The translations under genes were made by a program, and so were the position numbers. Positions 1 through 64,000 of a stretch of DNA of 64,000 nucleotides are shown in pieces (the first letter of the stretch is position 1; every line of letters starts with the position of its first letter). Under the pieces are notes generated by a model. It was not told where the DNA came from. It worked only from the letters and a program-made list of their open reading frames with translations, and ran no database searches. This DNA comes from Anarhynchus alexandrinus (taxonomy: Eukaryota > Chordata > Aves > Charadriiformes > Charadriidae). Where the stretch lies: NCBI GenBank assembly GCA_008711295.1, contig VUYV01000187.1, positions 1,813,087 to 1,877,086 on the forward strand, read 5' to 3'.

Positions 1-1825
1 CTCGCAAGGAGTTCTTCTTCCTGAGATGGAAGCGGCTTTTCAGAAGCGTGGTGGGAGAGGGGCTGTTCTTCTTATCTGTCGGGGAACTGCGAAGACACAC
101 CACCATACAGTTAAAAAAATGGCAGAGGGGTGACCAAAATACACTTGGTTTCCTTGCCCGGTGCTCAGAAGAGAAGCTGGGTCACCAAGCTCCACGCTGC
201 TCCCCTACCCAAGGGTGATAAGAAGCACTGAAGAGAAAATTACAAGCGAATAGGCAAGCGCGATGAATTTCTGGCAAAGGACAGATGGAGAACGAGGTGT
301 CTCACAGCCTAACTCAACTCATTCCCTTCTGCTTTTTGCTCAACAGTTGCAGGGAAGAGGATGCTGTCCTTTAGTGAGATGAGGGGGGGTTTCATCTCCC
401 CAGCTGCCAAAAATCTCCAAAACAATCCCAGCTTTTCCAAGCACCTTACTCCAGAGTCATCTTCCCAGCACAACCCACCCTCAGACACATCCCCCAGCAA
501 ACCAGGAAGACAAGGCAAGGACAGAAACCTGTGGTGAAGCGCTGATCAGAGGATCTGGGAAACAGAAGCAGGAATCAAGGCATCAGATCCTCAATCAGAG
601 CTGTGTTACCAGCTCATTGCCTCACTTGGAACAGTTATTCAGGCCACAGTCCTCCTTTTTCAAAAGCTCAGGCTTGGAGTTACCATGTCAAGAACGGAGC
701 CAAACCACACGTCCACTACGCTGAGGTTACTTCCGAGTTCAGTGGTAGAGTAGAGGTCACACAGCTGTGCCACCAATCCTCACCCCATCCCACTTGTCCC
801 TTCCCTGCAGCACAGGCTGGGCTTGCATCCAGCCCTGCTGAAAAAAGCAGCACAAAACAGATTTCCCAGCGGGAGCACAACATAATGAAGCCCTTGCAGC
901 ACTTCCACAACACCCTGGCTTTCAGAAAAAGTTCGGTCCCAACCTCTTATCTGTTTCCCCTTGACTCCCAGCCCGGTGCAAACCCCTTTGGCAGATAACT
1001 CAGCCCACACACCTTTTCCTTCCACCAAACTTAATTTATAACCTTTCCCATTGTACTCTGTCCCTGTCAGACACAGGCAGGGGGGACAACTTGCTCCATG
1101 AGAGCCCAGGAGTATCTGCTGGTCTGGCACAGCGCGTTCTCCCAAGGTAAGCTACAACAGCCACAGATCTGTCACCCATTTGACAAGGAGAAAGAAGAGC
1201 GAGAGGCTTCAAGGAGGACACTTTGGGTTACTGGTGGATAGCAGTAACCTTCCCCATGGAGGGAAGTATCAGCAGAGCATCATGGACAGTGCTTCTTCCC
1301 AGCACGCAGAGCTCCCCTCCCGTCCCTGCTCCATCCCAGGGTCTGCACAATGCTTTACGGGGACAGACCATACACGATACAGTGATTCAAGCTACTTCTC
1401 CTCCTTTCCCCAGCCCCCAACGCAACAAGGTTATGGGAATTTGAAAATGAAATCAAGACAGCTATTTCCTGCCCTTTGAATATTAGTCTGTTATTCAGGT
1501 CAGGGAGGAGTCTCTTAAGTGCTGCGGCAAAGTCTTCAGAGAAGAGGGATGGGAAATGAGAAAACCCAGCTCTGTTCGAAAGGTTAAAGTCAGAGTTACA
1601 CAGACTGCTAAAACAATTAAAACCTGAGGCCTTCCAACCCTAGAAAGCGGGATGCCTCCAGACAGAACAAAGTCACCGCACTTGGAAAGAGAAAGGCAAA
1701 TACACCCTCCAGTATACAACCACCCTCGCTGGAATTTCACTTATAGCCACCACTTACAATGAAGCCAACGGCCACAAAATACAACTAGTGCAACAACACC
1801 GCTCTGAAGACAACCAGCAACTTAC
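1..1825 (-). other. ZC3H3 intron 2 (partial)
   Basis: No exon of ZC3H3 or of any other gene could be recognised here on either strand. The open frames are short and share nothing with the rest of the ZC3H3 protein. No CR1 copy is visible. Confidence 0.7.
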
Positions 1826-4800
1826 CCCAAGCTTCCTTTTCTCTTGATGATTTTTGTCCGACTCTTCACTTTATAACTGGACAGCGCAGCGGCATCGTTG
1901 AAGGAGGACTTCACCCCGCCGAGACCAACAGAGGCAGCGCTCGGAGGCGGTGGGGCAGTGCCAGCTTGAGGGAGGTTGGGGGCTGGAGGCTTTTTCTGAT
2001 CCTCGGATCGCCACCTGAATGCTGACTTGGAGGTGGAAGGTGAGGTCTGCAGGCTAGAGGCTTTCCACTTATACTTACTGGGAGAAACACCCAGTTTGGA
2101 CTGTAGTCCCGATTTCTTCAGTTTTGCTCCCAAGTCTGCTTTTGGCGATAGTTTAGCACCTCTGTCCGCTCCACCAGCAACCTTTTTAGCACTTTCAGAA
2201 GCTCTAGGGCTGACCCATCTCTTCACAGTACGAGAGCATTTACCAGGGTTCGCTACCCACGTATAATTAGTTTTCCTGAACTTCGAAGCTTTGCTGGAGA
2301 CTGATGTTGAGGCGGCTCTTTGAAGACCAGGACCTTTGGGGACTACGGAAAACCTGTTCTTCATTGGAGACATCCCAACCACCAAAGTTGTAGCCTGAGC
2401 AGGTCTAGCACACGTCTCACCATTTCCAAGGACCTTTGGCTCTCTGAAAGCATCCCTGACTTGCTCACAACTGGACTGCCCTGGAGCCAGTGGTTCTGCC
2501 TTCCTCCGTACCAAGTGCCGAGCCGGCTCGTGGTCTGGCAACACTGAAGGCTGCTGCGGCTCCGATTTCAGCGTCACGGCGTTTTCACTGGAGCTTCTGC
2601 AGGAGATGGAGGAGCTCCCAGACACATCGCTGGCTAGATGCACCGTTCTAGGCTTATCCGACACGCTCACGTAGGCTGAACTCACGAACCGATGAGATGA
2701 ACTAAATGAAACTGAGAGAGAGGGTCTTCTCTCTTCATTTCCACTCACGTAGAGAGATTTCTGCACATTTTTACCATCACCTGGAGCAGCGACCACCGTT
2801 TTCAGCCCAGAAAACTCACAGTAAGAATCCATGTCAGCAAAACCTTCCATATCTACAAACGGACCACCCCTCTGTGGCAGCTGGATCCCCACAACTATAT
2901 TACCATCTGTGGTTAAGTCCACGTGTCTCTCTGGGGATGATTCTGGTGGCTCAGGTGTCTGGCTGTTCCCATGGCTTCCAAAAGCCCGAGACGTGCTGGC
3001 ACTTCCACCACTTCCAATGTCACACGCCGATCCCGGCGGCCGGTTGACAAGGGAGTATTTTTTCCTCCAGGAGTGGCCCTGGCGCGGCTGAAAATCCCTG
3101 GGAGCCTGTTGGGGGTACCTGGCTGAAAATGCCCCCCTCCTGCTGAACGCAGGCTGGCGGGGGTTGTTCCACCTCGGTGGTGCGGATGGCAGTGGCCGCG
3201 GTGCGTCTCCATGTGTGTTTTTATGGTCGTTAATGAGACCTAAGGGGAAGAAGACAGCATCTGTGTTAATCACCAGTCCCACGGGAGTTTGACAGCATCA
3301 CAGCACTGGTTTTCCACATGCTGCAACGAGGACGAGCGCTCTGCGCAGGCTCGCACAGGCCACGTTTCAGATAACCAGTGCTGGAAGGAAAAACTTAAAC
3401 CAAGTATCTCCCTCGATCCTCATGAAAGTCAGTAACAAAAGCAATTTCACAGGACAGTTCAACACAGGCCTGAACCACGGACTCACCCTTAACACACTGT
3501 ACTAGTGCTGTCAGCCACCTTTTGCCCTTTTACCCTCTTTTTTATGTGCCAAAATGGCTGCTTGAATTATTGGTTTTGGAGCTTAATTTTTAAAACAATG
3601 CTCACTTTATTTCCAGATACCCTGTCAGAGCAATCTCTGAGGGTTTGCTCATGCACATAGCCCAGCACAGCCACCACCAGCCCCAAACACAAAGCATAGA
3701 ATCATAATCATTTAGGCTGGAAAAGACCTTTAAGATCATCAAGTCCAACCATTAACCATTGCCAATACCACCACTAAACCATGTCCCTCAGCACCACGTC
3801 TACCCATCTTTTAAATACCTCCAGGGATGGTGACTCCACCACTTCCCTGGGCAACCTGTTCCAATGCTTGACAATCCTTTCAGTGAAGAAATTTTTCCTA
3901 ATATCCAATCTAAACCTCCCCTGGTGCAACTTGAGGCCATTTCCTCTTGTCCTATTGCTGGTTACTTGGGAGAAGAGACCGACACCGACCTCGCTACAAC
4001 CTCCCTTCAGGTAGTTATAAAGAGCAATAAGGTCTCCCCTGAGCCTCCTTTTCTCCAGGCTGAACAACCCCAGTTCCTTCAGCTGCTGTAGGTTATTTAG
4101 ACCCTTCACCAGCTTCATAGCTCTTCTTCTTCAAAGCAGCGACGAGGAGGCAGCCCCAGCTTCCCTGTTGAGTCACTGCACATCCCTCTGCCAAGCCACC
4201 ACACCTCCCCGGCACTTTGGTCAACTAACGAAGATACGTGTCAATTCATCTTCGGGAGGGTCTACACTTGTTAAGCATCAGCATTTCAAAAACCCTTTCA
4301 ACAAAAGGGATTATCAAAGGATTTTTGAGCCTTATATTTTAGGCACGTGTCAGCATAGAGAAGTTTTTCCTACAGAAGGGGTCTCAGAGCAGCATCAGCA
4401 GATCCCTCCTGGAGAAGACAAGGATGAAGTTTTCCTCCGTGTCATCACACTCCTCCCCCCACAGGAGCTCCTGGACAGAGGGACATCCCCTGCAAGGCCC
4501 TGAGTGGAGTCTGTGGCCTTACTAATGAGGAAAAATTACCTTGGGGTCTATAATTAGAGCGAGTTAGTGCTAAGAATAAGCGGTGATGCCCACCGGAGCT
4601 AGGCAAAGGCATGCAAACATATTCCCTCTCCTCTTCCACCACAATAAGGAGTCAAGGGACAGGGGGCGAAGGGCACATCCAACCACTGTGCCACCAGCCC
4701 CGGGGGCTGCAGGGCAGGGGACACCCCCTTTCCCCCAGCCAGGAGGGTCACAGGCCCTCGCTGAAGGGGCCAGCAGCGTGGGGATCCCCCCCCCCCGGGG

Positions 4801-5456
4801 GACCCCCAAACCCCCCCCCGCCCCCCCCCCCCCTCTTCCCCCCCCCCCCCGGGTTCCNNNNNNNNNNNNNNNNNNNNNNNNNNNNNNNNNNNNNNNNNNN
4901 NNNNNNNNNNNNNNNNNNNNNNNNNNNNNNNNNNNNNNNNNNNNNNNNNNNNNNNNNNNNNNNNNNNNNNNNNNNNNNNNNNNNNNNNNNNNNNNNNNNN
5001 NNNNNNNNNNNNNNNNNNNNNNNNNNNNNNNNNNNNNNNNNNNNNNNNNNNNNNNNNNNNNNNNNNNNNNNNNNNNNNNNNNNNNNNNNNNNNNNNNNNN
5101 NNNNNNNNNNNNNNNNNNNNNNNNNNNNNNNNNNNNNNNNNNNNNNNNNNNNNNNNNNNNNNNNNNNNNNNNNNNNNNNNNNNNNNNNNNNNNNNNNNNN
5201 NNNNNNNNNNNNNNNNNNNNNNNNNNNNNNNNNNNNNNNNNNNNNNNNNNNNNNNNNNNNNNNNNNNNNNNNNNNNNNNNNNNNNNNNNNNNNNNNNNNN
5301 NNNNNNNNNNNNNNNNNNNNNNNNNNNNNNNNNNNNNNNNNNNNNNNNNNNNACCACCACCACCACCACCACCACCACCACCGAGCCCCGGTCGCCCGGC
5401 CCGGCCGTACCCTGCAGCAGGCGGATCTGCCGCCACAGCCGCTCCCTCTCCTCCAT
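1826..5456 (-). CDS. ZC3H3: ZC3H3, exons 1-2 (5' part of gene, C-terminal part off the window)
   Basis: Exon 1 coding is 5411-5456 and exon 2 is 1826-3239; they join in frame (phase 1) across a 2.2 kb intron. Exon 1 starts [15 protein letters not shown] and exon 2 continues [14 protein letters not shown], matching the N-terminus of vertebrate ZC3H3. Exon 2 also carries the conserved family blocks [23 protein letters not shown] and [10 protein letters not shown]. The exon 2 acceptor is a tag at 3240-3242 and the donor GTAAG is 1825-1821 (phase 2). About 486 residues are present. The basic, serine-rich N-terminal half is seen; the CCCH zinc fingers would lie left of position 1. In other vertebrates the protein is nuclear, binds cleavage/polyadenylation factors and supports export of polyadenylated mRNA. 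The reading frame is intact. Identification is from recalled family sequence and is very likely right. Confidence 0.95.
3696..4132 (-). mobile_element. CR1 LINE fragment in ZC3H3 intron 1
   Basis: The plus strand reads the reverse of a CR1 3' end: an atcataatcatttaggctgg start, then the standard 3' UTR and tail of the second reading frame running to about 4132. It is 5'-truncated, the usual form of avian CR1. Confidence 0.9.
4784..5391. other. Assembly gap flanked by homopolymer C and (ACC)n tracts
   Basis: N run 4858-5352 (495 bases). The left side is nearly pure C (about 4787-4857) and the right side is an (ACC)n array (5353-5391), just inside ZC3H3 intron 1. Long predicted frames crossing this gap are artefacts of N translation and low complexity (polyproline or polyhistidine). 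Confidence 0.95.
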
Positions 5457-5660
5457 CCCCGCACCGCTGCCGCACCGCCCCGCACGGCGGCGTCATCTCC
5501 CTGCGCCGGGCCGTTGGCCGGTCACGTGAGCACGCGCCGTCACGTGGCGCCCGCAACCGCCGCCGTCGCTTGGCAACGGTGGCACCCGTGGCCTGCGCGG
5601 CCCAGTGGGGCCTGAGCCCGCCCCGGGGCCTATGCCGAGCCCGGACCCCCTGTCCCCAGC
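5457..5660 (-). promoter_or_regulatory. ZC3H3 CpG promoter with paired TCACGTG E-boxes
   Basis: CpG-dense sequence lies directly upstream of the ZC3H3 start codon. TCACGTGA at 5522-5529 and TCACGTGG at 5540-5547 are two E-boxes of the USF/MiT-TFE type, 18 bp apart. A cttggcaac half-site (about 5569-5577) resembles an RFX X-box half. No TATA box is seen. The transcription start is not determinable by eye. Confidence 0.65.
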
Positions 5661-5988
5661 CCGGGCGAGCCCGGTAGCCCCCAGCACAGCCTGGTCCGGC
5701 TGTCCCCAATCTCTGTCCCGTGCCCAGCTAGGTCCAGTTGTCCCTATCCCCTGTCCCCAGCCTGGGCTACCCTGGCTGTTCCCTGTCCCCATCTCCTGTT
5801 CCTTCCCCAGCCTCACCCAGCCATCCCCTGTCCCCAGCCCAGCCTGGTTCGGCTGTCCCCAGCCCCTGTCCCCAGCCTGGGCTATCACAGTTGTCCCATG
5901 TCCCGAGCACAACCCAGTCCAGCTGACCCCATCCCCTGTCCCCAGCCCAGCCTGGTTCAGCTGTCCCCATCTCCTGTCTCCATCCCAG
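5640..5988. repeat. Minisatellite, left part
   Basis: Degenerate direct repeats built on ctgtccccatcccctgtc with variants of agcctgggctatccc. The same array resumes at 6624, so it was split by the LTR insertion. Confidence 0.85.
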
Positions 5989-6623
5989 TGTGAGAAACAC
6001 GCTCACTGTATTGAATTTTAGTCCGGGGCAAATTCGGTGGAGCAAAGAATATTTATTACAGCGCTGGGAGTTACACAGGGGATTTCTCCTCCTGTGGCTC
6101 GTTTTCTCTTTAGAAATGCTTGTTTTTATTTTGTATTCCTTATACCTATTCATGTTTCTTCTTGGAACATAGTTTGCATAATCAATGAGTTTTCAGAACA
6201 CAACCCACCCCTAAATACATACTCAATGAGTTCTTAGAATGCAACCCACCCCCAAATACATACTCAATGATTTCTTGGAATGCAACCCACCCCAAACATG
6301 CTCCCTCCCTTCTAGCGGCGCAGGCGCTGTGCTTCCTCAGGGGTCTTCTTGGTAGTCGTTGGAGGGAGGCTTGAAGTCTTTATCACCATGTCCTTCTTGT
6401 GGCTTCTTTATTCTTTACACTTCTGTGGTTATCTTTGCTAGCTACACTACCCTTTGTTTTGCAAGGGTTTGCTACTTTCAACTGTTGCTTTCGTCTGATA
6501 TCCTATCTAGCGCTATCCCTTTTCCAAAGGCATAGCAAGCACACACCCATCTTAGCTGAAGCCATAGCAAGCACCCATTCATTTTAGCTGAAGCAAAATT
6601 CTTTTGTTAAATTACGTATTACA
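5989..6623 (-). mobile_element. Solo LTR of an endogenous retrovirus
   Basis: A 635-bp block of unrelated sequence interrupts the minisatellite. Its ends are TG...CA (tgtgagaa at left, cgtattaca at right) and it is flanked by the 4-bp direct repeat CCAG (5985-5988 and 6624-6627). On the minus strand there is a TATAAGG box (about 6137-6143) followed by AATAAA (about 6044-6049), which orients the LTR minus. No internal retroviral sequence is present, so it is a recombined solo LTR. A 4-bp target duplication is typical of gammaretrovirus-like elements. Confidence 0.8.
6183..6300. repeat. Three 40-bp direct repeats in the LTR U3
   Basis: Three imperfect copies of about 40 bp, each starting caatga and containing caacccacccc and (in two) aaatacatact. 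Repeated U3 motifs in LTRs often act as enhancers; that role is inference here. Confidence 0.75.
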
Positions 6624-7030
6624 CCAGTCTGGTCAAGCTGTCCCCATCCCCTGTCCCCAGCCTGGGCTATCCCAAAAATCCCCTGTCCCCATGTCAGCTT
6701 GGTCCAGCTGTCCCCATCCCCTGTCCCCAGATTGGGCTATCCTGGCTGTCCCCCATCCCAGCCTGGTTCAGCTGTCCCCATCCCCTGTCCCCAGATGGGA
6801 CTATCCCAAGCGTCCCCTGTCCCCATCCCAGCCTGGTCCAGCTGTCCCCATCCCCTGTCCCCAGTCTGGGCTATTCCGGCTGTCCCTTGTCCCCATCCCT
6901 GTCTGGTCCACCTCTCCCCATCTCCTGTCCCTTTCTCAGCCTGGTCCAGCTGTCCCCATCCCCTGTCCCCTGCCCAGCCTTATCCAGCCATCCCCTGTCC
7001 CCATCCCCTGTCCCCTGCTTGTCTCTGCCT
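6624..7030. repeat. Minisatellite, right part
   Basis: Continuation of the array at 5640-5988 with the same units (cagctgtccccatcccctgt, cagcctggtc). Open frames through it are repeat translations, not genes. Confidence 0.85.
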
Positions 7031-10000
7031 TTTCCCATCATGAGTGTCTGCCAGTGGCCCATCATCTCCCTCAGCCTGCACCTGCAGGCACAAGGGGGAG
7101 GACATTCTGGTGGCCCCATAGGACCATCTCCAGCAAGGAAACTCTAATTTTGCACATCAGCCTTCAGAGTCCTTATTTCTCATACTTTGGCTGGAGTTGT
7201 TCAAAAAGTTTTGCAGGAGAAATAGTCCCGAAGCTGAGCTGCAACGGTTACTTGTGGTAGTGATGGAAACCATTGCAGCTTCCTGCAAGAACGGGCAAGT
7301 TTTGTTCCTAATTTAAAGTCTTTGTTGTCCATTAGATGTGCTGGTAAGGCTTCAGCAGCAGCAGAGCAAAATAGCTGCTCCAGTCGGGGTAATTTTGAGA
7401 CATGGTCTGGGCATGGGAATTTGCACCTTCTAATTAAGCCAAAAGGGGGGTAAGTGGCTCTGCAACACTACTTTTGCTAATTAAGCAAAAAAAGGAAGTA
7501 AGTGGCTCTGCAAGTTGCAGTTTGTAACACGTTTCATGGGCAGCTCTGAGGGCAGTTCACATTCTCCCCCATCACTCAATTCCTCCCAGAAACTAGGGGT
7601 AAATCAAGAACAGAAGGCAGTGTTCTTAGGTCTGGTCACAGTCCCTATCCCCTAAAAGGATTTTCTTTGTCCTGAACTGTACTTTAGAGCACGTGTCCCA
7701 TCCTGAAAGTCAGATGGCCCCGTGTTACCAGTATAAATGAGGAGTATCCACAAAGTGCAATTGAGAGCACAGAGAAGCATGTAATTTATATGGACATTAT
7801 CCATACGAAGTTTGTTTTCTGAATAATTTCAGTTTTCCCTAAGGGAATAAAACCTATAACTTTAAACAAAGCCGTAACAGAACCTCAAGTCTGCGAAGGA
7901 GATAAAAATCCAGGCTAAAATTATTTTTTAAACAATTTGGGGAAAAAAAGCCGAGCCAAGTAGCTGCACCAGCACAACGCTATTTCCTTCTAAACACTCC
8001 CATGATGGGAACTTTAGAAAAGCAACCGATCATCAACCTTAAATCGTTTAAAACAGAAGCTGTCCCTTGGGACATCTCGCTTCCCGTCGCAGTTAGGGAG
8101 CTCAGCCTGTCCCAGCTCTGATCAAACAACGTCCCCAGAGCGAGCCCACGATTCGCCTGCTCGGAAAGGCAGATTTAGTAAATTATTTACCGCCTGTTTA
8201 GTGGCCTTCTAAAGCGATTCAGCGGTGGAATATGGGGAAGAGCCAGCTCGTAGGAATAAACCACTTTGTATGGATTGTAGCAAAGGCTTCAAAATACAAA
8301 GCAGGCAGGGAGCCTGGCCTTTATTTGCCTCCCCTGAAGCCCTAAGACTACAAAAATAAAAACCCTGCGGCCTCTCTTGTTGCAATGCCTTGCATGTATG
8401 GGAACAGGCTGGGGACCAGGCGGGCAGAGATGGCAGATCTCCTCCCTTTCGGTGGCCTCAGATCAGCTCCGATCGATCACAACTCCCCACCCAGAGTTTC
8501 GTAATCGCTTTAAACTGGCAGAAATTGGCACTTCTGCCAAAAGAATCCTCCTCCGCTCCCAGCTGCTTGTTCCCTCCCTTGTGCTGGCACAAGGATTCGG
8601 GCGGCTTGCATAAATGAGCTAGAACGGGCTGCTCTGAATTAAAATTAATTCAGCACACGCAGAGGAAAAGCTAATTTTTAACACAGGGAAGCCATGGATC
8701 CACCACTCCCACAAACCCCAACCTCGGGAAAGAGTGAGCTAAAAGCAGTGGGCCCTGTTTTGTCAATCTACGCCAAAATACATAACTAGAAAAAGCAAAG
8801 TACGGGGCAAGGGAGTGCTGGAGGGCCTTGGGCCACTTGGGATCCTCCTTGGATGCTCCTTGGGTGCTCCCAGTAAGGAGATCTTCGGTGGGGTGGGGGC
8901 ATTCAGAGCAGCAAGGGCACCATTTTAAGCATGAACCGGATCTTCTCTGGGGGACTGGAGAGAAGCATCCTGCCTCGGGGCAAACAGTTGGCATGGTTTC
9001 ATATATCTCCCCCGAGATGCATGCGAGGGTAAAGGAGAGACAAGGATGCTGCATCACCAAAATAAATGCTTTTTTACTTTTCAGCCCACCGTGAGGAAGC
9101 ACCGCCCATTCAGCCGCCTCACCACTCGATGCCCGCTACGAGCAACACATCTGAAAGCTGCGGGAATTCACGGCGCTTGTTCTTCTTTGTTCATAGCACT
9201 ACGCTTGTATGACACTTGTTTGTAAGTCTAATTTAATTAAAAAAACAGTAAAAAGCAAATGCAGGTTTTTGACGCTGCGCTGGCAGGGTGTCTGCATGTG
9301 AGAGAATGCCCCGGGGAGGGTAGCACATTTAAGAGAAATTAAATTGTCTCATTCAGCCCAGAATAAACATGGTGCTAATCCCTCTAATGGCCTTAAACAT
9401 CACCCGAACTGCGGATCCAGTGACAAGCGTGCAGTAGGACCCAATTAAGCTGCTCACACGTTTGAAATCATGGCCTCATCAGCTTTGGTTTAGTCTGGAG
9501 TCTCTCGATGGCTTTCCGCAAACTTGCTGAGACAAGCTAAACCACCAAACTTCATTAAGCGCTGCACCAGCAGATTGCAGAGACCTGATGACAGGGTGAG
9601 TGGGAGGCACTGGTGTTTCTGCCACCTGCTCCCACGAGAGGGTTTACGAAGGCACAGGGATCTCCTAGGATCCCGGGATCCTCCAGCATTGCCTAAAACA
9701 CCCAGCACTGCCTGGGATCCATCTGCAGGAGCATCGTGTATAGGCCAGCAGAGTAATTATTCTCTCTGGGGCACCTGTGAGCCTCTCGCATGCTTTTGGG
9801 GAGATGCATTAATAAAAATGTAGAAAACATGGTGAGAATCCAGAAGGAAGCGGAAAATCAAAAGGGTAAAGGTTTAAAAAACATCACCTATGAAGAAAAC
9901 CTGAAAGATTTTCAGGTTTTGATAAAAAAAAAAAAAAAAGGAAGGGAAATAATATTAGAAATAGATCTCTAATTAAGTGTGCTTGATGTTCACTGGCGGT

Positions 10001-10221
10001 AGTAAAGGAGGAATTAGCTTCATTTGCAGCAAAGGAGATTCAAGTTACAGCTCAGGAAAATTTTTCCAGCTATCCAGAGAAGAGGTTACCTTGGGAAGAT
10101 GGAAACTTTAAGGTAAGTGTGTTCCTGGGGTGGTCGAGACGTGCTGAACCCTGCTGGTGGGTCTAATTTAGGTGTCCTCCTCAGTTTGTTTTCAACCTTT
10201 GTTTCTACAGCCTTGTTGGCC
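7031..10221. other. Intergenic sequence, no gene recognised
   Basis: Both strands were scanned through the open frames and no family was recognised. There is a short direct duplication of about 50 bp at 7430-7530 (taagtggctctgcaa twice) and an A-rich run near 9925-9940. Confidence 0.6.
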
Positions 10222-10525
10222 CATGCCCAACCCCTTGCCATGGGCAGCAACATCTTACTAGACGAGGTTGCTCAGAGCTCTGTCCAACCTGGCCTGGAAT
10301 GTTTCCAGGGATGGGGCAGCCACCACCTCTCCGGGCAACCTGGGCCAGCGTCTCACCACCCTCAGAGTAAGGAATTTGTTCCTTATATCTATCTGAACCT
10401 CCCATCTCTCAGTGTAAAACCGTTACCCCTTGTCCTGTCACTACAGACCCTACTAAAAAGTCTGTCTGTCCTTCTCAGCAGGGCTGCTCTCCGTCCATTC
10501 ATCCCCCAGCCTTTACTGATACTTG
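10222..10525 (-). mobile_element. CR1 LINE fragment
   Basis: Reverse-oriented CR1 3' region (ccatgcccaaccccttgcca onward), truncated at both ends. Confidence 0.85.
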
Positions 10526-10593
10526 CAACACAAGAAGATAGTATTGGATTATTTCATTTAGGCTTGAAACTAAATAGACACCTCTAATCATCT

Positions 10594-10668
10594 ATGGCAG
10601 GGAGGGTTGGAACTCGTTGATCTTCAAGATCCTTTCCAACCTAAACCATTCTATGATTCTATGAATCA
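10594..10668 (+). mobile_element. Short CR1 3' end
   Basis: Ends in the CR1 terminus ccattctatgattctatga; opposite in orientation to the copy just before it. Confidence 0.85.
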
Positions 10669-10669
10669 T

Positions 10670-13600
10670 CCTAAGAACCGGAGCACGAACCAAGTGGGCT
10701 TATATAGAAGAGGTGAGCAGAGGACTGAGCTCAGGCTCCAAGGAGATTGGACCCTGCATCCTGCAGCACCACAACCCTGCCATGCAATGGGGACACAACC
10801 TAGATGCAAATACATGCAAACAAACCACTCTGCCCACAGTCGAGCAGCTGGGCAGTATTTCCTCCCAGGCTCACTGTCCAGGAACTTATTTTGCATCTTT
10901 TTGTGTCCCACTTCTGGTTTTAACCCGTTCGGAGCATCAGCTTATCAGTCTCAGCCCTTCCTGAAATCATCTTGGGCTCTGCGTGCTGCTACAATTCGGA
11001 GCACAACCCATGGACATGCTCAGCCTCCAGCTGCGAGAGGAGCTTGGAGGCAATTTACCGCTGAAGAAAGTTATGTCTTTGCCAAAAAGTTTTTGCTATT
11101 TTAACTTAAGGGGAAAAAAGTGCTTCCCAAGGGCAAACAAACTCTAGAATCACATTTTTGCTGATAATAGCAAGACTCAGGAGCGCGGGCTCAAGGGAAG
11201 GAGATGTCTCTTGGGTTAGATGGAAAACAGAGAGGAAAATGTCAGTAGCAGGAAAAGAAACTGCTGCACGATCCTAAAGGAAAAGCCGCTGTCATTTATC
11301 AAGTGGGCACTAGTTTTCTGCTGCGATGTCTATTTTTTGGCCCTCTTTCTTGCCTGCAGTCTGGCTCCTGGCGCATGAGCTGCACATAGACCTAAATACA
11401 TGTACTTGGGGAAGAGGAGAAATCAGAGCAATGATCTGTGTGCTACCACATCGCTGTCATTCCCAGTCAGGGTGATTATTTTCCAAGATATGTAAAGTGG
11501 GGACAGAGAGCAAAGCCTTTTTTCTCCTCCATTTTCACCTCCTGAGGTCGGTATGGTTTGAACTTGCATGGAGGCAGCAAGGACTGACCATGAACCATAA
11601 ACCTTTCTAAGCAGCAAGAGCAGCTACACCTCTGCCATGGTTTCCACTCCGATGGAGTTGACTTTCTTACTAACAGCTGGTAGAGTGCTGTGGTTTGGAT
11701 TTGGGATGAGAATGCTGTTGAAAGCCCACTAATGGTTTTGGTTGTTGCTGAGCGCTCAAGGCCTTTTCTACTCCTCATACTGAACCACTAGCTGGGAGTG
11801 CACAAAGGGTTGGGAGGAAATGTGGCCGGGACAACTGACCCCAACTGACCAAAGGGATAGTCCATGCCATATGACATCATGCTCAGTGTATAATGCTGGG
11901 GGAAGAAGGAGGAAGGCAGGAACGTTTGGAGTTACGGGGTTTGTCTTCCCAAGTAAACATCACACGTCTTGGAGCCCTGCTTTCCTGGAGGTGGCTCAAC
12001 ACCTGCCTGCCCGTGGGAAGTAGTGAAGGAATTCCTTGTTTGGCTTTGCTTGTGCGCGCAGCTTCTGCTCTACCTATTCAACCATCTTTATCTCAACCCA
12101 CAAGTTTTTCCTCACTTTTACTCTTTTGATTCTCCCCCCAATAACAACTTGTGGGAGTAAGCAAGCGGCTGCATGGTTCTAGCTGTCAGCTAGGGTTAAA
12201 CCATGACAACCTCAATTAATCCAATGACATCCCAAGCCCTCCACTCTGTGGAGCAGGGGATCCTGCAGGCTAAGGACACCCCACAGTAAAATGTGTTTTC
12301 CTTTACTGACTGAGGAAGTATCTGTGACCATGGTGACTCGTGGGACACCACCAGCTCCTGGAAATGGAAATGTGGCTGTTTCCCTTGCAGTCAATGCCTC
12401 ATTTCCAAAGGGTATGACCAACCCGGCAAAAAACCATGGTGGCATCACCATAAATATTTGTTCACATGACAAAAATCATGTTGGTCCAGCTTTAGTTGTG
12501 AAGGGGGGAGGACTTTCCTCCCCAAGCGCTTGGGCTTTGGTCTTTTCCCTGCTTGGAAAGGTTATAAAAGAAATCCATACATTGATAATTGTAAATGTTT
12601 GCGTTAGAAATACGGTTTGCCCGTTCAGTCTGCGCTGCTGACCGGCATTGCTTGGTGGAACTCGGATGGAGAGCACGCCCAGCCAAGCGTCTGTGCTTGT
12701 CCCCGGCCAGCGCCATTGCAACACCGACTGCCGTTGCAACATTCCCACGTTGCACGACCTGCCGCTCAGGGGTTCATTGCTGAAAACATTTGCAAATCCT
12801 TTTGGCGCAATGAGGTTTCGGGAATTTCACAATACTGCCAAAGAGAGGGGAAGCAAACTGTTCTCCACAAATACTGAGTTGCGGGTTAGTGACTGAGCAA
12901 TGGCATTCGCTGGATCTTACAGCGGCTACTGAAGGAAAAGCAGCATCTTCTATTTCTTCGCAAGCCCTGGCAGAGAGGAAAGGATGCTTAGGAAGAAGGT
13001 GATGACATTTTAAGACCTTTCTGGGTTTGTTTTGATGTGGCTGCTCTCCCGGCAGGGTATTGAGAGCTCTGTGGGCAGCACCGACCCACCAGGGCATCGG
13101 AGAGCTGCAGGCGAAGCATAGGCTGATGCTCACATCCAGCAGTAACTACCAACCATGGAAAGCCACAGTGGAAATTAAACTTCCTTGATTCCTCCTGGGA
13201 TCATTTTTTCCTGTCATACCCATAAACTGCACCCACTGGAGATCCTCTCTGTTTTTGGTGGGGGTTTCTTGACACCTCCTGATGGAATTTTGCTCTTGCA
13301 AAAAGAAGGTACTTTGGTGGGTTCATGGCTCCTCCTTGAGTGCAGCTCTGCTGTCCCGACATCAGCACTGGCAGCTCCATGATGTCCCAACGCCTTCTCT
13401 GACCTGCACGGATAAGTTACATCGGGGTTTTTAAGAGTTACACGTGGATTTTGGGTGCTCAGCACCATCAGTTTGGGGGTATCCCCCAGTACCCCTGGTG
13501 GTCACGTGCGGGCGAGCAGGGAGGCTCCAGTTCCTCTGCTCCTTCCAGCCTCCGTAGGGTGCTTTGCTTTGGTAATGGTTTGCTTACAGCTTTGCTCCAG

Positions 13601-14179
13601 AGAAGCTAAAATTAAAACAGTGACTCCATTGCAGACTGAAAACAGAGCATTCCTTCTCCGCCCGCGTGCTTTGGATGGACATCAGAAGCCAAACCCAGGC
13701 TGTTAAATCCCCTGTGTAAAAACAATCTTCTATTCTGATCCTCAGTCCACCGCAGCTTGCTGCGGTCGGGATGTTCAGTTCCCAGACCAGCGTTCAGAGG
13801 GCTCTGAAATGGGATTTGCCTGGAAATGGAAAACGTAAACACAAGAAGCCAGTGTCTCTGCAGCTTATTGCCTTAAACAAAAGCTTATTCTGCTCCAGAG
13901 AAGGGGGAAAACAGAAGTTAATTCATGGATAAAGAAAGAAAAAAATAAAAAAGACTTCAGGATTTCATTTGCACCCCGTATGTCCCCTAATTCTTTGGGA
14001 AAGGGGAGTTTTACAGTTGGCCAGTGCAAAGATGGAGACCTCTCCCTGCTCCCCAATCAGCCAAGACCCTTAGCGTGAGACCAGTCCTCATGGGGGTAAA
14101 TGCCTAATTGCCCCAGACCTCGCTGAGCCACTGCCAGCTGGTGCAAAGCTGCTCCCCGGATGCCCAGCCCTGCTGAAGT
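10670..14179. other. Intergenic sequence, no gene recognised
   Basis: Open frames up to about 165 codons exist (for example 10607-11104 and 12291-12641) but none resembles a known protein or shows convincing splice structure. No repeat family identified. Confidence 0.55.
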
Positions 14180-14995
14180 CATAAAATCACAGAATCATAG
14201 AACTGTTTGGGTTGGAATGGACCTTTGAAGGTCTTCTAGTCCACCCCACCCCTGCCATGGGCAGGGACATCTCCCACTAGACCAGGTTGCTCCAAGCCCT
14301 GTCCAATCTGGCCTTGAACACCTCCAGGGATGGGGCAGCCACAGCTTCTCTGGGCAACCTGTGCCAGTGTCCCACCACCCCCACAGTCAAGAATTTCTCC
14401 CTCATATCTCATCTCAATCTCCCCTCTTTCAGTGTCAAACCATCCCCCCTCGTCCCATGGCTCCCCTCCCTGATCCAGAGTCCCTCCCCAGCTCTCCTGG
14501 AGCCCCTTTAGGCACTGGAAGGGGCTCGGAGGTCTCCGCGGAGCCTTCTCTTCTCCAGGCTGAACCCCCCCAACTCTCCCAGGCTGTCCTCCCAGCCGAG
14601 GGGCTCCAGCCCTGGCAGCATCTCGGGGGCCTCCTCTGGCCCCGCTCCACCAGGGCCATGTCTCTGCTGTGCTGAGGCCCCCGAGCTGGAGGCAGCACTG
14701 CAGGGGGGTCTCCCCAGAGCAGAGCTCAGCAGAGGGGCACAATGCCCTCCCTCGCCCTGCTGGCCACGCTGCTGGGGATGCAGCTCGGGATACTTGTGGC
14801 TTTCTGGGCTGCCAGCGCACGTTGCCAGGTCATGGCCAGCTTGTCATCCACCAACACCCCCAAGTCCTTCTCCTCAGGGCTGCTCTCCATCCCTTCATCC
14901 CCCAGCCTGTATTGACACCGGTGGTTGCCTTGACTCAGGTGCAGGACCCTGCACTTGGCTCTATTGAACTTCATGAGTTTCTCATGGGCCAAGTC
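14180..14995 (-). mobile_element. CR1 LINE fragment, about 0.8 kb
   Basis: Begins with the reversed CR1 terminus (aatcacagaatcatagaact) and extends through the conserved second-ORF tail to about 14995. The minus strand carries CR1 protein pieces such as FNRAKCRVLHLS. Confidence 0.92.
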
Positions 14996-14999
14996 CTGT

Positions 15000-15740
15000 C
15001 AGGGCTGCCAAAATCTCCATCCCTGCAATGGCAATTGGAGGCAGCACCAGCAAAATCTGGCAAGATGATGCTTTGCTGCAAAGTACCAGTGCCACCATTG
15101 CATTTTTGGAGGGGTGAAGGTACAAACTGCTTTAATTTGCAGCCCCTCGTATGTGTGAGCATCAAGAAGTGTCAGCACACCGCATGCCATGACACTGGGG
15201 GCCTTGGTGGTTTCCAGTGGGTCCATATGTGCCACCACCATAGGTGCCATCACTGCTCCTCAGCTCTTCTTGCTGCAATTCAGATGGGCATGCACATGGA
15301 AGGGACGTTTCTCTTGACCCTAAATCCTCCCCATAGCTGGGGAACGTCCCTTGCTTGGTGGCCAACACTGCACTGCTTCACCACATAGCTGTGGTCTCCT
15401 CTGGGATGAGAAGATCAGATATGACTGGGGGAGAGGGAGTGGAAAGGTGGTGTTTCCAGCAAGACAAGGATTGAAATAAAAGTAAGACCTCTTCTCCATG
15501 GAGGAGAGAAATTAATGGCTCCCATAAGCAGCGAGTGAACCTGCAAGCTGGGAGGATCTTGACAGCTTCTGGGGAAGGAATAAAGATTTCGGAGGGCTCA
15601 GACCAACTCTAAACGTGTCCCATATTTAATGAGCAAAATGGTTTTTCAGGGACTTTAGGCCTGAAATGGTCTGCACAGCTCCCCATTCATGGCAGATCCT
15701 GTGTCCTCTCTCCCACCAGGGCCAGTGGCAAGCCTTGGCT
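15000..15740. other. Intergenic sequence, no gene recognised
   Basis: Nothing recognised on either strand. Confidence 0.5.
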
Positions 15741-16290
15741 TTGCTGAGCCTCCATCACCAGGACCTGAACCACCAACACTAGGACCTCCAGGTTCCTGAG
15801 CCTCCATCATCAAGATCCCCAGATGCCTGATCCTCCCTCACTGGGACCCCCGGGTCCCTGAGCCTCCATCACTCGCACCCCCGCCTGCCTGAGCCTCCAT
15901 CGCAGGGAACCCCAGGTGCCCGAAACACCAACACCAGGACCTCCAGGTTCCTGAGCCTCCATCATCAGGATCCCCAGGTGCCTGAATCTCCTTTACTGGG
16001 ACCCCTGGGTGCCTGAACTTCTTTCACTGGTACCCCCAGCTGCCTGAGCCTTCATCGCAGGGATCCCCAGGTGCCTGAACCACCACCACCAGGACCTCCA
16101 GNCGGGGACCCCCGGGTGCCTGAGCCTCCATCACTGGTACTCCAATACAGTCAAGGAGTCTCAGAGCCCCGGCACTGCANTGGGGACCCCTGGGTGCTTG
16201 AGCCTCCATCACTTGGACCCCCAGGTGCCTGAGCCTCCATTACTGGTACCCCAATACGGTCAAGGAGTCTCAGAGCCCCGGCACTGCAAG
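15741..16290. repeat. Minisatellite (cctgagcctccatcac units)
   Basis: Degenerate tandem units of about 36-45 bp containing cctgagcctccatca and ggacccccaggtgcc. A longer block with caaggagtctcagagccccg occurs twice (about 16142-16179 and 16251-16288). Single N at 16102 and 16180 show that the array was hard to assemble. Confidence 0.85.
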
Positions 16291-16975
16291 ATCTCCTCCT
16301 GGTCCAAATCCCCAAAACATGGGGCTGGGGAGGAATTCCTTGCCCACCCCCTGCACCCTCGGTCCCACCTCGCACCCCTGCCTCCCCCAAATCCCTGCAC
16401 AAAGCACCTGCCCCCATAGCACCAGTGGGTCTTTGCCCATCCAGGACCCACCAAAGGGACAAAACAGGGGCTGTGACACCAAGCCCTGTCCCCTGCTGTC
16501 TTCCCCCCTCTCTCCGGCTGCATTTCTTTCCCCCCACTGCAGTCCCCAGCCCCTTTCTTCCCATATATTTGAGGCAGGACAAAACTCATAACAGCAGTGA
16601 CTCTGCTCCCGGTCACTCATGGGGCTTCAGACCCAGATCAGCGTCACAGCAGAGACAGGCAGGAGCTCAAGCCACAGCAGCCGCTTTTATTTTTGTAATC
16701 TTTAACCCTTTTTTGCCAAACATTTCCACCCGGGCAACCCCATCCCTGTCCCAGGGTGCCCCCCAGCCGGTGGCAGGGCCTGGGGCACCCCCACAAAAGC
16801 CGGTCCCCATCTTGAGTTCCTCTAGATGTCACCCTCAGCCGTCTTTTCACCGGCCTCGGATTTTCCTTTCTTCAAAATCCTGCATTTTTTTTTTTTTTTT
16901 TTTTTAAATTCCTTTCTGCTCTCTTTCCGGCCATGTGTGATTGCAGTTTCCTCTGGGCGTCCATTTCATCAGCCC
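16291..16975. other. Non-coding upstream flank with T21 tract
   Basis: No gene recognised. A 21-base T run spans 16885-16905. Confidence 0.55.
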
Positions 16976-17669
16976 GAAATTAAGAAGCGGAGGAGAGGGG
17001 CGGCGGGCGGCCGGCGGGAGCCTCCCCCCACCCCTTGCCTCCTCCCCAACCACCGCCACCCCAACCCCGCATCCCGCATCCCGCTCCGCCGGGACACCGC
17101 TGCTCCCCGGGTTGGCCGAGCACCCTTCGACACCCCATCGCCGCACCCCATTCCCAACCCCGGCCCCGCTTGGCCCGGAGGCCGGGGAGGGGGGGGGGAG
17201 ATTCGCCACTGCTCAACGCAGCCACCGTCGGTTTTGGGGTGACTTTGCTTTTTTTTTCTGTTGGTTTTTTTTTGGCTGGGTTTTCTCTCCACGCCACCCT
17301 CTTCGCCCGCAAAGGTGCCCCCCGCCATCCTGCAGCGGCCGGATGGTTTTTCTCCCTCCTGGCTCTGAACCGCAAGGCCGTCGCTGCCCGTCTGCTCCCA
17401 CCGCCACTGGATGCCAACGCCGGGGCCGGATTCAGCCTCGGCGAGAAGGTCACAATACCTCCAGCCCACCCTTTTCCTCCCCGCTGTCGCCAAGCCCGGC
17501 TCCGTGCCGTGGCCGTGGTGCGGCGGAGGGGACGTCGGCCGCAGAGGAAACCCACGCCCGGGGCGAGAAGAGAAAATCCCTGGGGAGGTTTCGGCTATTT
17601 GGTTTGTCCTCTCCTGCATGAGACAACCCCGGCTCTGCGGCTCCGCCGGGCTATGGCCACGCAGTGAAG
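16976..17669 (+). promoter_or_regulatory. CpG island promoter / 5' UTR of the PLC-gamma paralogue
   Basis: A strongly CpG- and GC-rich stretch ends at the start codon at 17670. No splice acceptor was needed upstream, so the first coding exon is probably also the first exon. The transcription start is not resolved. Confidence 0.6.
17618..17667 (+). promoter_or_regulatory. Upstream ATGs before the PLC-gamma start
   Basis: ATG at 17653 opens a four-codon frame (ATG GCC ACG CAG TGA) that stops 2 nt before the main ATG at 17670. ATG at 17618 opens a longer frame, offset by one base, that overlaps the main start and stays open to 17893 in genomic sequence. If both lie in the mature 5' UTR they could limit translation of the main frame. 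Confidence 0.55.
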
Positions 17670-17889
17670 ATGTCCGTGGTCAGGCTCAACAGCGTCAATG
17701 GCTTTCTGGAGGACGGCAGGATGGAGGCAGGGGACATGGGCAGGATTCTCCGCTGCCTGGAGATGGGCACCGTCCTCACCTTGTTCTATCAGAAGAAGTC
17801 GCAGAGGCCAGAGCGAAGGACCTTCCAGGTGAAGTTGGAGACCCGGCAGATCATCTGGAGCCGGACGCCCGAGAAGGTGGAAGGGGACA
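17670..17889 (+). CDS. PLC-gamma paralogue exon 1: N-terminus and start of PH domain
   Basis: Residues 1-74. The first 19 or so residues have no counterpart I recognise. From about residue 27, [20 protein letters not shown] aligns with the PH domain start of PLCG1. Donor A|GTGAGT. The start at 17670 is the first ATG in this frame that fits the family length; a second in-frame Met at residue 18 is possible. Confidence 0.9.
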
Positions 17890-20800
17890 GTGAGTATTGG
17901 TGGCAGCAGCGCTCTGGGCTGGGGATGTGCTGGTGGGGTGCCCAGCCGTGGTGGGGTGCCTGGCCGTGGGGTGCCTGCCCACGGTGGCATGTCCTACAAT
18001 GGTGGGATGCCTGGTTGTGGGGTGCCTGGCTGTGGTGGGATGTCCTACCATGGTGGGGTGACTGGTTGTGGGGTGCCTGGTCATGGCAGGAGGTCCTACC
18101 GTGGTGAGGTGCCTGGTTGTGGGGTGCCTGGACATAGTGGCATGTCCTACCATGGTGGGGTGACTGGTTGTGAGGTGCCTAGTTGTGCGGTGCCTGGCTG
18201 CAATGGGATTTCCTACCATGGCAGGATGACTGGTTGTGGGGTGCCTGGCCATGGCAGGAGGTCCTACCGTGGTGGGGTGCCTGGTTGTGGGGTGCCTGGC
18301 CATGGTGGGTAGATCCTACAGTGGTGACGTGCCTGGTGGTGAGGTACCTGGCCATGGTGGCATGTCCTACTGTGGTGGGATGTCCAGCTGCAGTGGGGTG
18401 CCTGGCTATGACATGCCCAGCCATGATGGGGTGCCTGGCAGTGGTATGCCCGTACACAGTGGGGTGGCTGGCTATGGTAGGCTACCTGCTGCAGTGGGGT
18501 GCCTGGACATAGTGGGGTGCCAAGCCATAGCGGGGTGCCTGGCTGCAGTGGGGTGCCCAGCTATGGTGGGTAGCCTGGCCATAGTGGGATCCTGGCCATA
18601 TTTGGATGCCCTGCCATGGTGGGGTCTCTGGCCATGGTGCGTTGCCTGGACATAGCGGTGTGCCCTACCATGGTGGGATGTCCAGTCACGGTGGGATGAT
18701 CTACCATGGTGGGATGCCCTACCGTGGTGGAGTGCCTGGCCATCGTAGGATGCCCAGAGATATAAATGCAGGAGCTGCAGGGCTGAGGAACCTTTGCCTC
18801 CTCCATCGCAGCTCACCTGGGCCATGGGGCTCAAGTTGCTGACATTTCATCCTGGGGTTTCATACCCTCTTTGCCCCATGTGCATTAATGACATCAAAAC
18901 AAAGTTTGGATGGCATCTGAACTGGTGGGGACTGGTGGCACTGGGGTCCGGCACAGGAGCTGCTTCCACTGGAACATCCATAAAAAATCACCCTTCCTTG
19001 TGGCTTTGCTGCTGGCTAGTAGGCTTTTGATGGGTCCATGGGTGGGGCCACATGCCTTGGTGCTCATTAACTGGTTGCTCGTTACCTGGAGACTTGCACC
19101 TCCTCTTAAATTGAGCTAAAAAGAGCCAATGGATGAAAATGCAGAGTTGGGGTGACACAGAGCCATTCCACCACCTCATGCCATGGCCCCATATGAGGAG
19201 GAACCACGTTTGGGGGTATCATCTCACCTGGATGACGGCAAAGCCCACCCTGGAGGTTTGGGAGGCGACAGGTGCCTTTTCCCTAGGAGGTGTCCTTAAA
19301 AGTCACCCTATTACCCACCCCAAAATCACCGCCCATTGCTAATCTTGCACAAGATGGAGCAAAATCCCTTGGAGGGTTCATCTCCCGCTCGGAGGGGCCG
19401 ACCCCAAGCCAGGCTGCTGGCCATGGTGAGGCTTTGAGCTGGGAAGGACGGTGGCAGCCAGAGATGAACATCGTCACGAGCAGGATATGTGCCTGTCCAG
19501 ACCTGCTGGACATGGGAGCAGATTTGTGGGAGGAAGAGGAGGAGGTCCAGGTGAGGGGACGACAGCCACCCATTTTTGGAGAGGTGATTTTGGCCCTCAT
19601 AGGGAAGAGCTCATTCTGCGCTCACGGAAATAACGCTTTTCCGGTGCATTGGTGTTTTTCTGGAGCACCGTGCACCACCGGCTCAGGGTCTCGGTCGCTC
19701 CTGATGCCCTGCCTCAGTTTCCCCATCGGTGCCTTGAGATCTGTCTTCTCCCATGCGATGGCCCAAAACCCCCATGTGGGAATGAGTGGGTATCCTTCGA
19801 GGTCATCCAGAAGGGGGGAAAAAAGAAAAACCCTCTGGAAAGGGTACAATCCTGACATCTAGCCCCACCACCCGCTTCCCCCAGCCCTGGGTGGGAGCGA
19901 TCCCAGTATTGGTTGTGGGCCGGAGCATCTTCACCCCCCGGTCNAGTGGGCCTCTGGAAAAAAAACCCTCTGGAAAAAAAACCCTCTGGAAAGGGTACAA
20001 TCCTGCCATCTAGCCCCACCACCCGCTTCCCCCAGCCCTGGACGGGAGCGATCCCAGTATTGGTTGTGGGCCGGAGCATCTTCACCCCCCGGTCCAGCCC
20101 TGCTCTGTGCTCGCATGTCTTCCCACTCGCCGGGATTTTATGGAAGTGCCGGGATCTCCTATTCATCCCTGGGGTCTCGCTCCCACCCCGCGCCTGACCT
20201 CACGCCTGCCCAGGCCATTTTAAATCCCCCCTCTAAGCAGGCACCCCGCTTGCAGAGGGATTAACGGGGACAACCCACAGTGCTGATGTCTCTATTATGG
20301 ACTGGCAGGGCCAGGACACAGATCCCGGCTCTCCCCGAGATGCCCCGCACCGTGCAGGCTAATTATACGCTTCGTTAAGCAGCCGACGGACGCGTGTCCA
20401 TGCCGATGGGGTCGCCTGTAGCATCACCTCTGAAATTAGCCTCGTCCCAGAGGGTTTCCAGCTCATCGCCCTCGACAGACCCCGGTCCCCAGCGCAAGGA
20501 TGAAATCTAGCGGAAAACAGCCCAATAGGGATCTTCGCAAGAAATTAGAAGAAATAGGAATGGAGGCAGCTTGGCAAACCTGAGAGCATTCCGTGGGGTG
20601 GTTTGCAGCCTGGTTTGCCACAGCGATGGCTAATTGGGATCGTACCTTCAGCTTCACGAACGCCCAATAATTAGAAATAGGACCATTTGGGGAGGAGAAA
20701 ATCCAGACGGGTTTTAACATCGCTGGGCTGGACCCGGAGGAAATCTTTTATTTCAGGTTTTACATCGGCTTCACAACACCATGGGGAGCTCTGGGGGATG

Positions 20801-23800
20801 CGGTCGCCCGATCCCCCCTGTACAGGAGGGTCTGAGCTGCCACGTGTCCTGCAAGAAGGGGTGACCGAGGTGAACATGAGGGAACGTGGCTTATGCCACC
20901 GTAGCTCTGCACGGGCCAGTGGGATTTCACAGCACAACCATTCCCTCCAGCCGCTTTGCTTTGCTTTTCTCCTAATGCATTAAGAAAACTCCCAGGCTCT
21001 CAGCATCCCTAAAAGCCATCGGGCAGAACCTGGTCCTACATCATCTTCCCACCATTTAAAATCTTCTTTGCACCACGCCGCTTGTTTTGCATTAGAAGAG
21101 AAAAGGGATTTTTCGCAGCTGGAACCGACTTCCAGAGTGTTTTAATCGCCCGGGACCCCTGAGACAATGCGGGGAGGAGTTTGGAGACATAGTTCTGACA
21201 TGATCGCTGCAAATCCGCTGCAGATGTGGTTTCCAGGAAGCCGCCATCCGCGTTGCATTGTGTAGCCCCGCGCCGCTCCCTCTTCCCCCGGCTCTTCATG
21301 GGGTCAGGCTATTTGCCCTGAGGAGAAGGACCTGAGGGTGCTGGGGGGTGAAAAGCTGTCCGTGAGCCGGCAACGTGCGCCGGCAGCCCTGAGGAGCCCC
21401 TGGCATCCCGGGCTGCATCCCCAGCAGCGTGGCCAGCAGGGCGAGGGGGGGATTGTGCCCCTCTGCTGCGCTCTGCTCTGCTCTGCTCTGGGGAGACCCC
21501 CCTGCAGTGCTGCCTCCAGCTCAGGGGCCTCAGCACAGCAGAGACATGGACCTGGTGGAGTGGGGCCAGAGGAGGCCCCGGAGATGCTGCGAGGGCTGGA
21601 GCCCCTCTGCTGGGAGGACAGGCTGGGAGAGTTGGGGGGGTTCAGCCTGGAGAAGAGAAGGCTCTGCGGAGACCTCCGAGCCCCTTCCAGTGCCTAAAGG
21701 GGCTCCAGGAGAGCTGGGGAGGGACTCTGGATCAGGGAGTGGAGCCATGGGATGAGGGGGAACGGTTTGACACTGACAGAGGGGAGATTTAGGTTAGATA
21801 TTAGGAAGAAATTCTTGACTGTGAGGGTGGTGAGCCCCTGGCGCAGGTTGCCTAGAGAGGTGGTGGATGCCCCATCCCTGGATGTGTTCAAGGCCAGGTT
21901 GGATGGGGCTTTGAGCAACCTGGTCTGGTGGAAGATGTCCCTGCCCATGGCAGGGGGTTGGACTAGATGGCCTTTAAAAGGTCCCTTCCAACCTAAACCA
22001 TTCTGCGAGTCTGATTATTGGCAGCACCCAGAGGTTGGCTCCGAGGCCGGACTCTGGCAGTGTTGGGTTGAGGGAATGGCTGTGTTGCGACCTGTTGGTG
22101 GAGCCCCGGTAGCCGCTGGCTTCTCACCCCTCTCCAGCGCCCTGCAAACGGGCAGCTTTGGGGATGAGCAGCTGGTCTTTGACCTGTAAACCCACTTTTA
22201 CCCCCAAATATCTGCCTGTTTGTACCAAACTGGGTGTGCTCGGAGCCGTGGGGCCTGCACGCAGACAGCAACAGGATTTCATTTCCTGAGATCCGGTCCC
22301 AAAACAAAGCACACGCAGGGGTACAGACCTCCTGTGTATCATGTGTGCTAAAATCTCACCCTCATCCATGAAATTTGGCTTGCGGTCATCCAGCAAGGGA
22401 AGGCTGGATAAAGCCTCCACTGTTTTCTGGAGCTTTTCCGCCAAGAAAAACTATTCTGCACCTCTTTTCTTGCTTAATCAGCCCGATTTCTCCCCCATCC
22501 CTTATTCCACCCCACGCTCGGCTTTTATTTATCCCCTTTGGTTTAGGCTGAGGGTTTCTGTCGAGGCACCGACATGTCTGCACCCTTCCCCACCGCCACA
22601 TCGGAAACACAGCCGGGCTGGAAATTCTCCGGGAAATGACCCATTTCCTCAGCAGGACAATACTCCGGCGCGGTGGTCCGGCCGCCCTCGGCCGCACAAA
22701 GCCCTTTCCGGTGCTGGCGGCTCAGCTCCGAAGGGCAAAGCTGCCCAGGGGTGATGCTCGTGTTATCGAGAACAACTTTGAGTGTTATTCTGAATATCAT
22801 CATATTATGTTTCTGCTCCCGGCGGGATATGTCCGCTCGGCAAAACCAGGGGTTTGGAAATCTCACCCAGCGGTGTAGTGGTGAGGAAGACCGCGGTCCG
22901 GAAACCCAGCCCTCGCGCTGCCGGCAGAGCTTTATATAGCGAGATGAGAGAGCAGGAAAGAAACGCCCTGTGGTCTGGGCTGCCAGGGCTCCAAATTGCC
23001 ACCTTTGGGGTAGACGTCTTCAATTAAAAGATGAGCTCAGCTTGGCCCGGAGCAGGGTCTGTCTTGGGGAGGAGAAGGCAGGGGAGAAGTGGCTGGAGAT
23101 GTGCTGGTTGGGACGGGGCAGGCTGAGCCTGGAGGACACGTGGCACCCACAAAGCAGGGAAACCAGTGGGCAGCACTGTGGGGATGCCACATCCTGGGGA
23201 CACGAGATCCTGGAGGACACACACATCTGGGGGCAGTGCTACAGGGACACGCCATCCTGGGGACGTGGCTCCCTGGAGGACACATGGACCCAGCACCCAT
23301 GGTGTTGTGAAGCAGCTGCAGCAGCGTTACAGGAACACCCGATCCTGGGGACACAGTTTGCTGGAGGACGCATGGCCATGGCACCCGTGGTGCTGTCACA
23401 CAGCTGCAGCAGTGCTGCGGAGATGTCCTGTCCTGGGGACATGGATCCCTGGAGGACACATGGCCATGGCACCTATGGTGCCATCATGCATCAATGGGCA
23501 GTGCCACAGGGATGCCCCATTCTGGGAACACAGTTTCCTGAAGGACATGCAATATCCATGGTGCCATCACACTAGCAGACACATCACTGGAGGGCAGCAG
23601 GGACATATCTCCCTAGAGGACACATGGCCACAGAACTCACAATATCACATACCCATGGGCAGTGCCATGGGGAAACCCCAGGATGGGGACAAGGCTCCCC
23701 AGAGGGCATATGGTCTCCTGGTAGTCCCACCTCTTGCAGCCTCCCTGAGCCCCACACGTGGGTCCATGGTAGCAGGGTGTCTGGGGACAGTCTCATGTCT

Positions 23801-26800
23801 CTCTCTCCCCACAGTCGACATTCGGGAAATCAAGGAGATCCGCCTGGGGAAGAACTCACGGGACTTCGAGCGCTACCCTGAGGACGCTCGCAAGCTTGAC
23901 TTCACCATGTGCTTCATCATCCTCTACGGGATGGACTTCAGGCTGCGGACGCTCAGCGTGGCTGGTGTGTGGACTCCCTCCCCGGTCCCTCAACCACCCT
24001 TGGGTTCTCATTCCCTCCCCAGCATCCTATCTCCCCCATCCCAACCTCACCACCCTCCTCTTTCTCCTCCAGCTTTCTGTGAGGAGGACATCAACCTGTG
24101 GATAACGGGCCTCAACTGGCTGGTGGCGGACACCCAGAAAGCCCAGACCCCGCTGCAGATCGAGAGGTGAGGAAGGACCAGTGGGTCCTGTTTCCCAGTC
24201 CCCATCTGGGGGTCTGGGGGACAAACACCCACCCTTGAGACTGACCACCATCTGTCCATCACTTCCTTACCAGGTGGCTGCGGAAACAGTTTGATGGGAT
24301 GGACCGGTCACGGGAAGGCAGGTGAGCCCTGACATGGCCCCGTGCTGGGAAGTGGACGGTGGGTTCAGCTGGACAGGGCCGTATCCCCGCAGTTTCACCC
24401 CAAATCTGGAGGCTGAGCTGGCCTGGGAGTGGGGGTGGTGGGACAAGGTTCCCAAAATAACAATCAGGTTATTTTGGATGCTCAAAGGCACCAAAAATCA
24501 GAGACTCAAGTGCAGGTCCCCTCCTCAACACTGTAGGGACCATGGGGACCCCGATGCTCCCATGCCCACTGCTGCATTTCCACCAGTGCCAGGAGGGGCT
24601 GGACCATAAATGCAGCCCATAAACGTCTCTCCAAGACAGGAAAAACCTGAAATCAAGTGAATTTGGACTTAAATCATAGAATCATAGACTGGTTTAGGTT
24701 GGAAGGGACCTTGAAGATCATCTAGTTCCAATTCCTCTGCCCTGGGCAGGGACACCTCCCACCAGACCAGGTTGCTCAAAGCCCTGTCCAGCCTGGCCTT
24801 GAACACCTCCAGGGATGGGGCAGTCACAACTTCTCTGGGCAACCATGATTATGGGGATGGGGATGGGCATCGTCTCCACATAGGATGATGACTTAGAGCA
24901 CCCGGTTGGTTCCCAGACATGCTCTCTCTGCCTGACCCTCTGCTCACACTTGCATCAAACCCCATGTAATTAGGGGTCCTGTGCCCCTGCGGGGGTCCAC
25001 AGCCCAGTAGGGTGGGAGTCACACACCAGAAACCATGCTGGCACCAGTATTTGGGGTTGGCAACCTTGGGGTCGGGAGCTGTGACCCATCTGGGAGTTAT
25101 CCATCCTCTGTGGGGTCTGGCTGGTGCCCTGACACCGGCTCACCCTCCCACAGCATCACGGTGAAGGACCTGAAGGCCATGCTGCCCCAGGTGAACTACC
25201 GCGTCCCCAACATGAGGTTCCTGCGGGACAAGCTCGTGGTAAGGACCCCCCCAGGCACCCCAACTACACAGGGAGAGGTTCTTTGAGCCCCTGCAGCGGG
25301 GCTGAAGCCAGCCCTGGTGTCGCTGGCTCTGGTTGGGTGGCCCCGCTCCCATGCATCACCTTCTCCGGCAGGAGGTGGAAGCCAGGAACGAGATGACTTT
25401 CTCCCACTTCATCCAGTTCTACAAAAACCTGATGTTTGATGCACAGAAGTCGGTAAGAACCATGTCTTGTTTTCCCAAGCATCCCCTGCCCGGTGCAGCG
25501 TGTCCCCGGCCAGCTAAACCTGGTCCCCTCCTTTGCCTTGCAGGTCATTGAGCAGCTGGAGCTCTCCTTCCCCTTGAGGTGAGTACCCAGGAGCCCCCCA
25601 GCTCCCATCCCAGCCAAGCCTCCGAGGGTTGGATCCATTGGGAGGGCAATGCAGCGGGGCCGTGGGGCAGACCCTGAGGAGAGCAGAGGGTCCGGGTGGT
25701 GCGTGTGGCGCCGGAGCATCTCCCAGCATTGGTTACGCCGAGCCTGGGGCAGGGTTGGGGTGTCAGGGATGGTGGGGATGGCAAGGGTGGTCTGAGGGGC
25801 TGGGATGGGAGCAGGGAATGGGAGCAAGGATGGAAGCTGGGATGGGAGCAGGAATATGAGAGGGTATGCAGCTGAGGGAACTGGGGTGGTTTAGCCTGGA
25901 GAAAAGGAGGCTGAGGGGAGACCTTATCACTCTCTACAGCTACCCGAAAGGAGGTGGTAGCGAGGTGGAGGTCAGTCTCTCCTCCCAAGTAATAGGTGAT
26001 AGGACAAGAGGAAATGGCCTCAAGTGACGCCAGGGGAGGTTTAGGTTGGATATTAGGAGAAATTTCTTCACCGAAAGAGTTGTCAAGCACTGGAAGACGC
26101 TGCCCGGGGAAGTGGTGGAGTCACCATCCCTGGAGGTATCTAAAGGACATGTAGATGTGGTGCTGAGGGACATGGTTTAGTGGTGGACTTGGCAGTGCCA
26201 GGTTAATGGTTGGACTCGATGGTCCAACCATCAAGGTCTCTTCCAGCCACAATGATTCTATGATTCTGTGGGAGTGGGGATGGGAGCAAGGGAGGGGGTG
26301 TGGAGGGGGATGAGAGCAAGGATGGGAGCAGGGATGAGAGCGGGTATGGGAGTGGGAATGGCAGTAAGGATGGGAGCAGGGATGAGCAGGGATGGGAGAG
26401 GGGATGGAAGCAGGGATGGAAGCGGGGATGGGAGTAGGGATGGGTGCCAGAGATGTAGGGACATGGTGATTCTACGATTCTATGACACTCTGCCCTCATC
26501 CCCGTATCCTCGGGCAATGCTGCACGCTTCGGCTGTGTGCCCACCTCTCCCAGCTCGCAGGGACATGGTGACACTGGGAGTGTTTGCTCTAGCAGCACCC
26601 AACAGCTCGAGGTGCCCCTTGCACCCCCATGGCCTGCGCTTTCCCTGAGCCCCTTGCCAGCCACCACACTGGGACCCATCAAGGGGCTAGTGGATGTTGG
26701 TGGCCTCGATTCCCCCACGGGGTCTACCCCAACTCTTACTCCCTGGTCCTTCCTGACGGCCCCTCCGTGCTCCAGGAATGTGGACCGTCCCGAGCTGTGC

Positions 26801-29800
26801 CAAGTCTCCCTCTACGACTTCCAGAAGTTCCTGCTGCATGACCAGAAGGTGGGTGCCCTTAGAGACCCCCGTGGCATCACTCTCAGCCCCAACCCATGGG
26901 ATACCCTGGCCCGGTTCCCCCCATAACGGCAGCCATGTTTGCACCCCAGGAACCCTGGGCCAGCGACGTGGGCATGGTGCGGGACTACATGTGCACCTAC
27001 CTCAAGGAGGGCTCCAGCGAGGCAGCAGATCCCTCTTTCCAGCTGGATGAGGTGGGTGACTGCATGTGGCACCCACCCAGGGTGTCACCCCAGCTCTGGC
27101 AGGCTCTGACCTCTCTGCTTCCCCCCTAGTTCCTCACGTACCTCTTCTCCAAGGAGAACATGGTGATGGATGCCAAGTATGAGCGCGTGGTGCCCGAGGA
27201 GATGAACCACCCCCTGTCCCAGTACTGGATCTCCTCCTCCCACAACACGTAAGGACAGGATGGGCTCTCCTCAGGGACCTCCATGAGCATCCCATCAACC
27301 CAGCCGGGGCAGCTTTGGCCACTAATGGTCCTTCTCATTCTCCACAGGTACCTGACAGGGGACCAGTTCTCCAGCGAGTCCTCCCTGGAGGCGTACGCCC
27401 GCTGCCTGCGCATGGGCTGCCGCTGCATCGAGCGTGAGTCCACCCCAGCACCATGCAGAGATGCTGATCCCCTCCCCAGCATCCTGTGTCACATCAGATG
27501 ACCATCCCATGTACCCATCCCATGGCACCGGGGGAGGGGGGGGGCGGGGATCTTCCATGTCCTTTGGGGGCTTGAAAACAGTGCGCAGTCGGTAACCAGC
27601 ATGTGTTAACCAAGGTGTCTCCCCACTCAGTGGACTGCTGGGATGGCCCAGACGATCTCCCTATCATCTACCATGGCCACACACTCACCTCCAAGATCAA
27701 GTTCCTGGATGTGCTGCACACCATCAAGGAGCATGCATTCGTAACCTCCGAGTAAGCCCCAGCCCCCCAAGTGACACCCCAGTTCTGGGCCAGGCAGGCA
27801 ACCTCTCCTTTGCCTTCGTCCCAAGCCACCATTCCCACCTGCTTCCTCCAGGTTCCCCATCATCCTCTCCATCGAAGACCACTGCAGCATCGTCCAGCAG
27901 AGGAACATGGCCTCCCACTTCAAGAAGGTCTTTGGGGACATGCTACTCACCAAGCCCGTAGACATCAATGCTGATGAGCTGCCCTCACCCACCCAGCTGA
28001 AGAAGAAGATCCTAATCAAGGTGTGGAGTGGGCACCACCCCAAAGCCCCTCTTTGTGGGAGGGACAAGGACCATGTTGGGCTGGAAGGGATGGTGATTAT
28101 CCCAAATCTTGGGACTCAAGAGCAATATCTTTCTGTGCCTGCGCAGTAGGACATCGGAGAGATGTCCTACTGCAAGAGACTGTCAAGGGGAACAGGGGGT
28201 GGTGGAAGGAAACTTTTAGGAGCTCAAGTGTGGCCTGAGGGCTGGGAGCTCAGCATGATGGGGACACCATACCCACTGCTGAGCTCCCCTGACTGGGCTG
28301 TCCCCAGCACAAGAAACTGGTCGAAGGGAACCTGTACGAGGAAGTCTCTACTGCCAGTTACTCAGAGAACGACATCAGCAACTCCATCAAGAATGGCATC
28401 CTCTACCTTGAAGATCCCATCGATCACGTAAGGGTCTCCCTGCTGATGGCAGCCAGGGTCCACGTAGGGTCTGTTGGATGGGGATGAGCATTGGGGTTTG
28501 GATTGGGCATGGGGCATGGGCTCTCCTAGACCATTGCAATGGCATGGGAGGGTGGGCCAGGGGCAGAAACAGAGGTCTCAAAGCCCATCCCTCCATGCCA
28601 CCATCCTGCCCATCTTGATGATGCTCTTCTTCCCTCCCAGACCTGGAGCCCCCATTATTTTGTCCTGACAAGCAACAAGATCTACTACTCGGAGGAGACA
28701 TCCCGCTACCAGTTCAACGAGGATGAGGAGGAGGTGGAGCAGAAGGAGGTGTGTGCGGAGCGGGATGTGCCCATGGGGTGGTGGGGAACGCTAACCCTGA
28801 GGGCATCTCTCCCATTTTGGGGTGAACTTGCAGGAGTTCAACAATAACGAGCTGCACTTCACGGAGAAGTGGTTCCACGGGAAGCTGGGAGGTGGCCGTG
28901 ATGGACGGCAGATTGCCGAGAAGCTGCTGCACGAGTACTGCACCGAGACAGGCGGCAAGGATGGCACCTTCCTGGTGCGCGAGAGCGAGACCTTCGTGGG
29001 CGACTACACCCTCTCTTTCTGGTAGGAGCCCCGGGGGGGATGGCAGGATCCCACCCTCCCCGAGCCAGTCTGGGCATCCCACCGGAGGTCCAGCTGATCC
29101 CCTGTTTGGTGGCTGGAATGGTGTTTTGGGGGGGGAAACGCCACCTTTTTGCATGGCACATGAACCCCTGAACATGGGATGGTGGGGATGTGGACCCGAA
29201 TTGACTCACTCCTGCCTTCTCCCCACCACCATGGCAGGAGGTCCAGCCGGGTGCAGCACTGCCGGATCCACTCGCGGCAGGAAGCCGGCGCTACCAAGTT
29301 CTACCTGACGGACAACCTGGTCTTCGACAGCCTCTACAGCCTCATCTGCCACTACCGAGAGGTGCCACTCCGCTGCAATGAGTTTGAGATGCGCCTCACC
29401 GACCCCGTCCCCCAACCCAATGCCCACGAGAGCAAAGAGTGAGGATGATCCCCATCCCCTTGTTTCCCTGGGTCCACCAGCCTCCTCCATCCCTGGTGTC
29501 AGGTCTTGGGTGCCTCCCAGGGCATGGGGATGCCGGCGCCATCCCACCGCCTCCATTCTCTGCCCGGCCAGGTGGTACCACGCCAGCTTGACCCGCCTGC
29601 AGGCCGAGCACATGCTGATGCGGGTCCCGCGGGACGGAGCATTCTTGGTGCGCAAGCGCAGTGAACCCAACTCTTACGCCATCTCCTTCCGGTGAGTGTG
29701 GCCACCCCGGCACCCCGAGGCTCGTTGGGCTTGGCCACGTTGCCCACATTGCCGGCCAAGCTGAGAACTGCCTGGTTCGTATCTGTTGTGACTCCATGCT

Positions 29801-32800
29801 GGGTAGCAGGAGCTTGCTCTGGGTCAGCAGGGTGACATGGTGGGACGCGTGATGCTGTCACAGTGGGGAAACCCTAGCTGCAGCGATGGGAAAGCCATGT
29901 CCTCAGCGTAGTCACCCTGTTGGCAAGTCTACTGGAGCAGGGCATCACCTCCTGCCCATCCCCACCATGGTGCCAGGGTCTGGCCACCCCTCACATATCC
30001 CTTCCTCTGGCTCTCTTGGCTCCAGGGCAGAGGGGAAGATCAAGCACTGCCGCATCCAGCAGGAAGGTCGGCTCTTCATGCTGGGAAGCTCAGCTGAGTT
30101 CGAGAGCCTCGTGGACCTCGTCAGCTACTATGAGAAGCACCCGCTCTACCGCAAGATGAAGCTGCGCTACCCCATCAACGAGGAGACCCTGGAGAAGATG
30201 GGCACCACTGTGAGTGCTGCTGGCAGTGGGGATCGGGGAGACAGGGGCTCTGTGCCATGGGCAACCCATTCCCATCCCCAGCTCCACGATGGTGGGAAGG
30301 TCTCCTCCAACCTCTTGGGTGAAGCCCAACCAGAACCAGCCAAGCTCGTTCCACAAGCTTGTTGGCCCAGCTATAGCTCCACCATAATTACCTTCCAATG
30401 AGTTGCAAAGGGATATTAGGTCCCTCTCAACATTGATGTGATCACACATGGTGGCCTGGATCCCACCACATCCCCTTGTGGCCCCTGCCGCATCTGGGTG
30501 ACCCACTCAGGCATTTCTCCTTGCAGGAGCTGGACTATGGAGCCCTGTACGAGGTGCGGACTCCCCACTTCTACGTAGAGGCCAACAAGATGCCAATGGC
30601 CAGGGTAAGGGGCCAAGCTGGTGTCCCTGGGAAGTGGAGGGTGGTGGGACATAGCGAATCTAGTGCTGGGGTTCCTGGACAGGGTCCCCCCAGACCGACC
30701 ACATCTCCCACCACCGACCTGATAAGTGGTGACGTTTTACTGCATTTTTCTGACCCTCGAGTGATGCTGGAGCTGGTAGGACCTTTCCTGCCTCCCCATC
30801 ACTTGGGGACAGTCTGAGTTCCACCAACAGCATCATCTGGAGAGAGCCCAGCCTAGAGCAAGGACCTGGCAAAAGTTTGCCCCAACAGTGAGGAAACCTC
30901 CGTGGGTCCCTTTGCATTGGGGAACCCTGAAAGAGTGGGCTTAGGGTCAGTTCCCAGGCAGTGGAGTCTCCATCCTCAGAGGTTTTTGGGTCTTGGCTAA
31001 TCTTGGAGCTGACCCAATCTCCATCCTCAGAGGTTTTTGGGACCAGGCTGGTCTTAGAGCTGGCCCATTCTTCATCCTCAGAGGTTTTCAGGACTGGGCT
31101 GGTATTGGAGCTGACCCAGTCTCCATCTTCGGAGGTTTTTGGGACCAGACTGGTCTCAGAGCTGACCCTGGAGGAGGCTGAACTGGAGCTCCAAGGTTCC
31201 TTCCCTGTGATCCTACAATCCCATGGTCCAGCACTGCTGTGTCTTAAAGGTCCCTTTGCAGCAGAGCAGCTCTCAGGCTAAGACTAGACACTGGAAAGCT
31301 TAAACCAAAGAGTTTTTTCCCAGGGAATGTGGTAATATCGGGGGATTAATCCCTTCAGTGCACCAGGAGAAACCATTGGGGGACCCAGAAGAGGAACCTG
31401 CTTTGCGCTGAGCATGGTGGTCCCACAGGACCGCAGCTCTCCTGTCCCCTCTAACATGTCTCACTGCTGGTGTAGGCGATTTTGGGATATCATTTGGGGT
31501 GTCAAACCATGAGGAGCTCCCACACTCCACCATGGGAGTTGAAGGAGCTGGGCTGAGCAGGCAACACTGCTCACTGGCATCCCTTGCGCTGGGTGGTGAC
31601 ACGTGTCCCTCTCCTTGGTGGCCCAGTGCACAGTGAAAGCTCTCTACGACTACAAAGCGCAGCGGGAGGATGAGCTGTCATTCTGCAAGCAGGCCATCAT
31701 CCACAACGTCGACAAGCAAGACGGCGGCTGGTGAGGGCGGTTGGGTGGTCCCTGGGTGGGCATCGCCATGGGTGGGGGGTGGCGGGGACACCCCGGGTTT
31801 TTCCCGCGGGTTGTCCTGCGGTGGGTTTTAACTGCCTCCTTTTCTGTCCCCCCACCCCCAACCCCTTCTCCCACCGCTCCCTGACATTGCATGCAGCATG
31901 AACACCCCGTTCCCCCCCCAAATTTGTCCGCTTGCCTTGATCCTCTCACCCCTTGCAGGTGGCGGGGGGACTACGGGGGCAAGAAGCAACTGTGGTTCCC
32001 AGCCAACTACGTGGAGGAGATCGTCAGCACGCAAGCGCAGGAGCAGGATGAGGCCGTGAGTGCCCTGTCCCCATACACCCCAGGACCAAGGCTGCCCGAC
32101 ATGCTCCCACCCTTCCACCAACCTGGAACCTTTTCTGGAAGCTGGAGGATATTCCCAGCCCCACTCCAGCCCGGACCATTATCCAGAGGCTGGGGGATGC
32201 TCCTGGCCACATACCAGCCTGGAACCTTATCCAGAGCTTGGGTTCATGGTCCTGCTCCAGCCCAGACCCTTATCTGGAAGCTGAGGGATGCTCCTGGGCC
32301 CGTGTCATTCCAGACCCTGATCCAGAGGCTGGGGGATGCTCATGCTTCTTTTAGGAAGAAGTTTTTCACTTTGAGGGTGGTGAGGCACTGGCACAGGTTG
32401 CCCGGAGAGGTTGTTGAGGTCCCATCCCTCGAGGTGTTCAAGGCCAGGCTGGACGTGGCCTTGGGCAACCTGGTCTAGTGGGAGGTGTCCCTGTCCATGG
32501 CAGGGGGGTTGGAACTCGATGATCTTCAAGGTCCTTTCCANNNNNNNNNNNNNNNNNNNNNNNNNNNNNNNNNNNNNNNNNNNNNNNNNNNNNNNNNNNN
32601 NNNNNNNNNNNNNNNNNNNNNNNNNNNNNNNNNNNNNNNNNNNNNNNNNNNNNNNNNNNNNNNNNNNNNNNNNNNNNNNNNNNNNNNNNNNNNNNNNNNN
32701 NNNNNNNNNNNNNNNNNNNNNNNNNNNNNNNNNNNNNNNNNNNNNNNNNNNNNNNNNNNNNNNNNNNNNNNNNNNNNNNNNNNNNNNNNNNNNNNNNNNN

Positions 32801-35800
32801 NNNNNNNNNNNNNNNNNNNNNNNNNNNNNNNNNATGCTCATGGTCCTGCTCCAGTCTGGACCCTTATTTGGAGGCTGGGGGATGCTCCTGGCCCCGTGTC
32901 ATTCCAGACCCTTATCCAGAGGCTGGGGGATGCTCATGGTCCTGCTCCAGTCTGGACCCTTATTCGGAGGCTGGGGGATGCTTCTGGCCCCACACCAGCC
33001 CAGACCCTTACGCGGAGGCTGGGGAATGCTCAACCACGGAGCAGAGCCTGCCAAGAGGGTGTTTTTTTTCTCTGCTTTTGCTCAGACTTAGAGGATTTGG
33101 AGGGCTGGAGGGGGGCTGCCAAATGGAGTGGGCACCAGGCTCGGCCCCACATGCCTCCCCCACCACCCCTTCTTCCTTCTTCTCTTGCAGTCATCGGAAA
33201 ACAGCCCCCTGGGGAACTTCTTGAAGGGCTTCATCGACGTGCCGTCCTGCCACGTCGGTGAGTGTCGCCACCACCACGACCCCGCTGTAGCTGCGGGGAA
33301 CCCGCTGGGGCGGCGCGCACCCCACGCTTAAGCTCAGTGCCGTGAGCTGAGGCTCCCCAAACTCATCACACGATTGCCAGCTGGGCTCATGCTTGGCACA
33401 GCGTGCTGGGGAGCAACATGAGGCTGGGTTTGGAGGGATTTGGTTGATTTTGGGGGGGAATTCAGAGGAATTTGGAGTTCTGGGTGATTCAGGGAATATT
33501 TACCTCTGGCTGCAAGGAAAATGCATTTCAGCGTGGAAAGCTGAAACCATTCATTAGAAAAATGGGATCCTCACAAGAAGAGGACCCCAATGGCTGGTGG
33601 GGTGCCGGGGGGGGTGGTTGTTGGGGGCCAGGGAGCGGGACCGCTGAGGTTTCGTTTGCTCCACAGAGCCATCCATTGGGAATGTCTTCAAGTAAAGCCC
33701 CCCTCTGATGTCCTTATAGTTATCTCCAAAGACGGGAGGAGCTCCAAACCATTTGTCTTCACCATCCATTCCCAGCAGATGTCCCACGCAGCCCAGTCAC
33801 TGGACGTGGCCGCGGACACGCAGGAGGAACTCAGCGAGTGGGTGGCCAAGATCCGAGAGGCCACGCAGAACGCCGACGCCAGGGTGAGGGATGCCAGGGT
33901 GACGGGCACCGTGGTGTATAGGATGGGGGTGGACAGTCCCATCCCCCAGTGGATGGTCCCCAACATCTCCAACAGAAGGAGGCTGGGGGGAGACTTTCAG
34001 CTCCTATTTTCCCCTGTGCAGATGCAAGAGGGGAAGATCATGGAGCGGAGGAAGAAGATAGCGCTGGAGCTCTCTGAGTTGGTTGTGTACTGCCGCCCAG
34101 TGCCATTCGATGAGGACAGTAAGAGCTGGAGAAGGGGGGTGATGGGAAGAGATGGGTGGGGGGAACCAAGTGGTCATGGCGGACCAACCTCTGGTCCACT
34201 GGAGAGCCCTGTGTCCTTCCCTGATGGCCACCTTGGTGCTTTCAGAGATTGGGACGGACAAGGCGTGCTACCGGGACATGTCCTCCTTCCCGGAGACCAA
34301 GGCGGAGAAGTATGCCAACCGCAGCAAGGGCAAGAAGTTCCTGCAGTACAACCGGCGCCAGCTCAGCCGCATCTACCCCAAAGGGCAGCGCCTGGACTCC
34401 TCCAACTATGACCCGTTGCCCATGTGGATCTGCGGTAGCCAACTCGTGGCCCTCAACTTCCAGACGCCCGGTAAATCTTGCTCCTGGGGTGGTTGCTGGA
34501 CTCATCACTGCAGGTCACCCCAAAATTCCCATCCCTGGTGTCTCTGCTCTGGGTCCTGTTGCTGGAGGTGGTTTGGATGAACACTCCAACCTTTGTCCTC
34601 ATCCTTACGGGGACATCTCCATGCAATTCCTGGGTGCTTCATGCAAAACCCAGGTGCATCCCTTCTCCGACCAGGGTTGGAGGTTCTTAGTAAGGGGTTT
34701 GCCAGGGCAGGACCTTCTGCTCAAGGACCTTGGGGAGGTCCCTGAGGCCCACGGCTCAGAGCTGCTCTGTTCCCATGGCCACAGACAAGCCAATGCAGCT
34801 GAACCAGGCGCTCTTCATGCTCGGTGGCCGCAGCGGCTACGTCCTGCAGCCTGACATCATGAGGGATGAGACGTTCGACCCCTTCGACAAGAACAGTCTG
34901 AAGATTGTGGAGCCCATCACAGTGCAGCTGCAGGCAAGTGGGCGAGGACAGCAAGTCCACCCTGACGTGATCACCATCCAGACGGGGTCTTGCTTATTCC
35001 TCGGTTTTGGGTCAGCGGGGAGTGGTTTTCACATGTTTCAGCCCCACAGTAGCTCCACGGAGATCATTACCCCATGATCTCTTCAGTTTGTTGGTCTTTC
35101 TCCATTTGTGGCATCATTTTTCCAGGGGCAGAACCCCACAATTGCCCAGAGCTGAGCCCAGCCTGAGCAAGAGCAAGGTGGAGGGTAAAGTAGCTAAAAC
35201 AAGCCCAGAAGCACCTTACCTAACCCTTGCATAATTTCAGTGTTAGAGCTGGGACGGGTTGGTTTGTAGACACCTGACTCTCCAGCATGGAATGAATCCA
35301 GAAAAGGTTTTTTAAATAATTTGGTGGATACGGCTAAAATCAAGCTAAAACTAGTCCAAGGTCATAAATAAGGTGTGGTGTGGCTAATCATGGCCATGAA
35401 GCTTTTAGCAAGCCCAAAACACCCCAAATTTTTTACGCTGAGAGTGGTGAAACACTGGCCGAGCTTGCCTGGAGAGGTGGTGGATGCCCCATCCCTGGAA
35501 ACTTTCCAGGCCAGGATGGTCAGGGCTTTGAGCAACCTGGTCCAGTTGAAGTCCCTGCCCATGACAGGGGGTTGAACTAGATGACTTTTAAAGGTCCCTT
35601 CCAACCCAAACCGTTCTATGATTCTAAAATGGCCAAGCCATGGGGTTGCCCCAGAGAGTCCTTCTTCATCCGACGTAGCCAAACCTCACCCTCCTCTTCC
35701 TCCTGCAGATCCTTGGTGCCCGGCACCTACCCAAGAATGGGAGGAGTATCGTGTGCCCCTTCGTGGAGGTGGAGGTGTGCGGCTCCGAGTATGACAACAG

Positions 35801-36243
35801 CAAGAACAAGACAGACGTTGTAGGTGAGGGTTTATGTGGATGATGTTCTCACCCAGCCCCTGTGCCTTAGGACAGTTGGGGACGCCGGGACAACCCTAAC
35901 TGTGCCCTTTGGGGTCCTCTTGGACATATGGGTGATGGGGCTGGTTTTTGTGGAGGAGTGAAGAGGACAGGCATCTCCCACTTACATGCTGGTGCCATGC
36001 CAGTGATGTCCATGTGTCCAGCCCTGCCCTGACCCTCCCTGCTTTCTCCTCACCCCCTAGCTGACAACGGCTTCAACCCCGTCTGGCTCTTCAAGCAGTT
36101 CGTCTTCGACATCAACAACCCTGAGTTTGCCTTCCTCCGCTTCGTGGTGTATGAGGAGGACATGTTCAGTGACCCAAACTTCTTGGCACAAGCCACCTTC
36201 CCCGTCAAGGGCCTCAAAACAGGTATGGTCCCTCCGTCCACAC

Positions 36244-36279
<36 letters not shown>

Positions 36280-36972
36280 AGAATCACAGAATCATAGAAT
36301 GGTTTTGGTTGGAAGGGACCTTTAAAGTTCATCTAGTCCAACCCCTCTGTAATTATCATCATCATCATCACCTCCTTGGGGATCAGGACAGGATGAGGGG
36401 CTCAGACCCTGCCATGGGGCTGAGCTCGTGTTGTGGTGGTGTGTCCAGGCTACCGGTCAGTGCCATTGAAGAACAGCTACACCGAGGACCTGGAGCTCGC
36501 CTCCCTCCTCATCCACATCGAGATCATCAACGCTAAGGCAGGTGGCCCAGGCGGCTTGGGGAACTCTGTGCCTCAGTTTCCCCAGCCGGAGCAAGGAGAA
36601 ACAGCACCCTGGGGTGTCCTGTCCAACCCACCAGCCTCATACCTTTGTGTTGGAACAGGAGGAAGACGAGGAGAACCTCTACTCGTCCATCCAGCAGCTA
36701 CGGGATCGTGCCAGTGAGCTCTCCAGCCAAGTCTCCAGCTACGAGCGCACCAACGGCTGCGACTCCCGCTACCAGCAGCGCCTTGACGAGTTGCGGGCAG
36801 CCCAGGAGCGGCTCATGGAGCTCACCGAAGTCCGCAACCGCAAGTGAGTGTCCCATCCCCGTGGCTTCAGGAGGTCCCTTTCAGGAGGGTCCCTGAGGCC
36901 ACCACCCTGCTCCCTACCAGGTTGATGGAGAAGAAGAAGAGGGACCGGCAGATGGTCACCAAACGCAGTTGA
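17670..36972 (+). CDS. Phospholipase C gamma family paralogue (PLCG1/PLCG2-like), complete
   Basis: Hydrolyses PIP2 to IP3 and diacylglycerol downstream of tyrosine kinases, by family. Coding exons: 17670-17889, 23815-23964, 24073-24166, 24274-24321, 25154-25238, 25372-25452, 25544-25578, 26776-26848, 26950-27051, 27130-27248, 27348-27433, 27631-27751, 27852-28020, 28308-28427, 28641-28748, 28834-29021, 29238-29438, 29572-29691, 30026-30209, 30527-30604, 31627-31730, 31959-32055, 33191-33257, 33720-33883, 34022-34118, 34246-34470, 34785-34933, 35709-35823, 36061-36222, 36449-36537, 36659-36843, 36921-36972. They sum to 3888 nt (1295 residues) with all phases matching. Order: PH, EF hands, X box, split PH around two SH2 and one SH3, Y box, C2, tail. 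Catalytic histidines (334, 379), SH2 arginines (586, 694) and linker tyrosines are present. It is neither a clear PLCG1 nor PLCG2. No disabling change seen. Confidence 0.93.
17922..18765. repeat. Minisatellite in PLC-gamma intron 1, about 840 bp
   Basis: Tandem, degenerate units of ggtgcctggttgtggggtgc and catggtgggatgtcctacca, with a basic period near 18-20 bp and higher-order units of roughly 54-60 bp. It begins about 30 bp after the exon 1 donor. It is open in several frames on both strands, which gives spurious repeat proteins. Confidence 0.9.
18766..19825. other. PLC-gamma intron 1, unique sequence
   Basis: No exon or repeat family recognised. Confidence 0.5.
19826..20094. repeat. Two-copy tandem duplication, about 118 bp each
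   Basis: Copy 1 is 19826-19943 and copy 2 is 19977-20094. They are nearly identical (ccctctggaaagggtacaat through ttcaccccccggtc). The joint at 19944 contains an N and extra copies of aaaaccctctgg, so copy number may be collapsed in the assembly. Confidence 0.9.
20095..21309. other. PLC-gamma intron 1, unique sequence
   Basis: No exon or repeat family recognised on either strand. Confidence 0.5.
21310..22014 (+). mobile_element. CR1 LINE fragment, about 0.7 kb
   Basis: Starts within the second-ORF tail (gaggagaaggacctgagggt) and ends at the CR1 3' terminus near 22014. It contains the same ctctgctgcgctctgctctg segment as the copies at 48050 and 60155, so these belong to one subfamily. Confidence 0.92.
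22015..23119. other. PLC-gamma intron 1, unique sequence
   Basis: No exon recognised. Confidence 0.5.
23120..23700. repeat. Minisatellite in PLC-gamma intron 1
   Basis: Units of about 85-90 bp that share atcctggggacac, ctggaggacaca and catggcacccatggtg. The array ends about 100 bp before exon 2. A 334-codon frame at 23166-24170 is this array read through into exons 2 and 3. Confidence 0.85.
23815..24166 (+). CDS. PLC-gamma paralogue exons 2-3: remainder of N-terminal PH domain
   Basis: Residues 74-155. [20 protein letters not shown] is the family signature in the first PH domain, and exon 3 ends TPLQIER as in PLCG1. Exon 2 donor is G|GTGTGT (phase 1). This PH domain binds inositol phospholipids at the membrane in the family. 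Confidence 0.93.
24274..27051 (+). CDS. PLC-gamma paralogue exons 4-9: EF-hand region
   Basis: Residues 155-296. Includes WLRKQF, the [20 protein letters not shown] helix-loop-helix and [15 protein letters not shown]. Exons 4 (48 nt) and 7 (35 nt) are very short but required by phase on both sides. Introns 4 and 7 hold CR1 copies. The wording is mixed: PNMRFLRDK as in PLCG1, [12 protein letters not shown] closer to PLCG2. Confidence 0.92.
24672..24845 (-). mobile_element. CR1 LINE 3' fragment in PLC-gamma intron 4
   Basis: Reversed CR1 terminus (aatcatagaatcatagactg) followed by about 170 bp of 3' UTR. Confidence 0.9.
25862..26268 (+). mobile_element. CR1 LINE fragment in PLC-gamma intron 7
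   Basis: From ctgagggaactggggtggtt to the terminal atgattctatgattct; 5'-truncated. Confidence 0.92.
26269..26460. repeat. (GGGATGGGAGCA)n-like simple repeat after a CR1 tail
   Basis: About 190 bp of gggatgggagcagggatg variants directly after the CR1 3' terminus. A related short run occurs at 25801-25860 just before the CR1, so the CR1 probably landed inside an existing array. Confidence 0.8.
27130..28020 (+). CDS. PLC-gamma paralogue exons 10-13: catalytic X box
   Basis: Residues 297-461. [20 protein letters not shown] motif (here [16 protein letters not shown]) holds His334, and IIYHGHTL holds His379; these correspond to His335 and His380 of PLCG1. [23 protein letters not shown] core and the LSIEDHCS block are intact, so the enzyme should be active by residue content. 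Confidence 0.96.
28308..28748 (+). CDS. PLC-gamma paralogue exons 14-15: first half of split PH domain
   Basis: Residues 462-537. HKKL start, [20 protein letters not shown] as in PLCG1, then [15 protein letters not shown] and an acidic run ([10 protein letters not shown]). Both exons are phase 0 at each end. Confidence 0.93.
28834..29438 (+). CDS. PLC-gamma paralogue exons 16-17: N-terminal SH2 domain
   Basis: Residues 538-667. KWFHGKL start, phosphotyrosine-binding FLVRES with Arg586, [21 protein letters not shown] and a [12 protein letters not shown] end. In the family this SH2 recruits the enzyme to activated receptors or adaptors. It is mostly PLCG1-like, with [20 protein letters not shown] closer to PLCG2. 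Confidence 0.95.
29572..30209 (+). CDS. PLC-gamma paralogue exons 18-19: C-terminal SH2 domain
   Basis: Residues 667-768. WYHASLTR start, [10 protein letters not shown] with Arg694, [20 protein letters not shown] end. In PLCG1 this SH2 binds the phosphorylated linker tyrosine to relieve autoinhibition; both partners are conserved here. Confidence 0.95.
30527..30604 (+). CDS. PLC-gamma paralogue exon 20: regulatory linker tyrosines
   Basis: Residues 769-794. LDYGALYE gives Tyr772 and FYVEAN gives Tyr784, equivalent to Tyr771 and Tyr783 of PLCG1, the latter being the activating phosphosite. The exon is 78 nt and phase 0 at both ends. Confidence 0.93.
30968..31171. repeat. Four 51-bp tandem repeats in PLC-gamma intron 20
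   Basis: Copies start at 30968, 31019, 31070 and 31121, each beginning ctccatcctcagagg or a close variant. The period is exactly 51 bp, a multiple of three, so the frame stays open and reads as a 17-residue repeat (SPSSEVFG...LELTQ). No matching exon exists in the family. Confidence 0.93.
31627..32055 (+). CDS. PLC-gamma paralogue exons 21-22: SH3 domain
   Basis: Residues 795-861. Typical SH3 landmarks: [17 protein letters not shown] (ALYDY), [17 protein letters not shown] and NYVEEI. It binds proline-rich adaptors in the family. Confidence 0.95.
32345..32540 (+). mobile_element. CR1 LINE 3' fragment, cut by gap
   Basis: CR1 3' region from aggaagaagtttttcacttt to gatcttcaaggtcctttcca, where the Ns begin just before the expected terminus. 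Confidence 0.92.
32541..32833. other. Assembly gap (293 N)
   Basis: N run inside intron 22. No PLC-gamma coding sequence is missing, since exons 22 and 23 join in frame. Confidence 0.97.
33191..33883 (+). CDS. PLC-gamma paralogue exons 23-24: second half of split PH domain
   Basis: Residues 862-938. [17 protein letters not shown] start, then [18 protein letters not shown] and [15 protein letters not shown], as in PLCG1. The exon 24 acceptor is ttatag at 33714-33719. Confidence 0.92.
34022..34933 (+). CDS. PLC-gamma paralogue exons 25-27: catalytic Y box and start of C2
   Basis: Residues 939-1095. [54 protein letters not shown] and [20 protein letters not shown] are near-exact family blocks. 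Exon 27 ends CTGCAG before a GC dinucleotide (GCAAGT), a GC-AG intron. Confidence 0.95.
34934..34935 (+). other. Non-canonical GC splice donor (intron 27)
   Basis: CAG|GCAAGT. Frame and homology (VQLQ then [10 protein letters not shown]) require the junction here; the acceptor at 35707-35708 is a normal AG. Confidence 0.85.
35420..35625 (+). mobile_element. CR1 LINE 3' fragment in PLC-gamma intron 27
   Basis: From accccaaattttttacgctg to ccgttctatgattcta. About 84 bp upstream of the exon 28 acceptor. Confidence 0.92.
35709..36537 (+). CDS. PLC-gamma paralogue exons 28-30: C2 domain
   Basis: Residues 1096-1217. [49 protein letters not shown] and [16 protein letters not shown]. Calcium-dependent membrane binding by family. 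Exon 30 ends GCTAAG before GCAGGT, a second GC-AG intron. Confidence 0.95.
36240..36380. repeat. (ATC)n microsatellite with a small CR1 insert
   Basis: (ATC)n at about 36242-36279 and again near 36355-36371, separated by a reversed CR1 3' end of about 70 bp (36280-36350). It lies in intron 29. Confidence 0.9.
36538..36539 (+). other. Non-canonical GC splice donor (intron 30)
   Basis: AAG|GCAGGT. The nearby GT option (GCAG|GTGGCC) would break the frame into exon 31 ([10 protein letters not shown]), so the GC site is preferred. Confidence 0.78.
36659..36972 (+). CDS. PLC-gamma paralogue exons 31-32: PLCG2-like C-terminal tail
   Basis: Residues 1218-1295. [20 protein letters not shown] starts a charged, heptad-like helix ending in [13 protein letters not shown]. 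The layout (acidic start, LYSS, QLR, basic lysine/arginine end) resembles the PLCG2 tail and not the longer PLCG1 tail. A coiled coil is likely. TGA at 36970-36972. Confidence 0.9.
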
Positions 36973-37936
36973 GCTGGATGGGTGTGAGCCCACTGCGGAC
37001 CTCCCCTGCCACCTCCTCTCCTGCTGAGAAGTGAGGTGGGGTGGCCGGATCTGGACCCCTCTCCCCCCTACACACCTGGGGCTGAGCAATAGCGGCGTGA
37101 CAAATTTGGGGACGAAAGGGGACTTCGGGTAGCTCTGCCTGTGACATTTCTCCATCGGGGCGAGGCAGGAGGTAGGATGCTCCGGTGTAAATCCTGAGCA
37201 CCTCCAGCTTCGTCCCATGTCCCCTGGGGTTAGGGACCACATTCCTGTCCCCATGGGGTGGCCACCACGGTTCCTCTTCACCTCGCATCCTCCATGTCCC
37301 ACCATCCCATGGCGAGGGGGGCAGCGATGAACCCCACAACCAATGGGGAAACTGAGGCACAGACGCCCAGCTCGCCCAGGACAGCACAGGACTGGCCACC
37401 TCCACCCTGGGGACAGGGGACAGGACCAGCTGGCAGCGAGGCACCAGGATGGGGGACGCAGGGGACACTTTGGGAGGGGGGTAGGGGGACATTTTGCCCC
37501 CCCCCCTTTAAATATCTGTATTTTCTTCTTTTATCCAGCGTGTAAATACGGCGCGGGGCGGGGGGGGAGGGTGTGGGGTCTGTACCAGCCGCAGTATTAG
37601 GGCACGGGGGGGAGGGACCCCAAAATGTCCGGAGGTGCCCCTGGCATGGGCACAAGGGAGTGGGGGACCAGGTCTGGGGGTGGCCGGTGACAGGGTGCCC
37701 TGAGCAGGCATCGGGCAGATGGGGGCACCGAGATGGCCCCGGTGGCGGGGGGGGACGACAGAGATATCCCCGAGGTGACACCAGCGTTGGAACAAAACCC
37801 TGGGAACGGGGACAGATCCTGCCGGTAACACCAACGGAGGGTGGCGCCCAGCGAGGCGGTGGCTGGGGACATCTCGGGGTGTCCCCCGGGGTCGGGGCAT
37901 CCCGGAGGGGGGGAATCTGTGTATTCTTTGTATGAA

Positions 37937-37942
37937 AATAAA
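37937..37942 (+). promoter_or_regulatory. Poly(A) signal AATAAA of the PLC-gamma gene
   Basis: Canonical AATAAA about 965 bp after the stop codon, with no earlier one seen. The 3' UTR (36973 to about 37965) is GC-rich with a long G run near 37556. Confidence 0.8.
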
Positions 37943-38159
37943 TCTATTTAGCCAATATTTATACCCCGTCGCCGTGGTCTGGTGTCCGTCCTCCCTCCCC
38001 AGCTCTGCCCCCAGCGCTGATGTCCCCAGGGTGGCTGATGTCCCCAGGGTGGTGGCTCGGTGGTCCCAGATCTAGCGTGTCACCCTTGTCCCCATGACAT
38101 GTGTCCCAGCAGCGGTGGGGACACCCAGGCGGTGTGGCGGTGGGCAGGGCCACCCAGGG

Positions 38160-39125
38160 AGGGGACACGGGACACAGGGCACAAGGCCAGGGGGACGCAG
38201 GCCAGGGGACACAGGCTATGAGGCAGAGGGCCAGGGGGACACAAGGACAATGGACATGACACTGTGGGGATGCAGGACACAGGGTCATGGGGACACAGGG
38301 CTCTGGGGACTTGGGGACTATGGGGACATGGGACACAGGGTCATTGGGACAGAGGGCTATGGGGACACAGGGACTGTGGGGACAGAGGGCTATGGGTACA
38401 CAGGGGCACGGGGTCAGGGGGACACACAGCTATGGGGATGCAGGGACACAGGGCCATGGAGACGTGGCCATGGGGACACAGGACACAGGGCTATGGGGAC
38501 ACGGGACACAGGGGCATGGGGATACAGGACCATGGGGACAGAGGGCTCTGGGGACTCAGGGACTATGGGGACATGGGATACATGGTCATGGAGACACGCA
38601 GCTGTGGGGATGCAGGATCACAGGGCCATGGGGACACAGGGCTATGGGGACATGGGGACACAGGACATAGGAGTAGGAGCCAAGGCCATGGGGCCATGGG
38701 GACACGGGGCTATGAGGACATGGAACCATGGGGACACAGGACATAGGAGTAGGAGCCAAGGCCATGGGGACATGGGGACACGGGGACATGAACCATGGGG
38801 ACACAGGGCCATGAGGACACGGGGACATAGGAGCCAGGGCCATGGGGCCACGGGGCCATGGGGCCATAGGAGCCGGGACCATGGGGACACAGGGCCATGG
38901 GGACACGGGGCCATAGGAGCCAGAGGCATGGGGACACGGGGCTATGGGGACATGGAGCCATGAGGACACAGGACATAGGAGCCAGGGGCATGGGGACACG
39001 GGGCTATGGGGACATGGAGCCATGAGGACACAGGACATAGGAGCCAGGGGCATGGGGACACGGGGCCATGGAGCCATAGGAGCCGGGGCCATGGAGATAC
39101 AGGACCACGGGGACACGGGGCCGTG
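38160..39125. repeat. Minisatellite, about 1 kb (ggggacacagggc family)
   Basis: Dense tandem array of ggggacacagggccatgg and related 12-18 bp units, with higher-order units containing gacacaggacataggagc. It fills the space between the PLC-gamma poly(A) signal and the next promoter. Long open frames on both strands (for example 38094-38963) are repeat translations. Confidence 0.92.
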
Positions 39126-39323
39126 GGGACCCCGGGGACAGGCCGCAACCCGCGGGTACCCTCCCACCCCCGCCGTGGCGCCCAGACCCGCCCTCTCCCT
39201 TTCATTGGCTCCCCGCCTCGCCCTCCGCCTCTCCCCATTGGCTGGCTAAGCCGGCGGCAGCGGGGCGGACCGGAAGCGGCCGTGTCGTCCCCCCTCGGAC
39301 GCGGAAGAGCGGGGCCGGAGACG
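39126..39323 (+). promoter_or_regulatory. CpG promoter and non-coding exon 1 of the CYLD-like gene
   Basis: Two inverted CCAAT boxes (attgg at 39204-39208 and 39237-39241), GC boxes (ccccgcctc) and an ETS-type accggaag at 39269-39276 lie just upstream. A donor ACG|GTGAGA follows at 39324. I infer that exon 1 ends at 39323 and is untranslated. Confidence 0.65.
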
Positions 39324-41829
39324 GTGAGAGCCGGGCGGGGGGGTCGCGATGGGATTCCCCCCCCCCAATCCCCCTCTCCCGGTCTTCCCCCTCTCCTCGG
39401 CCTTCGCCCCGCAGCGGGGTCTTCCCCCGCCGCCCCCCCGCGCCCCCCGGGGGNCCCAGCGCCCCCGGGGGGCCCTCCCGACCCCCTGTCCTCCTCCCCA
39501 CCACCCCCAGTACCTCAGGAGCAGGCCGCTGGAGAGCCTTCCCCCATCCCAGCCTCAATTCACTGCTTTAATTCCGCTTTAATTTTAATTAATCTGGCGC
39601 TTTCCAGCTTCCCCTCAGCGTAATCCGTCAGGTTTCAGCGCCGTGTAAAGCACCGCAAAGCCCAAATATCGCACCTTGGCCTGGATGCGCTTGTATTTCC
39701 ATTAACCTGGGAGGGAATTGTGCATATTTTGCTGTTACAAGAGATGGTTTATTCTTGGTTTTCATGAGGAAAATGGTTTATTCTGGTTTTCCTCTTTTGG
39801 TAGCATTTAAAGCATGGTGAGGTTTATTGTATTCCTTGTGGAGAGAACACTTTGAGGGGAAAAAAACACCAAACCAAAACTGAGGTCCTGAAAATGGAAG
39901 ACTGAATCAGGGGGGGTTGGGACACAGAATGTTATTCTTTAATTGTGGCCTTTAAAAATCACAGCATTTCAAGCCTTTGCTCTGCCGGCAGAGTTACAAA
40001 ACGGCGGCAGCGAGTTGCGTGGATGGGAAATAAGGGAACTGCTGCACGCCATGGGATTTCTTCCCCTTACACTGCCTGCTGTCGCCTCCCAACTTGCTTA
40101 TTGCAAAGCAAGAGGGGGTTTCGCCCTGGCACGGCCTCTCCCGTGTACCCCCGTAATGCCCCATGGCTTTGAGTTTGTCAGCCCGGAGTGAACTGCGCTG
40201 GGTTCCCTGCAGATTTGGTGATCTGCTTGTGGGAGTCCCGCGGTAGAAAGAAGGAAGAGCGTGAGCGTGGTTTGCACCGCCATGGCAGGGCCCTGCCTCG
40301 GTGCCGCATGTTCCCTTCTCGAATCTCTGGCTGTACGGGTGAAATTAGCCAGGCTGGCAGACCCAAGTGGCTGCTACTTGAGGAGACCTGTGGTTTTCTG
40401 GGGGGGTTATTCCGTTTTGAGACCAGACCTTCAGCCGCGGCAAAAAAGTGTTGCCCAAAAGCAGAACAGCAGCATTTGGATCAGGTCTCTGAGCCATCTT
40501 CCTGCCTGCTAAGGTTAAAAAAATAAGAGTGGAAGGGAGACGGCTCCTGTAGAAAGCTGCAACAATGAACCCAAACACAAGGAAGGCTCCAGAATCTGAT
40601 CAGGCATCGGGTGATCTGGGTTTTTTTTCAGCACAAGCAGTGATTTATCTTTTCCTATTACATTAAAAATTGAACTCTCTTGATATGAATGTCCAGTGAA
40701 ATCCCCAGTAACGCTGCCCTCCTCCTTGCTGAGCTCCATGCAGCTTTTCTGTTTGAGCTCTGCCTACGTTTTCCTCCCAACCCGCTCATTTGTTGTTCTT
40801 GTGAGCAGCTGCGTTGGTGCTTCCTGCCACAATGCCCCGAGTGTGCTTCTACTTCCCTTAATTGCATCTGCTCAATTCCTCCTCTCTCCGCTTAGAACTT
40901 TGAAGAAGCTTCTCCCAGGTAGGCCATAATGGAGACCTCTTTTTTTTTTCTCTCTCTTAATTTCCTCCACAGCCTAGAAACGAGCACGTCTCTTATTTTC
41001 TCTATATTGGCCAGGTTGGGTCAACCAGTTCTGTCCACCTGCAGGACGAAGTTTCTATATTCACCCCTTTTTTTTTTATGTTGTAATAAAATGTCTGGGT
41101 CCTGGCTGTGTGAGGCATCGTCAAAAGTGAGATGGGGAGGGATAAAATGCATGAGAATTTAACTAGAGTTTAACTGCAAAAATGTACTTCTGATTCCAGA
41201 TATTTGAATGTCTTTTAATATTTTTGTTTTGAAAGATGGTGATCTTCAGTGCCTCAGCATAGTAACGCGGTAGGTGCTGTGCTTTGTGCATGTTTGGAAT
41301 ATTAATGTGCTTTAACACAACATCAAAGAGCTCTAGTCGCAGTCTAGAACTCCCTTTTTAGAGAATTTTTAAAAGGCAGAATGTAGCCTTTGCCCCACTC
41401 CTGCAAGTAAGTATGAAAAGAAAGCAGGAGGTGGAATTTAATGAGGCCGTTCTGGCTGGACAGTGTTGCAGAGAACAGGACAGACGAGATGCTGCTCTGT
41501 GCACCTTCTTACTGGCAGGGTTTAGTAGAGAAGACGGAGCCAGGCTCATCACACAGCGAGGGGACAAGAGGCAACGGGGACAAGCGGGACCATGGCAAAC
41601 CTTGGTTAGATGGAATTTTTTCTTTTCCACCATGAGGGTGATCAAACGCTGAACGAAGGGCCAGGGGGGCTGTGGGATCTCTGTTCTTAGAGATGCTCAA
41701 AACTCAACCGGGTGAGGCTTTGAGTGCAGGGTTGGGCTCGAGATACCTTCCAACCTGAATTCTTCTGAGATCCTGCGATAACATGCATGTCCCTTCACTG
41801 GTGTGACTCTCTCGTTTCTCACAACCCAG
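39324..41829 (+). other. CYLD-like intron 1
   Basis: No coding exon recognised. The GC-rich start contains an N at 39454. An old CR1 copy lies near the 3' end. Confidence 0.6.
41470..41785 (+). mobile_element. Diverged CR1 LINE fragment
   Basis: Recognisable CR1 3' blocks: gacggagccaggctcatcac, ggacaagaggcaacgg, ccatgagggtgatcaaacgc and a degenerate ttccaacctgaattcttctg end. It is older than most other copies here. Confidence 0.65.
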
Positions 41830-41833
41830 GGGA

Positions 41834-42657
41834 ATGACGATGACCAGCCTCCTGCCTTCAGCAGGGGACGGAAACTGCTATTACATCCTGACAGAAGACT
41901 GTGCCTATGGCAGCAAGTACTTCCAAGCTGGGAACATGTGCTTCTGCAGCGAGAGAAGTTACCTGCGCAACTTCTCCGACGACAGGCCCCCGGCTTGCTT
42001 CTTAAAAGTCATCATGCTGGATGACAGCTCCACCGTCACCATAAACGTTGAAATCCTTCAGCCTGTGCGCGAGGAAGCGGCCGTCTTCCTCCTGGCCATC
42101 AGCAGCCACAACGAACGCTTGAACTACTTCTTGGAGAGGCTGAGCCTCGAAGCAGCTTTGCGAGCCATGCCAGGCCAAAAAGCGATGGTGGAGGTTGACC
42201 GGCAATATTTCCCTGGTATCATCCGCTACATCGGGACCATTTACAAAAACACTTCGGCTGTGCTGTCTCCGTTCTTCTTCGGCGTAGAGTTACAGGTAAA
42301 GTGGCCAAGAAAGTAAGTTGCTTATTTTTCCCTTTGTGTTTGTGTATGTAATGTGCCTTTCTGGTGTGTTTTCAGGGCGAGGGAGAAAACAGAGGGCGCA
42401 GCGATGGATCTTACCACGGCACTGAGTATTTCAAGTGTAAGCGGAACTGCGGGATCTTCCTGCCATTTAGTAGAGTCCAGTTTACTCCCCTGCCAGATGA
42501 CGACTATGTGAAACAGATGCCAAAAGCGGACACGGAGGAGGGGGTTCCTGTGAAAGTGGGAGATGCCGTTAGCTTCTACGTGGATGAGGTCCTCACAAAA
42601 GGAATAGCGATGGCAGTTTACAGGGAGGGAACCCAATGGTTCGTTAAAGTTTGTCCG
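41834..42657 (+). CDS. CYLD-like exons 2-3: N-terminal region and first CAP-Gly
   Basis: Residues 1-248. Two in-frame start codons (residues 1 and 3). [20 protein letters not shown] matches the CYLD segment before CAP-Gly 1. That domain follows: [16 protein letters not shown], then [15 protein letters not shown], with the DG and aromatic residues kept. The region after it ([13 protein letters not shown]) looks like a reduced second CAP-Gly without its conserved end. Confidence 0.88.
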
Positions 42658-45600
42658 GTAAGAGCAGTCTTGCTGCCTTTTCTTGGTTTCTGGGGGGATG
42701 TGTTTAAAAACCTATGTTCTGGTGGGACCTTAAAAGAGAAGTGGAAGGAATGTCTAAAAGAGACATGAGGTTACATGCAAACTTTCCGGGCCTGTTTGGG
42801 AAAATTGCTTCGTATTCCAGGAACGCCCTATGTCTGAGAAAGCATTTAGCTGATAGATTTTTCTCTCCTTTCAGGAAGAAGAAGGAACAACTGACATTTT
42901 CAGAGAAATCCCTATGGACTCTGTTGTGAAGGAAAGCTTGCAAAGTAGGTTATCACCAGATGTGTCTGCCCTGTGTACGCTCCTGGGGATTTAGTGTTTA
43001 TTTCTTCTCTGCAGGGTACTGATGAGCTGAAAGTCCAACAAAAGCTTCAGCTAGTCCCAACTTAGTTGATCAGGAGGCAGAGAAGGTCTGTAGAAAAGTC
43101 TCAAGTTCTGGATAAAATTCTTTGCATGAGGCAACTAAAGCCGAGTCTCCCCATTTATCAGGAAGAAGAGAGAGTGTGATTGCAATGCATAAGTGTTTCC
43201 TAGGGGAGAAGGCACCACTGGTTAAAGAGTCTTTAATTTAGCTGTAGAAGCTGGAGCAGGAGCCTCCTCCTGATGCCAGACAAATTGGGAAAGGCACAGA
43301 TGCCGGCAGCGATGGTGTGAGTCATTGGACAAGACAAGAAATTAGTGGAATCTCTCTGTTGCCGTCAAAAGACACCGTGCAGCTGTCAGGGCCAGCCTGC
43401 GGGGAGCCGTCATTAGTCTCTTCACCGAGTTGATTCATCTCGCTAAAGGCAGAAAAAGAATTTGGAAATAACCCTCCTGCTGCCATTTCAGTAGTCTGAA
43501 ATGGCTCCGTGAAGGGCTGGATTAGCTCTGGGACCAGCGAGAGGCCGGAGTGTGCAGCCTCGAGCGGGGAAACAAGGAGCAGGATCGTCCCCTCTCAGCC
43601 TGTTAGACCAGCTTGGCCGTATCACTGGGAATTACACCTTGTGTCTCTGCTGCTCAGCTTCGTGCTTGTCCTTGTGGTCTATAATTTCAAAGTAGACCTG
43701 CTATTAGATGAAATCAAGAAGTGCCTGTTGTTAGGTGTTGGCTTCCTACCTCACCTGACATTTTGTATTGCCCACTAGGTTTATTTTCACCGTTCGAGTC
43801 CGACATGGGCTTGGGACACCCAAACCAAATGAAACGAGAGATAAGCGAGAGCGGTGAGGAGTGCGAAAGTGGGAATTCAGCCCTGGAGGTGAACTCCATG
43901 GTCCAAATCACCTTGGACAAGGGAAATCAGGTTTCGGGAATCATCCGCTGGTTGGGCTACCTGCCCCAAATTAAGCACAAAATGGCAGGAGTTGAACTGG
44001 TAAGGAGCAAAATACTTCCTGCTGTGAGATTGTGTGTCAGAACGGGCAGGTTTTGGTTGTTCTTCTCTTCTCCTTGAAGACCTGCAGCTTGTGGCTGCAT
44101 ATAGATGATTAGGGGACTGGAGCATCTCTCTGATGAGGAAAGGCTGAGGGACTTGGGGCTTTTTAGTCTGGAGAAGAGAAGACTGAGGGGGGATCTTATC
44201 AATGCTTATCAATCCTTGAAGGGAGGGTGCCAGGGGGATGGGAACAGTCTTTTTTCAGTGGTGCCCAGTGGTAGGACAAGAGGGAACGGGCACAACCTTG
44301 AGCATAGGAAGTTCCATCTAAACATGAGGAGGGACTTCTTTCCTGGGAGGGTGGCAGAGCACTGGCACAGGCTGCCCAGAGAGGTGGGGGAGTCTCCCCC
44401 TCTGGAGCCATTCCAAACCCACCTGGACGCCGTCCTGTGCAACTGCTGTAGGTGCCCCTGCTCTGGCAGTGGGGTGGGACTGGATGATCTCCAGAGGTCT
44501 CTTCCAACCCTGACCATTCTGGGATTCTGTGATCTCACAGCCTGACCTGGTCCTGTGATATGTCAGAGGGCAAACACACAATTGTGCCCTCCCTTAGGCT
44601 AGGGAAGAGAGCCCGCAGAATGATTACAAGGGTTGGTTTTGCTCTCTTCTAGAGCAACGTTACTGGAACATGGGATGGAATAATCATGAATCCTATAAGC
44701 GGCATCAATAGGTTCAAAACATAACCAGAATAAATGAAAACAGTCAACAAAACGGGAACAAAATTGTACAAAACTCTTAAGATACTAAACAGCCATATAG
44801 GGGATCGCACCTAATTCCTGGCAAGCCTGCTCTCATGTTACTCCTCAATGCTCTTTTCCCAGGATGAAGATAAGGGGGTCACTGCCGGCGAATGGCTCGG
44901 CAAATACTACTTCCACTGCGCTCCAAAGCGCGGCCTCTTCGTGAAGCTGCAGTCCTGCCAGCCCGACGTTCGCTTCCAGTGTTCGCGCAACAGTGAGCTG
45001 AGCCTCACGGATTATAGTGAGTTCTCTGGGGAGAGGGGAAACAGGGCTGTGCTGGGACAAGGCACGCGACGGAGAAGCCTCGTGCGCTGTTTTAATCGGC
45101 AGTTTAATATTCTTTACCCTCTTCGAGCGTTCCAAAAGATGTCAGTTTTAAGGATGCTGAGGTTGGCATGATGGTATTTATAGGGAATGCCCCACAAATG
45201 TGAGAGATAGTGTTTTATTACAGGGATAATGTAGAATAGGGCATTGAATATAAGGCAATGTATTGTGAGTGGCTCTAAAAATGAGGCCTGGGTGGCATGG
45301 ATGTGTTGTAGAAGGGGAAGCTGGCAGGAAACGTTGAGGCGTAACAGAGGATAGAAGTCCAGAGCAACAGTCTTTGCAAGGCATCGTGAATGCTGCAAGC
45401 AAGGCAGGGCTCTTCTGCCTGTGGTTTTCAGGGTGGAAAAACAGGTCTTGTATAATTGAGACCTGAATACGAAGAATTGTTTTAGCGCTAGGGTCTGGCC
45501 TCGCGACGGTGTGTTAAATGTAGACCGCACACGTGGCTCTGGAGAATTGGAGTGGGTAACTCAGGGCCGTGGCCAAAACGTCAGATGATAACGGTGTTGC

Positions 45601-48600
45601 ACCTGAGAAATAAGTAGGAGCTTGGAAAGGGAGAGAGGATTAAATCAATTTTAATGTAGAGCTTGATGTGACAATAAGACATTCACAAGAAGACATGGGG
45701 AAGAACAGGTCAGTATTTTCATTTGAACAGAAAGAAATTCCTCCAGAGCTGAGAAGACAGTGTGAACGGGTTCGAGTTATGCCAGGCGTGGTTTAGATTG
45801 GATATTAGGAAAAATTTTTTCACTGAAAGGGTTATCAAACATTGGAACAGGCTGCCCAGGGAGGGGGTGGATTCACCATCCCTGGAGGTGTTTAAAAAAA
45901 GGGTAGACGTGGTACTTGGGGACATGGTTTAGAAGTGGTTTTGTCAGGTTAGGTTAATGGTTGGACTAGATGATCTTAAAGGTCCCTTCCAACCTCCATA
46001 GAAATATGATTTAGAAACTGTAAATGAGAAGACAGGATTCATGTAAGGGCTGCCCAGAAACTGGGAGTAGGGACAAAGAAGAATGTCTGATGAGAGGGGC
46101 TTGAATTACAAGGGGAGAATGCTGAAGAAACCAGGAAAGAGCAGATTGAGAAAGCCACCTTTGAAGCTTAAGGAGATGACGGGCCAGCGGGATGAGGCTA
46201 TTAAAGCTCAGTTGCCTGTTTGTCCCCTTGCTACTGGAGTCACAGGTCTTCCAACAGAGAGATCCCAGCCTTGCATATAACACAGCACTAGCTCGTTTGT
46301 AGCTCTTTTTGTCTTCGTTATACGTGTCATAACGATGGCAGGGGCGGTATGGATTGCTAGGGCGTGTCTCTGGTGAAGAAGAGATGTCTTTGTCTCCATT
46401 TCCCGTAGATGAATTACTAAAGAGACAAATCTTCATCCCAGCATGGTTGAGTCCCAGCAGGAGCAGCGCAGAAGAGCGTGGTGCTGACATCTGAGCGGAG
46501 CGGATCTCTGGGGCATCGGGGAAGGGCAGAGCTGACCCAGACGAGGTGGGAAGCTAAAGGGAGTTGCGTCTTTTCCTTTTTTTGCAGGAGGGCAGGAAGT
46601 TCTTCCACAGGCTCCAGAGAGTTTTCCTCCTCTCAGGAATGAGGCAGCGGTGCATGTCCTGCGAGGGCGGATGAAGGGGATCCAAGGCCACTGTAATTCC
46701 TGCTATATGGACGCAGCTCTCTTCAGGTAAGGACTTGCTTTGGTGGTGCCGTTTCATTAAATGGGTGCTTTTTGAATTGGGCAGCGCTTCCCTGGACTTC
46801 CAAAGTGACTGGAAATTTACCCGGGATAGAGCAGAATATAACTGTGTGGAGACGCAGCCTCGACACTTGCTGCTTTTTGATCTCCTTCCTAATCTGGTAG
46901 GTTCTCAGGCCCTGAAGTACTCCTCGTGAGGACCTAAGGTACCCGTGTGTCTGTCACGCAGGGCGGTGAGAGGTCGTAGTTCTCTGGACTTGGACCGTGC
47001 TGACTCTGTCACTGGAGGTAATGGCTGGAAACGTTTCAAAGATACCGCCCAGGAGCTCCCAGCTTGACTGTGCAGCACTGTTTGGAGAGGAAAAGACTCA
47101 GTGGTGCCCCCCCATGAGCAGTTTTGGCTGCAAAGTACGAGATTTCATTCTCTCTGAGCTGTTTCCTTGCTTACTGCCAGTGTTCATTACACCAGATGCG
47201 GTTTATCTCACTGCAGAGATGCGCTGTCACTCACCTTTCTGTAATTGCATGCACGGACTGTTGAAAATAAAATCCACTGACTGTCACCAGGCACAACAGT
47301 TTGGTTCTAACTATTGCTGCAAACCCATCAGACTTACACCCATCGCGCTCTTTTCACAGCCTCTTCTCCTGTACATCCGTGCTGGACTCCATGCTCTTCA
47401 AGCCCTTCCCGCTGTGTGACAGGAACGTCCAGAGCATTCTGCGGGATGAGATTGTTAATCCCCTCCGAAAGTGAGTATAGTATGTGGGAATCCTGGAAGT
47501 CGTCCATCTGCCTTCGTACCTTCTCTGCTGCCCTGTCAGATGGTACCTGTCACTGACGGAAGCGGCTACCTGGAGGGGTTTCTCCTGTCAGCCACATCCA
47601 AAGGTCTTAATATCAGGTTTCTCTTCCAGTTGGTCCCTTTCCTGGGTTGTGTGGCTGTCGTGACTCCTGTTGCATGTGTGTGAGTCTCCCCTGCTTAGAC
47701 TGAAGCCTTGTGAGCTGTAGTTCTCAGTCAAAGGACAAAAAGGGGCTTCTTGGGGTTCAGCCCACCGCTGTGGGGGAACCCTGGAGCTGATGAAGCAGTG
47801 GCATTGCCTTCATCAGCAGTTAGTCCCAAAGGCAGAATGCAGTGCCAGGCTGGAGGAGGGTAGAGCATGGCATGAAAGATAAATTATCTGGCATTTGTAT
47901 CAAAGGTAGCAGGTTCTTTCCTCATCTTCCCTAGAGAGGTGTGGAAGAAAGGCATGGAGACCTGATTGTGCATAAACATTAGCGTCTTCCTTGAGGAGCA
48001 GTGTCCTGGTAGTGGCTGCAGAAATACAACCCTGGGGTGTTCTGCTATGCTGAGATTTGATTCAGAGCAGCCCTGCAGAGAAGAACTCGGGGGTGAAAAG
48101 ATGGCCATGAGCTGGCAATGTGTGCTGGCAGACCAGCGAGCCCCCGGCATCCCGGGCTGCATCCCCAGCAGCGTGGCCAGCAGGGCGAGGGAGGGGATTG
48201 TGCCCCTCTGCTGCGCTCTGCTCTGCTCTGCTCTGGGGAGACCCCCCTGCAGTGCTGCCTCCAGCTCGGGGGCCTCAGCACAGCAGAGACATGGCCCTGG
48301 TGGAGCGGGGCCAGAGGAGGCCCCCGAGATGCTGCGAGGGCTGGAGCCCCTCTGCTGGGAGGACAGGCTGGGAGAGTTGGGGGGGTTCAGCCTGGAGAAG
48401 AGAAGGCTCCGCGGAGACCTCCGAGCCCCTTCCAGTGCCTAAAGGGGGCTTCTAAGAAAGATGGGGAGAGACTTTCTACCAGGCCTGTAGTGACAGGACA
48501 AGGGGAAACGGTTTTAAACTGAAAGAGGGTAGATTTAGGTTGGACATAAGGAAGAAATTCTTTCCTGTGAGGGTGGTGAGACCCTGGCGCAGGTTGCCCG

Positions 48601-51600
48601 GAGAGGTGGTGGATGCCCCATCCCAGGAGACATTCCAGGCCAGGTTGGACGGGGCTTTGAGCAACCTGGTCTAGTTGAAGATGTCCCTGCTCATGGCAGG
48701 GGGTTGGACTAGATGGCCTTTAAAGGTCCCTTCCAACCCAAACTATTCTGTGATTCTATGATTTATGTACACTGGAGAGATCATCTGCAGCTCTTTCTTT
48801 TTTCTAGGACCGGCTTCGTCAGGGCTCGGAGCGTGATGCACCTTAGGGAGCAGCTAACTGAAAAGGGCCAGTGTTCAAGCTTTACCAACGCCGAGAAAGG
48901 TAATGTGCTCTCTGGGGCCTTCCCCGGGCTGCGTCGCTGTGCACCGCCTCATCCAGGCACCGGGCTGACAACTTAATTGTATGCTTCTCCCAGGCACGTG
49001 CGTTAATGCGCCTGCTGTGCTCCTCGTTTATGGAAAAACGCATGTGTAAAATACTTTTAGCTTTTAAAACTCTACAGGCTTTTCGACTGAAATTTGTCCT
49101 GAAGTCTGATAGAAAGATAGGGATTGCGGGGTCTCTACCTGGTGGCAGCTGTTGCCACCAGGAGGGGAGAGGAAGATGTGTGTGAACAGAATTTAAAGAA
49201 GGGAAATTTCCTCAACCTTTATACTTTGAGTTATACCTTGATAAGTCCATCCCTCATGTCCCTGCTAGAATCCAGCCTGATTTATCATTTTGCCAAGGTC
49301 AGCTCGTCTTTGAGTTCCGATAACTTATTTTAGGTTCCTCAAAGACTGTAGTTTTGTTTTAAGTAAGACAGAAAACACCCACAGCTGAAGCCCACCTTTC
49401 TGGTTGCAATCACTGCGTTCCCATCCAGGCATATCCTTGTTTACAACGAGGAAACGGATTACGCCAATGCCGAACATCACTGCCACAATCTATAAGTACC
49501 TGGATAGTAAATAAGTGGCATCGATTCTACAACAGGTATCTTGTCAGTGAACAGCACTTGCCTTTTGTACTATTGTATATTTATTTTAGCCGGGGATGGT
49601 TTAACTGTCCAGTTTCTTGAATTTCCATAGCTGTCCCCGATTTCACTTTGAGTTTATACTGCTGGTGTTAGCAGTAAATGTCCGTTAAGGTCTCTGAGAT
49701 AGCGTCGCTGTGGTGGCCCGGTTTGTAAGAGAGCAGTATTTGAGGGCTGGTTTGCTTTTTTTCATGCTCACTCTAGGATTTACAGCTTTATCAAGCGCTC
49801 TCAGCTTTTAACCTCATTGTCCCCTTACCTAGAGTAAAAGAGGAGATTCCAGGTTCACGAAAGGCTGGCTCGTGTTTGTCTGGCAGCTTTTGCCTTCTGG
49901 ATGCGGTGGGGCAAGGGAGCATCCCTGGTGTGACCCGTGCTTTTCTCTGACCTTCCAGATCCTGAAGAGTTCCTCAACCTCATAATGCATCAGATCCTGG
50001 GAATAGAGCCACTCTTGAAACTGCAGTAAGTTTCTGTATCTAAGCAATACGATTTGCCCAGGCCAGGCTCGTTAGTTATCCACCTCACGATCACCGGGTG
50101 TCGCTTGCCCCTTTTCATCGAGGCTTTGGAGGCACAGCTCAGTGAGTTGCGTGCAGCTCCTTTCTGCTGTCCGTGTGATCTTGCTTGTTGTGACCTCGTC
50201 CCAGGTGACGCATCCAGGACAAGACACTTCCAAACTCTCCCTGGAGGTGCCGCCTTCAGAAAATGAGGATAAAAACCTTCTCTCATCCTTAGGGAGAGCC
50301 AGTAGCCGTTTGAGAAACGTAGTGTCCAACTTCAGTGCGGAGCCAGCGGTATCTGACAGCCTTTGGATGCATTTGGGCTGTGTCCAGACTGTCAAGCTGG
50401 CTCAGGTCCTGCAACCTCTCAAACAGGCAGTCCATGGATGCAGTTCCAGTTTTTCAGGACTCTACAAAAAGGATGAGAGGCTGAAGGAAGCCAAAAATAA
50501 CTGTGCTTGTTCAGGAGCATAGAAGGGGATTGTTCGGTTTCTGTGCTCTTTTGTTGAGACGTCAGTCAAGCCGTAGATCGTGGAGTACTCGGAAAGGCTG
50601 AGCACAAAGACGACTCTGTACTGCAGCTCCCCTGCAGAGGGTCATCTGAAGGAAATCCTTTCTCCGCTGGCTCAGGGACGCAGGGGTTGGGGGAGATCTT
50701 CTGCACACAGCTCACCTTTTGAATGCACTGAGTTTTGCTCTCTGGCTTTTGTACGTGCAGTTATAAATACATCTTTCATCACAGAAGGAGTTTGCTGGTT
50801 GTGCCGTAGCACAGTTGATTTTTAAAAATACTGAAATGTCTTTTAATATTTACATTGAGAAGAGGAAACCGAGTTTTCCTCGTAGGAGCAGGATGTGATG
50901 CTGTGGAGGGATAATGAAACTGAAGATGGTGCTTGTATCCTCCTCTCGTTATATGTATTTAGTATTTTTGGGTGGAAAAAGTGCTTCGTGTCAGTGTTGC
51001 ACCAAGCAGCTGTTGGGCCCAGAAGCTCTTGCAGGACAAAACCGGTATGTCCTCTGGGAGCTCAGCTGTAAACAAGCCCCATGACTACTCCTTGCAGGTC
51101 AGAAGGCCGGAAGGAGCAGGACTGTTACTGTTACCAGATATTTATGGACAAACAGGAGGATCTGGTGGTTCCCGACGTGCAGCAGTTAGTGGAACACTCC
51201 TTTCTGTCCTACAATCTGAAGCTAGTGGAGGTGAGCCCAGCGGCCTTCTGCCTATGCTGCTGTCTTCTCCCCCTTTCTTCCTTCTTCCAACATAACCTGT
51301 GCCTGCCAGCGAGTCTGCGGTGGGTCTGGTATGTCTTATATCCAACACTGCAAAGAAGCAGGATACGGCCACAAGAGAGAGGTCTTGGGGGAATCTGAGC
51401 GTGACCTGGGAAGACGGTGATGCTTTCGTAGAATCATCGAATGGTTTGGGTTGGAAGGGACCTTGAAGATCATCGAGTTCCAACCCCCCTGCCATGGGCA
51501 GGGACACCTCCCACCAGACCAGGTTGCTCCAAGCCCCATCCAACCTGGCCTTGAACACCTCCAGGGATGGAGCTTCCACAACTTCTCTGGGCAACCCGTT

Positions 51601-54600
51601 CCAGTGCCTCACCACCCTCAGAGGGAAAAATTTCTTCCTAATATCTAATCTAAATCTCCCCTCTTCCAGTTTGAAGCCATTCCCCCTCGTCCTATCACTA
51701 CATGCCCTTGTAAAAAGCCACTCACCAGCTCTCCTATAGGCACCCTTTAAGCACTGCAATAAGGTCTCCCTGGAGCCTTCTCTTCTCCAGGCTGAACAAC
51801 CCCAACTCTCTCAGCCTGTCCTCATAGGAGAGGAGCTCCAGCTCTCTGATCATCTTCGTGGCCCTTCTCTGGACCGGCTTACCTGTTGCTGTTTCATCTT
51901 GTGAATAACGGGAGCAGAAAGTCTTTACTCCCAGCAGCAATACGGAGAGAAGAGTCTCTGGGACTTGTCTCTTCTGCCCTGGTGACTCATTTGCTTTTCT
52001 TTTCCCAGATCCCATCTTGCTTCATTATCCAAATGCCGCGTTTTGGGAAGGAATATAAAATGTTCAGCAAAATCATTCCTTCCTTGGAGCTGGATATAAC
52101 AGATCTGCTGCTTGACAGTAAGTTGTTGGGCAATGGTAAAGCTGCCGGCTGGGACTGCGAGCAACCGGGTGACAGATCTCGCCTCTTTGGGTTGTGAGCA
52201 GATGTAAGGTGGGCTCATGGTGTGATTCTTCTTCCCTTGAACACCAGTTTTGGCAAGACAAGTTGGATTTCAGGTGACACCTGCAGAAGACACATCCTCT
52301 CACCCCTGTTGCCCCTGCAGGTCCCAGGGAGTGCTGCATATGCAGCGACGTCGCCACCCTGGAGTGTTCGGAGTGTTTCAAAGACAAGGTATTCGCAGCT
52401 ACGGGCCTGAAGCAGTTCTGCAGCTCCTGCTCCAAACAGGTATTCGTTTTCTTTGGCTGCTCACGAAATCTGCCTTGGTGGCTGACAACAGATTGAACCC
52501 CTCAAAATATCCGTGTTTCCCCTGCTGTCCCTTCAGGTTGGGCAGAGAGGGGCTCCTTCCTGAGCATCAGTCCCACCACCTCCACGAGCGGGGTTAGGTG
52601 CCACGCATTATTGAATGCTCTGCTTTACACAGAGCCTAAATAAGGACTGATCCTGTGCAGACTGAGCATTGGGACCTCCACGCTGTCTCACCAGGAGCGT
52701 TCCTACAGCTTTCTGGCCTTTCTTGGAAGGCGGCAGGCTCCCATCTCAGCTTCTTGCTGCCAACCTCTCAACCCAATGCCATTCCCTGGCACATAGGGAG
52801 GAGCTGGCTGCACGGGGGGTGGATCAGTGGGGAATAAACTGGGGGTCTGACCCCTGCACGCTCCTCTTTCCGGCAGGCCAGGTTCAGTTCTGCCCGCTCA
52901 GCCGTACCACCCTGTCATCTCTCCTCAGATTCACTCCCACTACCGACGCAAAACGCACAAGCCAACCAGGCTGCACATTCCAGAAGAGTTTCACAGCCGG
53001 AGCCCCCGGGGCATCCAGCAGGTCCCTCGTGAGAAGATGGAGCTTTTTGCCGTGCTCTGCATCGAAACCAGTCATTACGTCTCCTTTGTGAAATACGGCC
53101 CGGAGAACGAACACTGGATGTTCTTCGACAGCATGGCTGACAGGCATGGTGAGGACGTGGTGGTGGGCTCAGAGCTTTGATCGTGGCTGGGTGCTGCACA
53201 GTGGGCAGTTGTGAGGGGCTGCAATGGTCGTTGCGTAGGTGTTGGTCAGTCAGCCTTTTCCTCTGAGGTCCCCTACACAATTTAGGCGCTCTCTTCCACC
53301 TCAGCAGACCCCAGAGAAGAGTATGACAGAATCCCAGAATGGTCAGGGTTGGAAGGGACCTCTGGAGATCATCCAGTCCCACCCCCTGCCAGAGCAGGGG
53401 CACCTACAGCAGTTGCACAGGATGGCGTCCAGGTGGGTTTGGAATGGCTCCAGAGTGGGAGACTCCCCCACCTCTCTGGGCAGCCTGTGCCAGTGCTCTG
53501 CCACCCGCACAGGAAAGAAGTCCCTCCTCATGTTTAGATGGAACTTCCTATGCTCAAGGTTGTGCCCGTTCCCTCTTGTCCTACCACTGGGCACCACTGA
53601 AAAAAGACTGTTCCCATCCCCCTGGCACCCTCCCTTGAAGGATTGATAAGCATTGATAAGATCCCCCCTCGGTCTTCTCTTCTCCAGACTAAAAAGCCCC
53701 AAGTCCCTCAGCCTTTCCTCATCAGAAAGATGCTCCAGTCCCCTCATCGTCTTCGTAGCCCTTTGCTGGACCCTCTCCAGCAGTTCCCTGTCCTTCTTGA
53801 CCCAGGGAGCCCAGAACTGGACACAGTGCTCCANAACTTCATTAGGTTCCTCTCCACCCAACTCTCCAGCCTGTCCAGGTCACACTGTACGGCGGCACAG
53901 CCTTCCGGCGTGTCAGCCACCCCTCCCAGTTTTGTGTCATCAGCAAACGTGCTGATGGTACACTCCATCCCTTCATCCAGGTCATTGATGAATATATTGA
54001 ACAGGACCGGATCCAGTACTGACCCGTGAGGGACACCACTCGTTACTGACCTCCAACTAGACTCTGCACCACTAACCACAACCCTCTGAGCTCTGTCTGC
54101 CAGCCACTGTTCAATCCACCCCACTGTCCGTTCATCTAACCCACACTTCCTAAGCTTGCCTGTGAGGATGATGTGGGAGACACTGTCAAAAGCCTTGCTG
54201 AAGTCAAGCTTGGCTGACCAGGCCAAGCACCTGTGTGTTCCTCCTAGAGCTTTCATCCTCTGGCTGTGTTCAAACTGGGGACTTCTTGAGCTCACTGGGA
54301 CTGGCTGCCGTGTGGGCGAGGACCGTTCTCCTGTCCTGCCCCTCCTTTGCCCTCCAGATCTCTCAGCCAAGGCACTAAGTTATTGTTGAGTGTGGGACTA
54401 CATTACTGTCGAGTGTGATGGTATCTGCTTGAGCTGTAGGTACTCGTTCCTCGGGACCTGGTTTGGACTTTTCTCCTTCTTTCTGGGTTAGGTGACGAAA
54501 ATGGCTTCAACATTCCCACGGTAACGCTGTGCCCTGAAGTTGCCAAATACCTGGACTTGCCACTGGCTGCGCTGGCCCTGGAGCAACCTCGGGACATGGA

Positions 54601-54676
54601 CGGAGTCGCCAAGCGCCTCTTCTGCGACGCCTACATGTACATGTACCAGAGCAAGAAGATGGCACTTTACAAGTGA
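41834..54676 (+). CDS. CYLDL: CYLD-like deubiquitinase, complete coding region
   Basis: Removes Lys63/Met1-linked ubiquitin chains in NF-kB signalling, judged by its relative CYLD. Coding exons: 41834-42295, 42376-42657, 42875-42944, 43779-43999, 44863-45016, 46588-46726, 47360-47470, 48808-48899, 49959-50025, 51098-51230, 52009-52117, 52321-52439, 52929-53148, 54492-54676. They total 2364 nt (787 residues) and every phase matches. Layout: N-terminal region, CAP-Gly-type domains, then a USP catalytic domain with an inserted B-box. Cys435, His702 and Asp720 fit the CYLD catalytic triad. Human CYLD is 956 residues; the shortfall is mainly in the central linker. Sequence differs too much from CYLD to be its direct orthologue, and the ZC3H3-NAPRT location differs from that of human CYLD (16q). 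Named as the CYLD-like paralogue; symbol moderately certain. Confidence 0.9.
42875..45016 (+). CDS. CYLD-like exons 4-6: short linker and last CAP-Gly-type domain
   Basis: Residues 249-396. A short polar linker, including an acidic [11 protein letters not shown] stretch, replaces the long central region of CYLD. The next domain aligns with CYLD CAP-Gly 3 ([27 protein letters not shown]), but the usual DG of the loop is replaced ([13 protein letters not shown]). In CYLD this domain binds NEMO. Confidence 0.87.
44107..44536 (+). mobile_element. CR1 LINE fragment in CYLD-like intron 5
   Basis: From gattaggggactggagcatc to ccattctgggattctgtgat. Same subfamily as the copy at 53326. Confidence 0.93.
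45745..46008 (+). mobile_element. CR1 LINE 3' fragment in CYLD-like intron 6
   Basis: Contains ttggatattaggaaaaattt and ggttggactagatgatctta; terminus degenerate. Confidence 0.9.
46588..51230 (+). CDS. CYLD-like exons 7-11: first half of USP catalytic domain
   Basis: Residues 397-575 or so. Exon 7 carries [17 protein letters not shown], where Cys435 aligns with the catalytic Cys of CYLD (HYNSCYLD); an extra Cys432 replaces Tyr. Later exons give [34 protein letters not shown] and [20 protein letters not shown], all in CYLD order. Exon 10 is only 67 nt. Confidence 0.92.
48050..48766 (+). mobile_element. CR1 LINE fragment in CYLD-like intron 8, about 0.7 kb
   Basis: Runs from within the second-ORF tail to ctattctgtgattctatgat. 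It ends about 40 bp before the exon 9 acceptor. Close match to the copies at 21310 and 60155. Confidence 0.93.
51428..51880 (-). mobile_element. CR1 LINE fragment in CYLD-like intron 11
   Basis: Begins with the reversed CR1 terminus (tagaatcatcgaatggtttg) and ends about 51880. Confidence 0.93.
52009..54676 (+). CDS. CYLD-like exons 12-15: B-box and second half of USP domain
   Basis: Residues 577-787. [16 protein letters not shown], then a zinc-binding B-box insert with paired cysteines (CCIC, CSEC, CSSC) and histidines (HSHY, KTH). Exon 14 gives [20 protein letters not shown] with catalytic His702 and MFFDSMADR with Asp720. The last exon ends [18 protein letters not shown] at 54674-54676, as in CYLD. 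Confidence 0.93.
53326..54232 (-). mobile_element. CR1 LINE with reverse-transcriptase remnant in CYLD-like intron 14
   Basis: About 0.9 kb, the longest CR1 piece here. The minus strand encodes part of the reverse transcriptase: [20 protein letters not shown] and the FADDTK active-site motif near 53930. An N at 53834 and frame disruptions show that it is not functional. Confidence 0.93.
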
Positions 54677-55353
54677 CGCTACCTTGGGCTGGTGCTGCAG
54701 AGCAGCGAGGCGTCGGAAACGTGAGCTTGGATCAACCCTGCAGCTCGTAATCGGTGAAAGCAGCTGAGTCTGGGTGCACCGAGCTCACACTTCTGCTTCT
54801 TCTTACCTCTTCCAGTGTCTGGTATCAAGCTATCCACGTCAGCCTGTCTGGGTTCGTTAAATCCTGTACTTGACCTTAGCGAGTGATAGTTTGTACTACC
54901 TGCAGACCTGGACTCTGAATTATTTACACTCAAATTCATTCTCATTTCTTCCCTTCCCTTTCCACTCTCCCTCCTCCCCAGGCACGCTGCAGCTCTGCCC
55001 TACCTCAGAGTCCTCCCCAACATCCTTTTTTTCAGCCCGGCCCTCCAAAGCTGAGGACCAGCGTCTAATCAAAACACGAGCGGTTATCCTCAGCTTTGCA
55101 AAGAGCACGAGAAAACCACAGCCTCGCCCTGCGTTAAGACTTCCTCGTGTGGACTTGTGGAGTGAGAAAACCAGGCGGTGTGGTTAAGAGATGGGTCAGG
55201 ATGAGGGTTTTTCTTGACGTGGGGGATGTGAACCCACGCCTAAAACCGGGTCCCTGAATTGTCTGCGCTCCCCTTGTCCGGCACTAATACTCTGGCACTT
55301 TACCCACCATCCCTTATTTTCATCCATGGGATTAATTGGATGCAAATAAGGAA
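54677..55353 (+). other. CYLD-like 3' UTR region
   Basis: No canonical AATAAA was found within about 1 kb of the stop codon, so the transcript end is not placed. Confidence 0.5.
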
Positions 55354-56277
55354 GCAGGGTTGTGACGCTAACTGGGACCAGCTTGATGGCTCTATCAGCT
55401 TTCTGGTGTGTCCCCTATTTCTGTATGCGGTGGCTACAAAGGACAACGGGTGTGTAATGGACCCAGACTGGTAACACGCACTTAATGTCAATTCAGCATC
55501 CAAAAGCTGCAAATATGCTTTAAAAATATGAATTTTTATAAGAACAAAACTGGCAGAAAGATGGAGCGGAGGAAGAGCGTGTGAGCTCAGTTATGCTCTC
55601 CTCTTTTTTGCAAGGTCTGCGCTATTGCTACATGACCGTGTGTGTTAACCTCACTTTTAGCACTTACTGTCCCATCTTTGCATCCACCTCTGAGATCCGT
55701 GCCAAAGACAAATAACGGAATTCCAAGGGCAAAAATGGAAAAAAAAAAAAATTAGCACTTTCAGGTTTTTCTGCCATGACTGCAGTTAAGGATTAGGGTC
55801 TCAGGGTGGGAACTGGTATTCCTTAAGTTAAATAACTTAAATTTGCAAACTGGGGGTTCTCTGCCATGAAGCCCGTGTTGTCATGGCAGTGGGAAGCTGT
55901 TACGGGAGTCAGCACTATGAACTGGGTTGCCCAGATTCCGGGCTGCACTGTGAAGGCACCAAAACCTCGAGGGATGCATCCGGGAGCCCCAGACGTGGAG
56001 CTGTAATCTCCCTCCTCTTTTTCCCTCTTAAACGCAGGGTGCAATAATTATAGTATGCAACCTGTAGCTTTGTGTTGTGGCTTGGGCCACGCAATTCACA
56101 TAGTTTAGCATCTTTTTATGGTGACGGCAGGGTTGTGACGCTGACTGGGACCAGCTTGATGGCTCTATCAGCTTTCTGGTGTGTCCCCTATTTCTCTACG
56201 CGGTGGCTACAAAGGACGACCGGTGTGTAATGGACCCAGCCTGGTAACATGCACTTAATGTCAATTCAGCATCCAAA
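55354..56277. repeat. Dispersed 151-bp direct duplication
   Basis: Copy 1 is 55354-55504 and copy 2 is 56127-56277; both run from gcagggttgtgacgct to attcagcatccaaa with fewer than ten mismatches. The 622 bp between them show no gene. Copy 2 directly abuts the next CR1. Confidence 0.9.
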
Positions 56278-56289
56278 TGTCCTTGCTGA

Positions 56290-56860
56290 GCATTTGGGCC
56301 TCAACACCCAAGTTGACCATGAGGCAGCAATGTGTCCTTGTGGTTGAGAAGGTGAACAATGTCCTGGGCTGCACTGGGAGAAGCGTTGCCAACAGGTCAA
56401 GGAAGGGGATCCTTCCCCTCTGCTCAGCACCGATGAGGCCACACCTGGAGTACTGGGTCCAGTTTGGGGCTTCCCAGTACAAGAGAGACAAAGAGAGTCC
56501 AACAAAGGGCCATGAAGATGATGAAGGGAGTGGAGCATCTCCTATGAGGAACAGCTGAGAGAGCTGGGACTGTTCAGCCTGGAGAAGAGAAGACTCTGGG
56601 GGACTCTCATCAATGTCCATAAATGCATGAAGGGAGGGTACAAAGAAGACCAAGCCAGGATCTTCTCGGTGGTGTCCAGTGCCAGGACCAGAGGCCACGG
56701 GCACAAACTGAAACGGGAGGTTTCCTCTGAACATCAGGAAACGCTTTTTCACTATGAGTCTGATAAGCCCTGACACGGGTTGCCCAGAGAGCTGGTGGAG
56801 GCTCCATCCTTGGAGATACTCAAAATGGTCCTGGGCCAAGCCAAAGGGTCAATGGTTGAA
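56290..56860 (+). mobile_element. CR1 LINE fragment
   Basis: CR1 second-ORF tail (gaacaatgtcctgggctgca, ctggagtactgggtccagtt) and 3' region; the terminal repeats are lost. Confidence 0.85.
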
Positions 56861-57457
56861 GAGTGTGTCTTGAGGCAGGAGGGATGGTGGAAGGTGTTGC
56901 AACGGATCATCCTGAGGATGGGTTTAACCTGCTCCCGCTTGTGAACTGACTCGCTGACCTCTGGCTGATGCCCTCTGGCCATGGAGAGGGCACTGCTGTC
57001 TCATCTTTGTCTACTTAAAGTTGCTTTTCATTCCTTCTAAGAACTCAGGACAATCTCTACTCAGGTACGCTGGGGGTTGGGCTTTTATATTTCTGGTGCT
57101 CCTGCTCAAAAAATGTAAGTTTTAATAACAAACTGCTCTTGGTTTTCCTGGAGTTTTATTTTTCCTCTCTTAAAATGCAACGTGTGATCCAATGCCCACA
57201 GCTGGAGCACTGTGACAGGGACCTCCAGCCTGTTGGGCTTTTTAGAAACAAGAGCCCATCAGGCCATGCCTCATTAAGCTTTTTAATTTCTTTTTTCCCC
57301 CATCAACGTGTGTTGCAAAGATCTAAACCGCGGCTGTTCCGGGGTGGGTGTGCAAACACAGGCGCAGGGTCGGTGCCGGGGGACGCGCAGATGCGTCTCG
57401 CTGGGCATTTCCCTCTCGCCCTTCTCACTGCACCGCTCCAATGGGTGGCTCAATTCA
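56861..57457. other. Intergenic sequence, no gene recognised
   Basis: Nothing recognised on either strand. Confidence 0.5.
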
Positions 57458-57915
57458 TAGAATCGCCCAATGGTTTGGGTAGGAAGGGACCTTAAAGATC
57501 ATCCAGTCCAACCCCCTGACATGGGCAGGGACACCTCCCACCAGACCACGTTGCTCAGAGCCCCGTCCAACCTGGCCTTGAACACCTCCAGGGATGGGGC
57601 AGCCACAGCTTCTCGGGGCAACCTGGGCCAGGGGCTCACCACCCTCACAGGCAAGAATTTCTTCCTAATATCTCATCTCCATCTGCCCTCTTTCAGTGTC
57701 AAACTGTTCCCCCTCGTCCCATCGCTCCCCTCTCTGATCCAGAGTCCCTCCCCAGCTTTTCTGGAGCCCCTTTAGGCACTGGAAGGGGCTCGAAGATCTC
57801 AGTGGAGCCTTCTCCAGGCTGAACCCCCCCCAACTCTCCCAGCCTGTCCTCCCAGCAGAGGGGCTCCAGCCCTCGCACCATCTCGGTGGCCTCCTCTTCA
57901 CCCTGTTTTGCTAAA
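57458..57915 (-). mobile_element. CR1 LINE fragment
   Basis: Reversed CR1 terminus (atagaatcgcccaatggttt) through the 3' region to about 57915. Confidence 0.92.
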
Positions 57916-58916
57916 GCCTTCAAATAGTCCTTGCCTGGGCACAAGACCCACGCCCAGTGGAGCTACAAAGGGGTTTTCACTGGAATTAGGGTCAGAGGAT
58001 GCCACAAAATGGGGCTGTGAGGCACCTGCTGGGGCCACCTCTGGGTGCTCTCATGGGTCAGGCACTTGCTTTTCATTCCAACTTCATGGTTTATCACTGC
58101 ATAAAGTGAAAGATGTGGCATTAAACAACACGGTGGGTGTTTTGAAGGACCAGAGCAGCCATATGGCGTGACCATACCCATAGTGTGTAAAGGCTTTTAT
58201 TTCACTTTTTGCTTAGGATGAGGTTAATTGCAGGGATTAGTGCCACGCTTCCTCTGTGAACATCAGGTTAGGGAGGGTCGGCGTCAACCTGGAGCCAGCA
58301 TCAACCTGGAGCTGGTCTCCATGCCCCAGGGCATGGATAAAAAAGGGAAAGAGATTAAATGTGGCCACAGAGCCAAAGCCTAGAAAAGGAAAGGCAAAGT
58401 GCATCTGCCACGGATGTCCCACAGGACATGGGTTAGGGGACAGGCTGGCCCTTCCCATGGTAGGACTCCTTGTGTACTCAAGACTTGGTCTCTAGTGCCA
58501 CCAAGAAGCTTTGGCATGGGCTGCCACAGCAGAAGGCACAGGGCTGGCAGGGCCACCGAGGTGGGCAGCGCTGCCACAGGAGAAGGCACAGGGCTGGCAG
58601 GGCCACCGAGGTGGGCAGCATTGCCATGGCAGGAGGTGTAGGGCTGGGCAGGGCCACCAAGGAAGGCAGGGAAGGACCGTCGCTTCCAGAGGACGTGGGG
58701 GCAGCTGCGTCCCAGCTCTGCCTGCCCCCATCCCTCTGCGCCCAGCTTTGCTACTGGGACCTCAGGGAGCACTTCCAGTTTCTGCAGGGGGTCTCGGATC
58801 AGCACCGCCCAGCAGCAACGTCGTTAGAACCATCAATTCCCAATTAGTCACCTGGTCTTCAAAAGAGTTGGGGGGGAAAGCCGGTCCCTGGTGGGGGGGA
58901 CAAGCGGGGGACCCCC
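57916..58916 (-). other. Probable NAPRT 3' UTR and spacer
   Basis: The first AATAAA on the minus strand after the NAPRT stop codon is at 58196-58201, which would give a 3' UTR of about 0.7 kb. No other gene seen. Confidence 0.4.
58520..58669. repeat. Three 50-bp tandem repeats
   Basis: Units gctgccacag...gcagggccaccgaggtgggcagc; the first two are nearly identical and the third is diverged. It probably lies in the NAPRT 3' UTR. Confidence 0.88.
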
Positions 58917-61900
58917 TCACTGGCTGGCCTGCCGCAGCTCGGTGAGGAGACGGTGCAGCCTCTCCGTCACGGCCACCTGGCATGGGAGCAAGAGGGGACA
59001 ATGAGCGTGCGCTCCCTGGGGGTCAATGCCACCCCGTGTCCTACATCCACACACTGCTGTGGCTCCGTGGTGACCTTTGCCCAGGCCACCAGGGCCAGGC
59101 AGGGTTCCTGGGGGGTGTACCGATGGTGCCACTGACACGCGGTGGACGTACCGGATAGGGCTGTGGCTCGTGGAGCCGGCGGTGAGCGGGACTGAGCAGG
59201 CTGAGGGACGCCTGCGCATGGCTTCTCACCTCCAGTAGGGTGGGCAGCGGCTCACACACCTGTAGGATGGAGATGCATGACCATGTCTGTGTGGGGAGCC
59301 AGCCCCAATCCCCAGTGAGCCAGCTCCAGGCTGGACTCTGATGCCACCGTGTCCAGGGTGGCACTTGAGTTGTTGGGACAGGGGACAGACACAAAGAAAC
59401 GCTGGGGATTAACCCTTTGATTCTGCCATTACTGCGAAGACACCACCACCCTCGCTTGGTCCTTCACCCAACATTGGGGAGGACAATCCAGCACCAGAAG
59501 ACAGAGCCACCCCTGACCTGGCCATCTCTGAAGTACGTGCGATGGAGGGGCTCCACGGTGGTGGGCACGACCTTGCTGGTCTCACCAAGATGCCCCAGGA
59601 CACGAACCATCGTCTCCTGCCCCGCAGTGGGTGAGGGCTCCTCCTCCAGAGCCATGAGATCCATGAAGGGGTGACCTGAAGGGGTGCCAGGTTAGGGACC
59701 AGCGGGTGCATGGGACACCAGGGACAGGGTGATGGAGCACAGGGGCATAGGTCAATGGGGAGGACTGTAGCAGGGGGTGCCCCAACTCACCAGCAGCATC
59801 ATAGAGCCGATAGATCGTCTTAATCCCCGGGATCGTCATCTTCTCCTCATCTTCTGTGAGCTTCAGGCATGGGGAGCCATTGACCTCCACCAGCTGTAGG
59901 AGAAGGAGGTTACGGAGATGGGCACCTTATTTGTCACAGGCACCAGCTCACACTGGTGCTGAAGACCATACACAGCTCTGTGTCCCTGCATGATGGGGAG
60001 GCTGCTGATGCACCGCAAATCATAAAAAAACCTCAAACCACCCCAGAGTTAGACATCCTGCCTCTCCCTGCCTGCAAGCTTCTGGTTACAGCAGTCTCAT
60101 GACCATTATTTCCAAGAAGGACATATGTGGTGGGATTGAGTGCACCCCTCAGCAAGTCTGGAGATCACACCAAGCTGAGTGGTTCTGTTGATTCGCTTGA
60201 GGGATGGGATGCCATCCAGAGGGACCTGGACAGACTGGAGGAGTTGGACCCATGTGAACCTCATGAAGTTCAATAGAGCCAAGTGCAAGGTCCTGCAACT
60301 GAGTTGGGGCAATCCCCAGTATCAATACAGGCTGAGGGATGGGTGGAGAGCAGCCCTGCAGAGAAGAACTTGGGGGGTACTGGTGGATGATAAATGGGTC
60401 ACATGCTCTGGCAGCCCAGCAAGCCCCCGGCATCCCAGGCTGCATCCCCAGCAGCGTGGCCAGCAGGGCGAGGGGGGGATTGTGCCCCTCTGCTGCGCTC
60501 TGCTCTGCTCTGGGGAGACCCCCCTGCAGTGCTGCCTCCAGCTCGGGGGCCTCAGCACAGCAGAGACATGGCCCTGGTGGAGCGGGGCCAGAGGAGGCCC
60601 CCGAGATGCTGCGAGGGCTGGAGCCCCTCTGCTGGGAGGACAGGCTGGGAGAGTTGGGGAGGTTCAGCCTGGAGAAGAGAAGGCTCCGCGGAGACCTCAG
60701 AGGCCCTTCCAGTGCCTAAAGGGACTCCAGTAGAGCTGAGGAGGGACTCTGGATCAGGGAGGGGAGCCATGGGACGAGGGGGAACGGTTTTACACTGAAA
60801 GAGGGGAGATTTGGATCAGATATCAGGAAGAAATTCTTGGCTGTGTGGGTGGTGAACCCCTGGCGCAGGTTGCCCCGAGAAGCTGTGGCTGCCCCATCCC
60901 TGGAGGTGTTCAAGGCCAGGTTGGACGGGGCTCTGAGCAACCTGGTCTGGTGGGAGGTGTCCCTGCCCATGGCAGGGGGTGGGACCAGATGGCCTTTAAA
61001 GGTCCCTTCCCACCCAAACCATTCTGGGATTTGATGACGTTGGCCTCACAGCAGCGTCCCTTAGGGCCAGAGCCCCCTTTGCTACCTGTCCCCAGCTGTG
61101 AGAAGCCTGGGAGAAACCAGGGAGCCCCACACCCCCCACAAGCCACGCAGGGCAGAGAGCTGCCACCCCTACCTTGTAAACGCAGCCCAGCGACGGCTGC
61201 AGGGGACACGTCACCAGGTTCGTCCCCACCCCAATCATGTCGATCTCGCTCCCCTGGTGCAGCAGAGAAGACAGTGGCCATCAAGAGCCCACCCCTGCCA
61301 TGAGTTTTTTAAGCCCATGCCAAGACCAGAGCCATGGGGCGCATCGGAGGATGCTCCGCCTGAAGGTTCCTGGTGTCTGTCCGTCCATCCATCCATCCCA
61401 CCCAGAAGCCCAGCAACTCTTCTCCGTCCTCCCCCAGGGAGAAAGTCCCAGGGGACTCTCGGGTCCACCCCACGCACCCCAAACCTCAGCGGCGCCAGCG
61501 AAAGCCAAGGGGACGTCCCAGCCCCGACAGCAGCTCCCTCACCTTCCGGCTGAACTCCTCCAGGCTCTGCTCACTGATGTCGTTGCTGACGGCGATGGGG
61601 ATGGTCTCAAACCACGGCACCTGGAAGCTGGCGAAGGGCAGGGGAGGTGACGCAGGGTTTGGGGGGGGTGACACCCTCCCTGGCTCTGCTTTGCAGCACC
61701 CCCACTGAGCAGCGAGGTTGCCCACCCTGGCTGGACGAGGTGTCCAAGGTGGGGAAGCCGAGGAGTGGTGGCAGCCGACCCAGGCTCGGCGGGGGGAAAC
61801 TCACTGAGCACCGCAGGCTCGGAGCACTCGGCGGATCTCCTTGGACTGCTGGGCCAGGTCCCCGCTGTCCAGGCGCACCCCAATGGCCCGGTACCCCAAC

Positions 61901-63364
61901 TGGTGCAGGGCCAGCGCCACGGCGCAGAAATTCGGCAAGCCGCTCCTGGGACAAGCGAGGAGAGGGTTTAAGTGTCCCTTTGCCCGGTGGGACAGGGACC
62001 CAGAGCAGATCCAAGCCTTGCAAGCGGCAACAGCAAAGCACGGGGATGCTGCCAGGTGGAAATGTCCCTCCTTGAAGGCCACCAAGCAAGGAGGGACGCA
62101 GCCGCCCCCTCTGCTGCGGTGGCAAAGTTATCCCGGGGGAACCCGGTGTCCTCACCTCCTGACACAGTAGGTGTCCAGCAGCCCCTGGAAGTCCTGCGGG
62201 AAGGTGATGGCGTAGGACACGAAGGCGGCCAGCTCGCCCTGGTTCACCTTCTCAGGGGGCATCTGCAGCAGCTCACACACCCGCTGCAGCCACGACTCGG
62301 CCAGCGCCGGGAGGTCCACTGGTTCTCCTCCTTCCAGCGGTGTCACCTCCTGCTCGAGGGACATGGGCATTGCACCCCACGGCATCCTCCACCACTGTCG
62401 GAAGCGCAGCCATGGGGCCATCCCCATCCCCGTCCCCTCCCTGCGGTGATGCTCACCCGAGGCTGCACCTCCTCCAGCGAGGTGAAGGACATGATGAAGG
62501 AGTGGGCGATGGTGCCGCGCACTGGGATGCCGTAGAGTTTCCCCGCCAGGACGTTGCTGGTGCAGTCGAAGCCTGCAAGGAGGGATGGCAGAGTGGGGAC
62601 ACAGGTGACGGCGTGGCCGCAGTGCCGTGGGGCGCCGCGGGGCAGCACTCACCCCCGATGTAGGAGTACTTGGAGGCCGAAAGGGCACCGTCCGGCCCCT
62701 GAGCACGACGGAGCCCGATCTCCATCAGCTTCATGTCCGGGCCAGCAAGGAGTCGGAAGCGAGCGGCGTTGGTGGCAACCAGGCTGTGGAGAGGAAGGGA
62801 CAGGTGACACCAAGTCAGGCTGAACGTGGAGGAGCCAAGAGTGGAGGAACTTGAACATGGAGCCAGTGGACATCCAAGGGTGGAGGAGCTCCGGGACCTT
62901 CTTTGCTTGACCACAGCCAAGGTGCGGGGACAGGGCAGTGACTGCACACAGGGTTGGGGACACAGCAGGGACTGCACATGGGATTTGGCACAACAGAGGT
63001 GGACGTGGTCCCCAGCACTTGGGGTACCAGATCAGGACGTGTCCCTACCTGGCATAGTTGACCAGGCACAGCAACGTGCTCTCCAGCAGCTGCACCACCA
63101 GCAGCGGCCCCTTCACCTGCAGGAACGGGACCTGCGGGAACAGTTGGGTGGTGACATCCCCGTCCTCCCCAGGGACACGGGAGCCAATGTCCCCAAAGCC
63201 CCTCCGAAACAGGGGATGGGATTGCATGTGTCCCACCCTGGCGAAGACGACGGAGCCCTCCGGCACGGCGGACACTGTCACCTCCGAGGCGTCCAGGGTG
63301 GCCAGGTAATCGAAGAAGGCGTCCTCCGTGGTGGCGGGCAGGACGGAGCGCAGGTAGGCGACGT
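58917..63364 (-). CDS. NAPRT: NAPRT, last 12 coding exons (N-terminus off window)
   Basis: Nicotinate phosphoribosyltransferase makes nicotinate mononucleotide from nicotinic acid and PRPP, the first step of the cytosolic Preiss-Handler NAD pathway. Exons in coding order: 63237-63364, 63049-63131, 62653-62783, 62457-62572, 62156-62349, 61805-61945, 61543-61627, 61173-61253, 59791-59893, 59518-59675, 59152-59259, 58917-58976. Phases match throughout (1388 nt, about 462 residues). Landmarks: [47 protein letters not shown], the active-site block [21 protein letters not shown] and [15 protein letters not shown]. Human NAPRT has 538 residues, so roughly the first 85-90 residues lie beyond 64000. 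The frame is intact. TGA at 58919-58917. Confidence 0.96.
60155..61035 (+). mobile_element. CR1 LINE fragment in a NAPRT intron, about 0.9 kb
   Basis: Plus-oriented, so antisense to NAPRT. It starts in the conserved ORF tail (aagttcaatagagccaagtg) and ends ccattctgggatttgatga. It lies in the intron between exons 61173-61253 and 59791-59893. Confidence 0.93.
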
Positions 63365-63439
63365 CTGCGGGGACAGAGCGCAGCGGGTTGTCCCCTGAGC
63401 CACGGTCAGGCTGGAAAGACTGTGACACCCCTCCCCCCC

Positions 63440-64000
63440 GTGGCAGGGGCAGGTGACAGCTGGAGGGCAGGGGTGTCCCCAGCCCTTGGAGGGCACCGTG
63501 CCACCCCCCCAGGTCCCCTCTGAGGGACTGTCTATGGGAGCACTGGCATCCTGGAGGGTGTCCCAGTGTCCCTCAAGTTTCCCTGAGGGTTGTCCATGCC
63601 CATCCCCCCTCCCTGTGGCCCCCTGAAGGGTCTCCCTGTCCCTCAGATCCCTCTGAGGGATGTCCCTGTCCCCCTGTGAGCTGTCCCTGTCCCCTGCAGG
63701 CCCCCCTGAGGGGCTCCCCTGTCCCCAAGTCCCCCCAAGAGCTGTCCCTCTCCCCCACTGCAGGCCCCCTGTCCCCCAGGTCACCCTTAAGGGTCCCCCT
63801 GTTCCTCAGGTCCCTCTGAGGGATGTCCCTGTCCCCTCCACGTCCCCTTGTCCCACAGGTCACTCTGAGGGCTGCCTGTCTCCATCAGCCCCCCCCGTCC
63901 CCACCAGGCTCTCCTGAGGGATGTCCCTGTCCCCATCAAGTCCCCCAGTGAGCCGTCCCTGTACCCTGCAGGTCCCCCTGAGGGGTTCCCCTGTCCCCCC
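63440..64000. repeat. Minisatellite in the upstream NAPRT intron
   Basis: Units with ctgagggatgtccctgtccc and ctgaggggctcccctgtccc, period about 35-40 bp, running off the right edge. No NAPRT N-terminal exon is visible in it. Confidence 0.85.

Follow-up and report, generated by a model that had tools for sequence, protein, structure and literature searches.

Genes and features of the locus

Analysis of the window, the 64,000-nucleotide stretch of Anarhynchus alexandrinus contig VUYV01000187.1 to which all positions below refer, revealed a third PLC-gamma gene, provisionally named PLCG3, on the plus strand at 17670..36972, with 32 coding exons comprising 3888 nt and encoding 1295 amino acids followed by a stop codon. 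All 31 introns of the model have an AG acceptor, 29 have a GT donor and two a GC donor, and the spliced exons contain no N bases. The encoded protein shares 1285 of 1295 residues with a sandgrouse protein (P0001) and 1224 of 1230 aligned residues with a godwit protein (P0002). The sequence-only reading that preceded this work had described an intact, full-length PLC-gamma of 1295 residues, and the 32 exons, their splice sites and the near-identical sandgrouse and godwit proteins bear this out; a pseudogene was ruled out by the frame, which is open across all exons, and by the identity to the sandgrouse protein. A CpG island spans the start of the gene and exon 1 (16701..17900), with CpG observed/expected ratios of 0.70 to 0.77 in three 400-base bins compared to 0.17 to 0.33 in the other seven bins between 15501 and 19500.

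Regarding the neighboring genes, ZC3H3 is represented on the minus strand by one large coding ORF of 491 aa (1825..3297) corresponding to the N-terminal part of the protein, identified by tblastn with a human ZC3H3 query sequence (E 2.5e-07 and 1.1e-05), while the zinc-finger part was not found in the window or in the 20 kb to its left. A CYLD-like deubiquitinase gene lies on the plus strand at 41807..54673 (the span of its recognised open frames), its joined exon pieces having CYLD (2vhf) as best PDB match (E 3.7e-82). NAPRT exons are present on the minus strand at 61489..63572 (PF17767), and when joined these match the nicotinate phosphoribosyltransferase 4yub (E 4.1e-71). The placement of the gene between ZC3H3 and NAPRT, as previously proposed, thus applies insofar as both flanking genes are present, both on the minus strand, but the CYLD-like gene intervenes and NAPRT is therefore not an immediate neighbor. 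TOP1 and Maf bZIP queries matched nothing in the window, the 20 kb to its left or the stretch searched on contig C7.

Domain architecture and comparison with PLCG1 and PLCG2

PLCG3 keeps the PLC-gamma domain order, with PH domain, EF hands, X box, a split PH domain around the nSH2-cSH2-SH3 array, Y box and C2 domain. The Pfam scan detected X at residues 321-464, two SH2 stretches, SH3 at 798-844, part of a PH domain at 871-932, Y at 955-1069 and C2 at 1092-1188, as well as matches to two PLCG EF-hand models; the N-terminal PH domain is weak (PF16457, score 27.1 against a cut-off of 27). In the gene, all on the plus strand, exon 1 (17670..17889 in the spliced model) holds the start codon and the start of the PH domain, exons 10-13 (27130..28020) most of the catalytic X box, exons 16-19 (28834..30209) the tandem SH2 domains, exon 20 (30527..30604) the cSH2-SH3 linker, exons 21-22 (31627..32055) the SH3 domain, exons 25-27 (34022..34933) the catalytic Y box, exons 28-29 (35709..36222) most of the C2 domain, and exons 30-32 (36449..36972) the C2 end and a composite C-terminal tail.

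The catalytic and SH2 key residues were expected from the first reading, and all those checked were found. His334, Asn335, Glu364, Asp366, His379 and Glu413 in the X box are identical (6/6) to the catalytic residues of human PLCG1 that we take to be H335, N336, E365, D367, H380 and E414, and the same six are present in the newt, shark and pike orthologues. The phosphotyrosine-binding FLVR arginines of the SH2 domains are Arg586 and Arg694, and Tyr772, Tyr776 and Tyr784 of the linker are counterparts of human PLCG1 Y771, Y775 and Y783 (the last again in presumed numbering), human Y783 being the activating tyrosine.

PLCG1 resembles PLCG3 in its domain order and equivalent linker tyrosines; in addition, the Y box and cSH2 of human PLCG1 are 88.1% and 89.9% identical to those of PLCG3 (within presumed domain limits), and the second half of the PLCG3 tail (SRYQQ..) is PLCG1-like. 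Human PLCG1 differs in its overall identity of 70.2%, in belonging to a separate clade, and in the first half of the tail. PLCG2 shares the domain order, the first half of the tail (EE.ENLYSS..QL) and an SH3 domain that is 63.9% identical, whereas its linker and split-PH region are quite unlike those of PLCG3, it has a separate clade and locus, and P0241, which we take to be PLCG2 from its 99% identity to a human PLCG2 sequence, is 53.8% identical overall. In 54 alignment columns each group is invariant (two PLCG1, five PLCG2 and four third-gene rows) and PLCG1 and PLCG2 carry different residues; here PLCG3 is PLCG1-like at 40 and PLCG2-like at nine, with residues of its own at five. Of the mixture of PLCG1 and PLCG2 features suggested earlier, the linker, Y box and cSH2 are PLCG1-like, and the tail, rather than being simply PLCG2-like, is composite. 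An assembly chimera of PLCG1 and PLCG2 was ruled out, as the shark, newt and pike orthologues hold the same mixture. The composite tail is probably ancestral, with PLCG1 and PLCG2 each having kept part of it.

Three PLC-gamma loci in one genome

The genome search returned 45 matches, of which 23 were on the window's contig (C187), 10 on contig C64, six on contig C7 and six in other PLC-like places. The gene on C64 is the bird's own PLCG1, identical to human PLCG1 at 1002 of 1150 positions (87.1%) and with TOP1 directly upstream, and that on C7 is its PLCG2 (985 of 1035 positions identical to Poecile PLCG2); both genes, whose presence elsewhere in the genome was the check proposed beforehand, are thus accounted for. 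PLCG3 is 69.6% identical to the PLCG1 of its own genome. The true PLCG1 on C64 rules out that PLCG3 is avian PLCG1 under another address. The identity of PLCG3 to human PLCG1, its PLCG1-like linker and Y box and its gamma-1-like database label could suggest an avian PLCG1 that has moved to another chromosome, mammalian PLCG1 being its fast-changing orthologue; however, this is extremely improbable given the PLCG1 beside TOP1, so much closer to its human counterpart, and it disagrees with the tree placement and the approximately unbiased (AU) test described below.

Phylogeny and orthologues

In a tree of 21 proteins, mammalian PLCG1 grouped with the bird's own PLCG1 (support 100/100), the latter being the sole non-mammalian PLCG1 included and assembled from gapped tblastn matches covering 1150 of 1291 positions, and this group did not contain PLCG3. 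PLCG3 was placed with proteins of reptiles, amphibians, lungfish, ray-finned fish, sharks and rays (100/99), in a clade spanning sharks and bony vertebrates and lying apart from both PLCG1 and PLCG2; as the tree has no invertebrate or jawless outgroup, its root rests on PLCG2. PLCG3 did not group with vertebrate PLCG2 in any of the trees, and so nests in neither avian PLCG1 nor avian PLCG2, the point on which a separate identity had been proposed to turn. With constrained trees taken from tree searches stopped before completion, the AU test rejected a position of mammalian PLCG1 within the amniote part (p 0.0018) or the bony-vertebrate part (p 0.0055) of the PLCG3 clade, while the SH test on the same trees gave no rejection (p 0.095 to 0.55). 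Among 35 regrafted trees the stem position was best and the runner-up 15 log units worse, a ranking made only among these trees because they share a badly rooted PLCG2 part, with an apparent penalty of about 149 log units for each.

A later duplication of PLCG1 or PLCG2 inside birds or reptiles would account for the sequence stretches that PLCG3 has in common with each of them, yet the orthologues of sharks, rays, lungfish, coelacanth and ray-finned fish track the species tree in outline and the shark protein is still 86.3% identical to PLCG3 (compared to 62.5% between bird and shark PLCG2), leaving this explanation with next to no probability. A lineage-specific duplicate was likewise ruled out by the shark orthologues in the tree.

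The gene is already in databases under PLCG1-like names, as had been anticipated: gamma-1-like records, the name most of them bear, come from birds, turtles, squamates, amphibians, lungfish, coelacanth, sharks, rays and ray-finned fish, and represent the same gene, being orthologues in one clade. The records seen are not named as a third gene, and some fish entries are plain gamma-1. With alignments summed, the nearest reference is one of the PLCG3 clade for all of the best 120 of 2543 matches, and human PLCG1 for none. When only the best single alignment is scored, three of the 120 (P0024, P0071 and P0100, gamma-1-like proteins with broken alignments) are nearer human PLCG1, and the two of these placed in a tree both fall inside the PLCG3 clade. 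A mammalian name is absent among the best 120 of 2543 matches, in which a few names are incomplete and cluster members are not named; five proteins with incomplete or missing names (P0025, P0029, P0048, P0058 and P0069) proved shark-, bird- or teleost-like on comparison. Mammals thus appear to have lost PLCG3, on the basis of these 120 matches rather than of a survey of mammalian genomes.

Proposed function

Growth-factor, T-cell, B-cell and Fc receptors signal through PLC-gamma enzymes. From its conserved residues we infer that PLCG3 is a functional enzyme coupled to receptors, in which the SH2 pair would bind activated receptors or scaffolds at their phosphotyrosines, phosphorylation of linker Tyr784 would release autoinhibition, and the X/Y barrel would cleave PIP2 to IP3 and DAG, leading to a rise in calcium and activation of PKC. 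That PLCG3 is intact but hardly used, or serves chiefly as an adaptor instead of an enzyme, is very unlikely in view of the six catalytic residues unchanged in newt, shark and pike, the X and Y boxes that are 95.9% and 90.7% identical between bird and shark, and the CpG island over exon 1. In chicken, an annotated PLCG1L, linked to PLCG3 by name only and probably its orthologue, is listed among genes in breast-muscle RNA-seq by a published study (PMC10591418), which also counts it among chicken lineage-specific genes, whereas the PLCG3 clade includes sharks.

Origin of the third gene

The three loci, the tree, the bird-shark identity and a pair of TOP1 genes together indicate that PLCG3 is a third ancient paralogue and not avian-specific, and its split from PLCG1 very likely predates the parting of sharks and bony vertebrates. 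Two loci account for all eight topoisomerase-I matches: one is next to PLCG1 on C64, and the other is on the contig of PLCG3, about 0.53 Mb away from it. This distribution fits the expectation for copies made by whole-genome duplication. C64 also carries a MAFB-type gene; the Maf_N search listed this single place, with no hit for MAFA or MAF. We take human 20q12 to hold TOP1 and MAFB, and 8q24.3 to hold TOP1MT and MAFA together with ZC3H3. The PLCG3 locus, with ZC3H3, NAPRT and a TOP1 paralogue on its contig, would then be the 8q24.3-type partner of a 20q12-type block of TOP1, PLCG1 and MAFB.

Taken as a separate step, an origin of PLCG3 in the early vertebrate whole-genome duplications is likely. 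A small-scale duplication before the jawed vertebrates could also have produced an ancient third paralogue, as TOP1 is the only further gene pair tested with success, its copy on the PLCG3 contig is not adjacent to PLCG3, MAFA and MAF were not found in the Maf_N search, and the tree is without a jawless outgroup; however, the presence of topoisomerase-I on each of the two contigs and the presumed human arrangement at 20q12 and 8q24.3 make this unlikely. The sequence-only reading of PLCG3 as a third vertebrate ohnologue gains from the TOP1 pair, but its view of retention in one lineage does not hold, since the gene is present from sharks to birds.

Implications

To our knowledge, the field counts two PLC-gamma enzymes, and the literature listings agree. 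On balance it seems probable that jawed vertebrates began with three PLC-gammas, of which the slowest-changing, with the undivided ancestral tail, is still at work in lineages from sharks to birds, its loss being confined to the line that led to mammals. If so, human and mouse have in PLCG1 and PLCG2 only part of the original set, and two genes may be confounded in much of the work on "PLCG1" in birds, frogs and fish. With a third, strongly conserved PLC-gamma outside mammals, "PLCG1" knock-outs, antibodies and expression tables from chicken, frog or fish may concern PLCG3, and gene-set comparisons can label PLCG3 lineage-specific though sharks have it too. The mammalian loss would also offer a natural experiment on which receptor jobs went to PLCG1 or PLCG2, and on which tail and linker residues distinguish the three enzymes. 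Apart from the study with chicken PLCG1L (PMC10591418), no paper in the literature listings treats such a gene. The word PLCG3 itself has a single occurrence in each of three papers, whose subjects are leukaemia, microglia and oesophageal cancer.

PLC-gamma loci in the genome

Three PLC-gamma loci are present in the genome of Anarhynchus alexandrinus, one on the contig of the window (C187) and the others on contigs C64 and C7, and their presence in one genome is the decisive test of third-gene status. The C64 and C7 copies were assembled from tblastn matches; the former is identical to human PLCG1 at 1002/1150 positions and ends in the PLCG1 tail, and the latter matches chickadee PLCG2 at 985/1035 positions, so that PLCG1 and PLCG2 both exist elsewhere in the same genome, a check which the sequence-only reading had proposed. 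TOP1 lies directly upstream of PLCG1 on C64, on the same strand, with approximately 7.6 kb between its end and the first PLCG1 residue that was matched, and a large-Maf gene, presumably MAFB, is found 0.28 Mb away on the same contig; we take TOP1, PLCG1 and MAFB to be the gene set of human 20q12. PLC-like genes with 31-41% identity to the query were also detected at C66:2769679-2771868 and C43:4332224-4334395, with open reading frames 862 aa and 875 aa long; they are presumably similar to PLCL1 and PLCL2, which have most of their coding sequence in a single exon.

Structure of the window gene

The window gene, provisionally PLCG3, extends from 17670 to 36972 on the plus strand and has 32 coding exons (3888 nt) encoding 1295 residues plus stop. 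Exons were placed by matching to a database protein followed by splice-site fitting, with a 35-base exon and one junction placed by eye from the sequence. All intron acceptors are AG, and the donors are 29 GT and two GC; the GC donors follow positions 34933 (intron 27) and 36537 (intron 30), giving two GC-AG introns in a single gene. The product is identical at 1285/1295 positions to a sandgrouse record annotated as 'gamma-1-like' (P0001) and at 1224/1230 aligned positions to a godwit record, and the PLC-gamma domains were detected by Pfam, the N-terminal PH domain barely. GC at the third codon position is 0.85, and exon 1 lies under a CpG island (observed/expected 0.70-0.77 in three 400-base bins, 16701 to 17900; 0.17-0.33 in the remaining seven bins tested around it). 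One run of N (32541-32833) falls in intron 22 and touches no exon; another is located at 4858-5352 of the window. Long, minisatellite-like repetitive stretches with open frames in several phases occur in intron 1 (17900-18800) and downstream of the gene (38000-39200).

Phylogenetic position

The draft window protein was searched against a database of approximately 5.8 billion proteins, yielding 2543 matches. Among the best 120 of these, the named records are from birds, turtles, squamates, amphibians, lungfish, coelacanth, sharks, rays and ray-finned fish, and no readable name is that of a mammal; one record is nameless (P0069) and several names are incomplete. By comparison of their sequences, P0025 and P0029 are shark-like, P0058, P0069 and P0100 teleost-like and P0048 bird-like. 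Every named record among the 120 listed for PLCG1 is a mammal, and the 120 listed for the PLCG2-type search range from mammals to sharks. In a quick tree of 55 rows (the window protein and 54 proteins picked from the 360 listed) the window protein shares a clade with sharks and mammal PLCG1 falls outside, as it likewise does in a mixture-model tree of 32.

In a 21-row tree, the PLCG1 encoded in this genome is placed with that of human and elephant (support 100/100), the bird's PLCG2 groups with PLCG2, and the window protein groups with sharks, rays, ray-finned fish, lungfish, amphibians and reptiles (support 100/99), in a clade whose inner branching is resolved only in part. The three loci and this separate clade bear out the proposal of a third PLC-gamma apart from PLCG1 and PLCG2. 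Constraint tests, made before the bird's own PLCG1 was known, forced mammal PLCG1 into parts of the window protein's clade: the resulting trees were worse by 55.3 log units with the amniotes (AU p 0.0018, SH p 0.095), 33.6 with the tetrapods (AU p 0.0093, SH p 0.295), 23.7 with the lobe-finned members (AU p 0.0083, SH p 0.464) and 19.7 with all bony members (AU p 0.0055, SH p 0.55), differences that may be somewhat too large because the constrained searches were shortened. The SH test rejected none of these four trees (p 0.095 to 0.55).

Gene neighborhood and probable origin by whole-genome duplication

To the left of the window gene lies ZC3H3 on the minus strand, its N-terminal part alone being seen, by match to the human sequence. 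The first gene to the right is a CYLD-like deubiquitinase gene (41807-54673, plus strand; matching CYLD in the PDB with E 3.7e-82), and NAPRT follows beyond it on the minus strand. The placement of the PLC-gamma gene between ZC3H3 and NAPRT therefore holds in that both flank it, but the CYLD-like gene intervenes before NAPRT. To our knowledge, no PLC-gamma or CYLD gene is present in the human ZC3H3-NAPRT interval, and the CYLD-like gene, like its PLC-gamma neighbor, may be a second ohnologue absent from mammals at this spot. A reverse transcriptase fragment (53747-54379, minus strand; PF00078, E 1.7e-16) lies within its span.

If the window gene and PLCG1 are ohnologues, neighboring families should be paired too. 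For the topoisomerase-I family (12/12 candidates scored), all eight matches fall at two loci, one beside PLCG1 on C64 and the other on C187 at 1.300-1.304 Mb, approximately 0.53 Mb from the window gene. Exon identity to human TOP1 is 87-98% for the C64 copy, plus one ragged match of 61%, and 59-91% for the C187 copy, whose greater distance would be as expected of TOP1MT, which we take to be at human 8q24.3 together with ZC3H3 and MAFA. The search for large Maf genes found solely the C64 copy.

Conservation and predicted function

Identity between bird and shark is 86.3% for the third gene and 62.5% for PLCG2, that between bird and newt 90.4% and 75.7%, and that between bird and human PLCG1 87.1%, the PLCG1 and PLCG2 figures being slightly too low because the pieced sequences hold a few wrong exon-edge residues; judging by these pairs, the third gene thus changes more slowly than PLCG2 and no faster than PLCG1. 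Within assumed domain limits, the linker with its three tyrosines is identical at 34/34 positions between the bird and shark third genes, and identity is 95.9% for the X box, 95.6% for cSH2 and 81.8% for the tail. Fifty-four alignment columns are fixed within each group and distinguish PLCG1 from PLCG2; at these, the third gene is PLCG1-like in 40, PLCG2-like in nine and neither in five. Regarding the tail, described earlier as PLCG2-like, this is accurate for the part LYSS..QLR, shared with PLCG2, but the part SRYQQ...LR..QE is that of PLCG1; in this comparison of the three PLC-gamma genes, the simplest reading would be an ancestral tail kept by the third gene, of which PLCG1 and PLCG2 each retained part.

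By homology with PLCG1 and PLCG2, the SH2 domains of the product would dock on phosphotyrosine of active receptors or scaffolds and Tyr784 would be phosphorylated by a kinase; the catalytic core would then be freed from cSH2, and the X/Y barrel would cleave PIP2 to IP3 and DAG. The window protein has the residues that were checked in connection with these predicted steps, namely those of the catalytic core, the SH2 domains and the linker.

Representation in databases and literature

In the open-licence literature, no paper was found with a third PLC-gamma as its named subject, and the word PLCG3 occurs once each in three papers. As far as searched, the third gene is in databases already, yet unrecognised as a third class. 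In one study, chicken PLCG1L is an annotated gene detected in breast-muscle RNA-seq and is counted among 27 chicken lineage-specific genes (PMC10591418). Should PLCG1L, as described there, be the third gene, then the third gene is expressed and the 'lineage-specific' label would be wrong. The PLCG1L class, if the name is right, would be common to sharks too, despite the chicken lineage-specific listing in that study (PMC10591418).
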